From positions 1 to 51,484 of the forward strand of contig DASPIL010000084.1 in assembly GCA_035629175.1 (NCBI GenBank): a stretch of DNA of 51,484 nt, written 5' to 3'. The DNA comes from Verrucomicrobiia bacterium. Its GTDB lineage: Bacteria; Verrucomicrobiota; Verrucomicrobiia; Limisphaerales; DASXHY01. The notes beneath the pieces are model-generated. The model worked only from the letters and a program-made list of their open reading frames with translations, was not told the DNA's origin and searched no databases. Both the position numbers and the translations under genes were made by a program. This document shows, piece after piece, positions 1-51,484 of this stretch (its first letter is position 1; each line of letters starts with the position of its first letter).

Positions 1-47
1 TCTGCCGCCACTCTGTCACGAAGCTTCGCCGCTCCTCTGCACTGTAA

Positions 48-689
48 CGGGCCCGTCTTGTTTTTGTTGATCTTTGCATTGACCGCAACCTTAACCCATC
101 CCGGCTCGCTCAAGAAGGACGCCCGCCGCTTACCGCTTACGAAGCATCAGCACTGACAGATGAACTAAATTGCTTTTGTTGGCACGCCGTCGTGCATAGC
201 CGAAAAGAAGTTGAGAATTATTTGCTTCACAAAGCCGCTATAGCCCGCGCGATCACAAAAAAATCGGCAGAACGCTTGGACTCGGGATCAGCGGGTTTCG
301 CTGAGGATCGCATCGAACCTTTGCTCCTTGAGTTGACTGAAGGATTAAAGAACAAAGTGCAATCTCAGCTTGTCACCGCTCGTCAAGCATTTGAACGGCG
401 AATCCATCCTGGAACACATCCCAGCAATATTTCCGAAGCCGCCATGAATGAATTCGACGCTCAGTGGAGCGTTTGGGCCGGAAGGGTAAAGCTAGTATCG
501 GGAAAAGAAGTGCTCACGATGCTTAACCGCTATCTTCAGAGTGTAGGCCTGCCCGCCCTAACGCCGTTATCCATCATCGATGCTATGCAACGAAGCGACG
601 TCCCTCGGGAAATCGTTGAGATCATCGATAAAATCGCCGAGATGAAGACAACTCCTTTAGAAGAACAGCTCGATTACGAGCTTTCATGA
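48..689 (+). pseudogene. C-terminal remnant of an AAA/OLD-like ATPase
   Basis: The reading frame is open from base 48, after a TAA at 45-47, to the stop at 689. A GTG at 192 is the first conventional start, but the codons upstream of it also read like protein: a V-F-V-D-L-x-I-D-R-N stretch followed by the S-R-K-E-V-E-N-Y-L-L motif right after codon 192. That pattern (acidic loop, then 'rrEiENYLL') and the tail G-K-E-V-L…L-T-P…D-V-P-R-E-I resemble the C-terminal third of SMC-like AAA ATPases with a TOPRIM/OLD region, which are common in defence islands. No Walker motifs are present and no ATG start exists, so I infer a truncated remnant; the window edge prevents checking the 5' part. It could instead be a small intact hypothetical gene starting at 192. 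Confidence 0.45.
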
Positions 690-717
690 TAGAAATTGCG
701 CGACCAGAGGCAGGGAC

Positions 718-2379
718 TTAACGAATAACTTTGCTGCCCTTCGGGAGCAAATCACTATCTCTTTGGAAAAGGTCAGGCTTTCGTCGCAGTGTGATATCTG
801 GAGCCATTCGCGCTATAGCCTCGATGCGGCGGCCATTGATCGGGGTGGCTTCGTCCTCGATCTCCTTGAAATTTGCCACGACTTTGCGGAATGAGTCTGC
901 CACGGCGCTCTCGCCGAACACGCTGAAGGACTTGCTGCGATAATTTTGGTTCAGCATGAACATCATGCGCTGTAAATCAATGTAGTCCTCCACCGAGCCG
1001 TCATTCATTGGGAGGAAGGGGAACAGTTTGCCATTGAGCAAATGGAGATCGCGGACCATGCCGTCCGGCTCGCACCAGCCCCGCTGCTTGTAGTAGTCGC
1101 GGTATTTGTCGAACAGCTGTGTAGATGGCACGGGCGCAAACAGCATTGGGATGATCGAGCCGATCACATCGGATACGAACAACGCCGTTTGCACCACGTT
1201 GCTGATGCTCTCGCCTGGCAGGCCGTAAAGGCAATACCCGTTCACGTCCAGATGGCGCAATTCGAAACCCGCGCGCTCAATGTTTTTCGCCGCTTCGACA
1301 ACGTGCTTCAGCTTGACGTGTTTCCGGTTCAAACTAACGAGAATGTCGTCGTCCACGTTTTCAACGGGCAGGTAGATTTTTTGAAAATGTGAGGCTTTCA
1401 GCAAGTCGCACAACTCTTGCGAGCTGGCGAGGAAGCGCGTATCCAAACCCTCCGGCGCGTAGAGCCGCCACGGTTTCTTGGCATCCACGATTTTTCGGAG
1501 CAACGGAATGAGATTATCCTGAAATTTAATCAAGAGGAAATCCGCATAGAAAGCGAAGTCGCGGATGCCAAACCGCTCATGCTTGTCCTTCATCTCGGCA
1601 AAGATGTCATCCACAGACCGGAAGCGAACCTGCTGTATTCCGTTGTTAATGGTCTTGGCCGCGCAGTAGTGGCAGTTGTAGGGGCAACCACGACTCGGCG
1701 TGATGATGGCGTAAGTCGGTATGTTGCGATAAACCGTAAGGTCGGTCCACAGATCGTTGGCCTCGTGAACTTCGCCAGCCACGACGACGTCCGCGCCGGT
1801 ATAACGGGCAGCATGGTCGGGAGCGATGGACGGGTAAATGCCACCGATAATAATCCGCGGCCTCTTTCCCATCAACCGGCGAAGCCTTGTGATGAGGTCG
1901 CGGGTGCTTTCCCACCAGTAGGACATCACCGAAGCGATGTAAATTTCGTGCGGCGGATGCTTGGCAAGCCCTTTGGCCTTTACCCAGCGCTCAAACGCAT
2001 CCCACGTTTTGCCGAAATGATATTTGTGAAGCTCCAACGCCTCGCCGTCCTTTTCGATGCGATACGGCCGCGCCTTCGACGTCGGGCCAGACTGCTCGCC
2101 GTAGGCTTCATCGCAATGGATGCGATGCTTGGGGACGATCCGCTTGCTTTCCGCGTCGCCGGGATCGCCGGAGACGGGCGTCGCTTCCATGAAGTCGTAG
2201 AAATCAATATGCTTGTAACGGTTCTTCTTCAGCAGTGCCGCAATGCGCACCAACCCGTACGGCTGCGACCACTCAGCCCAATACTGCGTGTCATAAACTG
2301 GAGGGTTGATGAGCAATGCAGTCTTCCGGCGCGGATTGCCGTCCAGTGAACTTAATTGAAACTGACGATCAATTTTCAT
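718..2379 (-). CDS. B12-binding-domain radical SAM protein
   Basis: A 553-residue protein. The N-terminal part has the layout of a cobalamin-binding domain (L-L-I-N-P-P-V-Y at about 22-29, and G-G-I-Y-P-S…A-D-V-V-V-A-G-E-V-H near 178-203). The radical SAM core follows, with the cluster motif S-R-G-C-P-Y-N-C-H-Y-C (Cx3Cx2C) at about residues 229-239. The class uses a 4Fe-4S cluster and S-adenosylmethionine to make a 5'-deoxyadenosyl radical; B12 members often methylate or rearrange unactivated carbons. The substrate here is unknown. The ATG at 2379 lies inside the last codons of the upstream gene (11-base overlap), so translation is probably coupled to the HerA-NurA operon. It is the last gene of that operon. 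The family call is firm; the role in defence or modification is inferred from context only. Confidence 0.88.
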   Translation of the reverse strand: MKIDRQFQLSSLDGNPRRKTALLINPPVYDTQYWAEWSQPYGLVRIAALLKKNRYKHIDFYDFMEATPVSGDPGDAESKRIVPKHRIHCDEAYGEQSGPTSKARPYRIEKDGEALELHKYHFGKTWDAFERWVKAKGLAKHPPHEIYIASVMSYWWESTRDLITRLRRLMGKRPRIIIGGIYPSIAPDHAARYTGADVVVAGEVHEANDLWTDLTVYRNIPTYAIITPSRGCPYNCHYCAAKTINNGIQQVRFRSVDDIFAEMKDKHERFGIRDFAFYADFLLIKFQDNLIPLLRKIVDAKKPWRLYAPEGLDTRFLASSQELCDLLKASHFQKIYLPVENVDDDILVSLNRKHVKLKHVVEAAKNIERAGFELRHLDVNGYCLYGLPGESISNVVQTALFVSDVIGSIIPMLFAPVPSTQLFDKYRDYYKQRGWCEPDGMVRDLHLLNGKLFPFLPMNDGSVEDYIDLQRMMFMLNQNYRSKSFSVFGESAVADSFRKVVANFKEIEDEATPINGRRIEAIARMAPDITLRRKPDLFQRDSDLLPKGSKVIR

Positions 2380-3262
2380 TTGTGGCCTCTGATTTAATTA
2401 GCGGCAAACCAAGATTCGTAAGAACCTGCTTCCCGTCCACAACCTCGATCATCCGGCGGTTAACGATTTGGTGCAGACGTTCTCTTGGTGCTCGCGGAAC
2501 AAATGTCCTAGTGGACCTTTTCAAAAAGCACCTGAACGCCATCATTTCCGTTCCCTTATTCCCGGAATAAAAAATCGGCGGTTCGGAATCCGAGTCAAAT
2601 TGTGACTGCGCTGCCAGTTGTGCAATCAGGTTCATTACGTAAAGTTTGAGCCGTGCTTGCTCTTTCGGGTGGTTCAGGTATGCGTCGAGCACGCTGTCCG
2701 CAGAACGGCCAAACCGTTTCAAGTCTCTTCGGATTGTCATTAACGATTCCCGAACCTCGTGCTGGTCCACCTGATCCAAGTTGAAACTCAAGAGGAACAA
2801 GAACTCGCTTGCTCCAGCACCGGACTGTCGCACGAACACCTGCCGGATCGCCTCCAAGCGTTGGAGTTGGCCGGCATCTCGGTAAAAGAGACCGCCTGAA
2901 TAATCCAGCGACACGATGTCATACGGCCAGGTTGGGGTGCTGCCGAAGTGATCTTTCCCCGCGATGAGTAATTGGTCGATATCCCCCCTCAACAAACTCA
3001 ACTTGCTGGAAATCCCTAGTTTGAAGGCGTTGACCAAAAGCTCATTTTGGAGAATCCATTCACGGCCCGCTTCACCGCGCTCAACTGCCGTAATGCGTTC
3101 CAACAGAGGATTCCATTGTTCAACATCCTGGAGCGACGAAGACGGCAACCCAAAGTAACTCAAGCGACCAAGACGTGGCCCCAAGTGCTTGCGAATTGCT
3201 TCGCACTGAAGATCGCGAACGACCTGTTTGTTCGGCGTAAATGTCTGTGGCCGCTTTAGCAT
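2369..3262 (-). CDS. Putative Rossmann methyltransferase-like protein
   Basis: A 297-residue protein I cannot name. The N-terminal half reads like a class I methyltransferase fold: R-L-S-Y-F-G-L-P-S at about 33-41, A-V-E-R at 59-62, an L-L-R-G-D-I-D segment near 94-100, and Y-D-I-V-S-L-D-Y-S-G-G-L at about 114-125 in the place of motif IV. A helical region and a basic C-terminus follow. Canonical glycine-rich motif I (GxGxG) is not obvious, so it may bind a nucleotide or SAM weakly, or be a structural relative. Its ATG at 3262 overlaps the stop of the upstream coiled-coil gene, and its own end overlaps the radical SAM start. Both overlaps argue for a coupled operon. A three-Cys-motif-partner type methylase is a possible relative, not established. 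Confidence 0.7.
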   Translation of the reverse strand: MLKRPQTFTPNKQVVRDLQCEAIRKHLGPRLGRLSYFGLPSSSLQDVEQWNPLLERITAVERGEAGREWILQNELLVNAFKLGISSKLSLLRGDIDQLLIAGKDHFGSTPTWPYDIVSLDYSGGLFYRDAGQLQRLEAIRQVFVRQSGAGASEFLFLLSFNLDQVDQHEVRESLMTIRRDLKRFGRSADSVLDAYLNHPKEQARLKLYVMNLIAQLAAQSQFDSDSEPPIFYSGNKGTEMMAFRCFLKRSTRTFVPRAPRERLHQIVNRRMIEVVDGKQVLTNLGLPLIKSEATNEN

Positions 3263-3669
3263 GAAACCGCTTTGCGCAACGCCTCGTTGATTTTATGCAC
3301 TAATGCCTCGAAACGATCCTTTTCTCTCGCAAATTCCTCCCGAAGAACCGAAATAACTACCTCGTATACCTTCTTGGTTTTCTCGTCCATTGCGAGGTCT
3401 TGTCCAATGTCCACAAAGAGGGAATGACCATTACTTCCGGCTCTCAAAACCTGATGCAGTTTGCGTGCTCGGCGAACCAACCGTGTGGCGCGACGGATCA
3501 CACCGCCGTCTTTCTTTTTCGCCCGTTGTGACTTCGCCAGCCGTTTCGCTAAATCTTCCAGTACCTTCTGCACTTGGAAGTCTTTGTCCTCCCTGAGCGC
3601 GTTTTCCAGTTTGCGATCTCTTAATTCCTGCTCTGTCTTTGCGAGCAGTCTTTCGCTGCTGTCCACCAC
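3256..3669 (-). CDS. Coiled-coil protein, probable displaced tail of the GHKL ATPase
   Basis: A 137-residue, highly charged, mostly helical protein (D-S-S-E-R-L-L-A-K-T-E-Q-E-L-R-D-R-K near the start, then K/R-rich helices). Its first possible start is a GTG one base after the TGA of the GHKL ATPase gene. The same frame stays open for several codons upstream of that GTG and reads T-A-S-N-I-R-F-R-E-V-V-D, which continues the helical character. I therefore suspect this is the C-terminal part of the ATPase gene, separated by a one-base frameshift, rather than an independent gene. No good ribosome binding site at a normal distance is visible. If independent, it would be a small coupled partner protein. 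Its stop overlaps the next gene's ATG. Confidence 0.6.
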   Translation of the reverse strand: MVDSSERLLAKTEQELRDRKLENALREDKDFQVQKVLEDLAKRLAKSQRAKKKDGGVIRRATRLVRRARKLHQVLRAGSNGHSLFVDIGQDLAMDEKTKKVYEVVISVLREEFAREKDRFEALVHKINEALRKAVSC

Positions 3670-3670
3670 C

Positions 3671-4810
3671 TCACGAAACCGGATGTTGCTGGCTGTTCAA
3701 GTCCGCTTGCAGATTTAGTTTGGCTACCAAACCGCCGCATCGGTCGTAAAGACGACTCCGCGATTCGTTATCCTCAAAATCGGTTCGATCCGCCGTCGGT
3801 ACGACGCCGGCATCCAGCACATGAATTTCTCCAACGAAGTAAAAGGCGCGTTCTGGCGCAGCATGCCACACTGCTTTGCGCACGAGCATACTGTCTCCAA
3901 TCGCGATGTTGGACGTGCGAAAGTGGAGACCGCTGTGCGGGTGCCGTTTACCTTTACCCATATCTGTTCCATCGTTCGGGAACTGCCCCTTTTTCAAATG
4001 TTCACAGAACCAACCGTATGCGATCACTTCATCAGATGAACCCTCTTTGGCTAGGATGAGTTCAAACTGTGGATGCGACGTGTCTTTCAGGGCAGGTTTG
4101 TAGATGGGGCTGCCGTTCACTAAAATCGAGATTTCGAGAAAGCGTGGATCGACTTGGTGCAACCGCTCGCTGATCACTTTCCCAAACGAGAACCCTGGAT
4201 CGAACGGAATCGGAGCGGTCTGAATCAAGTATCCTCGAATCACGCTGTGGTCGACAAGTTGCTGCGCGTCCTTGTGAACGCCGTGCAACTCAACTACCGT
4301 ATAATGCGCGTCGGGTCGTTCGGCCCGTTCGGTCACGCGACTGTGCTCGCGCAGCAGTGGTTCTAGAGGCGGGTTCTTTTCTTTCCTCAGACGCGCCCGT
4401 ATGCCCGCAGCGTCAATTTCTACTTGATACGTCTTCGCCTCGCCAATTTTCGACGAGGTGACAATGAGGCGGTCACAAGCGCTGATCGCCGAGAATTTCC
4501 CAATGCCGCGAAAGCCAGCATGCGTTGTGGACTTCTTTTCCGAATAGCCGAGGTAGCGGTAGCGTTCGACTTCATTCCGTGACATTCCCACACCTTTGTC
4601 CGCGATGATCAATGATGCCGGCGATGAGGTTATCTCGATCGGATGGAGTGTCTCTCCCTTGTGCGTGCGTTTCAAATCCGCCAGGGCGTCATAGGCGTTT
4701 TGCACGAACTCCCGCAGGATGTGCTTTCGGTCGGGATACAAGCCGTGACTCAATGCTTCCAGTACCGACCCGTAAGCGAAGTGCTGTTCTTGCCTTTTGA
4801 CTTGTTTCAT
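3671..4810 (-). CDS. GHKL (Hsp90/MORC-like) ATPase
   Basis: The start is set at the ATG at 4810 (M-K-Q-V-K-R-Q-E), giving 379 residues; upstream in-frame codons overlap the methylase gene. The Bergerat ATP-binding fold is clear: R-E-F-V-Q-N-A-Y-D-A-L (E34, N38, D41), I-I-A-D-K-G-V-G-M (D71, G73, G75), and the lid motif G-F-R-G-I-G-K-F-S at 99-107. GHKL proteins such as Hsp90, MutL and MORC dimerise on ATP binding; MORC-type ATPases compact DNA and several bacterial defence systems use GHKL subunits. The protein ends abruptly at the TGA at 3671, and the adjacent frame continues as a coiled coil, so the natural protein may be about 540 residues. It sits 23 bases after the methylase gene. Confidence 0.85.
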   Translation of the reverse strand: MKQVKRQEQHFAYGSVLEALSHGLYPDRKHILREFVQNAYDALADLKRTHKGETLHPIEITSSPASLIIADKGVGMSRNEVERYRYLGYSEKKSTTHAGFRGIGKFSAISACDRLIVTSSKIGEAKTYQVEIDAAGIRARLRKEKNPPLEPLLREHSRVTERAERPDAHYTVVELHGVHKDAQQLVDHSVIRGYLIQTAPIPFDPGFSFGKVISERLHQVDPRFLEISILVNGSPIYKPALKDTSHPQFELILAKEGSSDEVIAYGWFCEHLKKGQFPNDGTDMGKGKRHPHSGLHFRTSNIAIGDSMLVRKAVWHAAPERAFYFVGEIHVLDAGVVPTADRTDFEDNESRSRLYDRCGGLVAKLNLQADLNSQQHPVS

Positions 4811-4833
4811 GGGTTGTATCTTCTGCTTGGTGT

Positions 4834-6117
4834 TCAGCTGAGTTCTTCCAGGGACGCCTTGATGTCGGCGACTTCGGATTTTTCCAAGCCCCAATACTCG
4901 GCGGCGAGTTTTAGGTTCTCGGCCTCCAACGCGGCCAGCGCGTCGGTGTTGGCCGCTGCGGTTGCCTCGTGCAACGCCTTGCTGTTGGCGGCGAGTGAAC
5001 GATGCAAATTTTCCTTCGGGTCAAATTTCCCGATGCGGATGTATTTCAAAATGTGTGGGCTTGGATGCAGCGCAACGTAGCCTCTGACAATGAAATTTGA
5101 GGGTGAAGAATTGAGCAGCGCGCAGAGGTAATGAGCCTCGTCAGCAGAGGCGCATTCAACAGTAACCAACGTGTGGTCAGGGACGGGAACTTTTTCGCCG
5201 ATCGGAGAACTGACTGCCACAATGAGTTCGTTGGCAACTTCCCGCCAACAGACTTTATGGTCTGCGAACGTGTAAGAGCCGACGTTGTAAACGGAGTAAA
5301 ACGGTGCGCGATCTGTGTCAAAGTAGAGTTTGAACCCGCTCCGACCACGAAGAATTTCTTCGAACCTCTTGAGGTAGGAATAAGTCTTCGGGGCTTTCGC
5401 CTGCATCTCGGTGACAGGAAATCCTTTGGCCGGATCTTCCGGATCGTGTGGAATTAGCACCTGATACACTGGCGAAGATTTCCACCTTTTGATATCTGCA
5501 CCCCGCAGAAGCGGAAACAGGAAGTCAGGCTCAATCGCCATGCTGACGTTCTCCACATCAATCTTCCCTCCGTCGTGCAAGTTATTAATTACGACGAGTC
5601 CATCCTTTCTCCGGGAAACTTCTTCAACCCAGTAAACGCCATTCAAATAGGTGCATGACCCCTTCCTGCCCTTATAGGTCGAAGGTCCGACAATGCATTC
5701 GACATGTGCGAGAGCTTTGCGTCGCCCCGTAATCCAAGGAGATGTGCGCTTCTTGAGGTCGAGTGGGCGCGCAACCCATTGGTAAAACGTCAATCTTTCC
5801 ATCGCCTCGTCGTGATCGGCTTCCGTTGGGATGTTCCCACGCTGAGTCTTTTTCCAAAAATTGTATGGGACGGGGTATTCAGTGGCCGCACCTTTTTGAA
5901 GTATAAGGACTGCAGTTCTGTTCGTTGCGCCTTCGAAGCATTGCACACGACTAAAGTCATCTACCTGGAGCACGCGCAGGTGTTCGCCGTCACCAAGCTG
6001 AAGTCGTCGAAACCCTTCGCCACCACCTTCCGTTTTGAAGATGGATTGCGTTATAACGAACCCAAGTTTTCCTTTGGGTTTGAGATACTTGTCCGCTGAC
6101 ACATAGAGAAGCAGCAC
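4834..6117 (-). CDS. N6-adenine DNA methylase, C-terminal part (frameshifted)
   Basis: This 427-codon frame is the C-terminal half of the methylase encoded upstream. Its first Met at 6117 is internal to the fold; upstream codons in this frame read D-D-D-F-S-V-L-L-L-Y-V-S-A-D-K-Y-L-K, then L-G-F-V-I-T-Q-S-I-F-K. This is the strand/helix that follows the NPPW motif in Eco57I/TaqI-like N6-adenine methylases. The remainder has features of their target-recognition and C-terminal helical region: L-F-P-L-L-R-G-A-D-I-K-R-W and Y-L-C-A-L-L-N-S-S-P-S-N. Adding one base to the C run at 6137-6140 joins both frames with no lost residues. I regard it as one gene with a single-base shift, whether real or an assembly error. 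It ends 23 bases before the GHKL gene. Confidence 0.82.
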   Translation of the reverse strand: MLLLYVSADKYLKPKGKLGFVITQSIFKTEGGGEGFRRLQLGDGEHLRVLQVDDFSRVQCFEGATNRTAVLILQKGAATEYPVPYNFWKKTQRGNIPTEADHDEAMERLTFYQWVARPLDLKKRTSPWITGRRKALAHVECIVGPSTYKGRKGSCTYLNGVYWVEEVSRRKDGLVVINNLHDGGKIDVENVSMAIEPDFLFPLLRGADIKRWKSSPVYQVLIPHDPEDPAKGFPVTEMQAKAPKTYSYLKRFEEILRGRSGFKLYFDTDRAPFYSVYNVGSYTFADHKVCWREVANELIVAVSSPIGEKVPVPDHTLVTVECASADEAHYLCALLNSSPSNFIVRGYVALHPSPHILKYIRIGKFDPKENLHRSLAANSKALHEATAAANTDALAALEAENLKLAAEYWGLEKSEVADIKASLEELS

Positions 6118-8108
6118 CGAAAAGTCATCATCGCTGCCCCGGACCGCGCGCGTAATCCTTTGTGTTCAAACAGTCGGTATTTCGTCCAAACCGAAGAAGT
6201 CCGCTGCCTATATTCGTCAGGTAAATTTGACCAATGTATCCAAGGCGGATTGCCGGCGATGCGGTCGAACTGTGGCTGGAACAGCGGAGCGAAAGCGTTC
6301 TTGATAATGCGAGCCCAGATGCCGTTGATCTTCTGCCGTTCCAACTCGCGTAACTGGACGAACAATTCCTCGACGATAGCAACGTCGCGGGCGTCCTTTT
6401 TGGGATCGAGCGGAAACTTATTGCAGAGCGCAGCGGTGAAGGCGCCCTGGTGCGAGTCGTTTTTGACATGTTCCTCCAACAGGTTTGCCAGTTCGTCAAT
6501 GTAGTCCGCCTTCACGAGAGTGCGCGGCAAGGCGAACTCCCCGACGGAAGTCATGAACAGAATTTTGCCAACCTTGTCCAATTCCTCACCAGCGGACGGC
6601 GTCAGCACGGAGTCGGCGAGATAAACCGGGATGTCAATTTCGCCTTGGATTTCATCGAGCAAATCGCCCAGCGCGAGCAGGTAGTTGGTGCGGGCGCTGA
6701 TGACGGCGAGTGGATTTAGATCGTAGCCGACGACGTTGGCGAGGATGTAATCCAAAAGCTGCCGTCGGGTGATTTTCTTCTGCGGCAGCAGCACGTCCCG
6801 CGCATAGAGGCGAATGTCGCGGATGTGGAGAACGACGAACGTGCCTGAACCGCACGAAATATCCGCCAGCCGCTCCGTCGGCAGACGCGGGGCGCGATCC
6901 GGCGGGCCACCGTGCAACTGATTGAGCAACTGCGTGTCGAGCCAGTCGGGGGTGTAGTATTCGCCGAGATCGTGCCGCAATTCCTGCGGCATGAGGTTTT
7001 GGTAGAGCTTCTTCAGCAAGTCGCGCGTGCCGTCAGGATCGGTGTCAAGCGTGACGAACGAATAATTGGCGAGTTGGTGCATCACACCGCGTAACGACTG
7101 GTCAACTTCATGGGTCCAGTCTTCGAGATACCAGACGAAGAAATCACCTTCCAGGAAATTGCGGATGCCGAGATGCCGGAAGATGCCGCCTTCCTCCATG
7201 TTGCGGAGATAGCCTTGCAAACCTGTGGAGTCCATGCCGATGGCCTGCGCGAGCGTGACCGGTTCTTGTGCGGCGATCCGCGCAACTTTGCCTCGGGCAT
7301 AAAAGTTGACAATCTGCACCGCCAACAGTTTGATAAACGTGGCGTAGTAGGTGTGGATGGCGAAGAATAGCTTGAACGGCTGCAGCTTGTCGCGTGCTCC
7401 AGCACGAACGGCGTAGAGTCGGGCCAGGGCTTCTACATCCAATTTAGGGGAGTTAGGCTCGTAGCCACAAATTTCGCTGAACGTGCGCGCCCATTGCTGG
7501 TAAAGGGCGTTGATCTTTGGATTTTTTGATGTGGTGAGAACTTGATAAAATGCAGCGACACATTTACGTGACGCGGGAGTATTTTCACCGAAGTCGCGCA
7601 AGAGGTTTTCCGGCGTAGTGGCGAGTTCGGTCTGAAGTGCGGCGAGATAGTTTAGAAATCGTTCGCAGGAATAGACATCCACAGGAACAGGCGGCTCGAC
7701 ATGCCAGACCCCCTCACGTTGCTGGAGGAAGATGAAGTAACCACCGTCGCAAACGACGCCGGCGTAACGCTCCATCTTGTGGCGTTCGCGCCGGTGCAAT
7801 CCACCGATGTAATCTTTTGCCTGCTGAATCGCGTGCCGGTTGTTTCCGTGTTTGTTCGATGGTTTCAGGAATCCAGGGCGCTCGTATTCAATGACGAGAC
7901 GGTTATAGACCGTGTCGGCGCGACCTTCGATCAATGTGACTTCGTCACGCGGCTGGATGGGTGCGCCAATGGATTGGGCTGCCTCCGCGATAGCCGCTTG
8001 AAAAGGGATGCGAAACTCGGCCTCGTTCGCAGCGCCTTCGGCTGCGGCGAGAGTCTTTTCGGCGAGTTTCTTTGCGACTTCCTGAAACGAGATGTCGTGT
8101 GCTGCCAT
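6051..8108 (-). CDS. N6-adenine DNA methylase with N-terminal nuclease-like region
   Basis: A 685-codon frame. Residues 1-130 resemble a PD-(D/E)xK-like domain: E-G-R-A-D-T at 61-66 and V-I-E-Y-E-R at 72-77 (ExE rather than the usual ExK). A helical connector follows. The methylase core has G-E-Y-Y-T-P at 382-387, SAM-binding motif I D-I-S-C-G-S-G-T-F at 416-424, and catalytic N-P-P-W at 620-623. This layout is that of type IIG/PglX-like enzymes that methylate adenine N6 in DNA. After about residue 655 the frame runs into unrelated sequence and stops at 6051, while the proper continuation lies in the adjacent frame. The start at 8108 is 3 bases after the HerA stop. Expected intact length is about 1080 residues. 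Whether the nuclease-like region is active is unknown. Confidence 0.85.
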   Translation of the reverse strand: MAAHDISFQEVAKKLAEKTLAAAEGAANEAEFRIPFQAAIAEAAQSIGAPIQPRDEVTLIEGRADTVYNRLVIEYERPGFLKPSNKHGNNRHAIQQAKDYIGGLHRRERHKMERYAGVVCDGGYFIFLQQREGVWHVEPPVPVDVYSCERFLNYLAALQTELATTPENLLRDFGENTPASRKCVAAFYQVLTTSKNPKINALYQQWARTFSEICGYEPNSPKLDVEALARLYAVRAGARDKLQPFKLFFAIHTYYATFIKLLAVQIVNFYARGKVARIAAQEPVTLAQAIGMDSTGLQGYLRNMEEGGIFRHLGIRNFLEGDFFVWYLEDWTHEVDQSLRGVMHQLANYSFVTLDTDPDGTRDLLKKLYQNLMPQELRHDLGEYYTPDWLDTQLLNQLHGGPPDRAPRLPTERLADISCGSGTFVVLHIRDIRLYARDVLLPQKKITRRQLLDYILANVVGYDLNPLAVISARTNYLLALGDLLDEIQGEIDIPVYLADSVLTPSAGEELDKVGKILFMTSVGEFALPRTLVKADYIDELANLLEEHVKNDSHQGAFTAALCNKFPLDPKKDARDVAIVEELFVQLRELERQKINGIWARIIKNAFAPLFQPQFDRIAGNPPWIHWSNLPDEYRQRTSSVWTKYRLFEHKGLRARSGAAMMTFRCCFSMCQRTSISNPKENLGSL

Positions 8109-8111
8109 TGA

Positions 8112-9842
8112 TCAAGTCCCCCGCTGACGTTGGAGATAGGCGGGCCGGGGAAAAACTATTTTCACGGGCTGCCGATAGACGGCGTGCGTGACAATCAACT
8201 CACCTTTGCCAAGCCGAGTCAGATTCATTTTCAAATCGTCGTCGAGGAAACGATAGTCTGGCGTGGCAATCTCGCTCGCGCCGGTGCGGCCGAGAATCTT
8301 GGTAGCGCAGTTGCCCGTAACACGCGAGTGAACGGCGGACATGAATTGCTGGGCGGAGAACAGCACAACACCAAGCGAGCGCCCGCGTTCTGCGATGTCG
8401 AGCACCTGCTCAAGGATCGGCGAACCGCGTGTGCCAGCGGGGGCGTATTTGTTCAGCTCGTCCACGAAGAAGATGACCTTTTCCGGGATCGGCTTCTTGC
8501 TTGTGCGGTTCTCCGGGTCTTCCGCCTTGAGTTCGTAAACGGTGCGCAAGACGTCGCCGAACACGAGCTTTTGTTCCTCATCATTGAGACGGGCGATGTC
8601 CACGACGTAAGTGTTGCCGCCCTCAATTTCGCGAATCTGCTCGGCAAGATTGAGCTCATTCCGGGCACGGGCGTTAGCGAACAAACCCGTGCTTCGGGTG
8701 CGGATAATGCGGCGCAAGTGGCGGCGAAGTTTACCGATCGTGGAGGCGTAGTGATCGCCCCACTTCGCCGTCTTGCCGTCTTTCACGAGCGGCTCGCCAT
8801 TGAGTAAATTGTCCCAACTGTTGCAGTTCTTGAACGATGGCTCACGATTCATCAAACCCTGCATGACATCGCCAACAAGTGCATCCATCGAGCCCGACTG
8901 GTCGGAAATATCCGACAGCATCAAATCGAGCTTATCGGCTGCGTCCTGCAACGAATAGGCGAACGTTTGATAGCCGGACGCCGGTTCAATAAAGCTATTC
9001 GGCATTCCCGGCTGATTGCTTCGCGGCAAGAGATAGCGGACGTTCTTGAAGGGCCGCGCTTCCATGCCCATTGCTTCCCACATTTCGTTTTGCTCGACAG
9101 TGGGATTCTTATCCGGGCGCTGGTCAATCTGGAGCAAGTCGCCCTGCTTCACATTGAGAATGATGACGGCGATCTTATCGCTCAATGGCACGCCATCCTC
9201 GTCTTTCGACTTCTCCGCCTTTTGCAGAATGGATTGGAGCATGAACATGGCGAACGAGGTTTTGGTCGCCAGACCGCTGATGCCGGACATGTTGATGTGC
9301 GCGCCTTCCGGGCCGAGAATAAACTCCTGGTCAATATAGGCGACGGTGGACGCGCCGTTGCTCATTTTGATCAGACCGGCGGGGATTCGGTTTTTCTCGG
9401 CCATCGTGTCAATGCCAAGCGCCTCGTGAATGCCATCCGGCGAGGCGAACTCGACAAGCTGGTCGTTCTGGACCGGCATGTAGATTTCGCCGTTGTTGGA
9501 AAGGATGTTCACCTTCGCGACGTTTGTGCCGACGCGCGGGGTGTTGATGTTGTTGTCGTTCACGTCGCCGAAATTAGAAGAAGCAAAATTGGCGAGGTGA
9601 TTGGGCGAATCGGTTTTGTGCTCAATCGTGGTGACCAAGCCGTAAGAGCGTGACGGATTTTCTGTGGGCTTGCCATCGACGATGGCGCGGCCAATGTGTT
9701 TCACCTGAACGATGTCGAAGGGGTTGACGATTTTCTCCGGTGCGAGCCAAAAATTGAATTTGTCGCTGGAATTGGCGTCCCGCTCGGTCGCGGACGTTTT
9801 GCCGATCACAACGGGTTGGGGTTGGTCTTTTTCGTCAGCCAT
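8112..9842 (-). CDS. HerA-type DNA-translocating ATPase
   Basis: A 576-residue protein with HerA/FtsK-superfamily architecture. A short N-terminal barrel region (about 28-75 and 100-180) precedes a P-loop G-I-S-G-L-A-T-K-T-S at 187-196 and Walker B V-I-F-F-V-D-E-L-N-K-Y near 450. A C-terminal sensor region contains R-V-T-G-N-C-A-T-K-I-L-G-R-T. HerA forms hexameric rings that pump DNA and classically pairs with the nuclease NurA, whose gene lies just upstream (4-base gap). The P-loop has T-K-T where most relatives have G-K-[ST]. In bacteria, HerA genes next to DNA methylases usually lie in defence islands. I infer it moves invading or damaged DNA into the nuclease. Confidence 0.9.
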   Translation of the reverse strand: MADEKDQPQPVVIGKTSATERDANSSDKFNFWLAPEKIVNPFDIVQVKHIGRAIVDGKPTENPSRSYGLVTTIEHKTDSPNHLANFASSNFGDVNDNNINTPRVGTNVAKVNILSNNGEIYMPVQNDQLVEFASPDGIHEALGIDTMAEKNRIPAGLIKMSNGASTVAYIDQEFILGPEGAHINMSGISGLATKTSFAMFMLQSILQKAEKSKDEDGVPLSDKIAVIILNVKQGDLLQIDQRPDKNPTVEQNEMWEAMGMEARPFKNVRYLLPRSNQPGMPNSFIEPASGYQTFAYSLQDAADKLDLMLSDISDQSGSMDALVGDVMQGLMNREPSFKNCNSWDNLLNGEPLVKDGKTAKWGDHYASTIGKLRRHLRRIIRTRSTGLFANARARNELNLAEQIREIEGGNTYVVDIARLNDEEQKLVFGDVLRTVYELKAEDPENRTSKKPIPEKVIFFVDELNKYAPAGTRGSPILEQVLDIAERGRSLGVVLFSAQQFMSAVHSRVTGNCATKILGRTGASEIATPDYRFLDDDLKMNLTRLGKGELIVTHAVYRQPVKIVFPRPAYLQRQRGT

Positions 9843-9846
9843 AAAG

Positions 9847-10989
9847 TTACGTCAGTGGTTTGCGCTTCGGCCAGCGGATGGAGGCTAGTAAAACAGTTTC
9901 TGTGAAAAAATTGGCCTTGATGACGCGCTCAGCGGTGAACACGGGATAAAGGTGGGCGTGCCAGCGTTTGTCCAAGCCGTGCGGTGTGACGTTCCGCTCG
10001 GCGACCAACGCGGAACTCAAGCTGTCCGCAAGCTCGGCGGGGACCGGCTTGCCATCAGGTGTAGGAACTTCAACTTTGACCACACCCATCAACGGATAAT
10101 CTACCTCCCCTTGCTGGCGCAGCCGGACATACCAGAACGCGACTTTGCCGCCGTGCGCAAAAAAGGCTGCCGTGCGGCAGCCGTATTCGAGATTCATCAG
10201 CAGTCGGCTGATGTCTCGGCGTTCCGTGCCCTTGTTGCCCTTACGAATTGAAAAAGTCGGAGTGCGGTCAAACGACTTGGCGACGCCAACCGTGCGGGGC
10301 AACTCAATGAACTCGCCGCGTCGCACGCCGCCGTCAATAATGGTCCATTCGTCCGGCCCTCGACGCTCCGCAAACTCAGTGATGAGACGAGTTTCCAGCA
10401 AGTGCATTTCAAAACGCGCCTTCGCGCCAGCCTTGTCGCGGGGGTCTTGGCGCGTCTTGCTCAAATCGTCCGGCACTTCGACGTCAATGACGCGGAACAG
10501 TTTGCTTTCCAGCTTGCGAAGTTCGGCGAGCAGGGATTCAGAAATGCCGCGCCCGCCAGTGTGAGGGACGAGCAGAAGAATCTGTCTTTCAAACTTCGCG
10601 ACCTCCAACGACCCGTCCTGCTTGCGGTGCACGATGGCCGAACCGATTTGAGTCAACTCCAGCGGATAGGAGCGATCCCCTTCAATGACTGTGCCAAGAA
10701 AATACGTTTTGATTGAACCATCGCAGAAATACCGGAAGACATGCTTTTCGTCGCGGTAAACCGGGGGCGTCTTTCGGTAGAGGTTCCTCCAATCCGGCAC
10801 GGGAGACTCCGCAAAATCTTGGAAACCATCCTGGGCGTCAGTTTTTGAGCCAAAGAATCGGTCGTCTGCTTCCTCGACGTCGGGTTTTGCCATGTCCTCA
10901 AAGGCGCCGCCAGTGGCAGGCAAAACACTTGCGTTCGAACCGATAAGTTCGATTGCAGGACCGAGAAAACTCAATGGCGAGGTCATCAT
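9847..10989 (-). CDS. NurA-type 5'-3' nuclease
   Basis: A 380-residue protein whose motif order matches NurA. Acidic motif I is R-Y-F-C-D-G-S with D90; I-I-D-G-G around D219 follows; then the V-G-V-A-K-S-F motif at 234-240; aromatic/basic W-Y-V-R-L at 286-290; and H-L-Y-P-V-F-T-A-E at 346-354, the family's C-terminal signature. NurA is a Mn-dependent nuclease that works in complex with HerA. The gene is the first of the operon and begins ATGATG, so either Met could be the start. The N-terminal 60 residues are low in recognisable structure. The call rests on motifs and on the adjacent HerA; overall similarity to archaeal NurA would need a profile search. Confidence 0.82.
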   Translation of the reverse strand: MMTSPLSFLGPAIELIGSNASVLPATGGAFEDMAKPDVEEADDRFFGSKTDAQDGFQDFAESPVPDWRNLYRKTPPVYRDEKHVFRYFCDGSIKTYFLGTVIEGDRSYPLELTQIGSAIVHRKQDGSLEVAKFERQILLLVPHTGGRGISESLLAELRKLESKLFRVIDVEVPDDLSKTRQDPRDKAGAKARFEMHLLETRLITEFAERRGPDEWTIIDGGVRRGEFIELPRTVGVAKSFDRTPTFSIRKGNKGTERRDISRLLMNLEYGCRTAAFFAHGGKVAFWYVRLRQQGEVDYPLMGVVKVEVPTPDGKPVPAELADSLSSALVAERNVTPHGLDKRWHAHLYPVFTAERVIKANFFTETVLLASIRWPKRKPLT

Positions 10990-11200
10990 TTAAGCCCGGC
11001 GAACGCTAAACAAATTGATATCGAATGCAAAGGGCGGATTGAAATGCCGTGAGTCAACTCATAACGCCCTGCTCCTCGTCAACAGCCCTTCGCACCTGTT
11101 TGTGTTGGTGGTTGTGTTGGTTCTTGTTCGCCATTTCTCGCCCTGTTTCACCTTGTTTCAAACGAAGACCGAAAAACCGTCCAATCTCAACAACCCCAAC
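10990..11200. other. Operon leader region, no gene
   Basis: This is the upstream region of the NurA-HerA operon on the minus strand, between it and the tRNA terminator. I see no convincing open frame on either strand. It contains T/G-rich stretches (for example TGTTGGTGG-like repeats around 11100-11140) but no clear promoter I would defend. The operon promoter must lie here or read through from the tRNA. Confidence 0.5.
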
Positions 11201-11232
11201 AAAAACGGCCCTGAAACGTGAGTTTCAGGGCC
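11201..11232 (-). terminator. Intrinsic terminator of the tRNA gene
   Basis: There is a perfect 11-bp inverted repeat GGCCCTGAAAC / GTTTCAGGGCC at 11207-11217 and 11222-11232, with a 4-base loop. On the minus strand it is followed by GTTTTTG. It lies 7 bases past the tRNA CCA end, so it should stop tRNA transcription and insulate the downstream operon, which reads in the same direction. Confidence 0.85.
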
Positions 11233-11238
11233 AGAAAT

Positions 11239-11315
<77 letters not shown>

Positions 11316-11329
11316 TTCCAAGGGAGCTG

Positions 11330-11358
11330 TATATTGCCTCAGGTTTGCCGCAGTGCAA
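11330..11358 (-). promoter_or_regulatory. Sigma-70-type promoter of tRNA-fMet
   Basis: On the minus strand there is TTGCAC (plus-strand 11353-11358), a 17-base spacer, then AATATA (11330-11335), about 15 bases before the mature tRNA 5' end. Spacing and position fit a -35/-10 promoter for the tRNA gene. Confidence 0.55.
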
Positions 11359-11724
11359 GAGCTTTCTGTAAAATCGTCACTTTCCAGTTCACCGCAACGC
11401 GTTGGAACAACGATCTTCACTGGCTTTGACGAGCGAGGACGAAGAGCAGGGCTCGGAATACACAACGCATGAGAATCCCGGACGTCTCGTTCCCGCGGAT
11501 TGAACGGCAAGCGTCACTCGCGTTGCGCAAGCATGCGTCGGGAACTGAAAGCCTCGAGCAATTCGCCCGCAGTGATTCACCACCTGCACATGAAACCATC
11601 TGACTTCCGAGCGAAAAAATAAGAGGGGTGCTGTTTTTCAGACCCTCTCTTACCTGCCAAAGACGATTTCCGCCCGGCAACTCAGGCTCTTTCTGCCGAG
11701 CGCAGGATGCGAAGCAAAGGAAAG
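11359..11724. other. Intergenic stretch without a gene
   Basis: About 370 bases between the tRNA promoter and the terminator of the small hypothetical gene. Frames here are short, rich in rare combinations and not supported by any recognisable protein. I see no further signal. Confidence 0.5.
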
Positions 11725-11764
11725 GCTGGAACCAGGACAAGCCATCCTTGTTCAAGGTTCCAGC
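11725..11764 (-). terminator. Hairpin terminator after the small hypothetical gene
   Basis: An inverted repeat GCTGGAACC / GGTTCCAGC extends inward through GGACAAG / CTTGTTC to a CCAT loop. On the minus strand it is followed by TTTCCTTT. It lies 19 bases past the stop of the gene at 11784. Confidence 0.55.
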
Positions 11765-11783
11765 GTGAGTTCCGCGCCATCCA

Positions 11784-12158
11784 TCATGATGCCGGCGCTT
11801 CGGTTTCCTTCTTGGGCCGAGAGCCGGTGAGTTCGAATCCATAGTCGCCGAGCTTCGCAGTCTCGTTGCGGTACATCCCGACAAGGATGTCCCGCGAACG
11901 ACGCACGAAGTCCGACACTCCGGCTGGATTCTCAATCAGAATGCGGCGTCGTTCCAGAACCTTGTCCAGCTCGACATACAATTGATTGATCTTGTCGTCC
12001 ACCTCCTTCGCTTCCTTGATCAGCGGTTCGATTTTGTCCCACTCCAGGATGTTCAGAGGCGATTGCTTGCCGTTTTCCTTGTGCCCGCCGGCAATTGCCT
12101 GGGAGAGCGCAATGATTGCGGTGGGTTGTTTGGGAATGTTAATGCGTGTTTTAGCCAT
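11784..12158 (-). CDS. Hypothetical small helical protein
   Basis: A 124-residue protein starting at the ATG at 12158 (M-A-K-T-R-I-N-I-P-K-Q-P); an in-frame ATG nine bases earlier, at 12167, is also possible. The N-terminus N-I-P-K-Q-P-T-A-I-I-A-L-S-Q-A-I is followed by a long predicted helical hairpin (E-V-D-D-K-I-N-Q-L-Y-V-E-L-D-K-V-L-E-R-R-R). The C-terminus is polar and disordered. Proteins of this general shape ('pxxpxxxxxLAxAIxxKH') recur in Verrucomicrobia and Bacteroidetes genomes without known function. There is no signal peptide and no membrane segment. It is monocistronic with a hairpin terminator. The function is unknown. Confidence 0.7.
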   Translation of the reverse strand: MAKTRINIPKQPTAIIALSQAIAGGHKENGKQSPLNILEWDKIEPLIKEAKEVDDKINQLYVELDKVLERRRILIENPAGVSDFVRRSRDILVGMYRNETAKLGDYGFELTGSRPKKETEAPAS

Positions 12159-12550
12159 GTTTATCACCTGCCTTCTAGTTTGACGTTATATCGTCTTTAT
12201 TGAAGACGACCGGCGAATCTGAAGGCATCAACTGTGCCAGAATAAATATGCGAATCATGTGCATTATATCCCTAAATGGTGGGGTCATAAAACGTGAGTT
12301 ATAGCGCGTCGCAACCGTTTTTGTTACAAAGACTTGAACTTCATTATTCGGTTCCTGACCCAGTTGGGAGGTTTCGAGGAAAGATGTCAGCCCGAGAGGG
12401 GCTTTCGAGTTACCCTGACTCAGTGGTAGATGCCTGGGCTTAATTGTGAGACACAGCGGCATTTCCACATCCCAGAGCGTCCAATGCGTGGCGAGCCCCG
12501 ATAAACGGATGCCGGTCTCATAATCCTAAAAACGCGAGAGAGAATTCGAG

Positions 12551-12830
12551 GAGTGCTGTAAAATCGTGATTCCGACGCGAATATCAGGAATTCAATCTGA
12601 ATATTCGGTTATTCCTCCGTGAAATTTCATTTCCAATCTGAAAATCACGATTTCCGGCACGGCAATCACGATTCCAATGTGGAAATCGTAAAAACCAGGA
12701 CGGATATCTCAAAAGCGAGATGGATATCGTGAATTCCTGGAGAGAGATCGTAAATTCCTTATCGATATTGTTCTGTACGACATGGAAATCGAAACTTCCG
12801 GATGGCAATTGCGATTTCCACACGTGTTGG
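12551..12830. repeat. Degenerate array with a period of about 20-21 bp
   Basis: About thirteen consecutive units of 19-22 bases can be laid out, each resembling AAATCGTGATTCC followed by a variable segment ending near TGG. Clear units begin near 12558, 12640, 12663, 12684, 12724, 12745, 12782 and 12804. The core AATCGTGATT is nearly palindromic, and the period is close to two turns of the DNA helix. The units are diverged and do not form a CRISPR pattern. No promoter or gene is obvious inside. The neighbouring 12168-12550 holds nothing I can identify. Confidence 0.6.
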
Positions 12831-12910
12831 CACTAAATCGCGCGGGTCAACCTATTCTACCCTCGGGCAAAGCAGAAGTCGCATGGGGGCGACTAGCACC
12901 ACCTTTTTCC

Positions 12911-13066
12911 CGCCTGCGACGCACGAGCGGGAGGGGGGTTGGGGGAGAGGGTGCTCGGATTCGTTCTGCAGCGCGGCATCGTTCCCAACTTCAAAGACTC
13001 CTCCTCTCCCCGGCCCTCTCCTCCACTCCGAGTGGAAGAGAGGGAGTTCGAATGGGACCGCACAGG
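12911..13066. repeat. Hairpin-bearing direct repeat, copy 1
   Basis: This copy starts CGCCTGCGACGCA and ends with GAGTTCGAATGGGACCGCAC. Internally, a GGGGGAGAGGG-type tract in the first quarter is the complement of the TCTCCCCGGCCCTCTCC tract in the third quarter, so a single strand could fold back on itself. All six frames are open by composition only and give S-P-R-P-S-P-P type peptides, a well-known misannotation pattern of such elements. It is an interspersed non-coding element, not a gene. Confidence 0.8.
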
Positions 13067-13106
13067 CAATTGTTTGGGCGCTCGGCCCACCGCATCATTC
13101 TCCCCT

Positions 13107-13262
13107 CGCCTGCGACGCAGGAGCGGGAGAGGGGCCGGGGGAGAGGGTGCTCTGATTCGTCTTGCTGGCGCGGCATCGTTCCAATTTCAAAGGCTCCTCC
13201 TCTCCCCGGCCCTCTCCTCCACTCCGAGTGGAAGAGAGGGAGTTCGAATGGGACCGCACGGC
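13107..13262. repeat. Hairpin-bearing direct repeat, copy 2
   Basis: The second copy is 196 bp downstream of the first, in the same orientation, and almost identical over its last 70 bases (CTCCTCTCCCCGGCCCTCTC and the GAGTTCGAATGGGACCGCAC end). The first half differs by scattered substitutions and a few bases. The G-rich arm (around 13127-13151) and C-rich arm (around 13197-13218) are complementary. The tandem placement suggests local duplication of a mobile or replicating intergenic element. Confidence 0.8.
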
Positions 13263-13470
13263 GTCATTCCAAAGGGCGCGCCGTACGGCATCTCTTTGCT
13301 GGCCCAATTTTCGTGTGATTCGTCTGTTTCGTGGCAGACCTTTTGTCTGCGTTTCCGGTTCGTCCTGCGCGGCCTCGCGCGTTGTTGTCCGCGATTCTTC
13401 TTGGCATCGCTCCCCTGCTCGCCTAAAACGTCCGTGCTCTTTGACACGGTGGGCGTTTGCTCACCAGTAA

Positions 13471-13615
13471 CATAGCCAGGCGCAGGGAACCCCGTGAGAT
13501 TCGGGGACGGTTGCGCCACTGTAACGGGTTACGAACTCCCAATACGCCACTGATCTTCGATCGGGAAGGCGGGAGCCAGGTTAATACCCGGAGTCAGGAT
13601 ATCGGCCTGGTTATG
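13471..13615 (+). promoter_or_regulatory. Cobalamin (B12) riboswitch
   Basis: A ten-base closing stem pairs CATAGCCAGG (13471-13480) with CCTGGTTATG (13606-13615). Between them lie the conserved blocks of the cobalamin aptamer: AGGGAAccccGTGAGATTCG, GCGCCACTGTAACGG, CGCCACTG, GGGAAGGCGGGAGCCAGG, and the B12 box GGAGTCAGGATATCGGCC near 13590-13607. The aptamer senses adenosyl- or aquocobalamin and usually represses B12 uptake or B12-independent enzymes. Here it is followed by a terminator hairpin and then by a secreted protein and a pseudopilin, an unusual target. Confidence 0.93.
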
Positions 13616-13748
13616 CTCGTCCGGCATATTGCTGAAGTGATCGCAGTCGTCCACGACTGCCTGACCACACTCAGCAACTGCCACTTCTCCGACAAAGAGA
13701 AGGATGAGGCCAGTCCTGAAACGCTGGTGCGGTTCAGGGTCGCTGAAT

Positions 13749-13790
13749 GCCTTCATTCTCCGTTGCCGGGGTTGAAGGCGTTTTTGTTTT
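13749..13790 (+). terminator. Intrinsic terminator, riboswitch expression platform
   Basis: The stem GCCTTCA / TGAAGGC (13749-13755, 13773-13779) extends inward by CTCC / GGGG and is followed by GTTTTTGTTTT. It lies about 130 bases after the aptamer and about 140 bases before the first ATG, where a B12-controlled terminator would be expected. An alternative antiterminator pairing was not worked out. Confidence 0.65.
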
Positions 13791-13933
13791 CGTCATCCTT
13801 CTCAATGCACACGTGTCATTCCGATCCGTGTTGCAGCGCGAACAAGACAAAGACAAATCGATTTCTCCCCGCGCTGGTCTCTCAACACCAACCCGTCCCC
13901 GGATCAATCCAGGGACATTTGAAAGATCAGCGC

Positions 13934-14923
13934 ATGAAAAAAAACCGTTCCTTCGTTCTTGCCGTAATCGCCACAGTTGCCGTCGCATCAGCCAACGCGG
14001 AAACGTTGTCCGAAAACTTCGGTTCCGATCCATTCCAACGCGGGTGGGCCGCGTTTGGGAACACCAACCTGTTCCAGTGGAATCCAAGCAGTCAAAGCCT
14101 CGACGTCACCTGGAACTCCTCCCAATCCAACAGCTTCTTCTGGCATCCGCTCGGCACCATTCTGAACCGCGACGACGATTTTTCCTTTGCGTTTGATCTC
14201 CTGCTGCGGGAGGTCGGGCCAGCCAGTGAGTACGTCTCCGCATTTCAGCTTGCGCTCGGCATGCTGAACATCGACCAGGCGCAACAGCCAGGTTTTCTGC
14301 GCGGCAGTGGCTTCGACTCGCCGAACCTCGTGGAGTTTGATTATTTTCGGGCCGACGCGTTTTTTCCGGACACGGCCTTTCCGACAGCGATCTCGTCGAA
14401 TATGGTGTTTAACTACAATCCGGGCCTGCAAAACTCCACGAACTACACGATTGCACTAGATACATGGCATCGGATTCAGATGACCTTCAGCGCTTCGAGC
14501 CAGGCGATCCTGCTGGAGATCACTCGCAGTTCCGACAACTCGCACGTGCAGGTGCTGCAGCCGCTGAACGAAACGTTCACCGACTTTCGCGTGGGAGCAT
14601 TCTCCATCAGCAGCTACAACGATGGGGGCCAGTTTCCCGGGTTTGAAGGATCCATTCTCGCGCGCGGAAGCGTGGATAACATCTTGGTCATCACGCCAAC
14701 CCCGCCGGTTCAACACCTCAGCAGTTTCACCAGCAATGAAACGGCGGGCGTGACATTCATGAGCCGGACAAATTTCAGCTACACGCTCGAACGGACGACG
14801 GATCTCCAGCACTGGTCGCCGACGGGCGTGTCAAAACCAGGAACTGGCGGGTGGCTGCAACTGGAGGACGAGATTGTTGAAACAATACACGCTTTCTACC
14901 GCGTGCGCGCGGTCCGGCCATGA
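13934..14923 (+). CDS. Secreted protein, B12-riboswitch controlled
   Basis: The start is the ATG at 13934 ([22 protein letters not shown]), a classic signal peptide of about 22 residues; an upstream open frame running through the riboswitch is not coding. The mature protein is about 307 residues. It is rich in aromatic and Asn/Ser residues and looks like a beta-sandwich ([18 protein letters not shown]), as in LamG/concanavalin-like secreted proteins. It ends in the Verrucomicrobia-type tail segment [14 protein letters not shown]…F-Y-R-V-R-A. There are no catalytic motifs. Its stop overlaps the pseudopilin start by ATGA, so the two are coupled. The function is unknown; a surface-bound cobalamin-related or adhesive role is speculation from the riboswitch. 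Confidence 0.85.
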
Positions 14924-15735
14924 CGACCCAGAACAGAACGCCAACGCGCGGCGTCGTACCCGGGGTGAACCAACGGAGAACGTTTGAGGGGTTCACGTTG
15001 ATTGAACTGCTTGTGGTTATCGCAATCATCGCGATTCTTGCCTCGCTGATTCTGCCCGCGCTGGCACGCGCAAAATCGGCCGCTCACCGCACGCGGTGCA
15101 TCAGCAATCTTCACCAACTCGGAATCGCGGCGCAGCTCTACTGGGACGACCACCAGGGTCGATGCTTTCGGTGGCGCGAGTCGCCTCTCAGTGAACTCTA
15201 CTGGATCGGTTCGATTGGATCAGGCAGAGAAGGCGAACGTCCTTTTGATCCGCGCCCGGGCAAACTCTTTCCTTATCTAAAGGGGCGCGGAGTGGAAGCA
15301 TGCCCATCGCTTCAGGATTGCCTCCCTGAATTCAAACGAAAGGCAGGCGAACTGACTTACGGGTACGGCTACAACCGCGCGCTCTCCGAGGATTCGCCTG
15401 CGCGCGCGGACGTCCGCATATTGCAGATCACGCGCCCGTCCGAGTTCCTCGCGTTCGGGGACGCAGCCCAGGTCAACGACTTCCAGCCTCCCGCGTCGCG
15501 GACAAACCCGATGCTCGAGGAATGGTATTATCTGAGTTACACGTCGAACATGACCGCGGCGGCCTATTACCCGAATGGGCACTTCCGTCACAGTCGCCGC
15601 GCAAACGGCGTTTTCGTTGATGGACACGTCGCCATGGAAAACCCGGTGCCGGATTCCATTGACCGGAAACTGCCGCGCCAGGTCGTGGGGCAGTTTCGGC
15701 CGGAGATCCTGTTGCTTCGCGGAAACGCTCAGTGA
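14920..15735 (+). CDS. Type II/IV pseudopilin-like protein
   Basis: A 271-residue protein with the prepilin leader [14 protein letters not shown] at about 25-38, followed by a hydrophobic helix to about 48. This is a substrate for prepilin peptidase, which cuts after the Gly and methylates the next Phe. The C-terminal part carries [12 protein letters not shown] and F-V-D-G-H-V-A, hallmarks of the large 'prepilin-type N-terminal cleavage' family expanded in Planctomycetes and Verrucomicrobia (PulG-like, 'H-x-G' type). It starts inside the stop of the secreted protein (ATGA) and so is in the same B12-controlled transcript. Its stop overlaps the opposite-strand cytochrome gene by 7 bases. Confidence 0.92.
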
Positions 15736-17483
15736 GGGAGTGAATCGGGAACGCGCGGTACCGGACGATCTCCTGCTGGCGTCGAATCCTGCAGGGCGTC
15801 GTGATCCAGCGGATGTTCCTCCTGCTGCCAATGCTCGGAAACCTTCCCGTCCCAGCACGCGAGGTTCACGGGATAGACCTCGGGATCGAAGATCACGTGA
15901 TAGAAGTGCCAGACGACGATCGCGAGACAGGCGAGAATCGCTTCGTAGTAATGGATCGTCAGCGCCACATCGACAAGCCAGCGCGGCAGAAATTGCGTCA
16001 CATCAATTTTGAACCAGATCATCAATCCCGTCACTCCCATGATGATGGTGCCCCAGACGACGGCCCAGTATTCCATTTTCTCAGCGTATCCGAATCGGCC
16101 GATGAGCGGCTTGGAGCGGCTCAAGCCGAACAGATAACGGACCGAACCGAAAACGTCTGAAATGTCACGCATCGTGGGAAACAGATCCCTGACAAGCCTT
16201 CGCCCGTCGCGGGTTGTGGCGAGATAGATGATGTGATAGAGCCCGACAAGCAGCATGATCACACCCGCGACGCGATGAGTCCAGCGGCGCACCGGTTCGC
16301 TGGAACCCATCATGCGTGCCAGCCATGAGTCCGGAAATTTGAGCGCGAATCCGGATAAGGCAAGGACGATGAAGCTGATGGCAAGAAGCGCGTGCTGCCA
16401 GCGTTGCGACAGTGTCATTCGCGTGATCGGGCGGCCGCCGCCCCGCAGGTGGGCAGCGATCTTCCTGTAAAAGAGGAGCCCGTTGTGCACGACCATCCCG
16501 CCGATCACGACGAAGATCATGATCAGGTAGATTTTTCGCACCCACCAGTTCGCCTGGCTTGAAATGTCCGAAGCGCTGGTGTCGGACGCGATATCAACAT
16601 GGATCTTGCTGAGTGCGAATTTCTGATTTGCGCCTGGATGACATTTGCCGCACGTGGCCACCAGGTGATCGGGATGAATCGTTGAGTCAGGATGGGAGGA
16701 CGGAAGGATCTTGTGATACCCGTGGCAGCTCCCGCAGTTCGCTGCCAATGTCGACCCGTATTGCACTGCCAGGCCGTGGTAGCTGTCAAAGAATGTGCGA
16801 ACGCGATCCTTCGGAAGGTTGTATCGGGTGTTCAGGCGTTCGGACGCGTGGCAATTACTGCAGATATCCTGCGAAATGGTAAGCCCTGAAGTTTGCTTCA
16901 ATCCCTGGATGCGATGTTCGTAATGGCAGTCAGTGCAGGTGGGGGCATCGCGTTCACCGGCCGCCGCGGCCTTTCCATGAATGCTTGAAGAGACGTCCGC
17001 AACCTCCTTTTCATGGCAGGCACCGCAGGTTTCGCCCTGCCGCGAGAAATGCAGCGGCGAATGAACCGAAGTATGCGGCAGCACGTTGTGCGCATCATGG
17101 CAATCGGTGCAGCCCGGCGCCTGCAAATCTCCTGACCGCGCGGCAATGCCGTGGACGCTGGCTCCATAACTCTCCGTCTGGAGCGCATGACAAGATGCGC
17201 AATCGACCGGCCTGGCGGACTTGCCGTCGTCGGGATGATCACCGCTGATGTCGCTGTGGCAACTGATGCACGAGTTCGTGGTGTGCGCAGACAGTGCGAG
17301 TTTCGACTGGTCAACGAACAACGAGATTGCCCGCCCCGCGGTGTTCGTCCTGAACAGCGTCTGGTCTGAATGACAGTCAAGACAGTCGCTGTCCTTGAGA
17401 GCCCCCAAAGAACTGGATGAGATTGAGAAGGTTAGCGTTGCGAACCACGCCAACAGCACTGCAAGTCTGAACCGGATAACCAT
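15729..17483 (-). CDS. Nine-haem cytochrome c / cytochrome b fusion
   Basis: A 584-residue protein. A signal peptide or anchor (about 1-27) is followed by nine CxxCH motifs (CLDCH, CISCH, CASCH, CTDCH, CGACH, CTDCH, CSNCH, CGSCH, CGKCH), which should bind nine c-type haems in the periplasm. From about residue 315 there is a membrane domain of at least five helices with histidines in W-Q-H-A-L-L, T-H-R-V-A-G, G-L-Y-H-I-I and T-I-H-Y-Y-E…W-H-F-Y-H-V-I. This is the pattern of the b561/thiosulfate-reductase-type cytochrome b. It most likely takes electrons from quinol through b haems to the c haems. It is a paralogue of the next gene upstream, with two fewer haems. Substrate and partner are unknown. 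Confidence 0.9.
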
Positions 17484-17608
17484 AGCGTGGAAACCCTGCG
17501 CGAGCGGTGAGTAATCCTCTCGGCTGCCCTTGCCCTATGCTTCCCATAATTTGCAAAAAACCAACCCGCGGATTGAACCGTGCGAAGCAAAATAGTTTGA
17601 GCGGACAG

Positions 17609-17637
17609 CTGTCCCCCGGCCTGAAAGCCGGGGACAG
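17609..17637. repeat. GC-rich hairpin repeat
   Basis: The arms CTGTCCCCCGGC / GCCGGGGACAG flank a CTGAAA loop, with one bulged C. It sits between two co-directional cytochrome genes and could attenuate or process the transcript. Hairpins of the 'GTCCCCCGGC…GCCGGGGAC' type look like an interspersed REP-like family. Confidence 0.6.
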
Positions 17638-17657
17638 CCGCTCCCCACCTTGCGCGA

Positions 17658-19847
17658 CTAGTGCAGCAATCGCGTCGCCATGGCGTAAATGATCAGCAGC
17701 AGCAGGATGACCCCGAGCCCAAAGAAAAAGTATCCGAACGAGCGCGCAATGCTCTTCCAGCTTTCCCACTCGTCCTTTACGCGATGCTGCTCAAGCCGGC
17801 CTTCGCGGACGAGGCGGTCATACCAGCGTTTGCGTTCATGCAGCATTTCCGCCTTCGAAACACGGCCGGAGAAGATCACGGTATCCATCGGGAACTTCTC
17901 AATCCGGAAATGCGTGTTGAAGAAATGGATGGAGAAGATGAAGCCTGACGCGAGCAACGCCTCATCCGAGTGAATGATCAACGCGACGTTGATGGTCCAG
18001 CCCGGCAGGAACTGTGTGAAGAATTCAGGGAACCAAAGGATCATCCCTGAGGAGCCAATGATGAACACACCCCAGAACACTGCGAAGTAATCGAATTTCT
18101 CCCAATACGTCCAGCGGTCGAACTGCGGCTTCTCGCCCTTGCCGAAGAACCATTTGTTGTGCGCGACGAAGTCCTTCCAGTCCTGCCAGGTCGGCATCAT
18201 GGAATCCGGTCCGAAGAGGACCGCAATCAAACGCTTGAACTGGAGTTTGCCAGTGGCAGGATCACACACCTTGTGCCGCCCCTTCCATGATTTCGCGATC
18301 AGCGACGCGACGTGCAGGCCGAAGTACAGGAACGTTACGACAGCGCCAAATCGGTGCAGAGTACGGGCGGTTTCGGCGCCGCCGATGACATTGAACAGCG
18401 ACCTGGCCCAATCCGTGTAATAGAACTTGAGCGGCATGCCGGTGATGACCAGCAGCAGGAAACTCGAGACCACGAGGAAATGAAGGAAGCGCTCGAACGG
18501 CACGAATCGCGTGAACCATTCGTCGCCTGTCTGCGTGCTGGCCTTTGCTTCGCGGAATTTTTTCGAGTCATGCAGATAGAGCCACACCGCGCGAAAGAGC
18601 CAGACAATCGTGTGCAGCCCAAAAAACGCGAAGACGCTGATCAACAGGCCAGTCATCGCAAGGAACACGACATGCAGGACAGGATAATTCTCGCGATCCA
18701 GCGGATTTGCGTGCGGCTTGTAATCGGTGAAGCCCATTGTGGCATCGGGATGACACGCCTGGCAGGTTGCGAGGATGTTCGTCTGTGACAGCCGCGACGC
18801 GGGATTCGAGTGCGGAAGAACGTCGTGGTGGCCATGGCAGTCATAGCACGCCGCCACATCGGGTGCGACGTTTGGCTTGCCCAGCGCCATCGCCTTGCCG
18901 TGATACGTGTCGCGGTAATGCTCCAAGCGATCCTGATGGCATTTGCCGCACCGCTGGTCGCTTACCATCTTGAAGTGCCCGCTCTTCGGAGTCTCCACCT
19001 CATGCGCCGTGTGACAGTCCGTGCAAACCGGCCCGCGCTTATCGCCGCTCATGAGCAACTGGCCATGGACGCTCTTGTTATATACCTCCTCCACGCCGAC
19101 GTGGCACTTGCCGCACGTGCCGGCAACATTCGCATGATGAATTGGCGAATCGCGATCGACGCCGCGCTTGATGTCATGGATGCCGTGGCAATCGCTGCAG
19201 GAAGGCGCGACGATCAACCCCTTTTCGAGCAGCGCAACTCCGTGGATGCTGTCCCTGTAATGCGCGGCAGCTTCCGGGTTCTTCATCCGGTATTCGTCGG
19301 TTAATCCGGCGTTACTGTGACACTTCGCGCAGGTCTGCGGCAGGTTCATCTTGAAGACCGGCGAATCCGTTGCCTTCACCGGTCCAATGTCATGGCTGCC
19401 GTGGCAGTCCCAACAATCGGCGGCGTCCGATGCGCCCAGTTGGTGGCTGAGGCCATGGATGCTAAGGTCATACTGTTTCCCGGCTTCTTCGTGACAGCTT
19501 GCGCAATCAGGCCGCGGCAGCTTGCTTTCGTGAACCAGATCCTTGATGCCAACATGACAGTCGATGCAATCGAGCCCTGCGTGAATGGACTTCGCAAATG
19601 TGTTGGTGGCGAAAACGAGCGAAACTGTTTTCCCGGCCACCACTCGCGTGGTCGTGGGATCCAGATGACAGTCGAGGCAGTCAGCGTTCGAGATCTTCTC
19701 GGCCGCCATTGCTGGGGTACCAGCGGCGAACAAGAGGACGGCGGCGCACGAAACCAGTTTGACGAGCACTTTCGTTGGCTCGGCACGAAGCCGCGCCGCG
19801 ATGTTAAACGATGCTATAACAAGAGGAGGGAGATAGCAGGCTAGCAT
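17658..19847 (-). CDS. Eleven-haem cytochrome c / cytochrome b fusion
   Basis: A 729-residue protein with eleven CxxCH sites (CLDCH, CIDCH, CASCH, CWDCH, CAKCH, CSDCH, CGKCH, CTDCH, CGKCH, CYDCH, CQACH) between about residues 55 and 375. They are spaced with distal His residues (S-I-H-G, Y-H-G-K) as in NrfB/cytochrome c7-like arrays. A cytochrome b-type membrane domain (helices around 390-420, 455-475, 500-520, 600-620 and 635-655) and a C-terminal membrane anchor follow. The signal sequence ends near P-A-M-A-A; the assigned ATG gives a long leader, and a GTG at 19769 (V-L-V-K-L-V-S-C-A-A-V-L-L-F) is an alternative start. It is 21 bases downstream of the NapC-like gene, so co-transcribed. It likely moves electrons between quinone and periplasmic acceptors. 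Confidence 0.9.
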   Translation of the reverse strand: MLACYLPPLVIASFNIAARLRAEPTKVLVKLVSCAAVLLFAAGTPAMAAEKISNADCLDCHLDPTTTRVVAGKTVSLVFATNTFAKSIHAGLDCIDCHVGIKDLVHESKLPRPDCASCHEEAGKQYDLSIHGLSHQLGASDAADCWDCHGSHDIGPVKATDSPVFKMNLPQTCAKCHSNAGLTDEYRMKNPEAAAHYRDSIHGVALLEKGLIVAPSCSDCHGIHDIKRGVDRDSPIHHANVAGTCGKCHVGVEEVYNKSVHGQLLMSGDKRGPVCTDCHTAHEVETPKSGHFKMVSDQRCGKCHQDRLEHYRDTYHGKAMALGKPNVAPDVAACYDCHGHHDVLPHSNPASRLSQTNILATCQACHPDATMGFTDYKPHANPLDRENYPVLHVVFLAMTGLLISVFAFFGLHTIVWLFRAVWLYLHDSKKFREAKASTQTGDEWFTRFVPFERFLHFLVVSSFLLLVITGMPLKFYYTDWARSLFNVIGGAETARTLHRFGAVVTFLYFGLHVASLIAKSWKGRHKVCDPATGKLQFKRLIAVLFGPDSMMPTWQDWKDFVAHNKWFFGKGEKPQFDRWTYWEKFDYFAVFWGVFIIGSSGMILWFPEFFTQFLPGWTINVALIIHSDEALLASGFIFSIHFFNTHFRIEKFPMDTVIFSGRVSKAEMLHERKRWYDRLVREGRLEQHRVKDEWESWKSIARSFGYFFFGLGVILLLLIIYAMATRLLH

Positions 19848-19868
19848 TGGAGTGGGAAGGACATGGAA

Positions 19869-21338
19869 CTATGGTCCGCCTGTGTGACAGTCGTTGCACG
19901 AGCCGTCGACCTCGTCGCCAGGATGTTTAAACGGCTGCCCGTTTGGTGAAATCAGATTCAATTCATCGCCCGCTCCCTGCGCGAGGATCGTATGGCAGGA
20001 GACGCAATCGCTGGCTGGAATCTTTCTCTTTCCATCGGCTGAGGCATGCTTGCCGTCATGGCAGCGAAAGCAGCCCGGCCAGTCCTTGTGCCCGATGTTT
20101 TCCGGGTAGGCGCGCCAATCCACCTTCATGTCAGGGAAGAAGTTCTGGGTGTAGATCGTCTGGACTTCCTTAACGAGGCGGTCCGCCGTTGCGCGGTCTG
20201 AATAACTGGCACGCAGAGACGCGGCAATCGCTTCGAGCGCCTGGTTTTCGCTCGTGTATTTTGCCGCCAAAACCTTCACGGCATTCGACTTCACCCAGGG
20301 AACCGCGGGATCAATCTTGCCAATGCTCATCGCCAGATCGACTGCATCGTTCGGGGACCGATAACGATGCGAAGGACGGTTGTGGCAGTCCATGCAATCC
20401 ATCTGTCGGATTTCCATGGCGCTCACGTCGTTCGTAAAGCGCGGAAGCCGGTACTCCGTCACGTTACCCTGCGGATCTGTGACCTTGACCCAGGGAATGG
20501 TTTGCCTGCGATCATCACTCGCGACGTATTCGATCTTATTGTCCTGGCTTACGTGCCAGTGAATGCCGCCGGGCGTTCCGTGGGCGGGATCTGCCCCTCC
20601 GACCTTCAGGGAAAGCCGCACCGCGTAGGCCGTATTGGTTTCATCCGCCAGGTAATGCTGGTAAACGCGATCGAGATTGCCGCTGAATTTGTTCGGCCAG
20701 TGACATTGCTCACAGGTCTCGCGGGCCGGCCTCAGATTCCGAATAGGCGTCTTGATGGGCCGATCGTAGTCGCCCGTCATCACGCCCATCAGCTGGTGCA
20801 TCCCGTTCATTTTAGCTTGAACGAATGCATGCGCTCCATGGCCGACGTGGCATTCCACGCACGACACGCGGGCGTGCGGTGAATTCTGATAGGCAGTGAA
20901 TTCCGGCTTCATCGGCACATGGCATGCCTGGCCGCAGAATTGGTTGGATTCACTGATGTTATAAGTCTGGTAACTTCCAATTGCGGTGCAGAGAAGAAAT
21001 ACGACGCTGCAGGCAAAGAAAATCCGCAACTTGCGGCGATCAGCCGGCCGCGAAAGATCGACTGCGAGCAGGCTCGGCGGGTCGCCTGCATTGGCGGCGC
21101 GCGAGCGCCGGCGCTGCCACCAAACTCCTGCGGCCATCATTCCCAGCCCGAGAAAGAGAAACCCGGGAGCGATCACATAAGCAAGGATTCCAAGATACGG
21201 GTTTCCATTCTGATCCACGAGATCGAGAGCAAACAACAGGAGAAAGGCAAAGAAGCTTCCGAGCGCCACGACGGCGCCGGCATAGCTCAGCCAGTTTTTG
21301 AAATATCGGGTTTGGGTTGGGTGAGTTGGGTTGTTCAT
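19869..21338 (-). CDS. NapC/NirT-like seven-haem membrane cytochrome
   Basis: The start is set at the ATG at 21338 (M-N-N-P-T-H-P), giving 489 residues. There are three hydrophobic segments at about 15-40, 50-74 and 103-122. The first haem site is C-G-Q-A-C-H, a Cx3CH variant, followed by six standard sites (CVECH, CEQCH, CMDCH, CFRCH, CVSCH, CNDCH). The region just after the last helix (N-Q-F-C-G-Q-A-C-H-V-P-M-K-P-E) is typical of NapC/NirT/NrfH quinol dehydrogenases. The C-terminal three haems form an extra domain. It probably oxidises membrane quinol and hands electrons to the multihaem proteins encoded downstream. The Cx3CH site needs confirmation that haem is attached. Confidence 0.87.
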   Translation of the reverse strand: MNNPTHPTQTRYFKNWLSYAGAVVALGSFFAFLLLFALDLVDQNGNPYLGILAYVIAPGFLFLGLGMMAAGVWWQRRRSRAANAGDPPSLLAVDLSRPADRRKLRIFFACSVVFLLCTAIGSYQTYNISESNQFCGQACHVPMKPEFTAYQNSPHARVSCVECHVGHGAHAFVQAKMNGMHQLMGVMTGDYDRPIKTPIRNLRPARETCEQCHWPNKFSGNLDRVYQHYLADETNTAYAVRLSLKVGGADPAHGTPGGIHWHVSQDNKIEYVASDDRRQTIPWVKVTDPQGNVTEYRLPRFTNDVSAMEIRQMDCMDCHNRPSHRYRSPNDAVDLAMSIGKIDPAVPWVKSNAVKVLAAKYTSENQALEAIAASLRASYSDRATADRLVKEVQTIYTQNFFPDMKVDWRAYPENIGHKDWPGCFRCHDGKHASADGKRKIPASDCVSCHTILAQGAGDELNLISPNGQPFKHPGDEVDGSCNDCHTGGP

Positions 21339-21396
21339 TTCTGGGTGCGGGACGCTGAGGACGTCCCGCATTGAGTGGGTGCCGGAAATCCGGCTT

Positions 21397-21723
21397 CTAC
21401 TTCTTGAGCGTCCGCATATAGGCGATCATTGCCTTCGCATCCGCTTCCGTCACTTCCGATGGCTTCATCAGGACCTTGCCGTCCTTGTCTTTAAGCCCAT
21501 CCCTGATGGCTTTTACGCCTGCTTCGTCAGTGAATTCACCCTGAGCTTTGGCCGTGGAATAATCCTTGGCGCCCAGCTTCTGGCCCATTTTGGTGTCGCC
21601 TTTGCCCTCTTTGCCATGGCACTTGGCGCACTGTTCGTCATACATGGCCTTCCCATCCGCCCCGCTGGCAGTCCAGGCGGTGAGCGACGCCATGGCGATC
21701 GCTAGCACGAGTATTTTCTTCAT
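21397..21723 (-). CDS. Small monohaem cytochrome c
   Basis: A 108-residue protein from the ATG at 21723 (M-K-K-I-L-V-L-A-I-A-M-A-S-L-T-A-W-T-A-S-G-A), a signal peptide. One haem site C-A-K-C-H lies at about residue 32, with the axial Met in V-L-M-K-P-S and the class I C-terminal helix A-M-I-A-Y-M-R-T-L-K-K. It is a soluble periplasmic electron carrier and lies 58 bases ahead of the NapC-like gene. It is a close paralogue of the cytochrome at 22006-22332. Confidence 0.93.
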   Translation of the reverse strand: MKKILVLAIAMASLTAWTASGADGKAMYDEQCAKCHGKEGKGDTKMGQKLGAKDYSTAKAQGEFTDEAGVKAIRDGLKDKDGKVLMKPSEVTEADAKAMIAYMRTLKK

Positions 21724-22005
21724 AGGTTGAATACGATCCCAGCGCTGTCCCGGATCGCTCTCCGCTTCCCCAGCTTCGAGTCCAGGAGGCCCGCCAGTTT
21801 CGTGCAAAGATTGTTATTGGCGGATCGCGAGGGCAGCATTGCCGTTCTTGTCAAACGCTGGACATCTATTGGGAAAGCCGTGCGACGCACAGGTTTTCCA
21901 GCGTCCAGAATGAACCGGCAGGAGCCGAGCCCGATGGCGGCGGATCACCGACACCGGGGCTTCTGCAGGCATCAAAACGCCGGTGAAACCTTTCTCCAAA
22001 GGCGT

Positions 22006-22332
22006 TCACTTCTTTAACGTGCGCAGATACGCCACGACACCCTTGACCTCGTCGTCGCTAAGTCCCTCACTCGGCTTCATGACAACCTTCCCGTCCTTGT
22101 CAGCGAAACCTTCTTTGACAGCCTTGACGGCGGCCGCATCTGTAAGGGCGTCCTGAACACTGGCGGATGAGTAATCCTTCACCCCGAGTTTCTGCCCCAT
22201 TTTGGTTTCACCCTTTCCTTCCGCGCCGTGACACTTGGCGCAGCTCTTGGTCCATACTTCCTTGCCATCAGCAGCTGAACTGTTCAGCAGGGAGACGCAG
22301 AGGAGACCGGCTATCAGGATCATTTTTTTCAT
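22006..22332 (-). CDS. Small monohaem cytochrome c, paralogue
   Basis: A 108-residue protein from the ATG at 22332 (M-K-K-M-I-L-I-A-G-L-L-C-V-S-L-L-N-S-S-A). It has the haem site C-A-K-C-H and the same G-E-T-K-M-G-Q-K-L-G segment as its neighbour, M-K-P-S as probable axial Met, and Y-L-R-T-L-K-K at the end. The two genes are a tandem duplication, but this one is separated from the next by about 280 bases, so it may have its own transcript. Having two nearly equal carriers suggests different potentials or conditions of expression. Confidence 0.93.
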   Translation of the reverse strand: MKKMILIAGLLCVSLLNSSAADGKEVWTKSCAKCHGAEGKGETKMGQKLGVKDYSSASVQDALTDAAAVKAVKEGFADKDGKVVMKPSEGLSDDEVKGVVAYLRTLKK

Positions 22333-22698
22333 AACATTTTTCTTTAGGAATAGTGAATGGCGTTTACGAGGTGAGCATCGGCAAACGGTCTTATGGGCAC
22401 TACGCGACCATTGGCTAACAGTCACCGCATTTTGACTTGCCGTTCCAAAATCCGCTTGAAGCGCTGCGCGGCCGGACTTCTGAACGTCGACGAATTCGAA
22501 CTCAACCGCATTTGCAGGATCGGAGCTGAGCGTTCAGAGATCGAGAGAAGCGGCGCACCATTCAACGAAGTATCCGCATAACATCGGCAACAACGGCACG
22601 CATGTGGACGCGCTGCTCGAGCTGCACGCAAAAAACGCGCATCAATTGGCAAGGCTCGTGTAGTAAGTGCGTGACTGCAGGCCTACGGTGATTTCAAC
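22333..22698. other. Intergenic stretch, possible gene fragment
   Basis: No complete gene is visible. A short plus-strand frame ending at the TAG near 22663 reads N-N-G-T-H-V-D-A-L-L-E-L-H-A-K-N-A-H and may be the tail of a lost gene; I would not annotate it further. The GC-rich stretch around 22460-22520 shows no defined signal. Confidence 0.35.
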
Positions 22699-23625
22699 GT
22701 GGAACAAATCAACCGACAGTCCGGTGCGGAGCTGGGTTACCCGAGAAAAGCAAAGCGATCTCAAGCCGTTCGCGCTGCTCGCACTCACGAGACGACTTTC
22801 GGCTGTCCGCGCGACTTCCTTGACAACCGTTTTGTATACACCGTCGTTTCGTCCCGTGCCCGCGGCCTGACTGTCGGGGTCAACTTGAATCCGGACAAGC
22901 AGTGCAACTTCGGCTGCGTCTACTGTGAAGTTCACCGGAACGAACCCGCTCGCGAGCGGTCGTTGAGACCCGACGTGATGGCCCACGAACTTCGCCGCAC
23001 GTTAGCCTTCGTCCTCGCCGGGCGCCTGCGGGAACGGCCGTGGTATCGAACGTTGCCGGATGAACTTCTGCAGCTGCGCCACGTTGCGCTGAGTGGCGAT
23101 GGGGAACCGACGTTCGCGTTGAACTTTGTGGAAGCCGTTCAAGCGGTCGTGCACGTCCGCGCGCTTGGCGGATTTCCATTCTTTAAAATGGTGCTGATTA
23201 CCAACGGCACCGGCCTTCACGATCCCTATGTGCGGCGAGGGCTGAAGGTTTTCACGCGCTCAGACGAGATTTGGATCAAACTCGACGGAGGCACGCAGGC
23301 ATACCTGAACAAGGTGGACAGGCTAAGTGTGCCGCTCGAGCGGATACTGACAAACATCGCTTTGATCGGGCGGGAAAGGCCTGTTGTGATTCAAAGCCTC
23401 TTCCCTGCCATCAATGGTGAGGAACCGCCGCTCGAAGAAATTGAACAATATGCGCAGCGATTGAAGGAGTTGCGGACCAACGGTGCCCAGATATCTCTCG
23501 TCCAGATTTATTCCGCAACGCGTCCAACGCCGAACTCAGCATGCGGACATCTTCCGTTGCGGACTTTGTCGCGCATTGCGCAGACGGTCCGACAGGCTTC
23601 CGGCCTGAGGGCAGAAGTCTTTTAA
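22699..23625 (+). CDS. Radical SAM protein (COG0731-like)
   Basis: A 308-residue protein with the cluster motif C-N-F-G-C-V-Y-C at 69-76, S-G-D-G-E-P-T (the GGE-like SAM motif) near 134-140, L-I-T-N-G-T-G near 164-170, and W-I-K-L-D-G near 190-195. The family relates to Elp3/TYW1-type enzymes but lacks a partner domain; no substrate is known. The start at the GTG 22699 is weak. Family members usually begin about 30 residues before the R-F-V-Y-T-V-V-S segment, so the true start is uncertain. It stands alone, convergent with the receiver genes, with a shared terminator. Confidence 0.85.
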   Translation: MEQINRQSGAELGYPRKAKRSQAVRAARTHETTFGCPRDFLDNRFVYTVVSSRARGLTVGVNLNPDKQCNFGCVYCEVHRNEPARERSLRPDVMAHELRRTLAFVLAGRLRERPWYRTLPDELLQLRHVALSGDGEPTFALNFVEAVQAVVHVRALGGFPFFKMVLITNGTGLHDPYVRRGLKVFTRSDEIWIKLDGGTQAYLNKVDRLSVPLERILTNIALIGRERPVVIQSLFPAINGEEPPLEEIEQYAQRLKELRTNGAQISLVQIYSATRPTPNSACGHLPLRTLSRIAQTVRQASGLRAEVF

Positions 23626-23661
23626 ATTAACACGCCGGCCCATCCGGGCTCCTCCTCGAAA

Positions 23662-23689
23662 CCGGCCTGCGAGACCAAGCGCAGGCCGG
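23662..23689. terminator. Bidirectional hairpin terminator
   Basis: A perfect 10-bp stem CCGGCCTGCG / CGCAGGCCGG with an 8-base loop lies between convergent genes ending at 23625 and 23716. There is no long T run, so it could also act only as an RNA end protector. Confidence 0.6.
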
Positions 23690-23715
23690 ATCTTCTCCAA
23701 CCCTGCGTCACGTTT

Positions 23716-24213
23716 CTAAATGAGCTTTGGCTGGCTGGCGGCTGGGAAACACCCGACCAGTTGGACGAGGCACTCAAAGCTGGCAGGCTTCACGAAGAAC
23801 GAGTTCGCGCCCGCAGCCATCGCGCGGGATTTGTCATCGCGGGAAAGGGATGACGTGAATACCAGGATGGGAAGTCGCTGAAATTCCGCGCGGGCGCGCA
23901 CCCATTGCAGAAGATCGAAACCGTTCAAGCTGGGCAGCCGCAGGTCCAGGATGACGATATTCGGCAGCGGATGGGCGGCGCGGTCCGCAAAGGCGCCTCC
24001 GCCGGCCAAATACTGCATTGCTTCCTCGGCGTCTGACACGCGTTGGACCGACACCGCAATGCACGCGCGTTCGCACGCCTTGCGCAGCAGCAATGCATCG
24101 TTGTCGTCGTCTTCAACGTGCAGGACAACCAGTGGTTTTGAATCGTGCCGGGCCACAACAATCGGATTCCGCAGGGCTCGCGCGCACTTCTGACGCACAG
24201 CGGTGCCCGACAC
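23716..24213 (-). CDS. Single-domain response regulator (receiver only)
   Basis: A 165-residue protein made of one receiver domain after about 25 extra residues. It has the acidic pocket E34-D35-D36, phospho-acceptor D90 (V-I-L-D-L-R-L-P), switch T120 (V-F-T-S-S) and K142 (F-V-K-P). With no output domain, it should act through protein contact, like Rcp1- or CheY-type regulators. It is 50 bases after the next receiver gene on the same strand. The first residues may not be coding; a start nearer V-V-L-H-V-E-D is possible. Confidence 0.88.
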   Translation of the reverse strand: MSGTAVRQKCARALRNPIVVARHDSKPLVVLHVEDDDNDALLLRKACERACIAVSVQRVSDAEEAMQYLAGGGAFADRAAHPLPNIVILDLRLPSLNGFDLLQWVRARAEFQRLPILVFTSSLSRDDKSRAMAAGANSFFVKPASFECLVQLVGCFPAASQPKLI

Positions 24214-24263
24214 AGTATCACTACAAGGAGGGGTGTTCCTTCAAGCAGGTATTCACCCGATGA

Positions 24264-24692
24264 TCAATTGGCCCGCGGCCCGCTGACGAATTGCGCAAAG
24301 GATTCCGCCAGGCGAACCAGCGCTTCAAAGCCGAACGGCTTCACATAAAAACCCGAGGCACCATGTTCGAGGGCGATTTCGCGATCGCCCGGCTCCCGCG
24401 AGACGGTGAATACCAGCACCGGGATCTCTTTGAATCGCGGATGCCGTCGCGCCCATTGCAGGAATTCTATGCCATTCATCCCCGGCATTCGAAGGTCGAG
24501 AACGATAAGGTCGGGAAGCGGATGCTGCGTGCGGTCGGCGAAAGCGCCTTCCCCCAGCAAATACGAAATGGCATCGGCGCCGCTGGACGCTTCATGAAAC
24601 TCAGCGGGCAGGCCTGCAGCCTGGCAGGCCCGCGCCAGCAACACAGCTTCCTCGTAACTGTCCTCCACCTGGAGAATAATCAAGCGACGCAT
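24264..24692 (-). CDS. Single-domain response regulator (receiver only)
   Basis: A 142-residue receiver domain: E10-D11, phospho-acceptor D66 (I-V-L-D-L-R-M-P-G-M-N-G), T96 (V-F-T-V-S) and K118 (Y-V-K-P). It has the long loop G-E-G-A-F-A-D-R-T-Q-H-P-L-P shared with the neighbouring receivers, the Rcp1-like subfamily usually controlled by phytochrome or hybrid kinases. Its kinase is not in the window. Confidence 0.92.
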   Translation of the reverse strand: MRRLIILQVEDSYEEAVLLARACQAAGLPAEFHEASSGADAISYLLGEGAFADRTQHPLPDLIVLDLRMPGMNGIEFLQWARRHPRFKEIPVLVFTVSREPGDREIALEHGASGFYVKPFGFEALVRLAESFAQFVSGPRAN

Positions 24693-24955
24693 AAAGTTCT
24701 CACCGGGTCGTTGCTCCTTACGTAATCACACGATGCAGGCGCTTGCAATCGGGTGGCATCAGAAGAGGGACAAAGCACGCGATCATCCGCGCACGGCGCC
24801 AATCCACATCGATCCGGGTAAAAGCCCGAGGAAGGTTGTTACCCGAGAGGACGAACACCGCCCTGCAGGCGATTGTGTCACTGCTCTTGTAAACGCTCGC
24901 GAGTCAACCAGCGGAAGCCATCATCAATGTGAGAAACACAACCAATGAGCGCGTA
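24693..24955. other. Divergent promoter region
   Basis: About 260 bases between divergently transcribed receiver genes. It contains no gene; promoters for both sides should lie here, but I could not single out reliable -35/-10 pairs. Confidence 0.4.
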
Positions 24956-25393
24956 ATGAAGAACTCTGAGCACATTCTACTCGCCAAAGACAACGAAACC
25001 GACGTGATGCTCGTTCGCCGCGCGATGAATATCGCGGGACTTCGCGCGAGCTTGCAGGTGGTGCGCGATGGCCAGCAGGCCGTGGATTACCTGGCGGGAA
25101 TCGATGGTTATTGCGACCGCGTGCTGCATCCGTTTCCCAAGCTGATGCTCCTCGACCTGCAGATGCCGCGCCTCGACGGGTTCGAGGTTTTAAGGATCGT
25201 CCGGACCGACCTTCATTTTACGCACCTGCCCGTCATTGTGCTCACCAGTTCAGAAAATCCTTCCGACATCAAGCGAGCCTACGAAATGGGGGCCACGTCG
25301 TACTTTCGCAAACCCGACAACGTCGAAGGCCTGGATGAAATGATCCATGTCCTGCACGCGTATTGGTTGAAGTTCAACCACTTTCCAGATTGA
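24956..25393 (+). CDS. Single-domain response regulator with altered acidic pocket
   Basis: A 145-residue receiver from the ATG at 24956 (M-K-N-S-E-H-I-L-L-A-K-D-N-E-T-D). Phospho-acceptor D67 (L-L-D-L-Q-M-P), T97 (V-L-T-S-S) and K119 (F-R-K-P) are present, but the Mg-binding acidic pair usually E-D or D-D reads K11-D12. A Lys there would weaken Mg binding and could lower or change phosphorylation. It lies 160 bases before the polysaccharide fusion gene in the same direction, so it may be read with it. Confidence 0.9.
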   Translation: MKNSEHILLAKDNETDVMLVRRAMNIAGLRASLQVVRDGQQAVDYLAGIDGYCDRVLHPFPKLMLLDLQMPRLDGFEVLRIVRTDLHFTHLPVIVLTSSENPSDIKRAYEMGATSYFRKPDNVEGLDEMIHVLHAYWLKFNHFPD

Positions 25394-25427
25394 ACATTAA
25401 AGCCGTTGCGTGACGGTCCCGTAGCTG

Positions 25428-25494
25428 CGGATTCTCCTCGGAATCTGTGGGTACTCTCCGACCCCTTTAGCAGGTTTTCACCCACTAACACCTG
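25428..25494 (+). other. Possible structured leader of the polysaccharide operon
   Basis: Three small stem-loops follow one another: CGGATTC / GAATCTG (25428-25434, 25441-25447), GGGT / ACCC (25449-25452, 25461-25464), and CAGGT / ACCTG (25471-25475, 25490-25494). They are 60-125 bases before the ATG of the Wzz/Wza fusion. I do not recognise a known riboswitch class; it may be only chance pairing. Confidence 0.3.
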
Positions 25495-25552
25495 TTGCCC
25501 TCGTTTGTACGCTGGCGTCGGTTTTGTCGGAAAGACTCACTGACCATTCTGC

Positions 25553-28543
25553 ATGAACGAAGGATTTGAAACAGACGCCGGGCGAAATACCTCGCACAAC
25601 GGCAACACAGCGCCGGGAAACGCACGGACAAACGGACACGCACACCGCAATGGACAGGCCGTCCAGGGCGGATTCGATGTCTGGACCGTTGCCGATATTT
25701 TAACCCACCGCTGGCACTGGCTTGTGATCGGCGGGATCCTCGGTGCTGCGGCGTTCTTCGCGCTGGGTTGGGTGTACCTCATCAAGCCCAAGTTCACTGC
25801 GACAGTGCAGTTGCTTCGCTACGAACCGCCGGGCGGCAGTGATGCCATAACCGGATCGGCGCTGAGCACGGAGACCTTCGCCAGCCTCATTGCGTCGCCC
25901 GACCTCCTGCGCGAAGTCGGCGCCGCGCTGCAGCCGCCGATCCCCCCGGAGCGGCTGGTCAAACAAATGAAGATTGATCCGCAGCCCGACTCGGATCTCG
26001 TGAAGGTGCTCGTTGCGGCCGGCGATCCTGCATCCGCGGTGAAGATTGCCAACCTTTATGCTGAGCGGACAGTGGCGTACACGAAGGATCTGCAGTCCAA
26101 AAAAGCGGCAGAGCTGGCCAATAATTACCTGAAACAACAGGTCCTTGAAATGGACAAGGACATTGGCGCGCTGCAGAACGAGTTCAAAGGGTCGGCAATG
26201 CCGGCGCCGATTTCAAACAAGCTCGAGGAGGTCAGCGGAAACCTGAACGCGCTGAACGCCAACCTCGCGTTAACGTCCCGTCCCTCGTTGTTAACGCTGC
26301 GCCTTTCCGAAAAACTCCAAACCTCCCTCGCGGAATTGTCCGAGCTGACGTCCAAGTACACCGACCTTCACCCCGCCGTCGTCCAGAAGCGCGATCAAAT
26401 CAACCTGCTGCAGGAGCAGATCAAATCCTCTGCGCAGAACACCGATCCGCTTTCCCCGACCGGTCTTGCAAGCATCGGGCCTGGCGGACAAAACGCATAC
26501 GATCCGAACCGCGATCTCATTCATGGAAAACTCCGGGCGCTCGAGGATGCGCGGATCGGACTCGCGAATCGGCAGCGTGAGGCGGAATTATACGCAAGCA
26601 ATCCTCCCGGCATGGTCCGCGTGTTTGCACCCGCCAACCTGAAGACCGTGCAATCAAATCATCGCCGTCTGAAAACAGGTATCGTGACCATCTTCGGCGG
26701 CTGCATGGGCATGGCCCTGAGCCTTGGCCTGATTCTCCTGACGGAAGCATTCGATCGGCGGCTGCGAACGGCGGACGATCTCAAGCGCGTCACAAAGCTT
26801 CCTGTCTTAACCACACTCGGGGATTTGAACTCGATGGCAGAGAAGGATCGCACCCAGTGGGCTTTCCGCAGCTGGACGCGCCTGCAGGGCAAACTCAGCC
26901 GTTCCCAGAACCATGGACTCGTGTGTGGCATCACGTCATCCAGCGAAGGCGAAGGCCGTTCGACCTGGATCAAGTTGTTGTCGGAAGCCGCGAGCCTGAG
27001 CGGCTTCAGGGTGCTGACGATCGCGACGCGGCCGTCAACTCATATTGGCTCTCCTCCCCAATTGACGGATGAACCTGCGAATGAACCGGCTCCTATGAAC
27101 TCTCGCGAAGAGAATCAGGTTGCAACCATCTCGAGCAACGTGCTCGCCACACCCGCGCAGGTGACCGAGCAACTCACGGATCCCAACTCTCAGCCAGTTG
27201 TCCACATTCCCCTGCCCGGCTGGGTATGGAACCTGGATCGACGGCGCGAATGGCGTGATGCGCTGGAGCAGTGGAAGCAAATCGACAACCTTGTGATTTT
27301 TGTCGAGCTGCCGCCGGCATCGATCCCCGAAGCTGTGCTGTTGGGCTCCAATCTGCCGAATGTCATCTGGCTGGCTGACAGCGGAACCGCGGATGCTGCC
27401 GAAACGCGGGCGCAGATTCAAACCCTTCGTGACGCCCGCGCGAACCTGGTAGGAGCCGTGCTGAATCGCGCGACGAATGGATCGCTGAAGAGCCACTTCC
27501 CCCGATGGATGGGATGTCTTGCGGTGCTCGCAATGCTGATGAACTTTTCCGGCCAGGCGCAAACGTCCACGCTCCCGGTCGAGGCACCTCCGGAGGAACG
27601 GCAAGCCACGCCGGCGTTGGTCACCCGAACAAATCTTGGATTCTCGGTCACCAGTCCGATTCATCGTGCGGAATGGCAGCAGCGCCTCACGCTGGGGCCG
27701 GGCGACGTCTTATCATTCGGACTTTATGGCGAGCCGCTGCTTAACCGGATGGAAGTTGCGGTCGGGCCCGACGGGCGTGTGAGTTACCTGGAAGCGCAGG
27801 ATATCCTTGTTACTGGCCTCACGGTGGATGAACTGCGGCAGCGCTTTGATGATGAACTTGGCAAATTCCGGCGTGTTGCACGGACGATGATTACTCCCGT
27901 AACTTTCAAGAGCAAAAAGTATTACGTTCTTGGCAAGGTGGTTCAACGTGGCGTGTACACGCTCGACCGTCCAACAACGGTGATCGAGGCCATCGCGCGG
28001 GCCAAGGGACTTGAGAACGGCCTGGTGGACAACAACACAGTCGATCTGGCGGACCTTTCGCGAAGTTTCCTGATGCGCCGCGGCGAACGCATCCCTCTCA
28101 ATTTCGAAAAGCTATTCAACCAGGGTGACCTGTCTCAGAACATTCAGATCGAGCCGGACGATTACCTTTACTTCCCATCAGGCAGCGTGCAGGAAATTTA
28201 CGTGGTCGGCGAAGTGGGTCTGCCGGGAATGGTGGTCCATCGGCCTGACAGCACGACCCTCACCGCAATTGCGAATCGCGGCGGATTCAATGAGAAGGCA
28301 TTCAAGTCCCGCGTGCTCGTGATTCGCGGTTCCCTGAACAACCCCGAAACGTTTGTGGTGGACGCGCTGGGCGTGATGAACGGGCGCAGCAAAGACATGA
28401 CGTTGCAGCCGCGCGATATCGTCTATGTGAGCCATCGCCCGTTCTACAAGGCTGAAGATCTCCTCGATATGGCCACAGTCGCATTTATCCAATCGATTGT
28501 AACCACGTGGGTAAGCGCCGACGTGCTGTCGCCGGTGGATTAA
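25553..28543 (+). CDS. Wzz-like / degenerate kinase-like / Wza-like fusion protein
   Basis: A 996-residue protein that fuses parts normally made as separate proteins. An N-terminal low-complexity segment (H/N/G-rich, 1-40) is followed by a Wzz chain-length domain with helices at about 56-78 and 377-400 and coiled coil between. A BY-kinase-like domain follows, whose P-loop reads S-E-G-E-G-R-S-T (about 463-470), with Arg in place of the essential Lys. Near 653-670 is a hydrophobic stretch M-G-C-L-A-V-L-A-M-L-M-N-F-S-G-Q-A. Finally comes a polysaccharide export domain with SLBB-like beta-grasp repeats (L-G-P-G-D-V-L-S-F and P-D-G-R-V at the start). It should control chain length and export of an exopolysaccharide. 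Start at the ATG 25553. Confidence 0.88.
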   Translation: MNEGFETDAGRNTSHNGNTAPGNARTNGHAHRNGQAVQGGFDVWTVADILTHRWHWLVIGGILGAAAFFALGWVYLIKPKFTATVQLLRYEPPGGSDAITGSALSTETFASLIASPDLLREVGAALQPPIPPERLVKQMKIDPQPDSDLVKVLVAAGDPASAVKIANLYAERTVAYTKDLQSKKAAELANNYLKQQVLEMDKDIGALQNEFKGSAMPAPISNKLEEVSGNLNALNANLALTSRPSLLTLRLSEKLQTSLAELSELTSKYTDLHPAVVQKRDQINLLQEQIKSSAQNTDPLSPTGLASIGPGGQNAYDPNRDLIHGKLRALEDARIGLANRQREAELYASNPPGMVRVFAPANLKTVQSNHRRLKTGIVTIFGGCMGMALSLGLILLTEAFDRRLRTADDLKRVTKLPVLTTLGDLNSMAEKDRTQWAFRSWTRLQGKLSRSQNHGLVCGITSSSEGEGRSTWIKLLSEAASLSGFRVLTIATRPSTHIGSPPQLTDEPANEPAPMNSREENQVATISSNVLATPAQVTEQLTDPNSQPVVHIPLPGWVWNLDRRREWRDALEQWKQIDNLVIFVELPPASIPEAVLLGSNLPNVIWLADSGTADAAETRAQIQTLRDARANLVGAVLNRATNGSLKSHFPRWMGCLAVLAMLMNFSGQAQTSTLPVEAPPEERQATPALVTRTNLGFSVTSPIHRAEWQQRLTLGPGDVLSFGLYGEPLLNRMEVAVGPDGRVSYLEAQDILVTGLTVDELRQRFDDELGKFRRVARTMITPVTFKSKKYYVLGKVVQRGVYTLDRPTTVIEAIARAKGLENGLVDNNTVDLADLSRSFLMRRGERIPLNFEKLFNQGDLSQNIQIEPDDYLYFPSGSVQEIYVVGEVGLPGMVVHRPDSTTLTAIANRGGFNEKAFKSRVLVIRGSLNNPETFVVDALGVMNGRSKDMTLQPRDIVYVSHRPFYKAEDLLDMATVAFIQSIVTTWVSADVLSPVD

Positions 28544-28567
28544 TTTGAAGCGATTGCATACCCGTCT

Positions 28568-29704
28568 ATGAACAAAACACTGTACACAATTGCCGCCAGC
28601 GCAGTGCTGATGGCTTCCCTCGCTGGCTGCGCGCACAGGAACGCTACGTTCAACTCGCTCGATTCCGCTGAGGCCCCGAAAGCTGCCGCTCCGGAAATGG
28701 TGACTGTAACGAATCATATCGATGCGGCGTGGCTGGCGGCGCCGACCAATCTCTTCACGCTCGGGCCTGGTGACCGGCTTGAGATTGAACTGCTGGACGA
28801 GCCGGCATCGAAAAGCACAACCGTCGTGGGACCCGACGGCAAATTATATTTTAACCTGCTTCCCGGCCTCGATGTTTGGGGGCTTTCGCTGGGTCAGGCG
28901 AAGCAGTTGATTGAGCAGAACCTCGCCAACTACATTCGCGGAACGCCGCGCATCAACATCACTTTGCGCGAAGTGGCGAGTCAAAGGGTCTGGATTCTCG
29001 GCCGCGTTCAGGCGCCGGGAGTTTACACCATGTCAGGTCCAATGACGCTGCTGGAGGCTATTTCAGGCGCGGGCGGATCGCTGACGTTTGCCGGCGCTCG
29101 CGAAGTGAGTGGCGGGCCTTTGGGCGAGGATCTTGCAGACTTGAAACGCAGCTTCATCGTCCGCAATGGAAGCCTTCTCCCCGTCGATTTCGACCGTCTC
29201 CTCACCGAAGGCGATCTTTCCCAGAACATTTACCTGCAACCCGACGACTTCGTTTACTTCGCTCCCGCGTTTGCGCGCGAGGTCTATGTGCTTGGCGCGG
29301 TGGTGCAGCCGAGGCCGGTTATCTACCACGACGGATTATCCCTGGCCGGCGCCGTAGCAGGAGCTTATGGAACGGTTCGTGACGCTTACCTGAACCACGT
29401 GGTGGTGGTGCGCGGTTCCGTCAGCCAGCCTGAGGTTGCGGTCGTGGACTACAAAGCGATCGTCAATGGACGCGCGGCGGACGTTGCGCTGCAACCCCAT
29501 GACATCGTGTATGTGCCATTCTCGCCGTATCGCTATTTGCGAAAGTATGCAGAGATCGCATTGAACACGTTTGTGAATTCCGTTGCCATCAATGCGGGAA
29601 CCCGGCTGGGACCGCGCCCGGCAGCAGGGGTTGGCGCGGGCGTGTTTATTCCCGTCGGCAGCGGCATTCAGATCACACCGCCAGCGGCTCCACCGATTCG
29701 GTGA
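28568..29704 (+). CDS. Wza-like polysaccharide export lipoprotein
   Basis: A 378-residue protein. The lipobox L-A-G-C at about 18-21 follows a signal peptide, so it should be lipid-anchored in the outer membrane. The poly-export domain begins at T-L-G-P-G-D-R-L-E-I (about 60), and two SLBB-like segments follow (V-W-I-L-G-R-V-Q-A-P-G-V-Y and V-Y-V-L-G-A-V-V-Q-P-R). It lies 24 bases after the fusion gene. The Wza domain of that fusion and this protein are paralogous (both have F-L-x-x-x-x-x-L-P-V/I-D/N-F-D/E and G-D-L-S-Q-N-I), so two exporters are made. It ends in a Pro/Ala-rich tail. Confidence 0.93.
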   Translation: MNKTLYTIAASAVLMASLAGCAHRNATFNSLDSAEAPKAAAPEMVTVTNHIDAAWLAAPTNLFTLGPGDRLEIELLDEPASKSTTVVGPDGKLYFNLLPGLDVWGLSLGQAKQLIEQNLANYIRGTPRINITLREVASQRVWILGRVQAPGVYTMSGPMTLLEAISGAGGSLTFAGAREVSGGPLGEDLADLKRSFIVRNGSLLPVDFDRLLTEGDLSQNIYLQPDDFVYFAPAFAREVYVLGAVVQPRPVIYHDGLSLAGAVAGAYGTVRDAYLNHVVVVRGSVSQPEVAVVDYKAIVNGRAADVALQPHDIVYVPFSPYRYLRKYAEIALNTFVNSVAINAGTRLGPRPAAGVGAGVFIPVGSGIQITPPAAPPIR

Positions 29705-29724
29705 CCGCGCCTTGTCTCAATCTC

Positions 29725-29753
29725 CGGCGGCTTCCGAAAGATGCCGCCGTTTT
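29725..29753 (+). terminator. Intrinsic terminator
   Basis: The stem CGGCGGC / GCCGCCG (29725-29731, 29743-29749) is followed by TTTTGTTG, 20 bases past the stop of the lipoprotein gene. The 29754-29988 stretch after it holds no gene that I can support. Confidence 0.75.
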
Positions 29754-29988
29754 GTTGTACATCTTCCAATGCCCCGGAGTGAGCACGGCTCGGATGAACT
29801 CTGTTAAACGCTTCGAAAAAGCCCGGCCGAAGTTGTTTTTGACCAATGCACAAACGTAAAACTTCCCTACAGTAAATACCCCATCTCGGTAATAATCAGG
29901 ATTGACGCTCCTACACCTTTGCTGAAGACTCGCTTCACTCAAGCGAACCAGGCCAACATTCCAGTTAACCGTGGTGTCTAGTCGGCGT

Positions 29989-31308
29989 ATGCGTAAGACT
30001 CAAGATTTTAAGGCGGTGAGAAGGTGGGCTTTTCTGTGCTCCTTGGCTTTCCTCCAATTTAACCCCTCGGCGCCTGTCGCTCATGCGGCGATGCTGCAAA
30101 CAGGCCAGCCAGATTTAGTCAATTGGGTCTATGGGCCCGGGCTGGCCGACGTCGGGCCTGCCGCCCAGATTCAGGTTCCGCAAGGTTTCCGCTTTGCGAA
30201 CGCCGCCGATGCCGCGATTCTTCTTCGAGCAGGCGGCAATCCCACACCGGCGACTCTCGCCGGACTGCTGATGCCGACGAGTTCGGGATACATGGTGGTG
30301 TTCGAGTACACGCCCATCGGCTACGTAAAGACTGGCGACCGTGAAAAGGTGGATTCCGAGAGCGCACTATCGGCGCTGCAGAACAGCCTGCGGGAGCAAC
30401 GCAACACGGCCACGCTTGAATGGGCAAAAGCTCCGATTTTCGATGGATCCCGCCGCAGCCTTGAATGGGCGGTCGCGGTAACGACTGGCCAGCGAAAATC
30501 CGTGAATCACACGCTGCGTCTGCTGGGCCGCGAAGGTGTCTTGGACGCCATTGCAATTCACAATTCCGGTTCGGCCGCGGCGATTCCGCTGAAGCAGTTG
30601 CTGGCGGGAGTGACATTCAAGCCGGGTTTTGCTTACAACGACTATCGCAAGGGTGATCGCGTTTCGCAGCACAGGCTGTCGGATCTCGCAGCCTCCGAGG
30701 CCCCCGCGCCCTACACCGCCCGGCTTTCGTATCTTTGGCCAAGCATCGGAGGCGGCACTGCGGTGCTGATTGGATGCAGCGCGCTAATCGTGGCACGCCG
30801 GCGGCATCGCACACGTCGTGTGCGGTCTGGTCCCGGTCCCGTCCGCATCTTGCTGAATGCAGCTGCATCGCGGCGCCTTGAGTATTCCTATCCCGGCCAC
30901 ACCAATGGAAGTCACAATGGCTCGGCGAACGGAAACGGAAGCACGAATGGAAATGGGCATTCGAACGGAACCAATGGGAATGGAAAGCTCCGCCGCCGCC
31001 GCACCTTCGACTACCAGCGCTTTTATTCCGATCTCATGTCTGAGGTTTCAGACCGCTCACAGGTGAGCCCCGCGATTCCAGCCCGCCGCGTTGCCACGGC
31101 TCCGATTGCCACCGTCAACAAAGCTGAGCCGGAATTGAATTCTGCGGTTGCCAATCTCGGATTGATTGATCATCAGAAGCGCCTCATTGAGGAGCAGCAG
31201 CGCCTGATTCGTGAGCAGGCAAAACTGATTGAAGAGAAGACCCGCTTGATCCAGGAGAAGAACCAGGTGCTGGACAAACAGGCTGAACTTTTCGGCAACA
31301 TTTTCTAG
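29989..31308 (+). CDS. DUF2167-like membrane-anchored protein with coiled-coil tail
   Basis: Start at the ATG at 29989 (M-R-K-T-Q-D-F-K). The protein is 439 residues with a signal peptide ending near V-A-H-A-A. The periplasmic part (to about 230) matches the DUF2167 pattern (V-P-x-G-F-R-F-A-N-A-A-D-A, Y-M-V-V-F-E-Y, and R-S-L-E-W-A-V near the middle). One membrane helix at about 250-265 (G-G-G-T-A-V-L-I-G-C-S-A-L-I-V-A) is followed by a basic stretch, a low-complexity N/G/S/H segment (about 295-325), and a C-terminal heptad coiled coil R-L-I-E-E-Q-Q-R-L-I-R-E-Q. Function unknown; the position suggests a link to polysaccharide export. Confidence 0.8.
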   Translation: MRKTQDFKAVRRWAFLCSLAFLQFNPSAPVAHAAMLQTGQPDLVNWVYGPGLADVGPAAQIQVPQGFRFANAADAAILLRAGGNPTPATLAGLLMPTSSGYMVVFEYTPIGYVKTGDREKVDSESALSALQNSLREQRNTATLEWAKAPIFDGSRRSLEWAVAVTTGQRKSVNHTLRLLGREGVLDAIAIHNSGSAAAIPLKQLLAGVTFKPGFAYNDYRKGDRVSQHRLSDLAASEAPAPYTARLSYLWPSIGGGTAVLIGCSALIVARRRHRTRRVRSGPGPVRILLNAAASRRLEYSYPGHTNGSHNGSANGNGSTNGNGHSNGTNGNGKLRRRRTFDYQRFYSDLMSEVSDRSQVSPAIPARRVATAPIATVNKAEPELNSAVANLGLIDHQKRLIEEQQRLIREQAKLIEEKTRLIQEKNQVLDKQAELFGNIF

Positions 31309-31392
31309 GAATGTCTGCGTATTCTTCGGGCGTCTCAGAACCGCTCCGAATCGTCGCAACAGCTCTTAAACCCTAACCCTACCAACTGGGTA

Positions 31393-31430
31393 AAAGCCCG
31401 CCTCTAAACAGGCGGGCTTTTCGCTTTTTT
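31393..31430 (+). terminator. Intrinsic terminator
   Basis: An 11-bp stem AAAGCCCGCCT / AGGCGGGCTTT (31393-31403, 31410-31420) is followed by TCGCTTTTTT. It separates the DUF2167-like gene from the large secreted enzyme. Confidence 0.88.
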
Positions 31431-31534
31431 TCTGTCAGCCGAACACTGACAAAAAAACATGGCGCATGTCCGACAGGATAATGCGCCTCTCTCCGATTTC
31501 TGCACTGAACCACAACCGGCACCGTGGGCGCGCT

Positions 31535-34500
31535 ATGTGGAACAGATTTAGTGCAATTTTTGGCCTGGTGGCGTTTTCCCTCGCAGCGGCACCGGCCGTC
31601 GACGTTAACAACACCATGGAATATGCGGTCCAGGTGAGCGCCCGAACCGAGATGACCCCGGCGCAAATCACGCTGGATTGGGTTCAGGACTCTGCCGTTG
31701 CCCCGGAAAGCTATACGCTTTTTCGCCGCTCGCCCAATTCCGACTCGTGGGGCGATGGCATCACGCTTCCTGGTTCGCAAACCTCGTTTGTCGATGAAGG
31801 CGTTTCAGCCGGCAGCGCTTACGAATACCAGATCGTGAAGAAGACCCGCGGTTACACCGGCTACGGATACATCCAGGCCGGCATTCGCGTCCCCGTTGAA
31901 GAATATCGTGGAAAGCTCCTGCTCGTTGTCGACAACACCCATGCTGCCACTCTTTCAACCGAGCTCGAACGATTGCGCCAGGATATCACCGGCGATGGTT
32001 GGACTGTGATCCGCATTGACGTGGATCGGTCCGCTACGGTGGAAGCAGTGAAAGGCCAAATCAAGGCGCAGTACGATCTCGATCCGTCGAATGTCAAAGC
32101 CGTGTTCCTCTTTGGACACGTTCCGGTTCCCTACTCTGGCAACATTGTTCCCGACGGCCATTACCGCGAACACGAAGGCGCATGGCCTTGCGACGGTTAT
32201 TACGCTGACATGGACGGTGTCTGGACGGATCAGACGGTTGATGTGCGGATCGCGAACGATTCCCGAAATCACAACACGCCTGGTGATGGAAAGTTCGATC
32301 AATCGATCTTCCCGTCTGAATTGGAACTGATGATTGGCCGTGTGGACCTGGCGAACATGCCGGGCCGGCTGAGCGCGCAGGGCACCCCGACGTTTCGCGA
32401 CGAATGTGAACTTCTCCGCAATTACCTGAACAAGAATCATGGATTTCGGACGGCGCAGTTTGGAGCCCCCGAGCGGGCATTTGTCGGCGACTACTTTGGA
32501 GCTCGCGATGGCGAGGCGTTTGCCGCAAGCGGCTGGCGAAATTTCGCTCCGTTCTTCGGCCCTTCCAACATTCAGGCTCTCCGCCAGCCCGGCACCTGGA
32601 TATCCACTCTCAGCAGCAACGCCTGCCTGTGGGCTTACGGTTGCGGCTCCGGCAGCTACACCAGCATCGGCGGGATCGGCCGGGTCGGCGGTTATGCCGA
32701 TGGTCTCACGACTGAAATGGTCAACAGCAACGTGAAGACCGTTTTCGCCATGCTCTACGGAAGCTGGCTCGGAGACTGGGATTCTGAAGACAACATCCTG
32801 CGCGCGGTGCTCGCGACCCCCGAATACGGTTTGGCGAGTGTTTGGTCCGGCCGCCCTCATTGGTTCATGCATCACATGGCCCTCGGTCAACCCATCGGCT
32901 TCAGCGCTTTGCTGACACAGAACAATGGCAACTCAGGCCTGTACAGGAATCAACGAAACAGCTGCGCGGGATGGACGCACACCGCGCTTATGGGCGATCC
33001 CACCCTTCGCATGCATGTGGTGGCGCCGCCGACCGAAGTTGCTGCGCATCTCAGCAACAACGCCGTCATCTTGAGCTGGACTGCTGCTGCTGCAGACGAT
33101 GCCATCGAAGGATACAACGTCTATCGGGCCGCGAATGAGTCCGAACCGTTCGTGCGCGTGAACAAGGAAGTCATTAAAGGCAACAGCTTCATTGATGCCG
33201 ATGCCGCCCTGGGCGCTCATGCCTACATGGTGCGCGCGGTGAAACTGCAGGCCTCCGCCAGCGGGACTTACGTGAATCTGAGCCAGGGAGCAATCGTCCC
33301 GGCATTCAGTGCCCCGCAAGAAATTGCTGTTGCGACAAATGTCCCGGCGGTTGTCGAAGAAACGCCAGCCGTTTCAGAAATCTCAGGTGAATTGCTTTCC
33401 GCCACGGGCGAAACGTCAGATGCGCTTTGGTACAATGATTCGCTGCCAGCCGGTGCAATTCGCGATTCGAGCGGAGGTGACAACTGGGCGTGGGTGACAA
33501 GCAATCCAGCACCCTTCTCGGGATCCGCAGCCCATCAATCCGCAATCGCGTCCGGCCTGCACCAGCATTTCTTCAGCGCCGCAACACCGATGAACGTTGC
33601 CGGAGGCGACCGATTGATTGCTTACGTTTACGTCGATCCCAGCAACGTTCCGCAACAGCTGATGCTGCAATGGAGCGATGGGAACTGGGAACACCGCGCC
33701 TACTGGGGCGACAATCATCTTTGGTGGGGAACCGACGGAACCGCCAGTTCACGCCGAATGGGCGCAATGCCGCCAGCCGGGCAATGGGTTCGCCTTGAAG
33801 TGCCCGCAGTCCAGGTGGGACTCGAAGGCCGACCCGTGTCGGGAATGGCGTTCACTCTATTCGGAGGACGTGCCACATTCGATTACGTGGGCCGCGCAAC
33901 AACCACGCAAACCGCCACGCCTCCTCCCGCCACAAACAACGTTCCGTCAACGATTGGAGACGTGAGTTGGGTCAACGACGCCCTGCCGTCCGGCGCTGTC
34001 GGGGACAGCAGCGGTGGCGACACATGGGACTGGGTGGCGAGCAATCCCTCTCCGCAACTCGGAGCCAAGGCGCATCAGTCCACCGCGAGTGCCGGCCTGC
34101 ACCAGCATTTCTTCACCTCCGCAAGCCCGCTGGCGGTGGGTTCCGGCGACAAGCTTTATACCTACGTCTATCTCGATCCCGCCAATCCGCCCAGCCAGGT
34201 CATGCTGCAATGGTATGACGGCTCGTGGGAACATCGCGCGTATTGGGGCGACAACCACTTGTGGTGGGGCACGGACGGGACCGCGAATTCATGGCGTGCA
34301 GGTCCGCTTCCGGCGGCCGGACAATGGGCACGTCTCGAAGTGCCTGCCGCAAAAGTCGGCCTGGAAAACCGTTCACTCACGGGAATGGCCTTTACGCTGT
34401 TTGGCGGCAAGGCGGCCTGGGATAACGCGGGAAAATCCGGCTCGGCCCCCGTTACTCCACCCGTCACCAACAGCACGCCGGCGAACCCGGGGAACGGAAC

Positions 34501-37500
34501 GAGCACGAACTCGACGCCCAGTGTTCCTCCTGCAACCAGCAATTCGGTTCCGGTGATCAACACCAATCAGCCCGTAACGACCACGACCAATTTCCCTGCA
34601 GTGTCGCTGGCCAGCACCAATCCGCTCCTGCCCGGCACCAGCGTGATCGACAACCTTCTATTGCAGATGCCGAAGGTCGGCGACTACGGCCTGCACGTGC
34701 TTACGCCAACGCTCCTTGAATTGAAGCTCTTCACCACCAAGGACCCGAACGCGGCAAGCGTTTCGACCTGGAACCTCGTCAACGGCGCGCTGACGTTCAT
34801 CGCACCTGGCTTGAACGAGTTTGTGGTGACTGCCAATGGACAGCCGGTCGGCGTCACAGCCGTTGGATTCAAACGCCGCCCTCTGTATGCGCCGCTCGTC
34901 AACTATGACCTGCGCATCGAAAACTCGCTGTATCTCCAGCTCAGCGCGCCATTGTCGGACAACCAGACGGTGGTCGTCAGAAATCCCACGGCGTCGCTCT
35001 GGACCACCAACATGACCTACGCGGCCGCGGTGGATCCGCTGCGCTACAGCCCCGCGATTCACGTGAACCATGAAGGTTACATGCCCGGCTATTCCAAGAA
35101 GTCCATGGTGGGTTACTACATCGGAAATCTGGGCGAACTGAACGTGATACCCTCCGCTGGATTCAAGCTGGTGAATGCAAAGACGGGAGCAACGGTCTTT
35201 AACGGAAACCTGACCCAGCGTTCCGACGTGGGCTACAGCTACACACCCAAGCCGTATCAGCTCGTGTATGAAGCTGACTTCACCAGCTTCAATGTGCCTG
35301 GCGAGTATCGGCTCGTGGTGCCCGGGATGGGAGCATCCCTGCCCTTCAACATCACCGAGGGCGTAGCCATGAACTTTGCGCGCGCATATGCGCTCGGCCT
35401 GTATCATCAACGTTGCGGCGCCGATAATGTCCTGCCCTTCACCCGCCATACTCACGAGAAGTGCCATGTGGCGCCGGCGGATGTGCCCGCGTCTTCCGCG
35501 CAATTTCCGTTCACGTGGAGCAAAATTGCGGAATACGCGAACATCATTAATCCCGACAATCCGCAGTCCAGCGCGCGCAAACTGACTGGTCCTGACGCGC
35601 AGCTCTATCCGTTCGTGCGCACCGGCAAGATCGACGTCTCCGGCGGACATCACGACGCCGGTGACTACAGCAAGTACACGCTCAACAGCGTGGCTTTGAT
35701 TCATTACCTCACCTTCGCGGCGGATTCGCTGCCGGGTGTGAAATCCCTGGACAACCTCGGAATCCCGGAAAGCGGTGATGGGATCAGCGACATGCTTCAG
35801 GAAGCGAAATGGGAAGCGGACTTCCTCGCCAAGATGCAGGACAGCGACGGCGGATTCTACTTCCTCGTGTATCCGCACAATCGTGAATACGAAGGCAACG
35901 TCCTTCCGGAGAACGGCGATCCTCAGCTCGTGTGGCCCAAGACCGCCACGGCGACCGCTTCATCAGTGGCTGCACTCGCCGAGATCGGTTCCTCGCCGGC
36001 ATTCAAGGCGCACTATCCGCACGCGGCGGCCCTCTACATGCAAAAGGCGCAGCTCGGGTGGCAGTTCCTGATGAACGCAATCGCACAGCACGGCCGCAAT
36101 GGCATTTACCAGAAGATCACTCATTACGGTGACGACTTTGGTGACAACGACGAACTCGCCTGGGCTGCGGCTTCGCTGTTTGCCGCGACGGGCGATCCCC
36201 AGTATCAGCAGAAGCTCATGGAATTCCTGCCTGATCCCACGCACCCTTCGACATTTCGCTGGGGCTGGTGGCGCCTGTTCCTGTGCTATGGAAACGCCGT
36301 GCGCAACTACGCCTTCGCAGTTCGCAGCGGACGCCTCCAGCCGAATCAGGTGAACGCGGCCTACATGGCAAAGTGCGAATCGGTGATTGTCGCCGCGGGT
36401 GATGATTACGTCACCTGGTCGAAGCAGAACGCGTATGGAACCAGTTTCCCCGAGGCCACGAAACGTGTGCGGGGCGCGGGCTGGTATTTCTCAGGCGAAC
36501 AGACGTTCGATCTCACCGTGGCGTATCAGATCACGGCGAAGCCGGATTACATCACGGCCATTCTCGCGAACATGAACTTCGAAGGCGGCTGCAATCCCGT
36601 AAACGTCTCGTATGTCACTGGCATGGGCTGGAAACGTGAACGCGACGCGGTCAGCCAGTACGCTGCAAATGATCGCCGCCTGATCCCTCCGACGGGGCAG
36701 CCGATTGGAAACATCCAATGGGGATTCAGTTACCTCGACCTATACCGTGGAACTCTTGCGGGTCTCACCTTCCCGCATGACGAAGCCACAGTGGCTCCGC
36801 ATCCTTTTTACGATCGATGGGCGGACAGCTGGAACGTCAGCACGGAATATGTGACGTTCCTGCAGGCGCGCAGCCTCGCCACTTACGGATTTCTGGCGGC
36901 ACAGACGTCCCTGAAGACGCAGCCATGGAAGTCCGCACAGGCGCATATTGTCATTCCGCAGGGAACCATCACAGGTCCTGTTACGTTCTCGCTGCAGGCG
37001 CCTGGGCTGGATCTCAGCGATGCGCGCATCGTGTGGGAAACCCGCGATGGCGATCCATACATTGGGCCCACCTATAGCTTCACGCCGCGGAACAACGGCA
37101 CACAATGGATTGAAGCCGAAGCGCAATTGCCGGACGGGCGCCGGGTGTTTGCGACCGCGGAATTCACTGCGCGCACACCGAATGTGGTTTGGATCGACGA
37201 CGCACTCCCCGCGGGAGCGGATCCGGCGTCCGACGGCGGCGATTCGTGGAGTTGGATCAGCGGCAGCCCGACCCCGGTTTCCGGCACGCTTGCCCACGAG
37301 TCGGGTGTGGTTGGCGCCATTCACCAGCACTTCTTCCGTAATGCGACCGCAACGATGAAAGTGGAGACGGGATCGGTGCTCTATGCATACATTTATCTCG
37401 ACCCGGCTAATCCGCCAACCTCTGCGATGCTGCAATGGTACGACGGCAACTCATGGGAATATCGAGCATACTGGGGCGCCAATAATATCCCCTACGGCGT

Positions 37501-38308
37501 TGACGGAACCGTGAGTCGCCGCCGAATCGGGGATCTCCCCGCGGCCGGCCAATGGGTTCAACTTCGGATTCCAGCGAACCAAGTGGGCCTGGAAGGCAAG
37601 ACCTTGTCAGGAATGGCGTTCACCCTGAATGGCGGGCGCGCCTATTGGGACGCGGCCGGACTGATCAACCCGTCGGCGACGAATGCGCCAGGCAACACCA
37701 ATTCAACGCTGCCTGTCGTCACAGTCTCCGGCGCAGATGGCGCTCTGCTTGGCAACAAACCCGGCCGGTTTACGTTTACGCGTTCCGGCAACACGAGCTC
37801 TCCGTTGAACATCACGTACTCGCTGAGCGGACCCGCTGCGTCGGGAGTGACCCAAGCCGCAGCGGCGACAACGCAGACCCTCAGCGCTGCCGGCCAACCC
37901 GCCACCAGCAGCATCATCGCAGCGCCGACTGTGACCATTCCGGCGGGCGCGACGAGCGCGACGCTGACGGTGAATCCCACACCGGCGACGAACCTGGTGG
38001 AACCAAAGTCCGTCACTGCCACAGTGGCAGCGACCGGCACCTACCAGGTTGGAACACCGGCGAACGCGACGGTCGTGATTGCCGGGAACGCCGTTGATCA
38101 GGCGGCATTGAGCGTCACGGCAGGTTCACCGCGTCTTTCGTGGGCGAGCACGGCTGGCGCGGCTTACCGCATCGCTTACAAGAACAGCCTGGGTGATCCA
38201 GCCTGGACGTATCTGCCCAACTCGATCACAGCCACGGGATCACAGACATCCTGGACTGACACAAGCAAAACAGGGCAGCGATTCTACCTGATTCTGCAGG
38301 TTCAATAA
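31535..38308 (+). CDS. Giant secreted C25-like / GH9 cellulase-type protein
   Basis: Start at the ATG at 31535 (signal peptide M-W-N-R-F-S-A-I-F-G-L-V-A-F-S-L-A-A-A), giving 2257 residues. Order by base position: a gingipain (C25)-like domain about 31880-33000 (V-F-L-F-G-H-V-P-V, G-A-W-P-C-D-G-Y-Y-A, G-D-P-T-L-R-M-H); fibronectin III-like about 33010-33290; two private beta modules about 33420-34430; a Thr/Asn/Pro linker; an N-terminal CelD-like Ig domain; a GH9 catalytic domain about 35370-36900 (G-H-H-D-A-G-D-Y-S-K-Y near residue 1370 and S-T-E-Y near the end); an Ig-like domain; a third private module about 37190-37660; a Calx-beta-like domain; and a short Verrucomicrobia-type C-terminal domain. 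The likely role is breakdown of beta-glucans at the cell surface. The C25 catalytic pair cannot be assigned surely. Confidence 0.85.
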   Translation: MWNRFSAIFGLVAFSLAAAPAVDVNNTMEYAVQVSARTEMTPAQITLDWVQDSAVAPESYTLFRRSPNSDSWGDGITLPGSQTSFVDEGVSAGSAYEYQIVKKTRGYTGYGYIQAGIRVPVEEYRGKLLLVVDNTHAATLSTELERLRQDITGDGWTVIRIDVDRSATVEAVKGQIKAQYDLDPSNVKAVFLFGHVPVPYSGNIVPDGHYREHEGAWPCDGYYADMDGVWTDQTVDVRIANDSRNHNTPGDGKFDQSIFPSELELMIGRVDLANMPGRLSAQGTPTFRDECELLRNYLNKNHGFRTAQFGAPERAFVGDYFGARDGEAFAASGWRNFAPFFGPSNIQALRQPGTWISTLSSNACLWAYGCGSGSYTSIGGIGRVGGYADGLTTEMVNSNVKTVFAMLYGSWLGDWDSEDNILRAVLATPEYGLASVWSGRPHWFMHHMALGQPIGFSALLTQNNGNSGLYRNQRNSCAGWTHTALMGDPTLRMHVVAPPTEVAAHLSNNAVILSWTAAAADDAIEGYNVYRAANESEPFVRVNKEVIKGNSFIDADAALGAHAYMVRAVKLQASASGTYVNLSQGAIVPAFSAPQEIAVATNVPAVVEETPAVSEISGELLSATGETSDALWYNDSLPAGAIRDSSGGDNWAWVTSNPAPFSGSAAHQSAIASGLHQHFFSAATPMNVAGGDRLIAYVYVDPSNVPQQLMLQWSDGNWEHRAYWGDNHLWWGTDGTASSRRMGAMPPAGQWVRLEVPAVQVGLEGRPVSGMAFTLFGGRATFDYVGRATTTQTATPPPATNNVPSTIGDVSWVNDALPSGAVGDSSGGDTWDWVASNPSPQLGAKAHQSTASAGLHQHFFTSASPLAVGSGDKLYTYVYLDPANPPSQVMLQWYDGSWEHRAYWGDNHLWWGTDGTANSWRAGPLPAAGQWARLEVPAAKVGLENRSLTGMAFTLFGGKAAWDNAGKSGSAPVTPPVTNSTPANPGNGTSTNSTPSVPPATSNSVPVINTNQPVTTTTNFPAVSLASTNPLLPGTSVIDNLLLQMPKVGDYGLHVLTPTLLELKLFTTKDPNAASVSTWNLVNGALTFIAPGLNEFVVTANGQPVGVTAVGFKRRPLYAPLVNYDLRIENSLYLQLSAPLSDNQTVVVRNPTASLWTTNMTYAAAVDPLRYSPAIHVNHEGYMPGYSKKSMVGYYIGNLGELNVIPSAGFKLVNAKTGATVFNGNLTQRSDVGYSYTPKPYQLVYEADFTSFNVPGEYRLVVPGMGASLPFNITEGVAMNFARAYALGLYHQRCGADNVLPFTRHTHEKCHVAPADVPASSAQFPFTWSKIAEYANIINPDNPQSSARKLTGPDAQLYPFVRTGKIDVSGGHHDAGDYSKYTLNSVALIHYLTFAADSLPGVKSLDNLGIPESGDGISDMLQEAKWEADFLAKMQDSDGGFYFLVYPHNREYEGNVLPENGDPQLVWPKTATATASSVAALAEIGSSPAFKAHYPHAAALYMQKAQLGWQFLMNAIAQHGRNGIYQKITHYGDDFGDNDELAWAAASLFAATGDPQYQQKLMEFLPDPTHPSTFRWGWWRLFLCYGNAVRNYAFAVRSGRLQPNQVNAAYMAKCESVIVAAGDDYVTWSKQNAYGTSFPEATKRVRGAGWYFSGEQTFDLTVAYQITAKPDYITAILANMNFEGGCNPVNVSYVTGMGWKRERDAVSQYAANDRRLIPPTGQPIGNIQWGFSYLDLYRGTLAGLTFPHDEATVAPHPFYDRWADSWNVSTEYVTFLQARSLATYGFLAAQTSLKTQPWKSAQAHIVIPQGTITGPVTFSLQAPGLDLSDARIVWETRDGDPYIGPTYSFTPRNNGTQWIEAEAQLPDGRRVFATAEFTARTPNVVWIDDALPAGADPASDGGDSWSWISGSPTPVSGTLAHESGVVGAIHQHFFRNATATMKVETGSVLYAYIYLDPANPPTSAMLQWYDGNSWEYRAYWGANNIPYGVDGTVSRRRIGDLPAAGQWVQLRIPANQVGLEGKTLSGMAFTLNGGRAYWDAAGLINPSATNAPGNTNSTLPVVTVSGADGALLGNKPGRFTFTRSGNTSSPLNITYSLSGPAASGVTQAAAATTQTLSAAGQPATSSIIAAPTVTIPAGATSATLTVNPTPATNLVEPKSVTATVAATGTYQVGTPANATVVIAGNAVDQAALSVTAGSPRLSWASTAGAAYRIAYKNSLGDPAWTYLPNSITATGSQTSWTDTSKTGQRFYLILQVQ
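33420..33895 (+). repeat. Private beta module, copy 1
   Basis: A protein-level repeat inside the giant enzyme, beginning W-Y-N-D-S-L-P-A-G-A and containing L-H-Q-H-F-F, Y-V-Y-V-D-P and N-W-E-H-R-A-Y-W-G. The module is about 155 residues, looks like a carbohydrate-binding or beta-sandwich domain, and is not one I can name. Confidence 0.75.
33960..34428 (+). repeat. Private beta module, copy 2
   Basis: The second copy begins W-V-N-D-A-L-P-S-G-A and contains L-H-Q-H-F-F-T-S-A and W-E-H-R-A-Y-W-G-D-N-H-L-W-W-G-T-D-G-T. It is highly similar to copy 1 and directly next to it, separated by a T/P-rich linker. Confidence 0.75.
37185..37656 (+). repeat. Private beta module, copy 3
   Basis: The third copy, about 2.7 kb downstream after the GH9 domain, begins W-I-D-D-A-L-P-A-G-A and contains I-H-Q-H-F-F and W-E-Y-R-A-Y-W-G. 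It is more diverged than copies 1 and 2, suggesting an older duplication. Confidence 0.75.
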
Positions 38309-38326
38309 TTACCCGAACGAACACAG

Positions 38327-38366
38327 CAACGGGCAACGTGACCACTCGCGTTGCCCGTTGTTTTTT
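38327..38366 (+). terminator. Strong intrinsic terminator
   Basis: A perfect 12-bp stem CAACGGGCAACG / CGTTGCCCGTTG (38327-38338, 38349-38360) is followed by TTTTTTCCC, 18 bases past the giant gene. Confidence 0.92.
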
Positions 38367-38372
38367 CCCGAG

Positions 38373-38677
38373 GATTCTGGCCGCCGCGCGAGCGGGAAGC
38401 ACAGCTTTCCGAACCTGCTATATCGCGAGCTTCCAAGCCGGCAGGTTGTGGATCAGCCGAGCACGTTAGAAAACCTGTCCCCCCTCCGCAGCAGGGTGCC
38501 AACGGACCGGCGACACAGCGCAGACCTGGAAGTCTGCGCTATGTATGAAGCCGAGATCTGTTCGCGTGGAAGCTCACCCATGGTTTATCACCCAAGCGCC
38601 GCATGCATTCAGCATCAGACTTGCGTGGTTTCCCAACGCGCAACATAATCGCGGCTTTAATTGGACGATCTTGAATT
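38373..38677. other. Intergenic region before mdh, with a hairpin repeat
   Basis: No gene is visible. The region holds a perfect 9-bp hairpin AGCGCAGAC / GTCTGCGCT at 38517-38525 and 38532-38540 (loop CTGGAA), of the same interspersed type as at 17609, and presumably the mdh promoter, which I could not pin down. Confidence 0.5.
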
Positions 38678-39667
38678 ATGAATACAGCTCCCATCCGTGT
38701 CGCAGTCACCGGCGCCGCCGGCCAGATTGGTTACTCACTGTTGTTCCGCATCGCCTCGGGCGCCATGTTTGGTCCGAATCAGCCCGTGATCCTGAACCTC
38801 ATCGAGATCGAACCCGCCCTGCCCGCGCTGCAAGGCGTCGTGATGGAACTCGATGACTGCGCTTTTCCGCTGCTCAAAGGCATTGTTGCCACTTCCAGCC
38901 TGGATGAAGGTTTTCGCGATGTGAACTGGGCCCTCCTCGTTGGCAGCGTGCCGCGCAAGGCGGGAATGGAGCGAAAGGATCTGCTCGGGATCAACGGAAA
39001 AATCTTCGTCGGCCAGGGGAACGCGATTCAGAAAAACGCGTCGAGCGATGTCCGTGTCCTGGTCGTTGGCAATCCCTGCAACACCAATTGCCTGATCGCG
39101 ATGAACAACGCGCGGTCAATCCCAAGCGATCGCTGGTTTGCAATGACGCGCCTCGACGAAAACCGCGCGAAGACGCAACTCGCAAAGAAGGCAAGCGTCG
39201 GCATCACTGCCGTCACTAATCTCGCTGTCTGGGGCAATCACAGTGCCACGATGTACCCCGACTTCCACAATGCCAAGATTGCTGGGCGGCCTGTGACCGA
39301 AGTCATAGGGCACCATGGATGGCTCGAAAACGAATTCATCGCCACGGTCCAGCAGCGTGGGGCCGCCATCATCAAAGCTCGCGGGTCGTCCAGCGCTGCC
39401 AGCGCCGCCAATGCCGTCGTTGACAGTGTCCGCTCAATCGTGACTCCCACGCCCACCGGCGACTGGAACAGCCTCTGTGTTTACTCGGATGGCAGCTACG
39501 GCATTGAAAAGGGACTGATCACCTCATTCCCGGTTCGGAGCAATGGGAAGTCCGTCGAGATTGTACAAGGGTTGCCGATCAACGAATTCAGCCGAGGCAA
39601 GATTAACAACACCGTCAACGAGCTAAAGGAAGAGCGGTCAATGGTTAGCGAGCTCTTGCCCAAGTAG
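38678..39667 (+). CDS. mdh: Malate dehydrogenase
   Basis: A 329-residue NAD-dependent malate dehydrogenase that interconverts malate and oxaloacetate in the citric acid cycle. The NAD-binding motif G-A-A-G-Q-I-G-Y lies at 12-19; substrate-binding arginines are in [10 protein letters not shown], with the conserved G-N-P-C-N-T-N after it, and catalytic His lies in W-G-N-H-S-A. Length and motifs match the 'cytosolic/Thermus-type' group (GAAGxIGY) rather than the lactate dehydrogenase-like group. The gene is monocistronic, with a hairpin after the stop. There is no clear ribosome binding site, which is not rare in this phylum. Confidence 0.97.
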
Positions 39668-39677
39668 GCTCTACTGG

Positions 39678-39711
39678 AACGCCGGTGCGAGCTGAGGCGC
39701 GCACCGGCGTT
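39678..39711. terminator. Hairpin after mdh
   Basis: A perfect 12-bp stem AACGCCGGTGCG / CGCACCGGCGTT with a 10-base loop lies between convergent mdh and the zinc-ribbon gene. No T run follows, so its strength is uncertain. Confidence 0.6.
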
Positions 39712-39774
39712 GCGATTAATGGGCTTCTCACGCGGTCTGCCTCACTCGGATGGGCGCGACCGGCGTGAAGCAAT

Positions 39775-40215
39775 TTACAGTCGGTCGCGATGAGCCGTGC
39801 GCATCCGGTACAATGCGCGGATCATTTCGGGAGTCATCCCCGCGGGCTGCTTCGCCGCTTTCTCGAGCCGTCCCTTTTCCAGGCGGATATGCTCAAGCTC
39901 CCCTCCGTCCAGCCAGAACCCTCCGCATGCAGGACACTCATCGACTTCGATCGCAATTTGGGGACTGTAAAGGCGCCGCTTCAGTTTCATCTGAGTGCAT
40001 CGGGGACATTCTTTCCTGCGGCTGGGATCCACCCGCACGTTGGGATCGCGCGGCACGTGAACCAAAGCTTCGCCCACGTATTCCTCGGGCTCATCCACTT
40101 GCTGCAGTTCGAAGGTATCGAACCAGATTCCACCGCAGCCTCCACGGCAGATGTCGACGCATAAGGAACCGATTTCGATTTGAGTCAGAGGATGGGAACA
40201 CGCCGGGCAGTTCAT
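39775..40215 (-). CDS. Double zinc-ribbon (zf-TFIIB family) protein
   Basis: A 146-residue protein with two CxxC zinc ribbons: M-N-C-P-A-C at the start with G-G-C-G-G-I-W-F-D, and E-C-P-R-C with C-P-A-C-G-G-F-W-L-D-G-G-E-L. The 'G-G-x-W-x-D-x-x-E-L' second knuckle is the signature of zf-TFIIB-type proteins, which are small cytoplasmic proteins of unknown role. Convergent with mdh. Confidence 0.9.
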   Translation of the reverse strand: MNCPACSHPLTQIEIGSLCVDICRGGCGGIWFDTFELQQVDEPEEYVGEALVHVPRDPNVRVDPSRRKECPRCTQMKLKRRLYSPQIAIEVDECPACGGFWLDGGELEHIRLEKGRLEKAAKQPAGMTPEMIRALYRMRTAHRDRL

Positions 40216-40383
40216 AGCACAGTGTCAGTTGTTGTGCTGCATTGAACGGGGATCACGGCTGGTTGGCAACCCAATTGAACTGCGGCACCCCCCTCTCCTG
40301 CGGCGATCAACACCAGCCGCGCCACGGCCCCTCCAGCCGCGAGATGAACGCAACTGGCGGAGGCCGCAGCCTGGCTGGGTCCG

Positions 40384-43300
40384 TTATGGCCGGCGCATTC
40401 TGAAAAACACCGCGCCATTCGACGCATTCACCGGCACCATGATAGAGTTCACGCTGGCGGAACCGGGAAGGTCGCTCCAGTTGGTGCTCAACCCTGCGGC
40501 AAGCGTGTTGGTCTGCGCCTGCAAAATCCAACCCGTGTAGCTCGCCGGCCATGAGAGTGTCATGTTCCCGCCGCTCACGCTGAACGTGATATTGGTGGGG
40601 GTCGTCGGCAGACCTCCGCCAATCACCGTCAGCGTTCCATTGGTCGGGTTGAAATTCCAATTCACACCCCCTCCGGTGACACTGCTGAAGTTTCCAGTGA
40701 ATGAAACCGCCGGGAATATCTGAAAACTATCACCAGGAGCCAGGGTGCCGCTCACGTTGGAAACTGTCAGGGACCCACCGTACGCGATACTCGTCACTCC
40801 AACGACCTGATCCCGGGTTCCCGTGCTCTTGTTCACTTCGACAAATGCATTCCCGCTCAGTGTCAGGCTGTTGTTGATGGTGAGCGTTCCAATCCCCACG
40901 CCAGGCGAGAGGGTTCCGCCAGCCGAGATCGTCACCGGGCCCGCGATGGTTCCCGAGCCGCCCAGCGCGCCGCCGGATACGGTCGTGGCACCCGTATAGG
41001 TGTTTGCGCTCATTACATTCAAGGTTCCACTGCCCTGCTTCGCAACTCCCATGGGATTTAACCCATCAGCAATGATGCCGGTGAGGGAAATATCGCCGCT
41101 GCCCTGGAACGTGATGACCTGCGCATCATCCGTGGTGGCCGTGACGTTCCCCGCCAGCGTGAGCAGTCCCGCGTCCGACTGAATCACGTACCGGGTGCCC
41201 CCCGGATTCAGCGTGAGGTTGCCTGCGAGGGTGTTATTTCCTGTCACGCTCTGTATTGCAGGAATCGCAGGGGAACGTCCGGCGATCGTGATCTCCTGGC
41301 TGACCGTGATATTCCCGCGGGTTCCGTCGAGCTCGAGGGTCGAGCTGCCCCCCAGGGTGTTTCGAATCGCAATTGGACTTTGCACGCCGGAAATCGCGCC
41401 GGGATGCGCCACGCGAAGACTGCCATCGCTGGCTCCGTTTGCTGCCGTGTCCACGTTCAGTATGCCCGTGAAAGTGTTCGGACCGGCAAGGATCAATGTG
41501 CCGGCGCCCGATTTGGTGAGGGTTCCGCTTCCTGTGATGTCGTTGGAAATCACGAGGCTGAATCCTGATCCAACATTGAATCCACCCGCCGCGCCGCTGA
41601 CCGTGAATCCGCGCAGACCATCGGCGAATGCAAGGTTCGTGGTGACACCGAGGGAGCCGCCATTCAACGTGACGAAATCAGGCGCGAAGGCTGCGATGCC
41701 GCCAAGTGCCGAAAGCGCCGGGATTGCCAGTGTTCCGCCGTTGATGAACGTCTTGCCCGTGTAGGTGTTGGTGGCTGCAACGGTCCAGGTTCCGCCGTCA
41801 TTTTTTGTCAGCGAACCAATTCCAAGGTTAATCGGTCCTGCTACGGTTCCGTTGCCTCCGCCCGCCAGGGTGAGACTGAAACCGTTGCCGCTAATGCCGT
41901 TCGCATGGGTCAGATTCAACGTCGCGCCGCCATCCACGCCAATGACGCTGTCGGCCGTGAGAGACACCGCTCCGCTCCAGGTCGTCACGCCGTTGCCGCC
42001 CTTGCGCAATGCGCCCGCGCTGTCGGGGCCGCCGCCAGCCACGGACACAGCCTCACCATTGAAATCGATATTCGCATCGAGATACATGCGGGCCCCGTTT
42101 TCAATGATCGTTCCTGCTGCGGTCGTTCCGAGCGCGTTGGGGTTCCGCGGATTCAGCGAACCGGCAGAGATGATCGTGGCGCCTGTATAACTGTTGCTGC
42201 CCGAGAGGACCAGCGTGCCTGCTCCCGCGATGCTGACGACGCCGCCGCTGACGTTGCCAGAGAGCGTGATTGCGCCGCTGCCGCCCAGGTTGGTGATGTT
42301 GCCCGCACCGCTGATGACGTTCGTGTAGGTATAATCCGAGGAACGATTGAAGAGCAGAGTGGCGTTATTCGTCGTGGGACCCGATCCGAGCGTGCCGTTG
42401 GCACCACCAAGATTCGGACCGCCGACCTGCAGCGTGCCTGCATTGATCACCGTGGGGCCCGTATACGAGTTGTCGGTCTCAAGGGTAAGAACGCCCGTGC
42501 CACTCTTCGTCAAGCGGCCCGTTGCTATGCCGCCGCTGTTGCCTGTGATGAAGGTGTAGTCCTGGGACGAGTTCACTGTGACCGACCCGGGCGATACGAG
42601 CCCAGCGATATTAACCGGCGGATTCGCCGAACCCGAGTTGTCAAACGTCACCGCATCGCCGGTAAAGAAAACCTGGTTGGTGCCGGACTGGATCCAATTC
42701 GGCGTGATGCCGACGTCCCACGCGTTACCACTGCCGTCTCCATCCCAGGTCAGGACAGCGGGGACGTGTGCCACGATCAGTCCGATCGTTTTGGCGGTCG
42801 TATTGTTGGTGATCACGAATCCGGGCGGCGCGACCAGGTTTTCCACCGCGCCCGAGAATGTGTTGTACGTAAAGAGAGTGTAGGTTCCCAGACCCGGTGC
42901 GCCTGCAAGCAGGTTCACGTTCAGTGTCGTTGACCCGGCGATGTTGAGATTGCCGGTAACAGCGATCAGGTCATTCACGCCTCCGCCAGCCACAGTGGTA
43001 TCACTCAGTTCAAAATTCAAAGTCCCGCCGCCATTCAGCGCCAGGCCTCCATTTACAGTCAGGGTCCCAGCCCCGGTGCCTGGCGCGATGATTGAGCCAA
43101 AACCGTCAGCGACGCTCCCCACCACCGTGCCTGAGCCGCCAAGTTGCTGGCCAAATCCGAGCGTGAGTCCTCCAGCCACGGCAGAGACGTTAAACGTCGC
43201 GCCAGCGCCCACAACAATGTTTGTGCTTGATCCAATCGAGCCGGCAGCGCCCAGTGACAGAACGCCGTTGCTGACGATCGTCGAACCCGTGTATGAGACG

Positions 43301-44736
43301 GCGCTGTTGAGAGTGAGAGTGCCGGCGCCAAGCTTGATGAATCCGCCAGTACCGCCATTGCCGAAGCCGTTTGCGAACGTCACGTTATTGGCACCCACAT
43401 CGATTCCAGCTGTGCCGTTGAAATTGATCGGAATCCCCGGGCCAGAAAGATCGAAGGTATTGCCGCTGCCCCAACGCAATGTGCCGCCGCCAAAATTCAC
43501 CGCGGTCGTGGTTTCAACAGCGAGCGGAAGGTTTGCCAGCGACGCAAAATCGAGAACACCGCCGTTCAAATTCAGCGCTCCGATGATGGTGTTGTTTCCG
43601 CGCAGGAGCGCAGTGCCTCCACCGGTCTTCGTGAGGCCATTCGAGCTCACCAAAGGTGCGTTGATTGTCACGCTGTTCTGGTTTACTGCAAGGACGGGCG
43701 CTCCAGCAGGCGATGTGATCCCGGTGTTCAGGCGCAGGATGCTCCCGCCGCTGGCGTTCAAGTTCCAGTTGTTCAATCCCGCCGGCGAGCCGAATCGCAG
43801 TTGTCCGATGGATCGTGATGAATCCAATGTCACCGTGCGATCGGCAGTCAGGTTGACTCCCGTGAAATCCGCGATAAACCCGGCACCATTGGCTGCCAGG
43901 CCACCGGCCCAGTTGTTCGTGACACTCCACGTGCCATCCGCATCGGCAACCCACGATCCATCTGAGAACTGTCCCAGGGTTACTGCGACGTTGCTGAACG
44001 TGAAAACCCCGCCGGCAGCCGTCCAGGTGCTGCCGCCGCTCAGGAATCCCACCTGATCAAAGGAGAACCCGCCTTGGGTTGTGGCTTGCGTGTTGGTGTA
44101 ACGCCCCGCGAACAAATAGGTGCTGGGATCCAGCCCCTGCAGTTTCCAGCGCACCAAGGTGGAAGTCGCGCTGAGCCGGGTTACGGAGATGAAGAAATCG
44201 TAGGTGCCCTCGCCCCAGCCGGCTGCAAACGAAGTCCCAACCAGCCCGGGCTGGGTTGTGCCGGTTCCCGAACCATAAAGTCCCGTGTTTGGAATGCTCC
44301 GCAAATAAAGCCCTCCGCCGCCGCCGCCAGTCGGATTGCCAATCATGTAGCCGGCCCAGCCAGTGTCTGCAGGATTCGATCCCTTATGAAAGAGGCCGAT
44401 CCGGAACTGCACGTTACCCGCCGTATTGACAGGACCCGTCAGGCTTACCTGACCCGTGGCAATCGCGGTGTCTCCAGGATTGTTGAGGGTGATGGTCGTC
44501 CCGAACGGGCTGTTGCCGAAAAGATTCCCGTTAAACACCGCTCCGGTATGCGTGTAGATCGGTGACGTGGTGTTCGCATCGGTCAAAGTCCAATTCGGGT
44601 TTGGTGTGAACGGATCGTTAACCCATGCTGCAACATTGTGCGTCTGCGCTTCGACCCCTGCCGCGCCCAGGCAAAGTGCGAAAGCGATGGGCAGGAGGGT
44701 GCGGGATGGAAACTCCAAACAGGATAAGTGCTTCAT
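40384..44736 (-). CDS. Autotransporter-associated beta-strand repeat (PATR) protein
   Basis: A 1450-residue secreted protein with signal peptide (to about A-A-G-V-E-A-Q). The N-terminal 260 residues look like a beta-sandwich. From about residue 300 the chain is a run of PATR units such as T-L-T-L-N-S-A-V-S-Y-T-G-S-T-I-V-S-N-G and L-T-K-S-G-T-G-V-L-T-L. No C-terminal beta barrel is present; instead it ends with the Verrucomicrobia-type tail (W-I-L-Q-A-Q-T…F-F-R-M-R). It is probably a surface fibre or adhesin exported by another route. Plus-strand frames inside are shadows. Confidence 0.93.
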   Translation of the reverse strand: MKHLSCLEFPSRTLLPIAFALCLGAAGVEAQTHNVAAWVNDPFTPNPNWTLTDANTTSPIYTHTGAVFNGNLFGNSPFGTTITLNNPGDTAIATGQVSLTGPVNTAGNVQFRIGLFHKGSNPADTGWAGYMIGNPTGGGGGGLYLRSIPNTGLYGSGTGTTQPGLVGTSFAAGWGEGTYDFFISVTRLSATSTLVRWKLQGLDPSTYLFAGRYTNTQATTQGGFSFDQVGFLSGGSTWTAAGGVFTFSNVAVTLGQFSDGSWVADADGTWSVTNNWAGGLAANGAGFIADFTGVNLTADRTVTLDSSRSIGQLRFGSPAGLNNWNLNASGGSILRLNTGITSPAGAPVLAVNQNSVTINAPLVSSNGLTKTGGGTALLRGNNTIIGALNLNGGVLDFASLANLPLAVETTTAVNFGGGTLRWGSGNTFDLSGPGIPINFNGTAGIDVGANNVTFANGFGNGGTGGFIKLGAGTLTLNSAVSYTGSTIVSNGVLSLGAAGSIGSSTNIVVGAGATFNVSAVAGGLTLGFGQQLGGSGTVVGSVADGFGSIIAPGTGAGTLTVNGGLALNGGGTLNFELSDTTVAGGGVNDLIAVTGNLNIAGSTTLNVNLLAGAPGLGTYTLFTYNTFSGAVENLVAPPGFVITNNTTAKTIGLIVAHVPAVLTWDGDGSGNAWDVGITPNWIQSGTNQVFFTGDAVTFDNSGSANPPVNIAGLVSPGSVTVNSSQDYTFITGNSGGIATGRLTKSGTGVLTLETDNSYTGPTVINAGTLQVGGPNLGGANGTLGSGPTTNNATLLFNRSSDYTYTNVISGAGNITNLGGSGAITLSGNVSGGVVSIAGAGTLVLSGSNSYTGATIISAGSLNPRNPNALGTTAAGTIIENGARMYLDANIDFNGEAVSVAGGGPDSAGALRKGGNGVTTWSGAVSLTADSVIGVDGGATLNLTHANGISGNGFSLTLAGGGNGTVAGPINLGIGSLTKNDGGTWTVAATNTYTGKTFINGGTLAIPALSALGGIAAFAPDFVTLNGGSLGVTTNLAFADGLRGFTVSGAAGGFNVGSGFSLVISNDITGSGTLTKSGAGTLILAGPNTFTGILNVDTAANGASDGSLRVAHPGAISGVQSPIAIRNTLGGSSTLELDGTRGNITVSQEITIAGRSPAIPAIQSVTGNNTLAGNLTLNPGGTRYVIQSDAGLLTLAGNVTATTDDAQVITFQGSGDISLTGIIADGLNPMGVAKQGSGTLNVMSANTYTGATTVSGGALGGSGTIAGPVTISAGGTLSPGVGIGTLTINNSLTLSGNAFVEVNKSTGTRDQVVGVTSIAYGGSLTVSNVSGTLAPGDSFQIFPAVSFTGNFSSVTGGGVNWNFNPTNGTLTVIGGGLPTTPTNITFSVSGGNMTLSWPASYTGWILQAQTNTLAAGLSTNWSDLPGSASVNSIMVPVNASNGAVFFRMRRP

Positions 44737-45247
44737 AATCTTGAAACGTTCTGCTGTTTCTGCATTGCGGGTTGCTCAACCTGTCGTGACTGACGAATTC
44801 CAGACCTCGGCTGGAAGTTGTGGCTGTTGAATGGACCGGTTCTATCACAGACGCAGGAAAATTGCTTCCCCCAAACGGGTGATTTTTTTCCACGGCCATG
44901 TCATGGCGGCAGGCATCCTTGCCCGTGGTGGAACCGGGCTTCCAGCCCTGTGGAAGGAACCTCAAGCCGTGAGAATTGACAGGATCTGAGTGTCTCTCGT
45001 GCTTAACGGTTTTCCTGGCGGCAGGGATGCACGCCCACTATGTCAGGCAAGATGCCTGACGCCATCCTTGCACCGAAAAATAGCCCGCCGATCGTTTCAC
45101 GCTCGACAGGTTTCCCATCGAAGGCCATTATCCTGCCCGAATACGGCCTGTGCCCCAAGAGCAGGCGGACCCGGTAAGACTCATCATTATGAATATGGAG
45201 GCGGACTTCCGACCCTTTGAGAGGTTCGCAATTGATCCCAATCTGCA
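44737..45247. other. Divergent promoter region with repeat-like tracts
   Basis: About 510 bases between divergent large secreted genes. No gene is seen. The region contains 'GGCAGGCATCCTTGCC' and 'GGCAAGATGCCTGAC'-type short inverted tracts (44910-44960 and 45040-45080) typical of interspersed repeats in such genomes. Promoters for both sides must be here. Confidence 0.45.
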
Positions 45248-48200
45248 ATGAAACGCATCCTCTTCGTCACCTCCCTCGTTCTGCTCGTCGGATTGTCTGT
45301 TCTATGGACTCTGCGATCTCCACGAAATCCGGTTGTTTCCGCATTGCCACGCGCGAGCGCGGCGCCCCTTGCTGACAACCTGGAGCAACCGTCTTCCGCT
45401 CCAACCCACATCGCCTCTGCACTGCCGCGTGTCGCAACCCCGCCGTTGAACACAAACAGTTCACGCGAGACAAACGCGTTTTCGGTCTTTAACGATTGGA
45501 TGGCCACGAGGCGGACCAACGCATCAGCCTCTACAGACGCCCAGGGCGAGGCGCTTGCCTGGAAAAGACGCGAGGCAATGCTGCAGTTGATCCAGAACGA
45601 TCCCGAACGCGCACTGGCTCACGCCGCACCGTTCGCATGGCGGCAGCAACTCCCCTCCCAGATCACTCGGCACCTGGAAACGTGGGTGGATGGCCGGGGT
45701 TCCTTCGAAGTTGCAATGGCGCAAATGCAAACCGGAACCCGCACCTATCGCTGGGTCGTCATCGGCGAGCAACGCTACGACGCTTTCGTTTACGGCCGGC
45801 TTCGGACTGAACCTTCGCGAACAAACGTGCCGCTGCACGGCATCGTTCTTGACAACAAGATGGCCGTTAGTTCCGAACCTGTGCGGAAGCTGGACTCCTC
45901 AGAAGCGGCGCGTCGCGACTCTTCCTCTGGCGTGAAACGCTGCCGCGTCTGCCTGGAGTACTTTACGTTCCCCGGTGACGGTGTCGCGGCTGAGCTGGGC
46001 GGCGAGGTGGGCTGGTTCTGCAGTCCAGAACACCTGCAGGTCGTCAATTCACAGTGGAAAACTGCGGCGTTTGCCGGACGAAGCGCCGCGCAGATCGTTG
46101 CGGGCGGTGGGAGTTCCTGGACCTTCGGCCGGAAAACGCTTCTCTACATTCGCGTCAATTTCCCCGATGACCTCACGGAACCGGTTTCCGAGGCGGACGC
46201 CTACAACACGATGAATGCGGTGAACCATTTCTACACGGAGAGTTCCTACAATCAAACGTGGATCACGACAACCGTCACGCCGCTGGTCACTGTGCGGGAG
46301 ACACGATCGTGGTACAGCACCGCCGGGCCGTCGGCACTGCTAAGCCACGCACGCGACGCCGCGCGGAAGGCAGGCTTTGATACGGCGAATTACGACCTCG
46401 ACATCGTCAGCCACACCAGTGTGCCTGGCTACGATTGGGCGGGATTGGGCGCTGTGGGCGGAAAAGGCACCTGGCTGCAGGCCTACGATTTTCGCGTGAC
46501 TGCGCATGAACTTGGCCACAACTACGGCATACTGCACGCGAACTTCTGGGACACCACGACCAACCTGAGCAGCGTCGTTGGCGTGGGTACCAACCGTGAA
46601 TATGGAAACGTGTTCGATACGATGGGTGCCGCGGGAACGCCTGCAAACCACTTCAACGCAGTGTTCAAAGGCCAGCTGGACTGGCTTTCCACCTCCTCGG
46701 TTCATGATGTGACCACCAATGGCGTTTTCCGAATGTACCCGCTCGACCTTCCAGAGCGGATCAACGGACGGAAATATGCCGCGAGAATTCGCAAGGATTT
46801 CGAGCGGGATTACTGGCTCGAATTGCGGCATCGCTTCACCAACAATGTGTCCATCCGCAACGGCGTGTTGTTGAATTGGTCGCCGTGGTCGGGAAGCGAC
46901 GGCGGAACGGACCTGCTGGATACCACGCCCGAAACTCCCAACCTGGGCGACTCCGCAGTCGTGATCGGCCGGACGTTCACGGATCCTGTGGGTGAAGTCC
47001 ACATCACGCCAATTGGACGCAGCCAGGTGAACGTTGATCCGTGGATCGATGTTCGGGTGCAGATTGGATCGGATCCGCTGAACCTTCCGCCGTTTCTTGC
47101 CGTTGAGATCAGCCAGACCAACGTGGCGCCCAACCAACCCGTCTCGTTCCATGCCACCGCCACAGACCGGAACAACGATTCCCTGGCATATTTTTGGCGA
47201 TTCGATGACGGAACGTTTTCTACGAACAATCAGCCATGGATTCTCAAAGGGTGGTCAGCTCCGGGCGAACACGTCGTGCGCTGCGAAGTCAGCGACATGA
47301 AAGGCGGGCGCGCGAGCGTCAATGCCTTGGTGACGGTTGGCCAGCCCCAGGGTTTCCGCGTCAGCGGCATCATCCTGGACGCCAACGACGATCCCATCGA
47401 AGGCGTCCGCGTTGACAACGGCGCCGACGGGCAACCTGGCGACAAATTTTCGTTCACTGACAGTGACGGCTATTTCGTGCTGCCCGGCTTGTCGGGAGAT
47501 TTGATGCTGGCGGCAACGAAATACGGTTACTCCTTTACGAACTTGAATGGAGACGGGCCCATGTTCGTGGAAGGGAACACCAACGTAAACTTTCTGGCGC
47601 TCCCACAGCCGACGCTGCGCATCACCGTCACAACCAATCGCTTCATCGAGAACGCGCAGACCAATGCGGAGTTGCGGATCGCGCGAACCGGCAGCACGAA
47701 TGAGGACCAAACCTTGACCCTGTGGGTGGCGGGCTCAGCCGAGCTGGGCAACGACATCAACGTCAATCCTGCACTCACCTCCGGCAGCAATTCTGTCGTC
47801 ATTCCCGCGGGAGAGGAGTATGTCACCTTCACGGTTTCGCCTGTGAACAACACCATCACTGAAGCCACCGAGACGATGAGCTTCACGTTGATCGAGGATC
47901 CCAGTTACCCCCTGACCGCGCCCGGCGAGGCGCGGATTACCGTCATCGACGATGATTCCTCCGCTGTTCCGCTGGTGACGCTTGGCGTGCATGTTTCCCA
48001 GATCGTGGAAAACGGCATCGATTCAGCCGCGTTTGTGTTTTCGCGCAGCGGATCCACTGCAAGCCCATTGCAGGTCGTCTACAACGTCTCAGGCAGCGCA
48101 ACTGCCGGGACGGACTATCCCACCCTCGTTGGAGTATTAGTCATTCCCGCGGGCAGCAGCAGCGCGCGATTGGAGTTCAAGCCACATGATGACAAGGACG

Positions 48201-51200
48201 TAGAGGCGGACGAAACCGTCACGGTGACATTGTCTCCGAATCCCGCCTATACGGGCGGCGGGGCTGCCGCAACGACGACCATCATCGACGATGACCTGCT
48301 CGTCGTCAGCGCCAGCCCGGCGTCTCGGGCCGTGGAAGGCACCACGCCGGCCCGCTTCACACTTAAACGCGATGGCGACAAATCCGCAAACCTTGTTGTG
48401 TTCTACACCCTGAGTGGCAGCGCAAACGGGGGCGAGGATTATCAGAACCCAACTGGGGCCGTGATGATTCCGGCGGGGCAGACCACGGCAGACGTTGTAA
48501 TCACAACCATCGACGATGCGCTTGTCGAGGGCGATGAGTCGATCACATTGACGGTTACGGGAAGCCCGTCGTACGACGTGGATAACCCGGCTGCAGCCAC
48601 TGTGTTGATCATGGATAATGAGAAGCAGACTGTGACGGTCGACACTGTCATTGCGTCCGCGTCCGAACCCGGCAGCGACTTCGCGTCGTTTACGATCTCA
48701 CGGGGCTCTGTCGTTTCGGGGAATCTTGCCGTGCCGATCAGGATAAGCGGATCGGCCATTCCTGGAACCGACTATGTGCCACTCGACAGCGTTGTGACGA
48801 TTCCGAATGGTTCCAGTTCCGTGGGCCTGGACGTGATTGTCTTCGACGACCTGCATCGGGAGGAAACAGAACAGGTGATTGTCACCCTTGTGCCCGGCAC
48901 CAATTACAACGTGGGGAACACGGGCGCCCAGGTTCTGATCATGGACAACGACGACTTCGCCGTTCCTGCGGTTGGCTTCTCGTTTCTTGCGTCACAGGCG
49001 TTCGAACACGAATCACCAGGCATCAGCGTGGCTCTCAGTTACACCTCGACAGTTCCTGTCGCCGTGAACTTTCGCGTTCTTGGAGGCACAGCAACGCCGG
49101 CCGACTACACGCTGGGTGGCGGGCAGATTACGTTTGAGCCCGGCGAGAGCGCGATTTCCCTTCCGCTGTCAATCATCGATGACACCATCGTGGAAGCCGA
49201 CGAAACGATTCGCCTGACGCTTTACGATCCCGAGAGTGCCACGCACGATGGCTACAGGATTCATACGCAAACGATCCTGGACAACGACGGTGCCGCATTG
49301 TCGGTGACCAGTATGGGTGATGCGTTCGAAGCCGGCGGGGTGGCTGGAAAATTCCGGATCACACGCACGGGAAACACAAATCTCGCGCAGCCGATTTTGG
49401 TCCAGGTGACCGGCACCGCCAGCGCCCCGAGTGACTACACGCCCATCGGAACCAACGTCGTCATTCCAGCGGGACTCACGTTCGTGGATGTTCCTGTCGC
49501 CGCTGCTGATGATGGGACGGTGGAGCTCGATGAAACTGTGGTATTTACGCTCATTGGCGCAAGCGGTTGCAGAATTGCGGCTCCGCGGTCAGCGACGCTG
49601 CAGATCATCGACAACGACCCCAACGCCTTGCCCGTGGTGTCCTTGTCGTCGACCAACAAACCTTACGCCGTGGAGGGTGGCGCGATTGGCGAATTTATTA
49701 TTTCGCGAACAGGATCAACCGCGTCTCCCTTGAACGTCGCGTTCACGATGAGCGGCGTGGCCGGAAACGGCAGTGACTTTCAGCTTCTCACCAACGGAGT
49801 TACCATTCCCGCGGGTCAGATGGCGGCGATCGTTCCTGTCCTGCCGATCGATGACAATCTGCTGGAGGGCGAGGAATCCGTGATTCTGACCCTGACCATC
49901 CAGCCGCAATACCGGGTCGCCTTCGCCGGCGGCGCAGCCATTACACTTCAGGATAACGAACAAAATGTACGGGTGGAACCAAGCGACCTCGAAGGATCGG
50001 AACCCGGCACCGACCCGGCGGCGTTTACCTTCACACGCTTTGGAACCACGAATACGCCCGTGCAGGTTTTCTTCACGATCGGTGGAACGGCGGGTGGCGG
50101 AACAGACTACTCGGCGCTCGGAAACTCCGTCACCATCCCTGCTGGCAGCCTAAGCGCAACACTGCCGGTCCTGCCGTTGGACGATGCCCTGGTTGAAGGT
50201 CCCGAAACCGTGACGTTGACGCTCCAGAGCCACGCGGCTTATCAACTCGGCACTCCTGTGTCAGCAACCGTCACCGTGCAGGATGACGAGCCAGCATTCA
50301 CAATCGTTGCGATAAACTCATCCGTGACGGAGGGCGCACCTGAACCCGGAACATTCCGAATCCTGCGCGCTGGGGATCCGTTCCGCGATGTGACCGCACG
50401 CATCGCACTGGGAGGGACGGCAACCTTTGGCGTTGATTACCCTCCGTTCGGCACGAACATTTTATTCAACTGTGGCGTCATTGCCGTGGACCTGCCGGTG
50501 TATCCCACCAATGAACTTTCCGTGGAAGCGCTCGAAACGGTTTCAGCACGGCTCCTGCCGCACGCCAGCTATACCATCCTTTCACCGAGCAATGCAGTGA
50601 TCAGCGTTACGGACGCTGCGACATTCCGCGCTCCGCAGGTGCGATTAACCAGTCCGACCGCCAGCCCGATATTTCTGCTCGGAACAAATGCCAACATCAT
50701 CCTTGAAGCGGAAGTCATCGACGATGGTGATAGCAATACGCTCGTGACGTTGCTTTGGACCAATGTGGCAGGACCGTCAGACGTGACCTTCACGAACACC
50801 GACCAGGCGATCACCACCGCCAGCTTCACCAATAGCGGCGTCTATGTGCTTCGACTCATGGCGGAGGAGAATCAACTGACGAACCACGTGGATCTCACGG
50901 TCCTGGTGGACACGTTGGGCGTGCTGTCCAGCAATGTCCTGCGCTGGAGTTTCGACGAAGGCAGCGGCACGAACGTTTCCGATGCCTCAGGGAACGGGCG
51001 GCACGGCGTCATCGTTGGCCCTGCAAGCTGGACCACGAACGGCGTGACCGGAAGGGCGCTGCGCCTCAATGGAACGAACAACTTTGTCCAGGAAGCCGTC
51101 GCATCAGGCCTGTTCAACGGGATGAAACAATTCACGCTTTCGATGTGGATTTCCGCAACTGGTTCCGTCGCTGACCGTGGAATATTCGCGGCAGATCGCG

Positions 51201-51484
51201 CCGCGAGTCCCACGTTGAGTCTCTCCATGCGCGCGGCGGCATCGTGCGGAATAGCGACAAATACGATGGAGGCAACGCTCGCGTCGGACCGCGGCGATAC
51301 GCGCCGCATCAGCAGCGGCAATCGTTTCACGAACGGCTGGCAGCAACTCACGCTTGCCTGGAGCAACGGATTGGCGCCCGCACTTTTCGTTAACGGCCAG
51401 CTGGATCAACCCGGCAGCCAGATGGTCCCATTGCGTGGCGTGCTCACAAACAGCGCGGAGTTCCTGATCGGCAAGGGCCCCCTG
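45248..51484 (+). CDS. Secreted metzincin protease with Calx-beta array (3'-truncated)
   Basis: Starts at the ATG at 45248 (M-K-R-I-L-F-V-T-S-L-V-L-L-V-G-L, signal anchor) and stays open to the window end, 2079 codons, so the C-terminus is missing. A zinc-protease motif H-E-L-G-H-N-Y-G-I-L-H lies at 420-430 (HExxHxxGxxH, metzincin type), with a Met-turn-like D-T-M-G at Met459; this resembles gametolysin (M11) proteases. It is followed by a PKD-like domain (about 47090-47330), a carboxypeptidase-regulatory-like domain (47340-47600), nine Calx-beta-like modules of about 110 residues (47620-50625), a REJ/PKD-like segment and a LamG domain at the edge. The propeptide contains a C232-x-x-C235…C258-x3-H262 cluster. 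It should be a large surface or secreted protease. Confidence 0.9.
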   Translation, partial: MKRILFVTSLVLLVGLSVLWTLRSPRNPVVSALPRASAAPLADNLEQPSSAPTHIASALPRVATPPLNTNSSRETNAFSVFNDWMATRRTNASASTDAQGEALAWKRREAMLQLIQNDPERALAHAAPFAWRQQLPSQITRHLETWVDGRGSFEVAMAQMQTGTRTYRWVVIGEQRYDAFVYGRLRTEPSRTNVPLHGIVLDNKMAVSSEPVRKLDSSEAARRDSSSGVKRCRVCLEYFTFPGDGVAAELGGEVGWFCSPEHLQVVNSQWKTAAFAGRSAAQIVAGGGSSWTFGRKTLLYIRVNFPDDLTEPVSEADAYNTMNAVNHFYTESSYNQTWITTTVTPLVTVRETRSWYSTAGPSALLSHARDAARKAGFDTANYDLDIVSHTSVPGYDWAGLGAVGGKGTWLQAYDFRVTAHELGHNYGILHANFWDTTTNLSSVVGVGTNREYGNVFDTMGAAGTPANHFNAVFKGQLDWLSTSSVHDVTTNGVFRMYPLDLPERINGRKYAARIRKDFERDYWLELRHRFTNNVSIRNGVLLNWSPWSGSDGGTDLLDTTPETPNLGDSAVVIGRTFTDPVGEVHITPIGRSQVNVDPWIDVRVQIGSDPLNLPPFLAVEISQTNVAPNQPVSFHATATDRNNDSLAYFWRFDDGTFSTNNQPWILKGWSAPGEHVVRCEVSDMKGGRASVNALVTVGQPQGFRVSGIILDANDDPIEGVRVDNGADGQPGDKFSFTDSDGYFVLPGLSGDLMLAATKYGYSFTNLNGDGPMFVEGNTNVNFLALPQPTLRITVTTNRFIENAQTNAELRIARTGSTNEDQTLTLWVAGSAELGNDINVNPALTSGSNSVVIPAGEEYVTFTVSPVNNTITEATETMSFTLIEDPSYPLTAPGEARITVIDDDSSAVPLVTLGVHVSQIVENGIDSAAFVFSRSGSTASPLQVVYNVSGSATAGTDYPTLVGVLVIPAGSSSARLEFKPHDDKDVEADETVTVTLSPNPAYTGGGAAATTTIIDDDLLVVSASPASRAVEGTTPARFTLKRDGDKSANLVVFYTLSGSANGGEDYQNPTGAVMIPAGQTTADVVITTIDDALVEGDESITLTVTGSPSYDVDNPAAATVLIMDNEKQTVTVDTVIASASEPGSDFASFTISRGSVVSGNLAVPIRISGSAIPGTDYVPLDSVVTIPNGSSSVGLDVIVFDDLHREETEQVIVTLVPGTNYNVGNTGAQVLIMDNDDFAVPAVGFSFLASQAFEHESPGISVALSYTSTVPVAVNFRVLGGTATPADYTLGGGQITFEPGESAISLPLSIIDDTIVEADETIRLTLYDPESATHDGYRIHTQTILDNDGAALSVTSMGDAFEAGGVAGKFRITRTGNTNLAQPILVQVTGTASAPSDYTPIGTNVVIPAGLTFVDVPVAAADDGTVELDETVVFTLIGASGCRIAAPRSATLQIIDNDPNALPVVSLSSTNKPYAVEGGAIGEFIISRTGSTASPLNVAFTMSGVAGNGSDFQLLTNGVTIPAGQMAAIVPVLPIDDNLLEGEESVILTLTIQPQYRVAFAGGAAITLQDNEQNVRVEPSDLEGSEPGTDPAAFTFTRFGTTNTPVQVFFTIGGTAGGGTDYSALGNSVTIPAGSLSATLPVLPLDDALVEGPETVTLTLQSHAAYQLGTPVSATVTVQDDEPAFTIVAINSSVTEGAPEPGTFRILRAGDPFRDVTARIALGGTATFGVDYPPFGTNILFNCGVIAVDLPVYPTNELSVEALETVSARLLPHASYTILSPSNAVISVTDAATFRAPQVRLTSPTASPIFLLGTNANIILEAEVIDDGDSNTLVTLLWTNVAGPSDVTFTNTDQAITTASFTNSGVYVLRLMAEENQLTNHVDLTVLVDTLGVLSSNVLRWSFDEGSGTNVSDASGNGRHGVIVGPASWTTNGVTGRALRLNGTNNFVQEAVASGLFNGMKQFTLSMWISATGSVADRGIFAADRAASPTLSLSMRAAASCGIATNTMEATLASDRGDTRRISSGNRFTNGWQQLTLAWSNGLAPALFVNGQLDQPGSQMVPLRGVLTNSAEFLIGKGPL

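Follow-up and report, generated by a model that had tools for sequence, protein, structure and literature searches.

The window, the whole 51,484-nucleotide stretch analyzed here (contig C84 of a Verrucomicrobiia bacterium), carries an operon that we read, at roughly even odds (probability about 0.5), as a system resembling restriction-modification, carried on an island and belonging to the TdtA/NurA family, in which NurA and HerA would form a degradation pump and a radical SAM enzyme (rSAM) could modify DNA. The type IIG enzyme would methylate DNA and cut or nick it at its own site; the hexameric HerA pump would feed DNA from the exposed ends into NurA, which would degrade it. Host DNA would be told from non-self through modification by the IIG methylase and, as we propose, by the rSAM as well, and cutting may be licensed by the GHKL ATPase, together with the coiled-coil tail and the 297-aa protein, in the role of a DNA clamp or checkpoint. 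If this is correct, DNA-modifying radical SAM enzymes in restriction systems would represent a new route of self-marking.

An operon of six genes

Recounting the open reading frames (ORFs) confirmed an operon at 718-10989 on the minus strand, where the original prediction had placed it. The tight packing held up as well, but the seven genes first counted are eight ORFs representing six genes, two of which are interrupted: the type IIG gene by a frameshift, and the GHKL gene by the separation of its tail as an ORF of its own. The features follow in order of transcription (NurA, HerA, IIG N-part, IIG C-part, GHKL, 137-aa ORF, 297-aa ORF, rSAM), with the neighboring tRNA gene last.

9847..10989, minus strand: NurA-family nuclease, first gene, 380 aa
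8112..9842, minus strand: HerA/FtsK pump ATPase of a TdtA-like family, 576 aa; gap of 4 bases after NurA
4834..8108, minus strand: type IIG restriction-methylase, both parts; frameshift near 6126-6162
6051-8108, minus strand: IIG N-part ORF, 685 aa; gap of 3 bases after HerA
4834-6117, minus strand: IIG C-part ORF, 427 aa; overlap of 67 bases with the N-part
3671..4894, minus strand: GHKL ATPase (MutL/MORC-type); probably starting at the ATG at 4810, which leaves a gap of 23 bases after the IIG C-part
3256..3669, minus strand: 137-aa ORF, split-off GHKL tail; gap of 1 base after GHKL
2369..3262, minus strand: 297-aa protein, partner of a GHKL subfamily; overlap of 7 bases with the 137-aa ORF
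718..2379, minus strand: B12-type radical SAM enzyme (rSAMb), 553 aa; overlap of 11 bases with the 297-aa ORF
11239..11315, minus strand: tRNA-Met(CAT), by ARAGORN; operon adjacent on the 3' side

The frameshift in IIG means that this copy of the operon may be inactive, whether switched off or damaged. A chance origin of the operon is unlikely, since its modules are conserved in other phyla.

Identities of the encoded proteins

The original identifications of NurA and HerA were borne out. NurA matches the D. radiodurans NurA chain 7f6d_H (profile A5, E 1.9e-5), and its AlphaFold model (pLDDT 90.8) aligns by VIA with 7f6d_G (Z 20.0), 1zup (Z 17.9) and the S. solfataricus NurA 2ygk (Z 15.3); among 57 sequences, residues G91 and D219 are invariant and D90 nearly so. 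Pfam's own NurA model misses the window protein. HerA matches 7f6d_B at E 2.6e-58 (profile A1), and a (V/I)DELNKY-type Walker B and an unusual Walker A, GISGLAxKTS, each occur in 89 of 90 sequences. With these conserved motifs the pair belongs to the HerA and NurA families, HerA being placed by sequence profile and with an atypical Walker A.

The third gene had been described as an N6-adenine methylase with a nuclease-like N-terminus. The methylase stands, but the gene is that of a bifunctional type IIG restriction-methylase: the PADLOC model REase_MTase_IIG (PDLC03630) matches its two ORFs in series, over profile positions 6-646 and 656-1099 of 1100 (E 5.7e-197 and 3.3e-128). The motifs GRAD...IEYERPG, CGSGTF and NPPW are present, with the reading frame broken between the halves. 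All five intact relatives tried by tblastn align in two frames that switch at ~6126-6162, and the T. scotoductus relative spans both halves at 41-46% identity.

The predicted GHKL ATPase with a coiled-coil tail likewise survives in part, since both GHKL domain and tail exist, but the tail is here the separate 137-aa ORF. In most relatives GHKL is one protein of about 510-600 aa; in a single-sequence search the 137-aa ORF aligns, at 11 bits, with the last part of the GHKL profile, positions 417-523 of 526, and the start that fits the relatives is the ATG at 4810, inside ORF 3671-4894. The protein matches PF13589 (4.1e-12), its N-, G1- and G2-box residues are invariant in five sequences, and residues 44-212 match the NCBIfam BbrUII/HgiDII restriction enzyme model (5.4e-13, below the model cut-off), a resemblance that supports the restriction reading. 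Relatives of the 297-aa protein occur in two surveyed loci (L021 and L075), each directly 3' of a GHKL gene; among 387 genomes of the phylum it was found in its own genome only. Assignment to a named family was set aside, as the protein has no PDB match at E <= 10; its family matches NF047698 weakly (3/3), far below cut-off.

The last gene, called a B12 radical SAM enzyme at the outset, is upheld as such: it has a radical SAM core (PF04055, 5.2e-17), the CxxxCxxC cluster motif and a predicted N-terminal B12-type domain, whose B12-binding match (8e-6) falls under the Pfam cut-off. Among the neighbors listed by VIA-align, which need not be the only ones, its model (pLDDT 71) lies near AprD4 (Z 19.8), TsrM (18.8), MgmA (18.2) and also CysS. 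Judged by their titles, the most similar B12-rSAM structures act on small molecules or proteins and the lower-ranked MiaB on RNA, with none on DNA, which weakens the proposal that this enzyme modifies DNA.

Modules exchanged across HerA-anchored loci

The NurA-HerA family of this operon is widespread and little studied. A one-genome-per-species collection yielded at least 516 stretches with HerA relatives, of which the best 80, together with four from a viral collection, make up the 84 loci compared here. NurA lies upstream of HerA in 82 of the 84, within 60 bases in 76 of those 82, and all partner hits (226/226) fall on HerA's strand. The co-occurrence that had been proposed as a check on the prediction is found for the modules across distant genomes, with conserved order and strand, but the exact set is rare: a near-identical six-gene set appears in one locus of 84, L021. 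The common units are NurA-HerA, IIG with or without a second methylase, and GHKL-rSAM.

Two classes stand out. In the first (33/84), NurA-HerA is joined by GHKL-rSAM, with neither IIG nor the 410-aa N4/N6 methylase (MT410) within 9 kb on the same strand, leaving rSAM as the sole candidate modifier among the profiled families. In the second (37/84), NurA-HerA is accompanied by IIG, a DNA methylase or both. None of the 76 classified loci combines rSAM (38 loci) with the second methylase MT410 (20 loci), and rSAM seems to occupy the place where a DNA methylase normally stands. This exclusion tracks the branching of HerA in a quick tree with long-branch warnings, and so represents few independent events and is overstated by its Fisher value. 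The window's HerA belongs to a small clade marked by IIG together with rSAM; the window itself has no MT410 profile match at E <= 1e-5.

It is conceivable that the operon joins two independent systems, an IIG-NurA-HerA unit and a unit of GHKL, the 297-aa protein and rSAM. Each does occur alone: GHKL-rSAM without HerA is found on the same 12 plasmid records (12/12) and in 13 of 78 viral-collection loci, and IIG-NurA-HerA without GHKL-rSAM accounts for 17 IIG-only and 14 MT410-containing loci of the 84. We nonetheless think this quite unlikely, as rSAMb follows NurA-HerA-IIG in five of the 84 loci as well as in the window, all in one HerA clade (8 members, support 95), and the overlaps of 7 and 11 bases suggest translational coupling of the last three ORFs.

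Evidence from the neighborhoods bears on the restriction reading in both directions. Some loci adjoin restriction or candidate defense genes: of seven large downstream neighbors picked for inspection, three gave strong PADLOC matches (two type IV restriction enzymes and one PDC-S06) and a fourth a weak one, in a selection that had no control set. A DGQHR gene (DndB/DpdB family) stands beside GHKL-rSAM in all four plasmid records inspected, which again favors restriction. Weakening it, 58 of the 78 viral-collection rSAM loci (from the best 80 of 347 relatives) lack any other profiled module nearby, and two do pair rSAM with an MT410-like gene. Searches with the window rSAM against plasmids, and with the window HerA alone or rSAMb against the viral collection, returned no relative.

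A broader version of the restriction reading is tentative: the window operon would be a bridge form, retaining a type IIG methylase, of an unnamed and widespread restriction-modification class in which rSAM, accompanied by GHKL and sometimes by a neighboring DGQHR or ParB-like protein, would install a DNA mark (perhaps C-methyl or another C- or S-based group), and DNA lacking the mark would be destroyed by NurA-HerA pumping or by a PIN nuclease. With so many HerA relatives and the share of loci carrying GHKL-rSAM, many species in several phyla may harbor an uncatalogued immune or DNA-marking system that employs radical chemistry.

A DNA repair operon, by comparison, appears highly improbable. 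Here NurA-HerA would resect ends, rSAM would reverse a lesion in the manner of spore photoproduct lyase (SPL) and GHKL would act like MutL. L021 does encode an additional SPL-like rSAM (TIGR04070, 2.9e-10), and archaeal HerA-NurA has been reported in DNA end resection, a role doubted in the available part of PMC12977600 itself. Against repair, the operon is patchy (7 of 288 genomes in a sample of the phylum, the window's own included), its modules exchange with IIG enzymes and methylases across loci, and no operon protein matches Rad50 or Mre11.

Relation to named systems

TdpABC of Thermus reportedly ties a HerA-like pump and a NurA-like nuclease to phosphorothioation. The window NurA resembles 8wfd_G (Z 14.0; TdpAB structures 8wet/8wfd), but profile A1 reached no TdpA-named chain at E <= 0.1, making the pump at most a distant relative. 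MORC/paraMORC and BbrUII/HgiDII proteins share a GHKL ATPase with a C-terminal extension in a restriction-modification setting; in the available part of Iyer 2008 (PMC2292703), however, they are mostly paired with SF2 helicases or nucleases, and HerA goes unmentioned. HerA capture systems, DndFGH, BREX-related capture, Sir2-HerA and HerA-DUF4297 also couple a HerA-type pump to a nuclease, sometimes with DNA modification, but the nucleases differ: the available parts of PMC10853773 and PMC12839542 mention neither NurA nor GHKL, and radical SAM appears twice in the former (on DndC) and not in the latter.

The absence of BREX, DISARM and Dnd hallmarks was correctly anticipated. These systems were set aside for want of a full set: PglZ and BrxC gave no PADLOC or NCBIfam match among nine proteins scanned, and no operon protein matches a hallmark convincingly, apart from a methylase domain weakly similar to PglX; the neighboring orf192 matches DndE below threshold (E 0.035). 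MADS was likewise set aside, with weak partial matches of the methylase to mad2 and of HerA to mad8 and the other mad genes unmatched. The GHKL N-terminus weakly resembles TmtA of Tiamat, whose models, at 1302-1782 positions, extend much further.

Among named systems, the nearest to the window operon is tdtA of ICETh1 from Thermus thermophilus HB27, an operon that runs Tth111II/TthHB27I, NurA, TdtA and methylase (available parts of PMC5365140 and PMC7767461). The claim that no named system has this exact set is incomplete: no complete match was found, but a named relative exists. The type IIG-NurA-HerA kind is already known from ICETh1, and we found no described version with GHKL-rSAM; the titles and abstract openings listed by searches of the PMC library, a scope outside which subscription papers and preprints fall, describe no NurA-HerA-GHKL-rSAM system. 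The window HerA can be placed in the TdtA family through locus L024 of T. scotoductus DSM 8553, whose IIG-NurA-HerA arrangement includes a HerA of the same family at 56% identity; the link from L024 to TdtA is by strain, which the available part of PMC5365140 names as having a tdtA-like cluster.

As far as the available parts of those papers go, both operons place NurA directly before a same-family HerA, include a type IIG enzyme and lie at a tRNA 3' end with a partial tRNA repeat. They differ in that the window's IIG follows HerA, whereas that of ICETh1 precedes NurA, and in that the window operon adds GHKL, the 297-aa protein and rSAM, shows no integrase and has a frameshifted IIG. With the methylase absent and the gene order changed, classification as a complete ICETh1 member was set aside.

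The demonstrated role of the ICETh1 operon is in DNA donation (transjugation), for which it is required: in a competence-less background, a tdtA mutant gave no transjugants, and loss of nurA or of the IIG gene lowered them by 4-5 and ~3 orders, respectively (available part of PMC5365140). That the one tested relative acts in donation weakens the restriction reading, and the window operon could instead be a donation element in which host DNA, nicked by IIG and trimmed by NurA, would leave the cell through the HerA pump, serving gene transfer and spread of the island. The shared HerA family of L024, the tRNA location and the partial tRNA copy speak for this. We consider it unlikely all the same, for the transjugation model does not accommodate the GHKL-rSAM class and the transfer role is known from naturally competent Thermus only, both as far as the available published text goes, and the genome's five integrase matches include none on C84 (which ends beside the operon) or on C1, the contig with the tRNA copy. 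A restriction-like role remains the reading that we favor as fitting the operon's parts. The bridge architecture ties the operon to the tested Thermus element and makes defense versus DNA donation directly testable.

Signs of an island center on tRNA-Met, a possible integration site adjoining the operon, and support the restriction reading of an island-borne system. The 3' part of the tRNA is copied at C1:8180-8239 (57/60, 5' half missing); C84 ends before the far side. Low G+C is a weak sign, as it extends 2 kb beyond the tRNA (0.537). We do not claim C84 and C1 as one island, because the ~140-bp repeat that starts both also starts C93, and its first 28 bases end C29.

Composition of the operon

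The operon lies where it was originally predicted, but its eight open reading frames amount to six genes rather than seven.

718-10989, minus strand: operon
6126-6162, minus strand: approximate site of the broken frame in the type IIG gene
8112-9842, minus strand: HerA gene

Judged by a PADLOC match (PDLC03630) and its motifs, the methylase is a predicted type IIG restriction-methylase, instead of the N6-adenine methylase with a nuclease-like N-terminus first proposed. It shares the nuclease motif GRAD..IEYERPG with the T. scotoductus enzyme and carries CGSGTF and NPPW as methylase motifs. The reading frame is interrupted: alignment to each of the five intact relatives used spans two frames. 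A close relative's gene (L016, 8188-11439) is also broken, by an in-frame stop at a different place.

The window NurA has no match to Pfam's NurA model; its identity is borne out by a 57-sequence profile that reaches D. radiodurans NurA (E 1.9e-5) and by an AlphaFold model (pLDDT 90.8) resembling 7f6d_G (Z 20.0), and also 1zup and archaeal NurA. HerA is identified by profile (E 2.6e-58 to D. radiodurans HerA). Its unusual Walker A, GISGLAxKTS, in which the usual second glycine is absent, recurs in 89 of 90 sequences, and Walker B is present in 89 of 90.

The GHKL ATPase has intact boxes and resembles the BbrUII/HgiDII restriction enzymes and, weakly and over the ATPase part, TmtA. Its predicted coiled-coil tail proves to be a separate 137-aa reading frame, which matches the C-terminus of the GHKL family profile. 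Among the loci compared, the 297-aa protein has relatives only in L021 and L075, each directly behind the GHKL gene, and the three GHKLs so linked split from the rest (98/96) in an unrooted tree of 16 sequences that carries a long-branch warning. The B12-type radical SAM enzyme carries CxxxCxxC, and the fold neighbors of its model (pLDDT only 71) are AprD4 (Z 19.8), TsrM (Z 18.8), and MgmA (Z 18.2).

Relatives and exchange of parts

In a sample of 288 genomes of the phylum Verrucomicrobiota, 7 have HerA, the window's own among them, and NurA adjoins it in the other six. A HerA profile of six sequences, run against species genomes, confirmed at least 516 relatives; the best 80 were taken, and four from viral contigs brought the set to 84 loci. 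For classification, partner hits counted if they scored above 40 bits and lay on the same strand no more than 9 kb away; part of the profile sequences came from these very loci. These 84 loci (best 80 plus four viral) comprise GHKL with radical SAM (33), IIG only (17), IIG with second methylase (14), second methylase only (6), IIG with radical SAM (4), IIG, GHKL, and radical SAM (1), GHKL only (1, a cut contig), and none (8). The 44 whose flanks reach 8 kb or more upstream and 7 kb or more downstream divide into 20 GHKL with radical SAM, 9 IIG with methylase, 7 IIG, 4 methylase, 2 IIG with radical SAM, and 2 none.

The NurA-HerA order recurs elsewhere: in 82 of the 84 loci NurA sits upstream of HerA, with 60 bases or less between them in 76 (largest gap 1113), and all 226 partner hits fall on HerA's strand, with both strands allowed. 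In the phage Marinitoga camini virus 1 (L106, 4936-8762), a NurA-HerA pair has a radical SAM profile match on the opposite strand. Hand-picked neighbors of relatives, taken with no control set, include type IV restriction enzymes (L063, L070), a candidate defense ATPase (L097), and a Schlafen-type gene (L080).

A HerA tree of 90 rows, built by a quick method and with long-branch warnings, sets the GHKL-radical SAM class apart from the IIG/methylase class. The window's HerA falls in a clade of eight (support 95) with L014, L015, L016, L018, and L021, which have IIG with radical SAM, and with L017 and L019, which are short contigs. The nearest architecture is that of L021, from a Caldisericales genome (NurA-HerA-IIG-SPL-like radical SAM-GHKL-297-aa protein-radical SAM-radical SAM), whose 468-aa radical SAM protein has lost the cluster cysteines. 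An extra spore-photoproduct-lyase-like radical SAM (7015-8076) and a paralog without cluster cysteines (10885-12291) share one operon there.

Radical SAM (38 loci) and second methylase (20) never occur together in the 76 classified loci (Fisher p 6e-8, kinship ignored). GHKL and radical SAM travel together: both in 34 of the 76, GHKL alone in 1 (the cut contig), radical SAM without GHKL in 4, and neither in 37. On plasmids they match the same 12 records, none of which matches HerA (E limit 1e-20). A gene of the DGQHR family (that of DndB and DpdB) precedes radical SAM-GHKL on 4 of 4 plasmids inspected, with a PIN-like gene near on 3 of 4, and such a gene also occurs in three NurA-HerA-radical SAM loci (L011, L077, L084). 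In the viral collection, the best 80 of 347 radical SAM relatives gave 78 loci: radical SAM alone 58, with GHKL 11, with NurA-HerA-GHKL 4, with DGQHR and GHKL 2, with DGQHR 1, and with a gene like the 410-aa second methylase 2. These counts place radical SAM relatives also outside the NurA-HerA system, so strict coupling is weakened. Two unlinked systems lying side by side seem unlikely to us.

In L120, L126-L128, and L130, radical SAM-GHKL is preceded by one gene of about 450-494 aa and another of 333-344 aa, with NurA-HerA not nearby, possibly a further defense or modification cluster. Pfam identifies the larger one in L127 as an SNF2 helicase, and the smaller looks ParB-like by eye; in L130 a DGQHR gene intervenes. 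Two viral-collection contigs (L134, 6300-10600; L135, 7962-10591) each hold two tandem radical SAM genes, preceded in L134 by two proteins that Pfam does not match and whose RAMP-like look is no more than an impression by eye.

Proposed function

We put a restriction-type function at about 0.5. Together the parts match a restriction-modification scheme that includes a pump-nuclease, for which the TdpAB structures offer a precedent. The radical SAM enzyme may be the modifier: the strongest hint is that it stands in for the second methylase and, in 33 of the 84 loci (best 80 of at least 516 plus four viral), is the only candidate modifier among the families profiled.

The strongest counter-evidence comes from the Thermus element ICETh1, whose tdtA, nurA, and IIG gene are needed for DNA donation (PMC5365140). 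Its methylase has a minor effect there (PMC7767461). Donation is a role we regard as unlikely for the operon. Restriction and donation could both hold, because a pump that serves restriction can be put to use in transfer. That the operon serves DNA repair strikes us as very improbable.

The expectation that no named system has this exact set stands for the full set: the literature searches turned up no description of a NurA-HerA-GHKL-radical SAM system, and NurA, GHKL, and radical SAM of the window and of L010, a relative, had no Pfam, NCBIfam, or PADLOC match naming one. The IIG-NurA-HerA part is already known from ICETh1.

Genomic setting

The window is an entire contig (C84) of a 5.41-Mb genome in 108 contigs.

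1-150: dispersed repeat of about 140 bp, also at three other contig ends (C1:2-144; C93:1-139; C29 end, 28 bases only)
12911-13259: repeats 59 and 79 nt long, in two copies 196 bases apart, just right of the tRNA region
15729-21371: three adjacent multiheme cytochrome genes (cytochrome c7/c3, b561, NapC-type)

The 140-bp repeat interrupts the assembly next to the operon. A tRNA-Met 3' end lies about 250 bases from the operon start (ARAGORN). It has one further match in the genome (57/60, C1:8180-8239), where the 5' half is absent and ARAGORN finds no tRNA. Integration can leave partial tRNA copies behind, and this one is a possible remnant of such an event; the gene just before it looks HipA-like by eye. 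The operon side has a G+C of 0.540 against 0.586 for the rest of the window, but the DNA directly past the tRNA is also low, at 0.537. On the right side, 9 of 10 large genes scanned match ordinary families, including cytochromes, polysaccharide export, a family 9 glycosidase, and repeat proteins.
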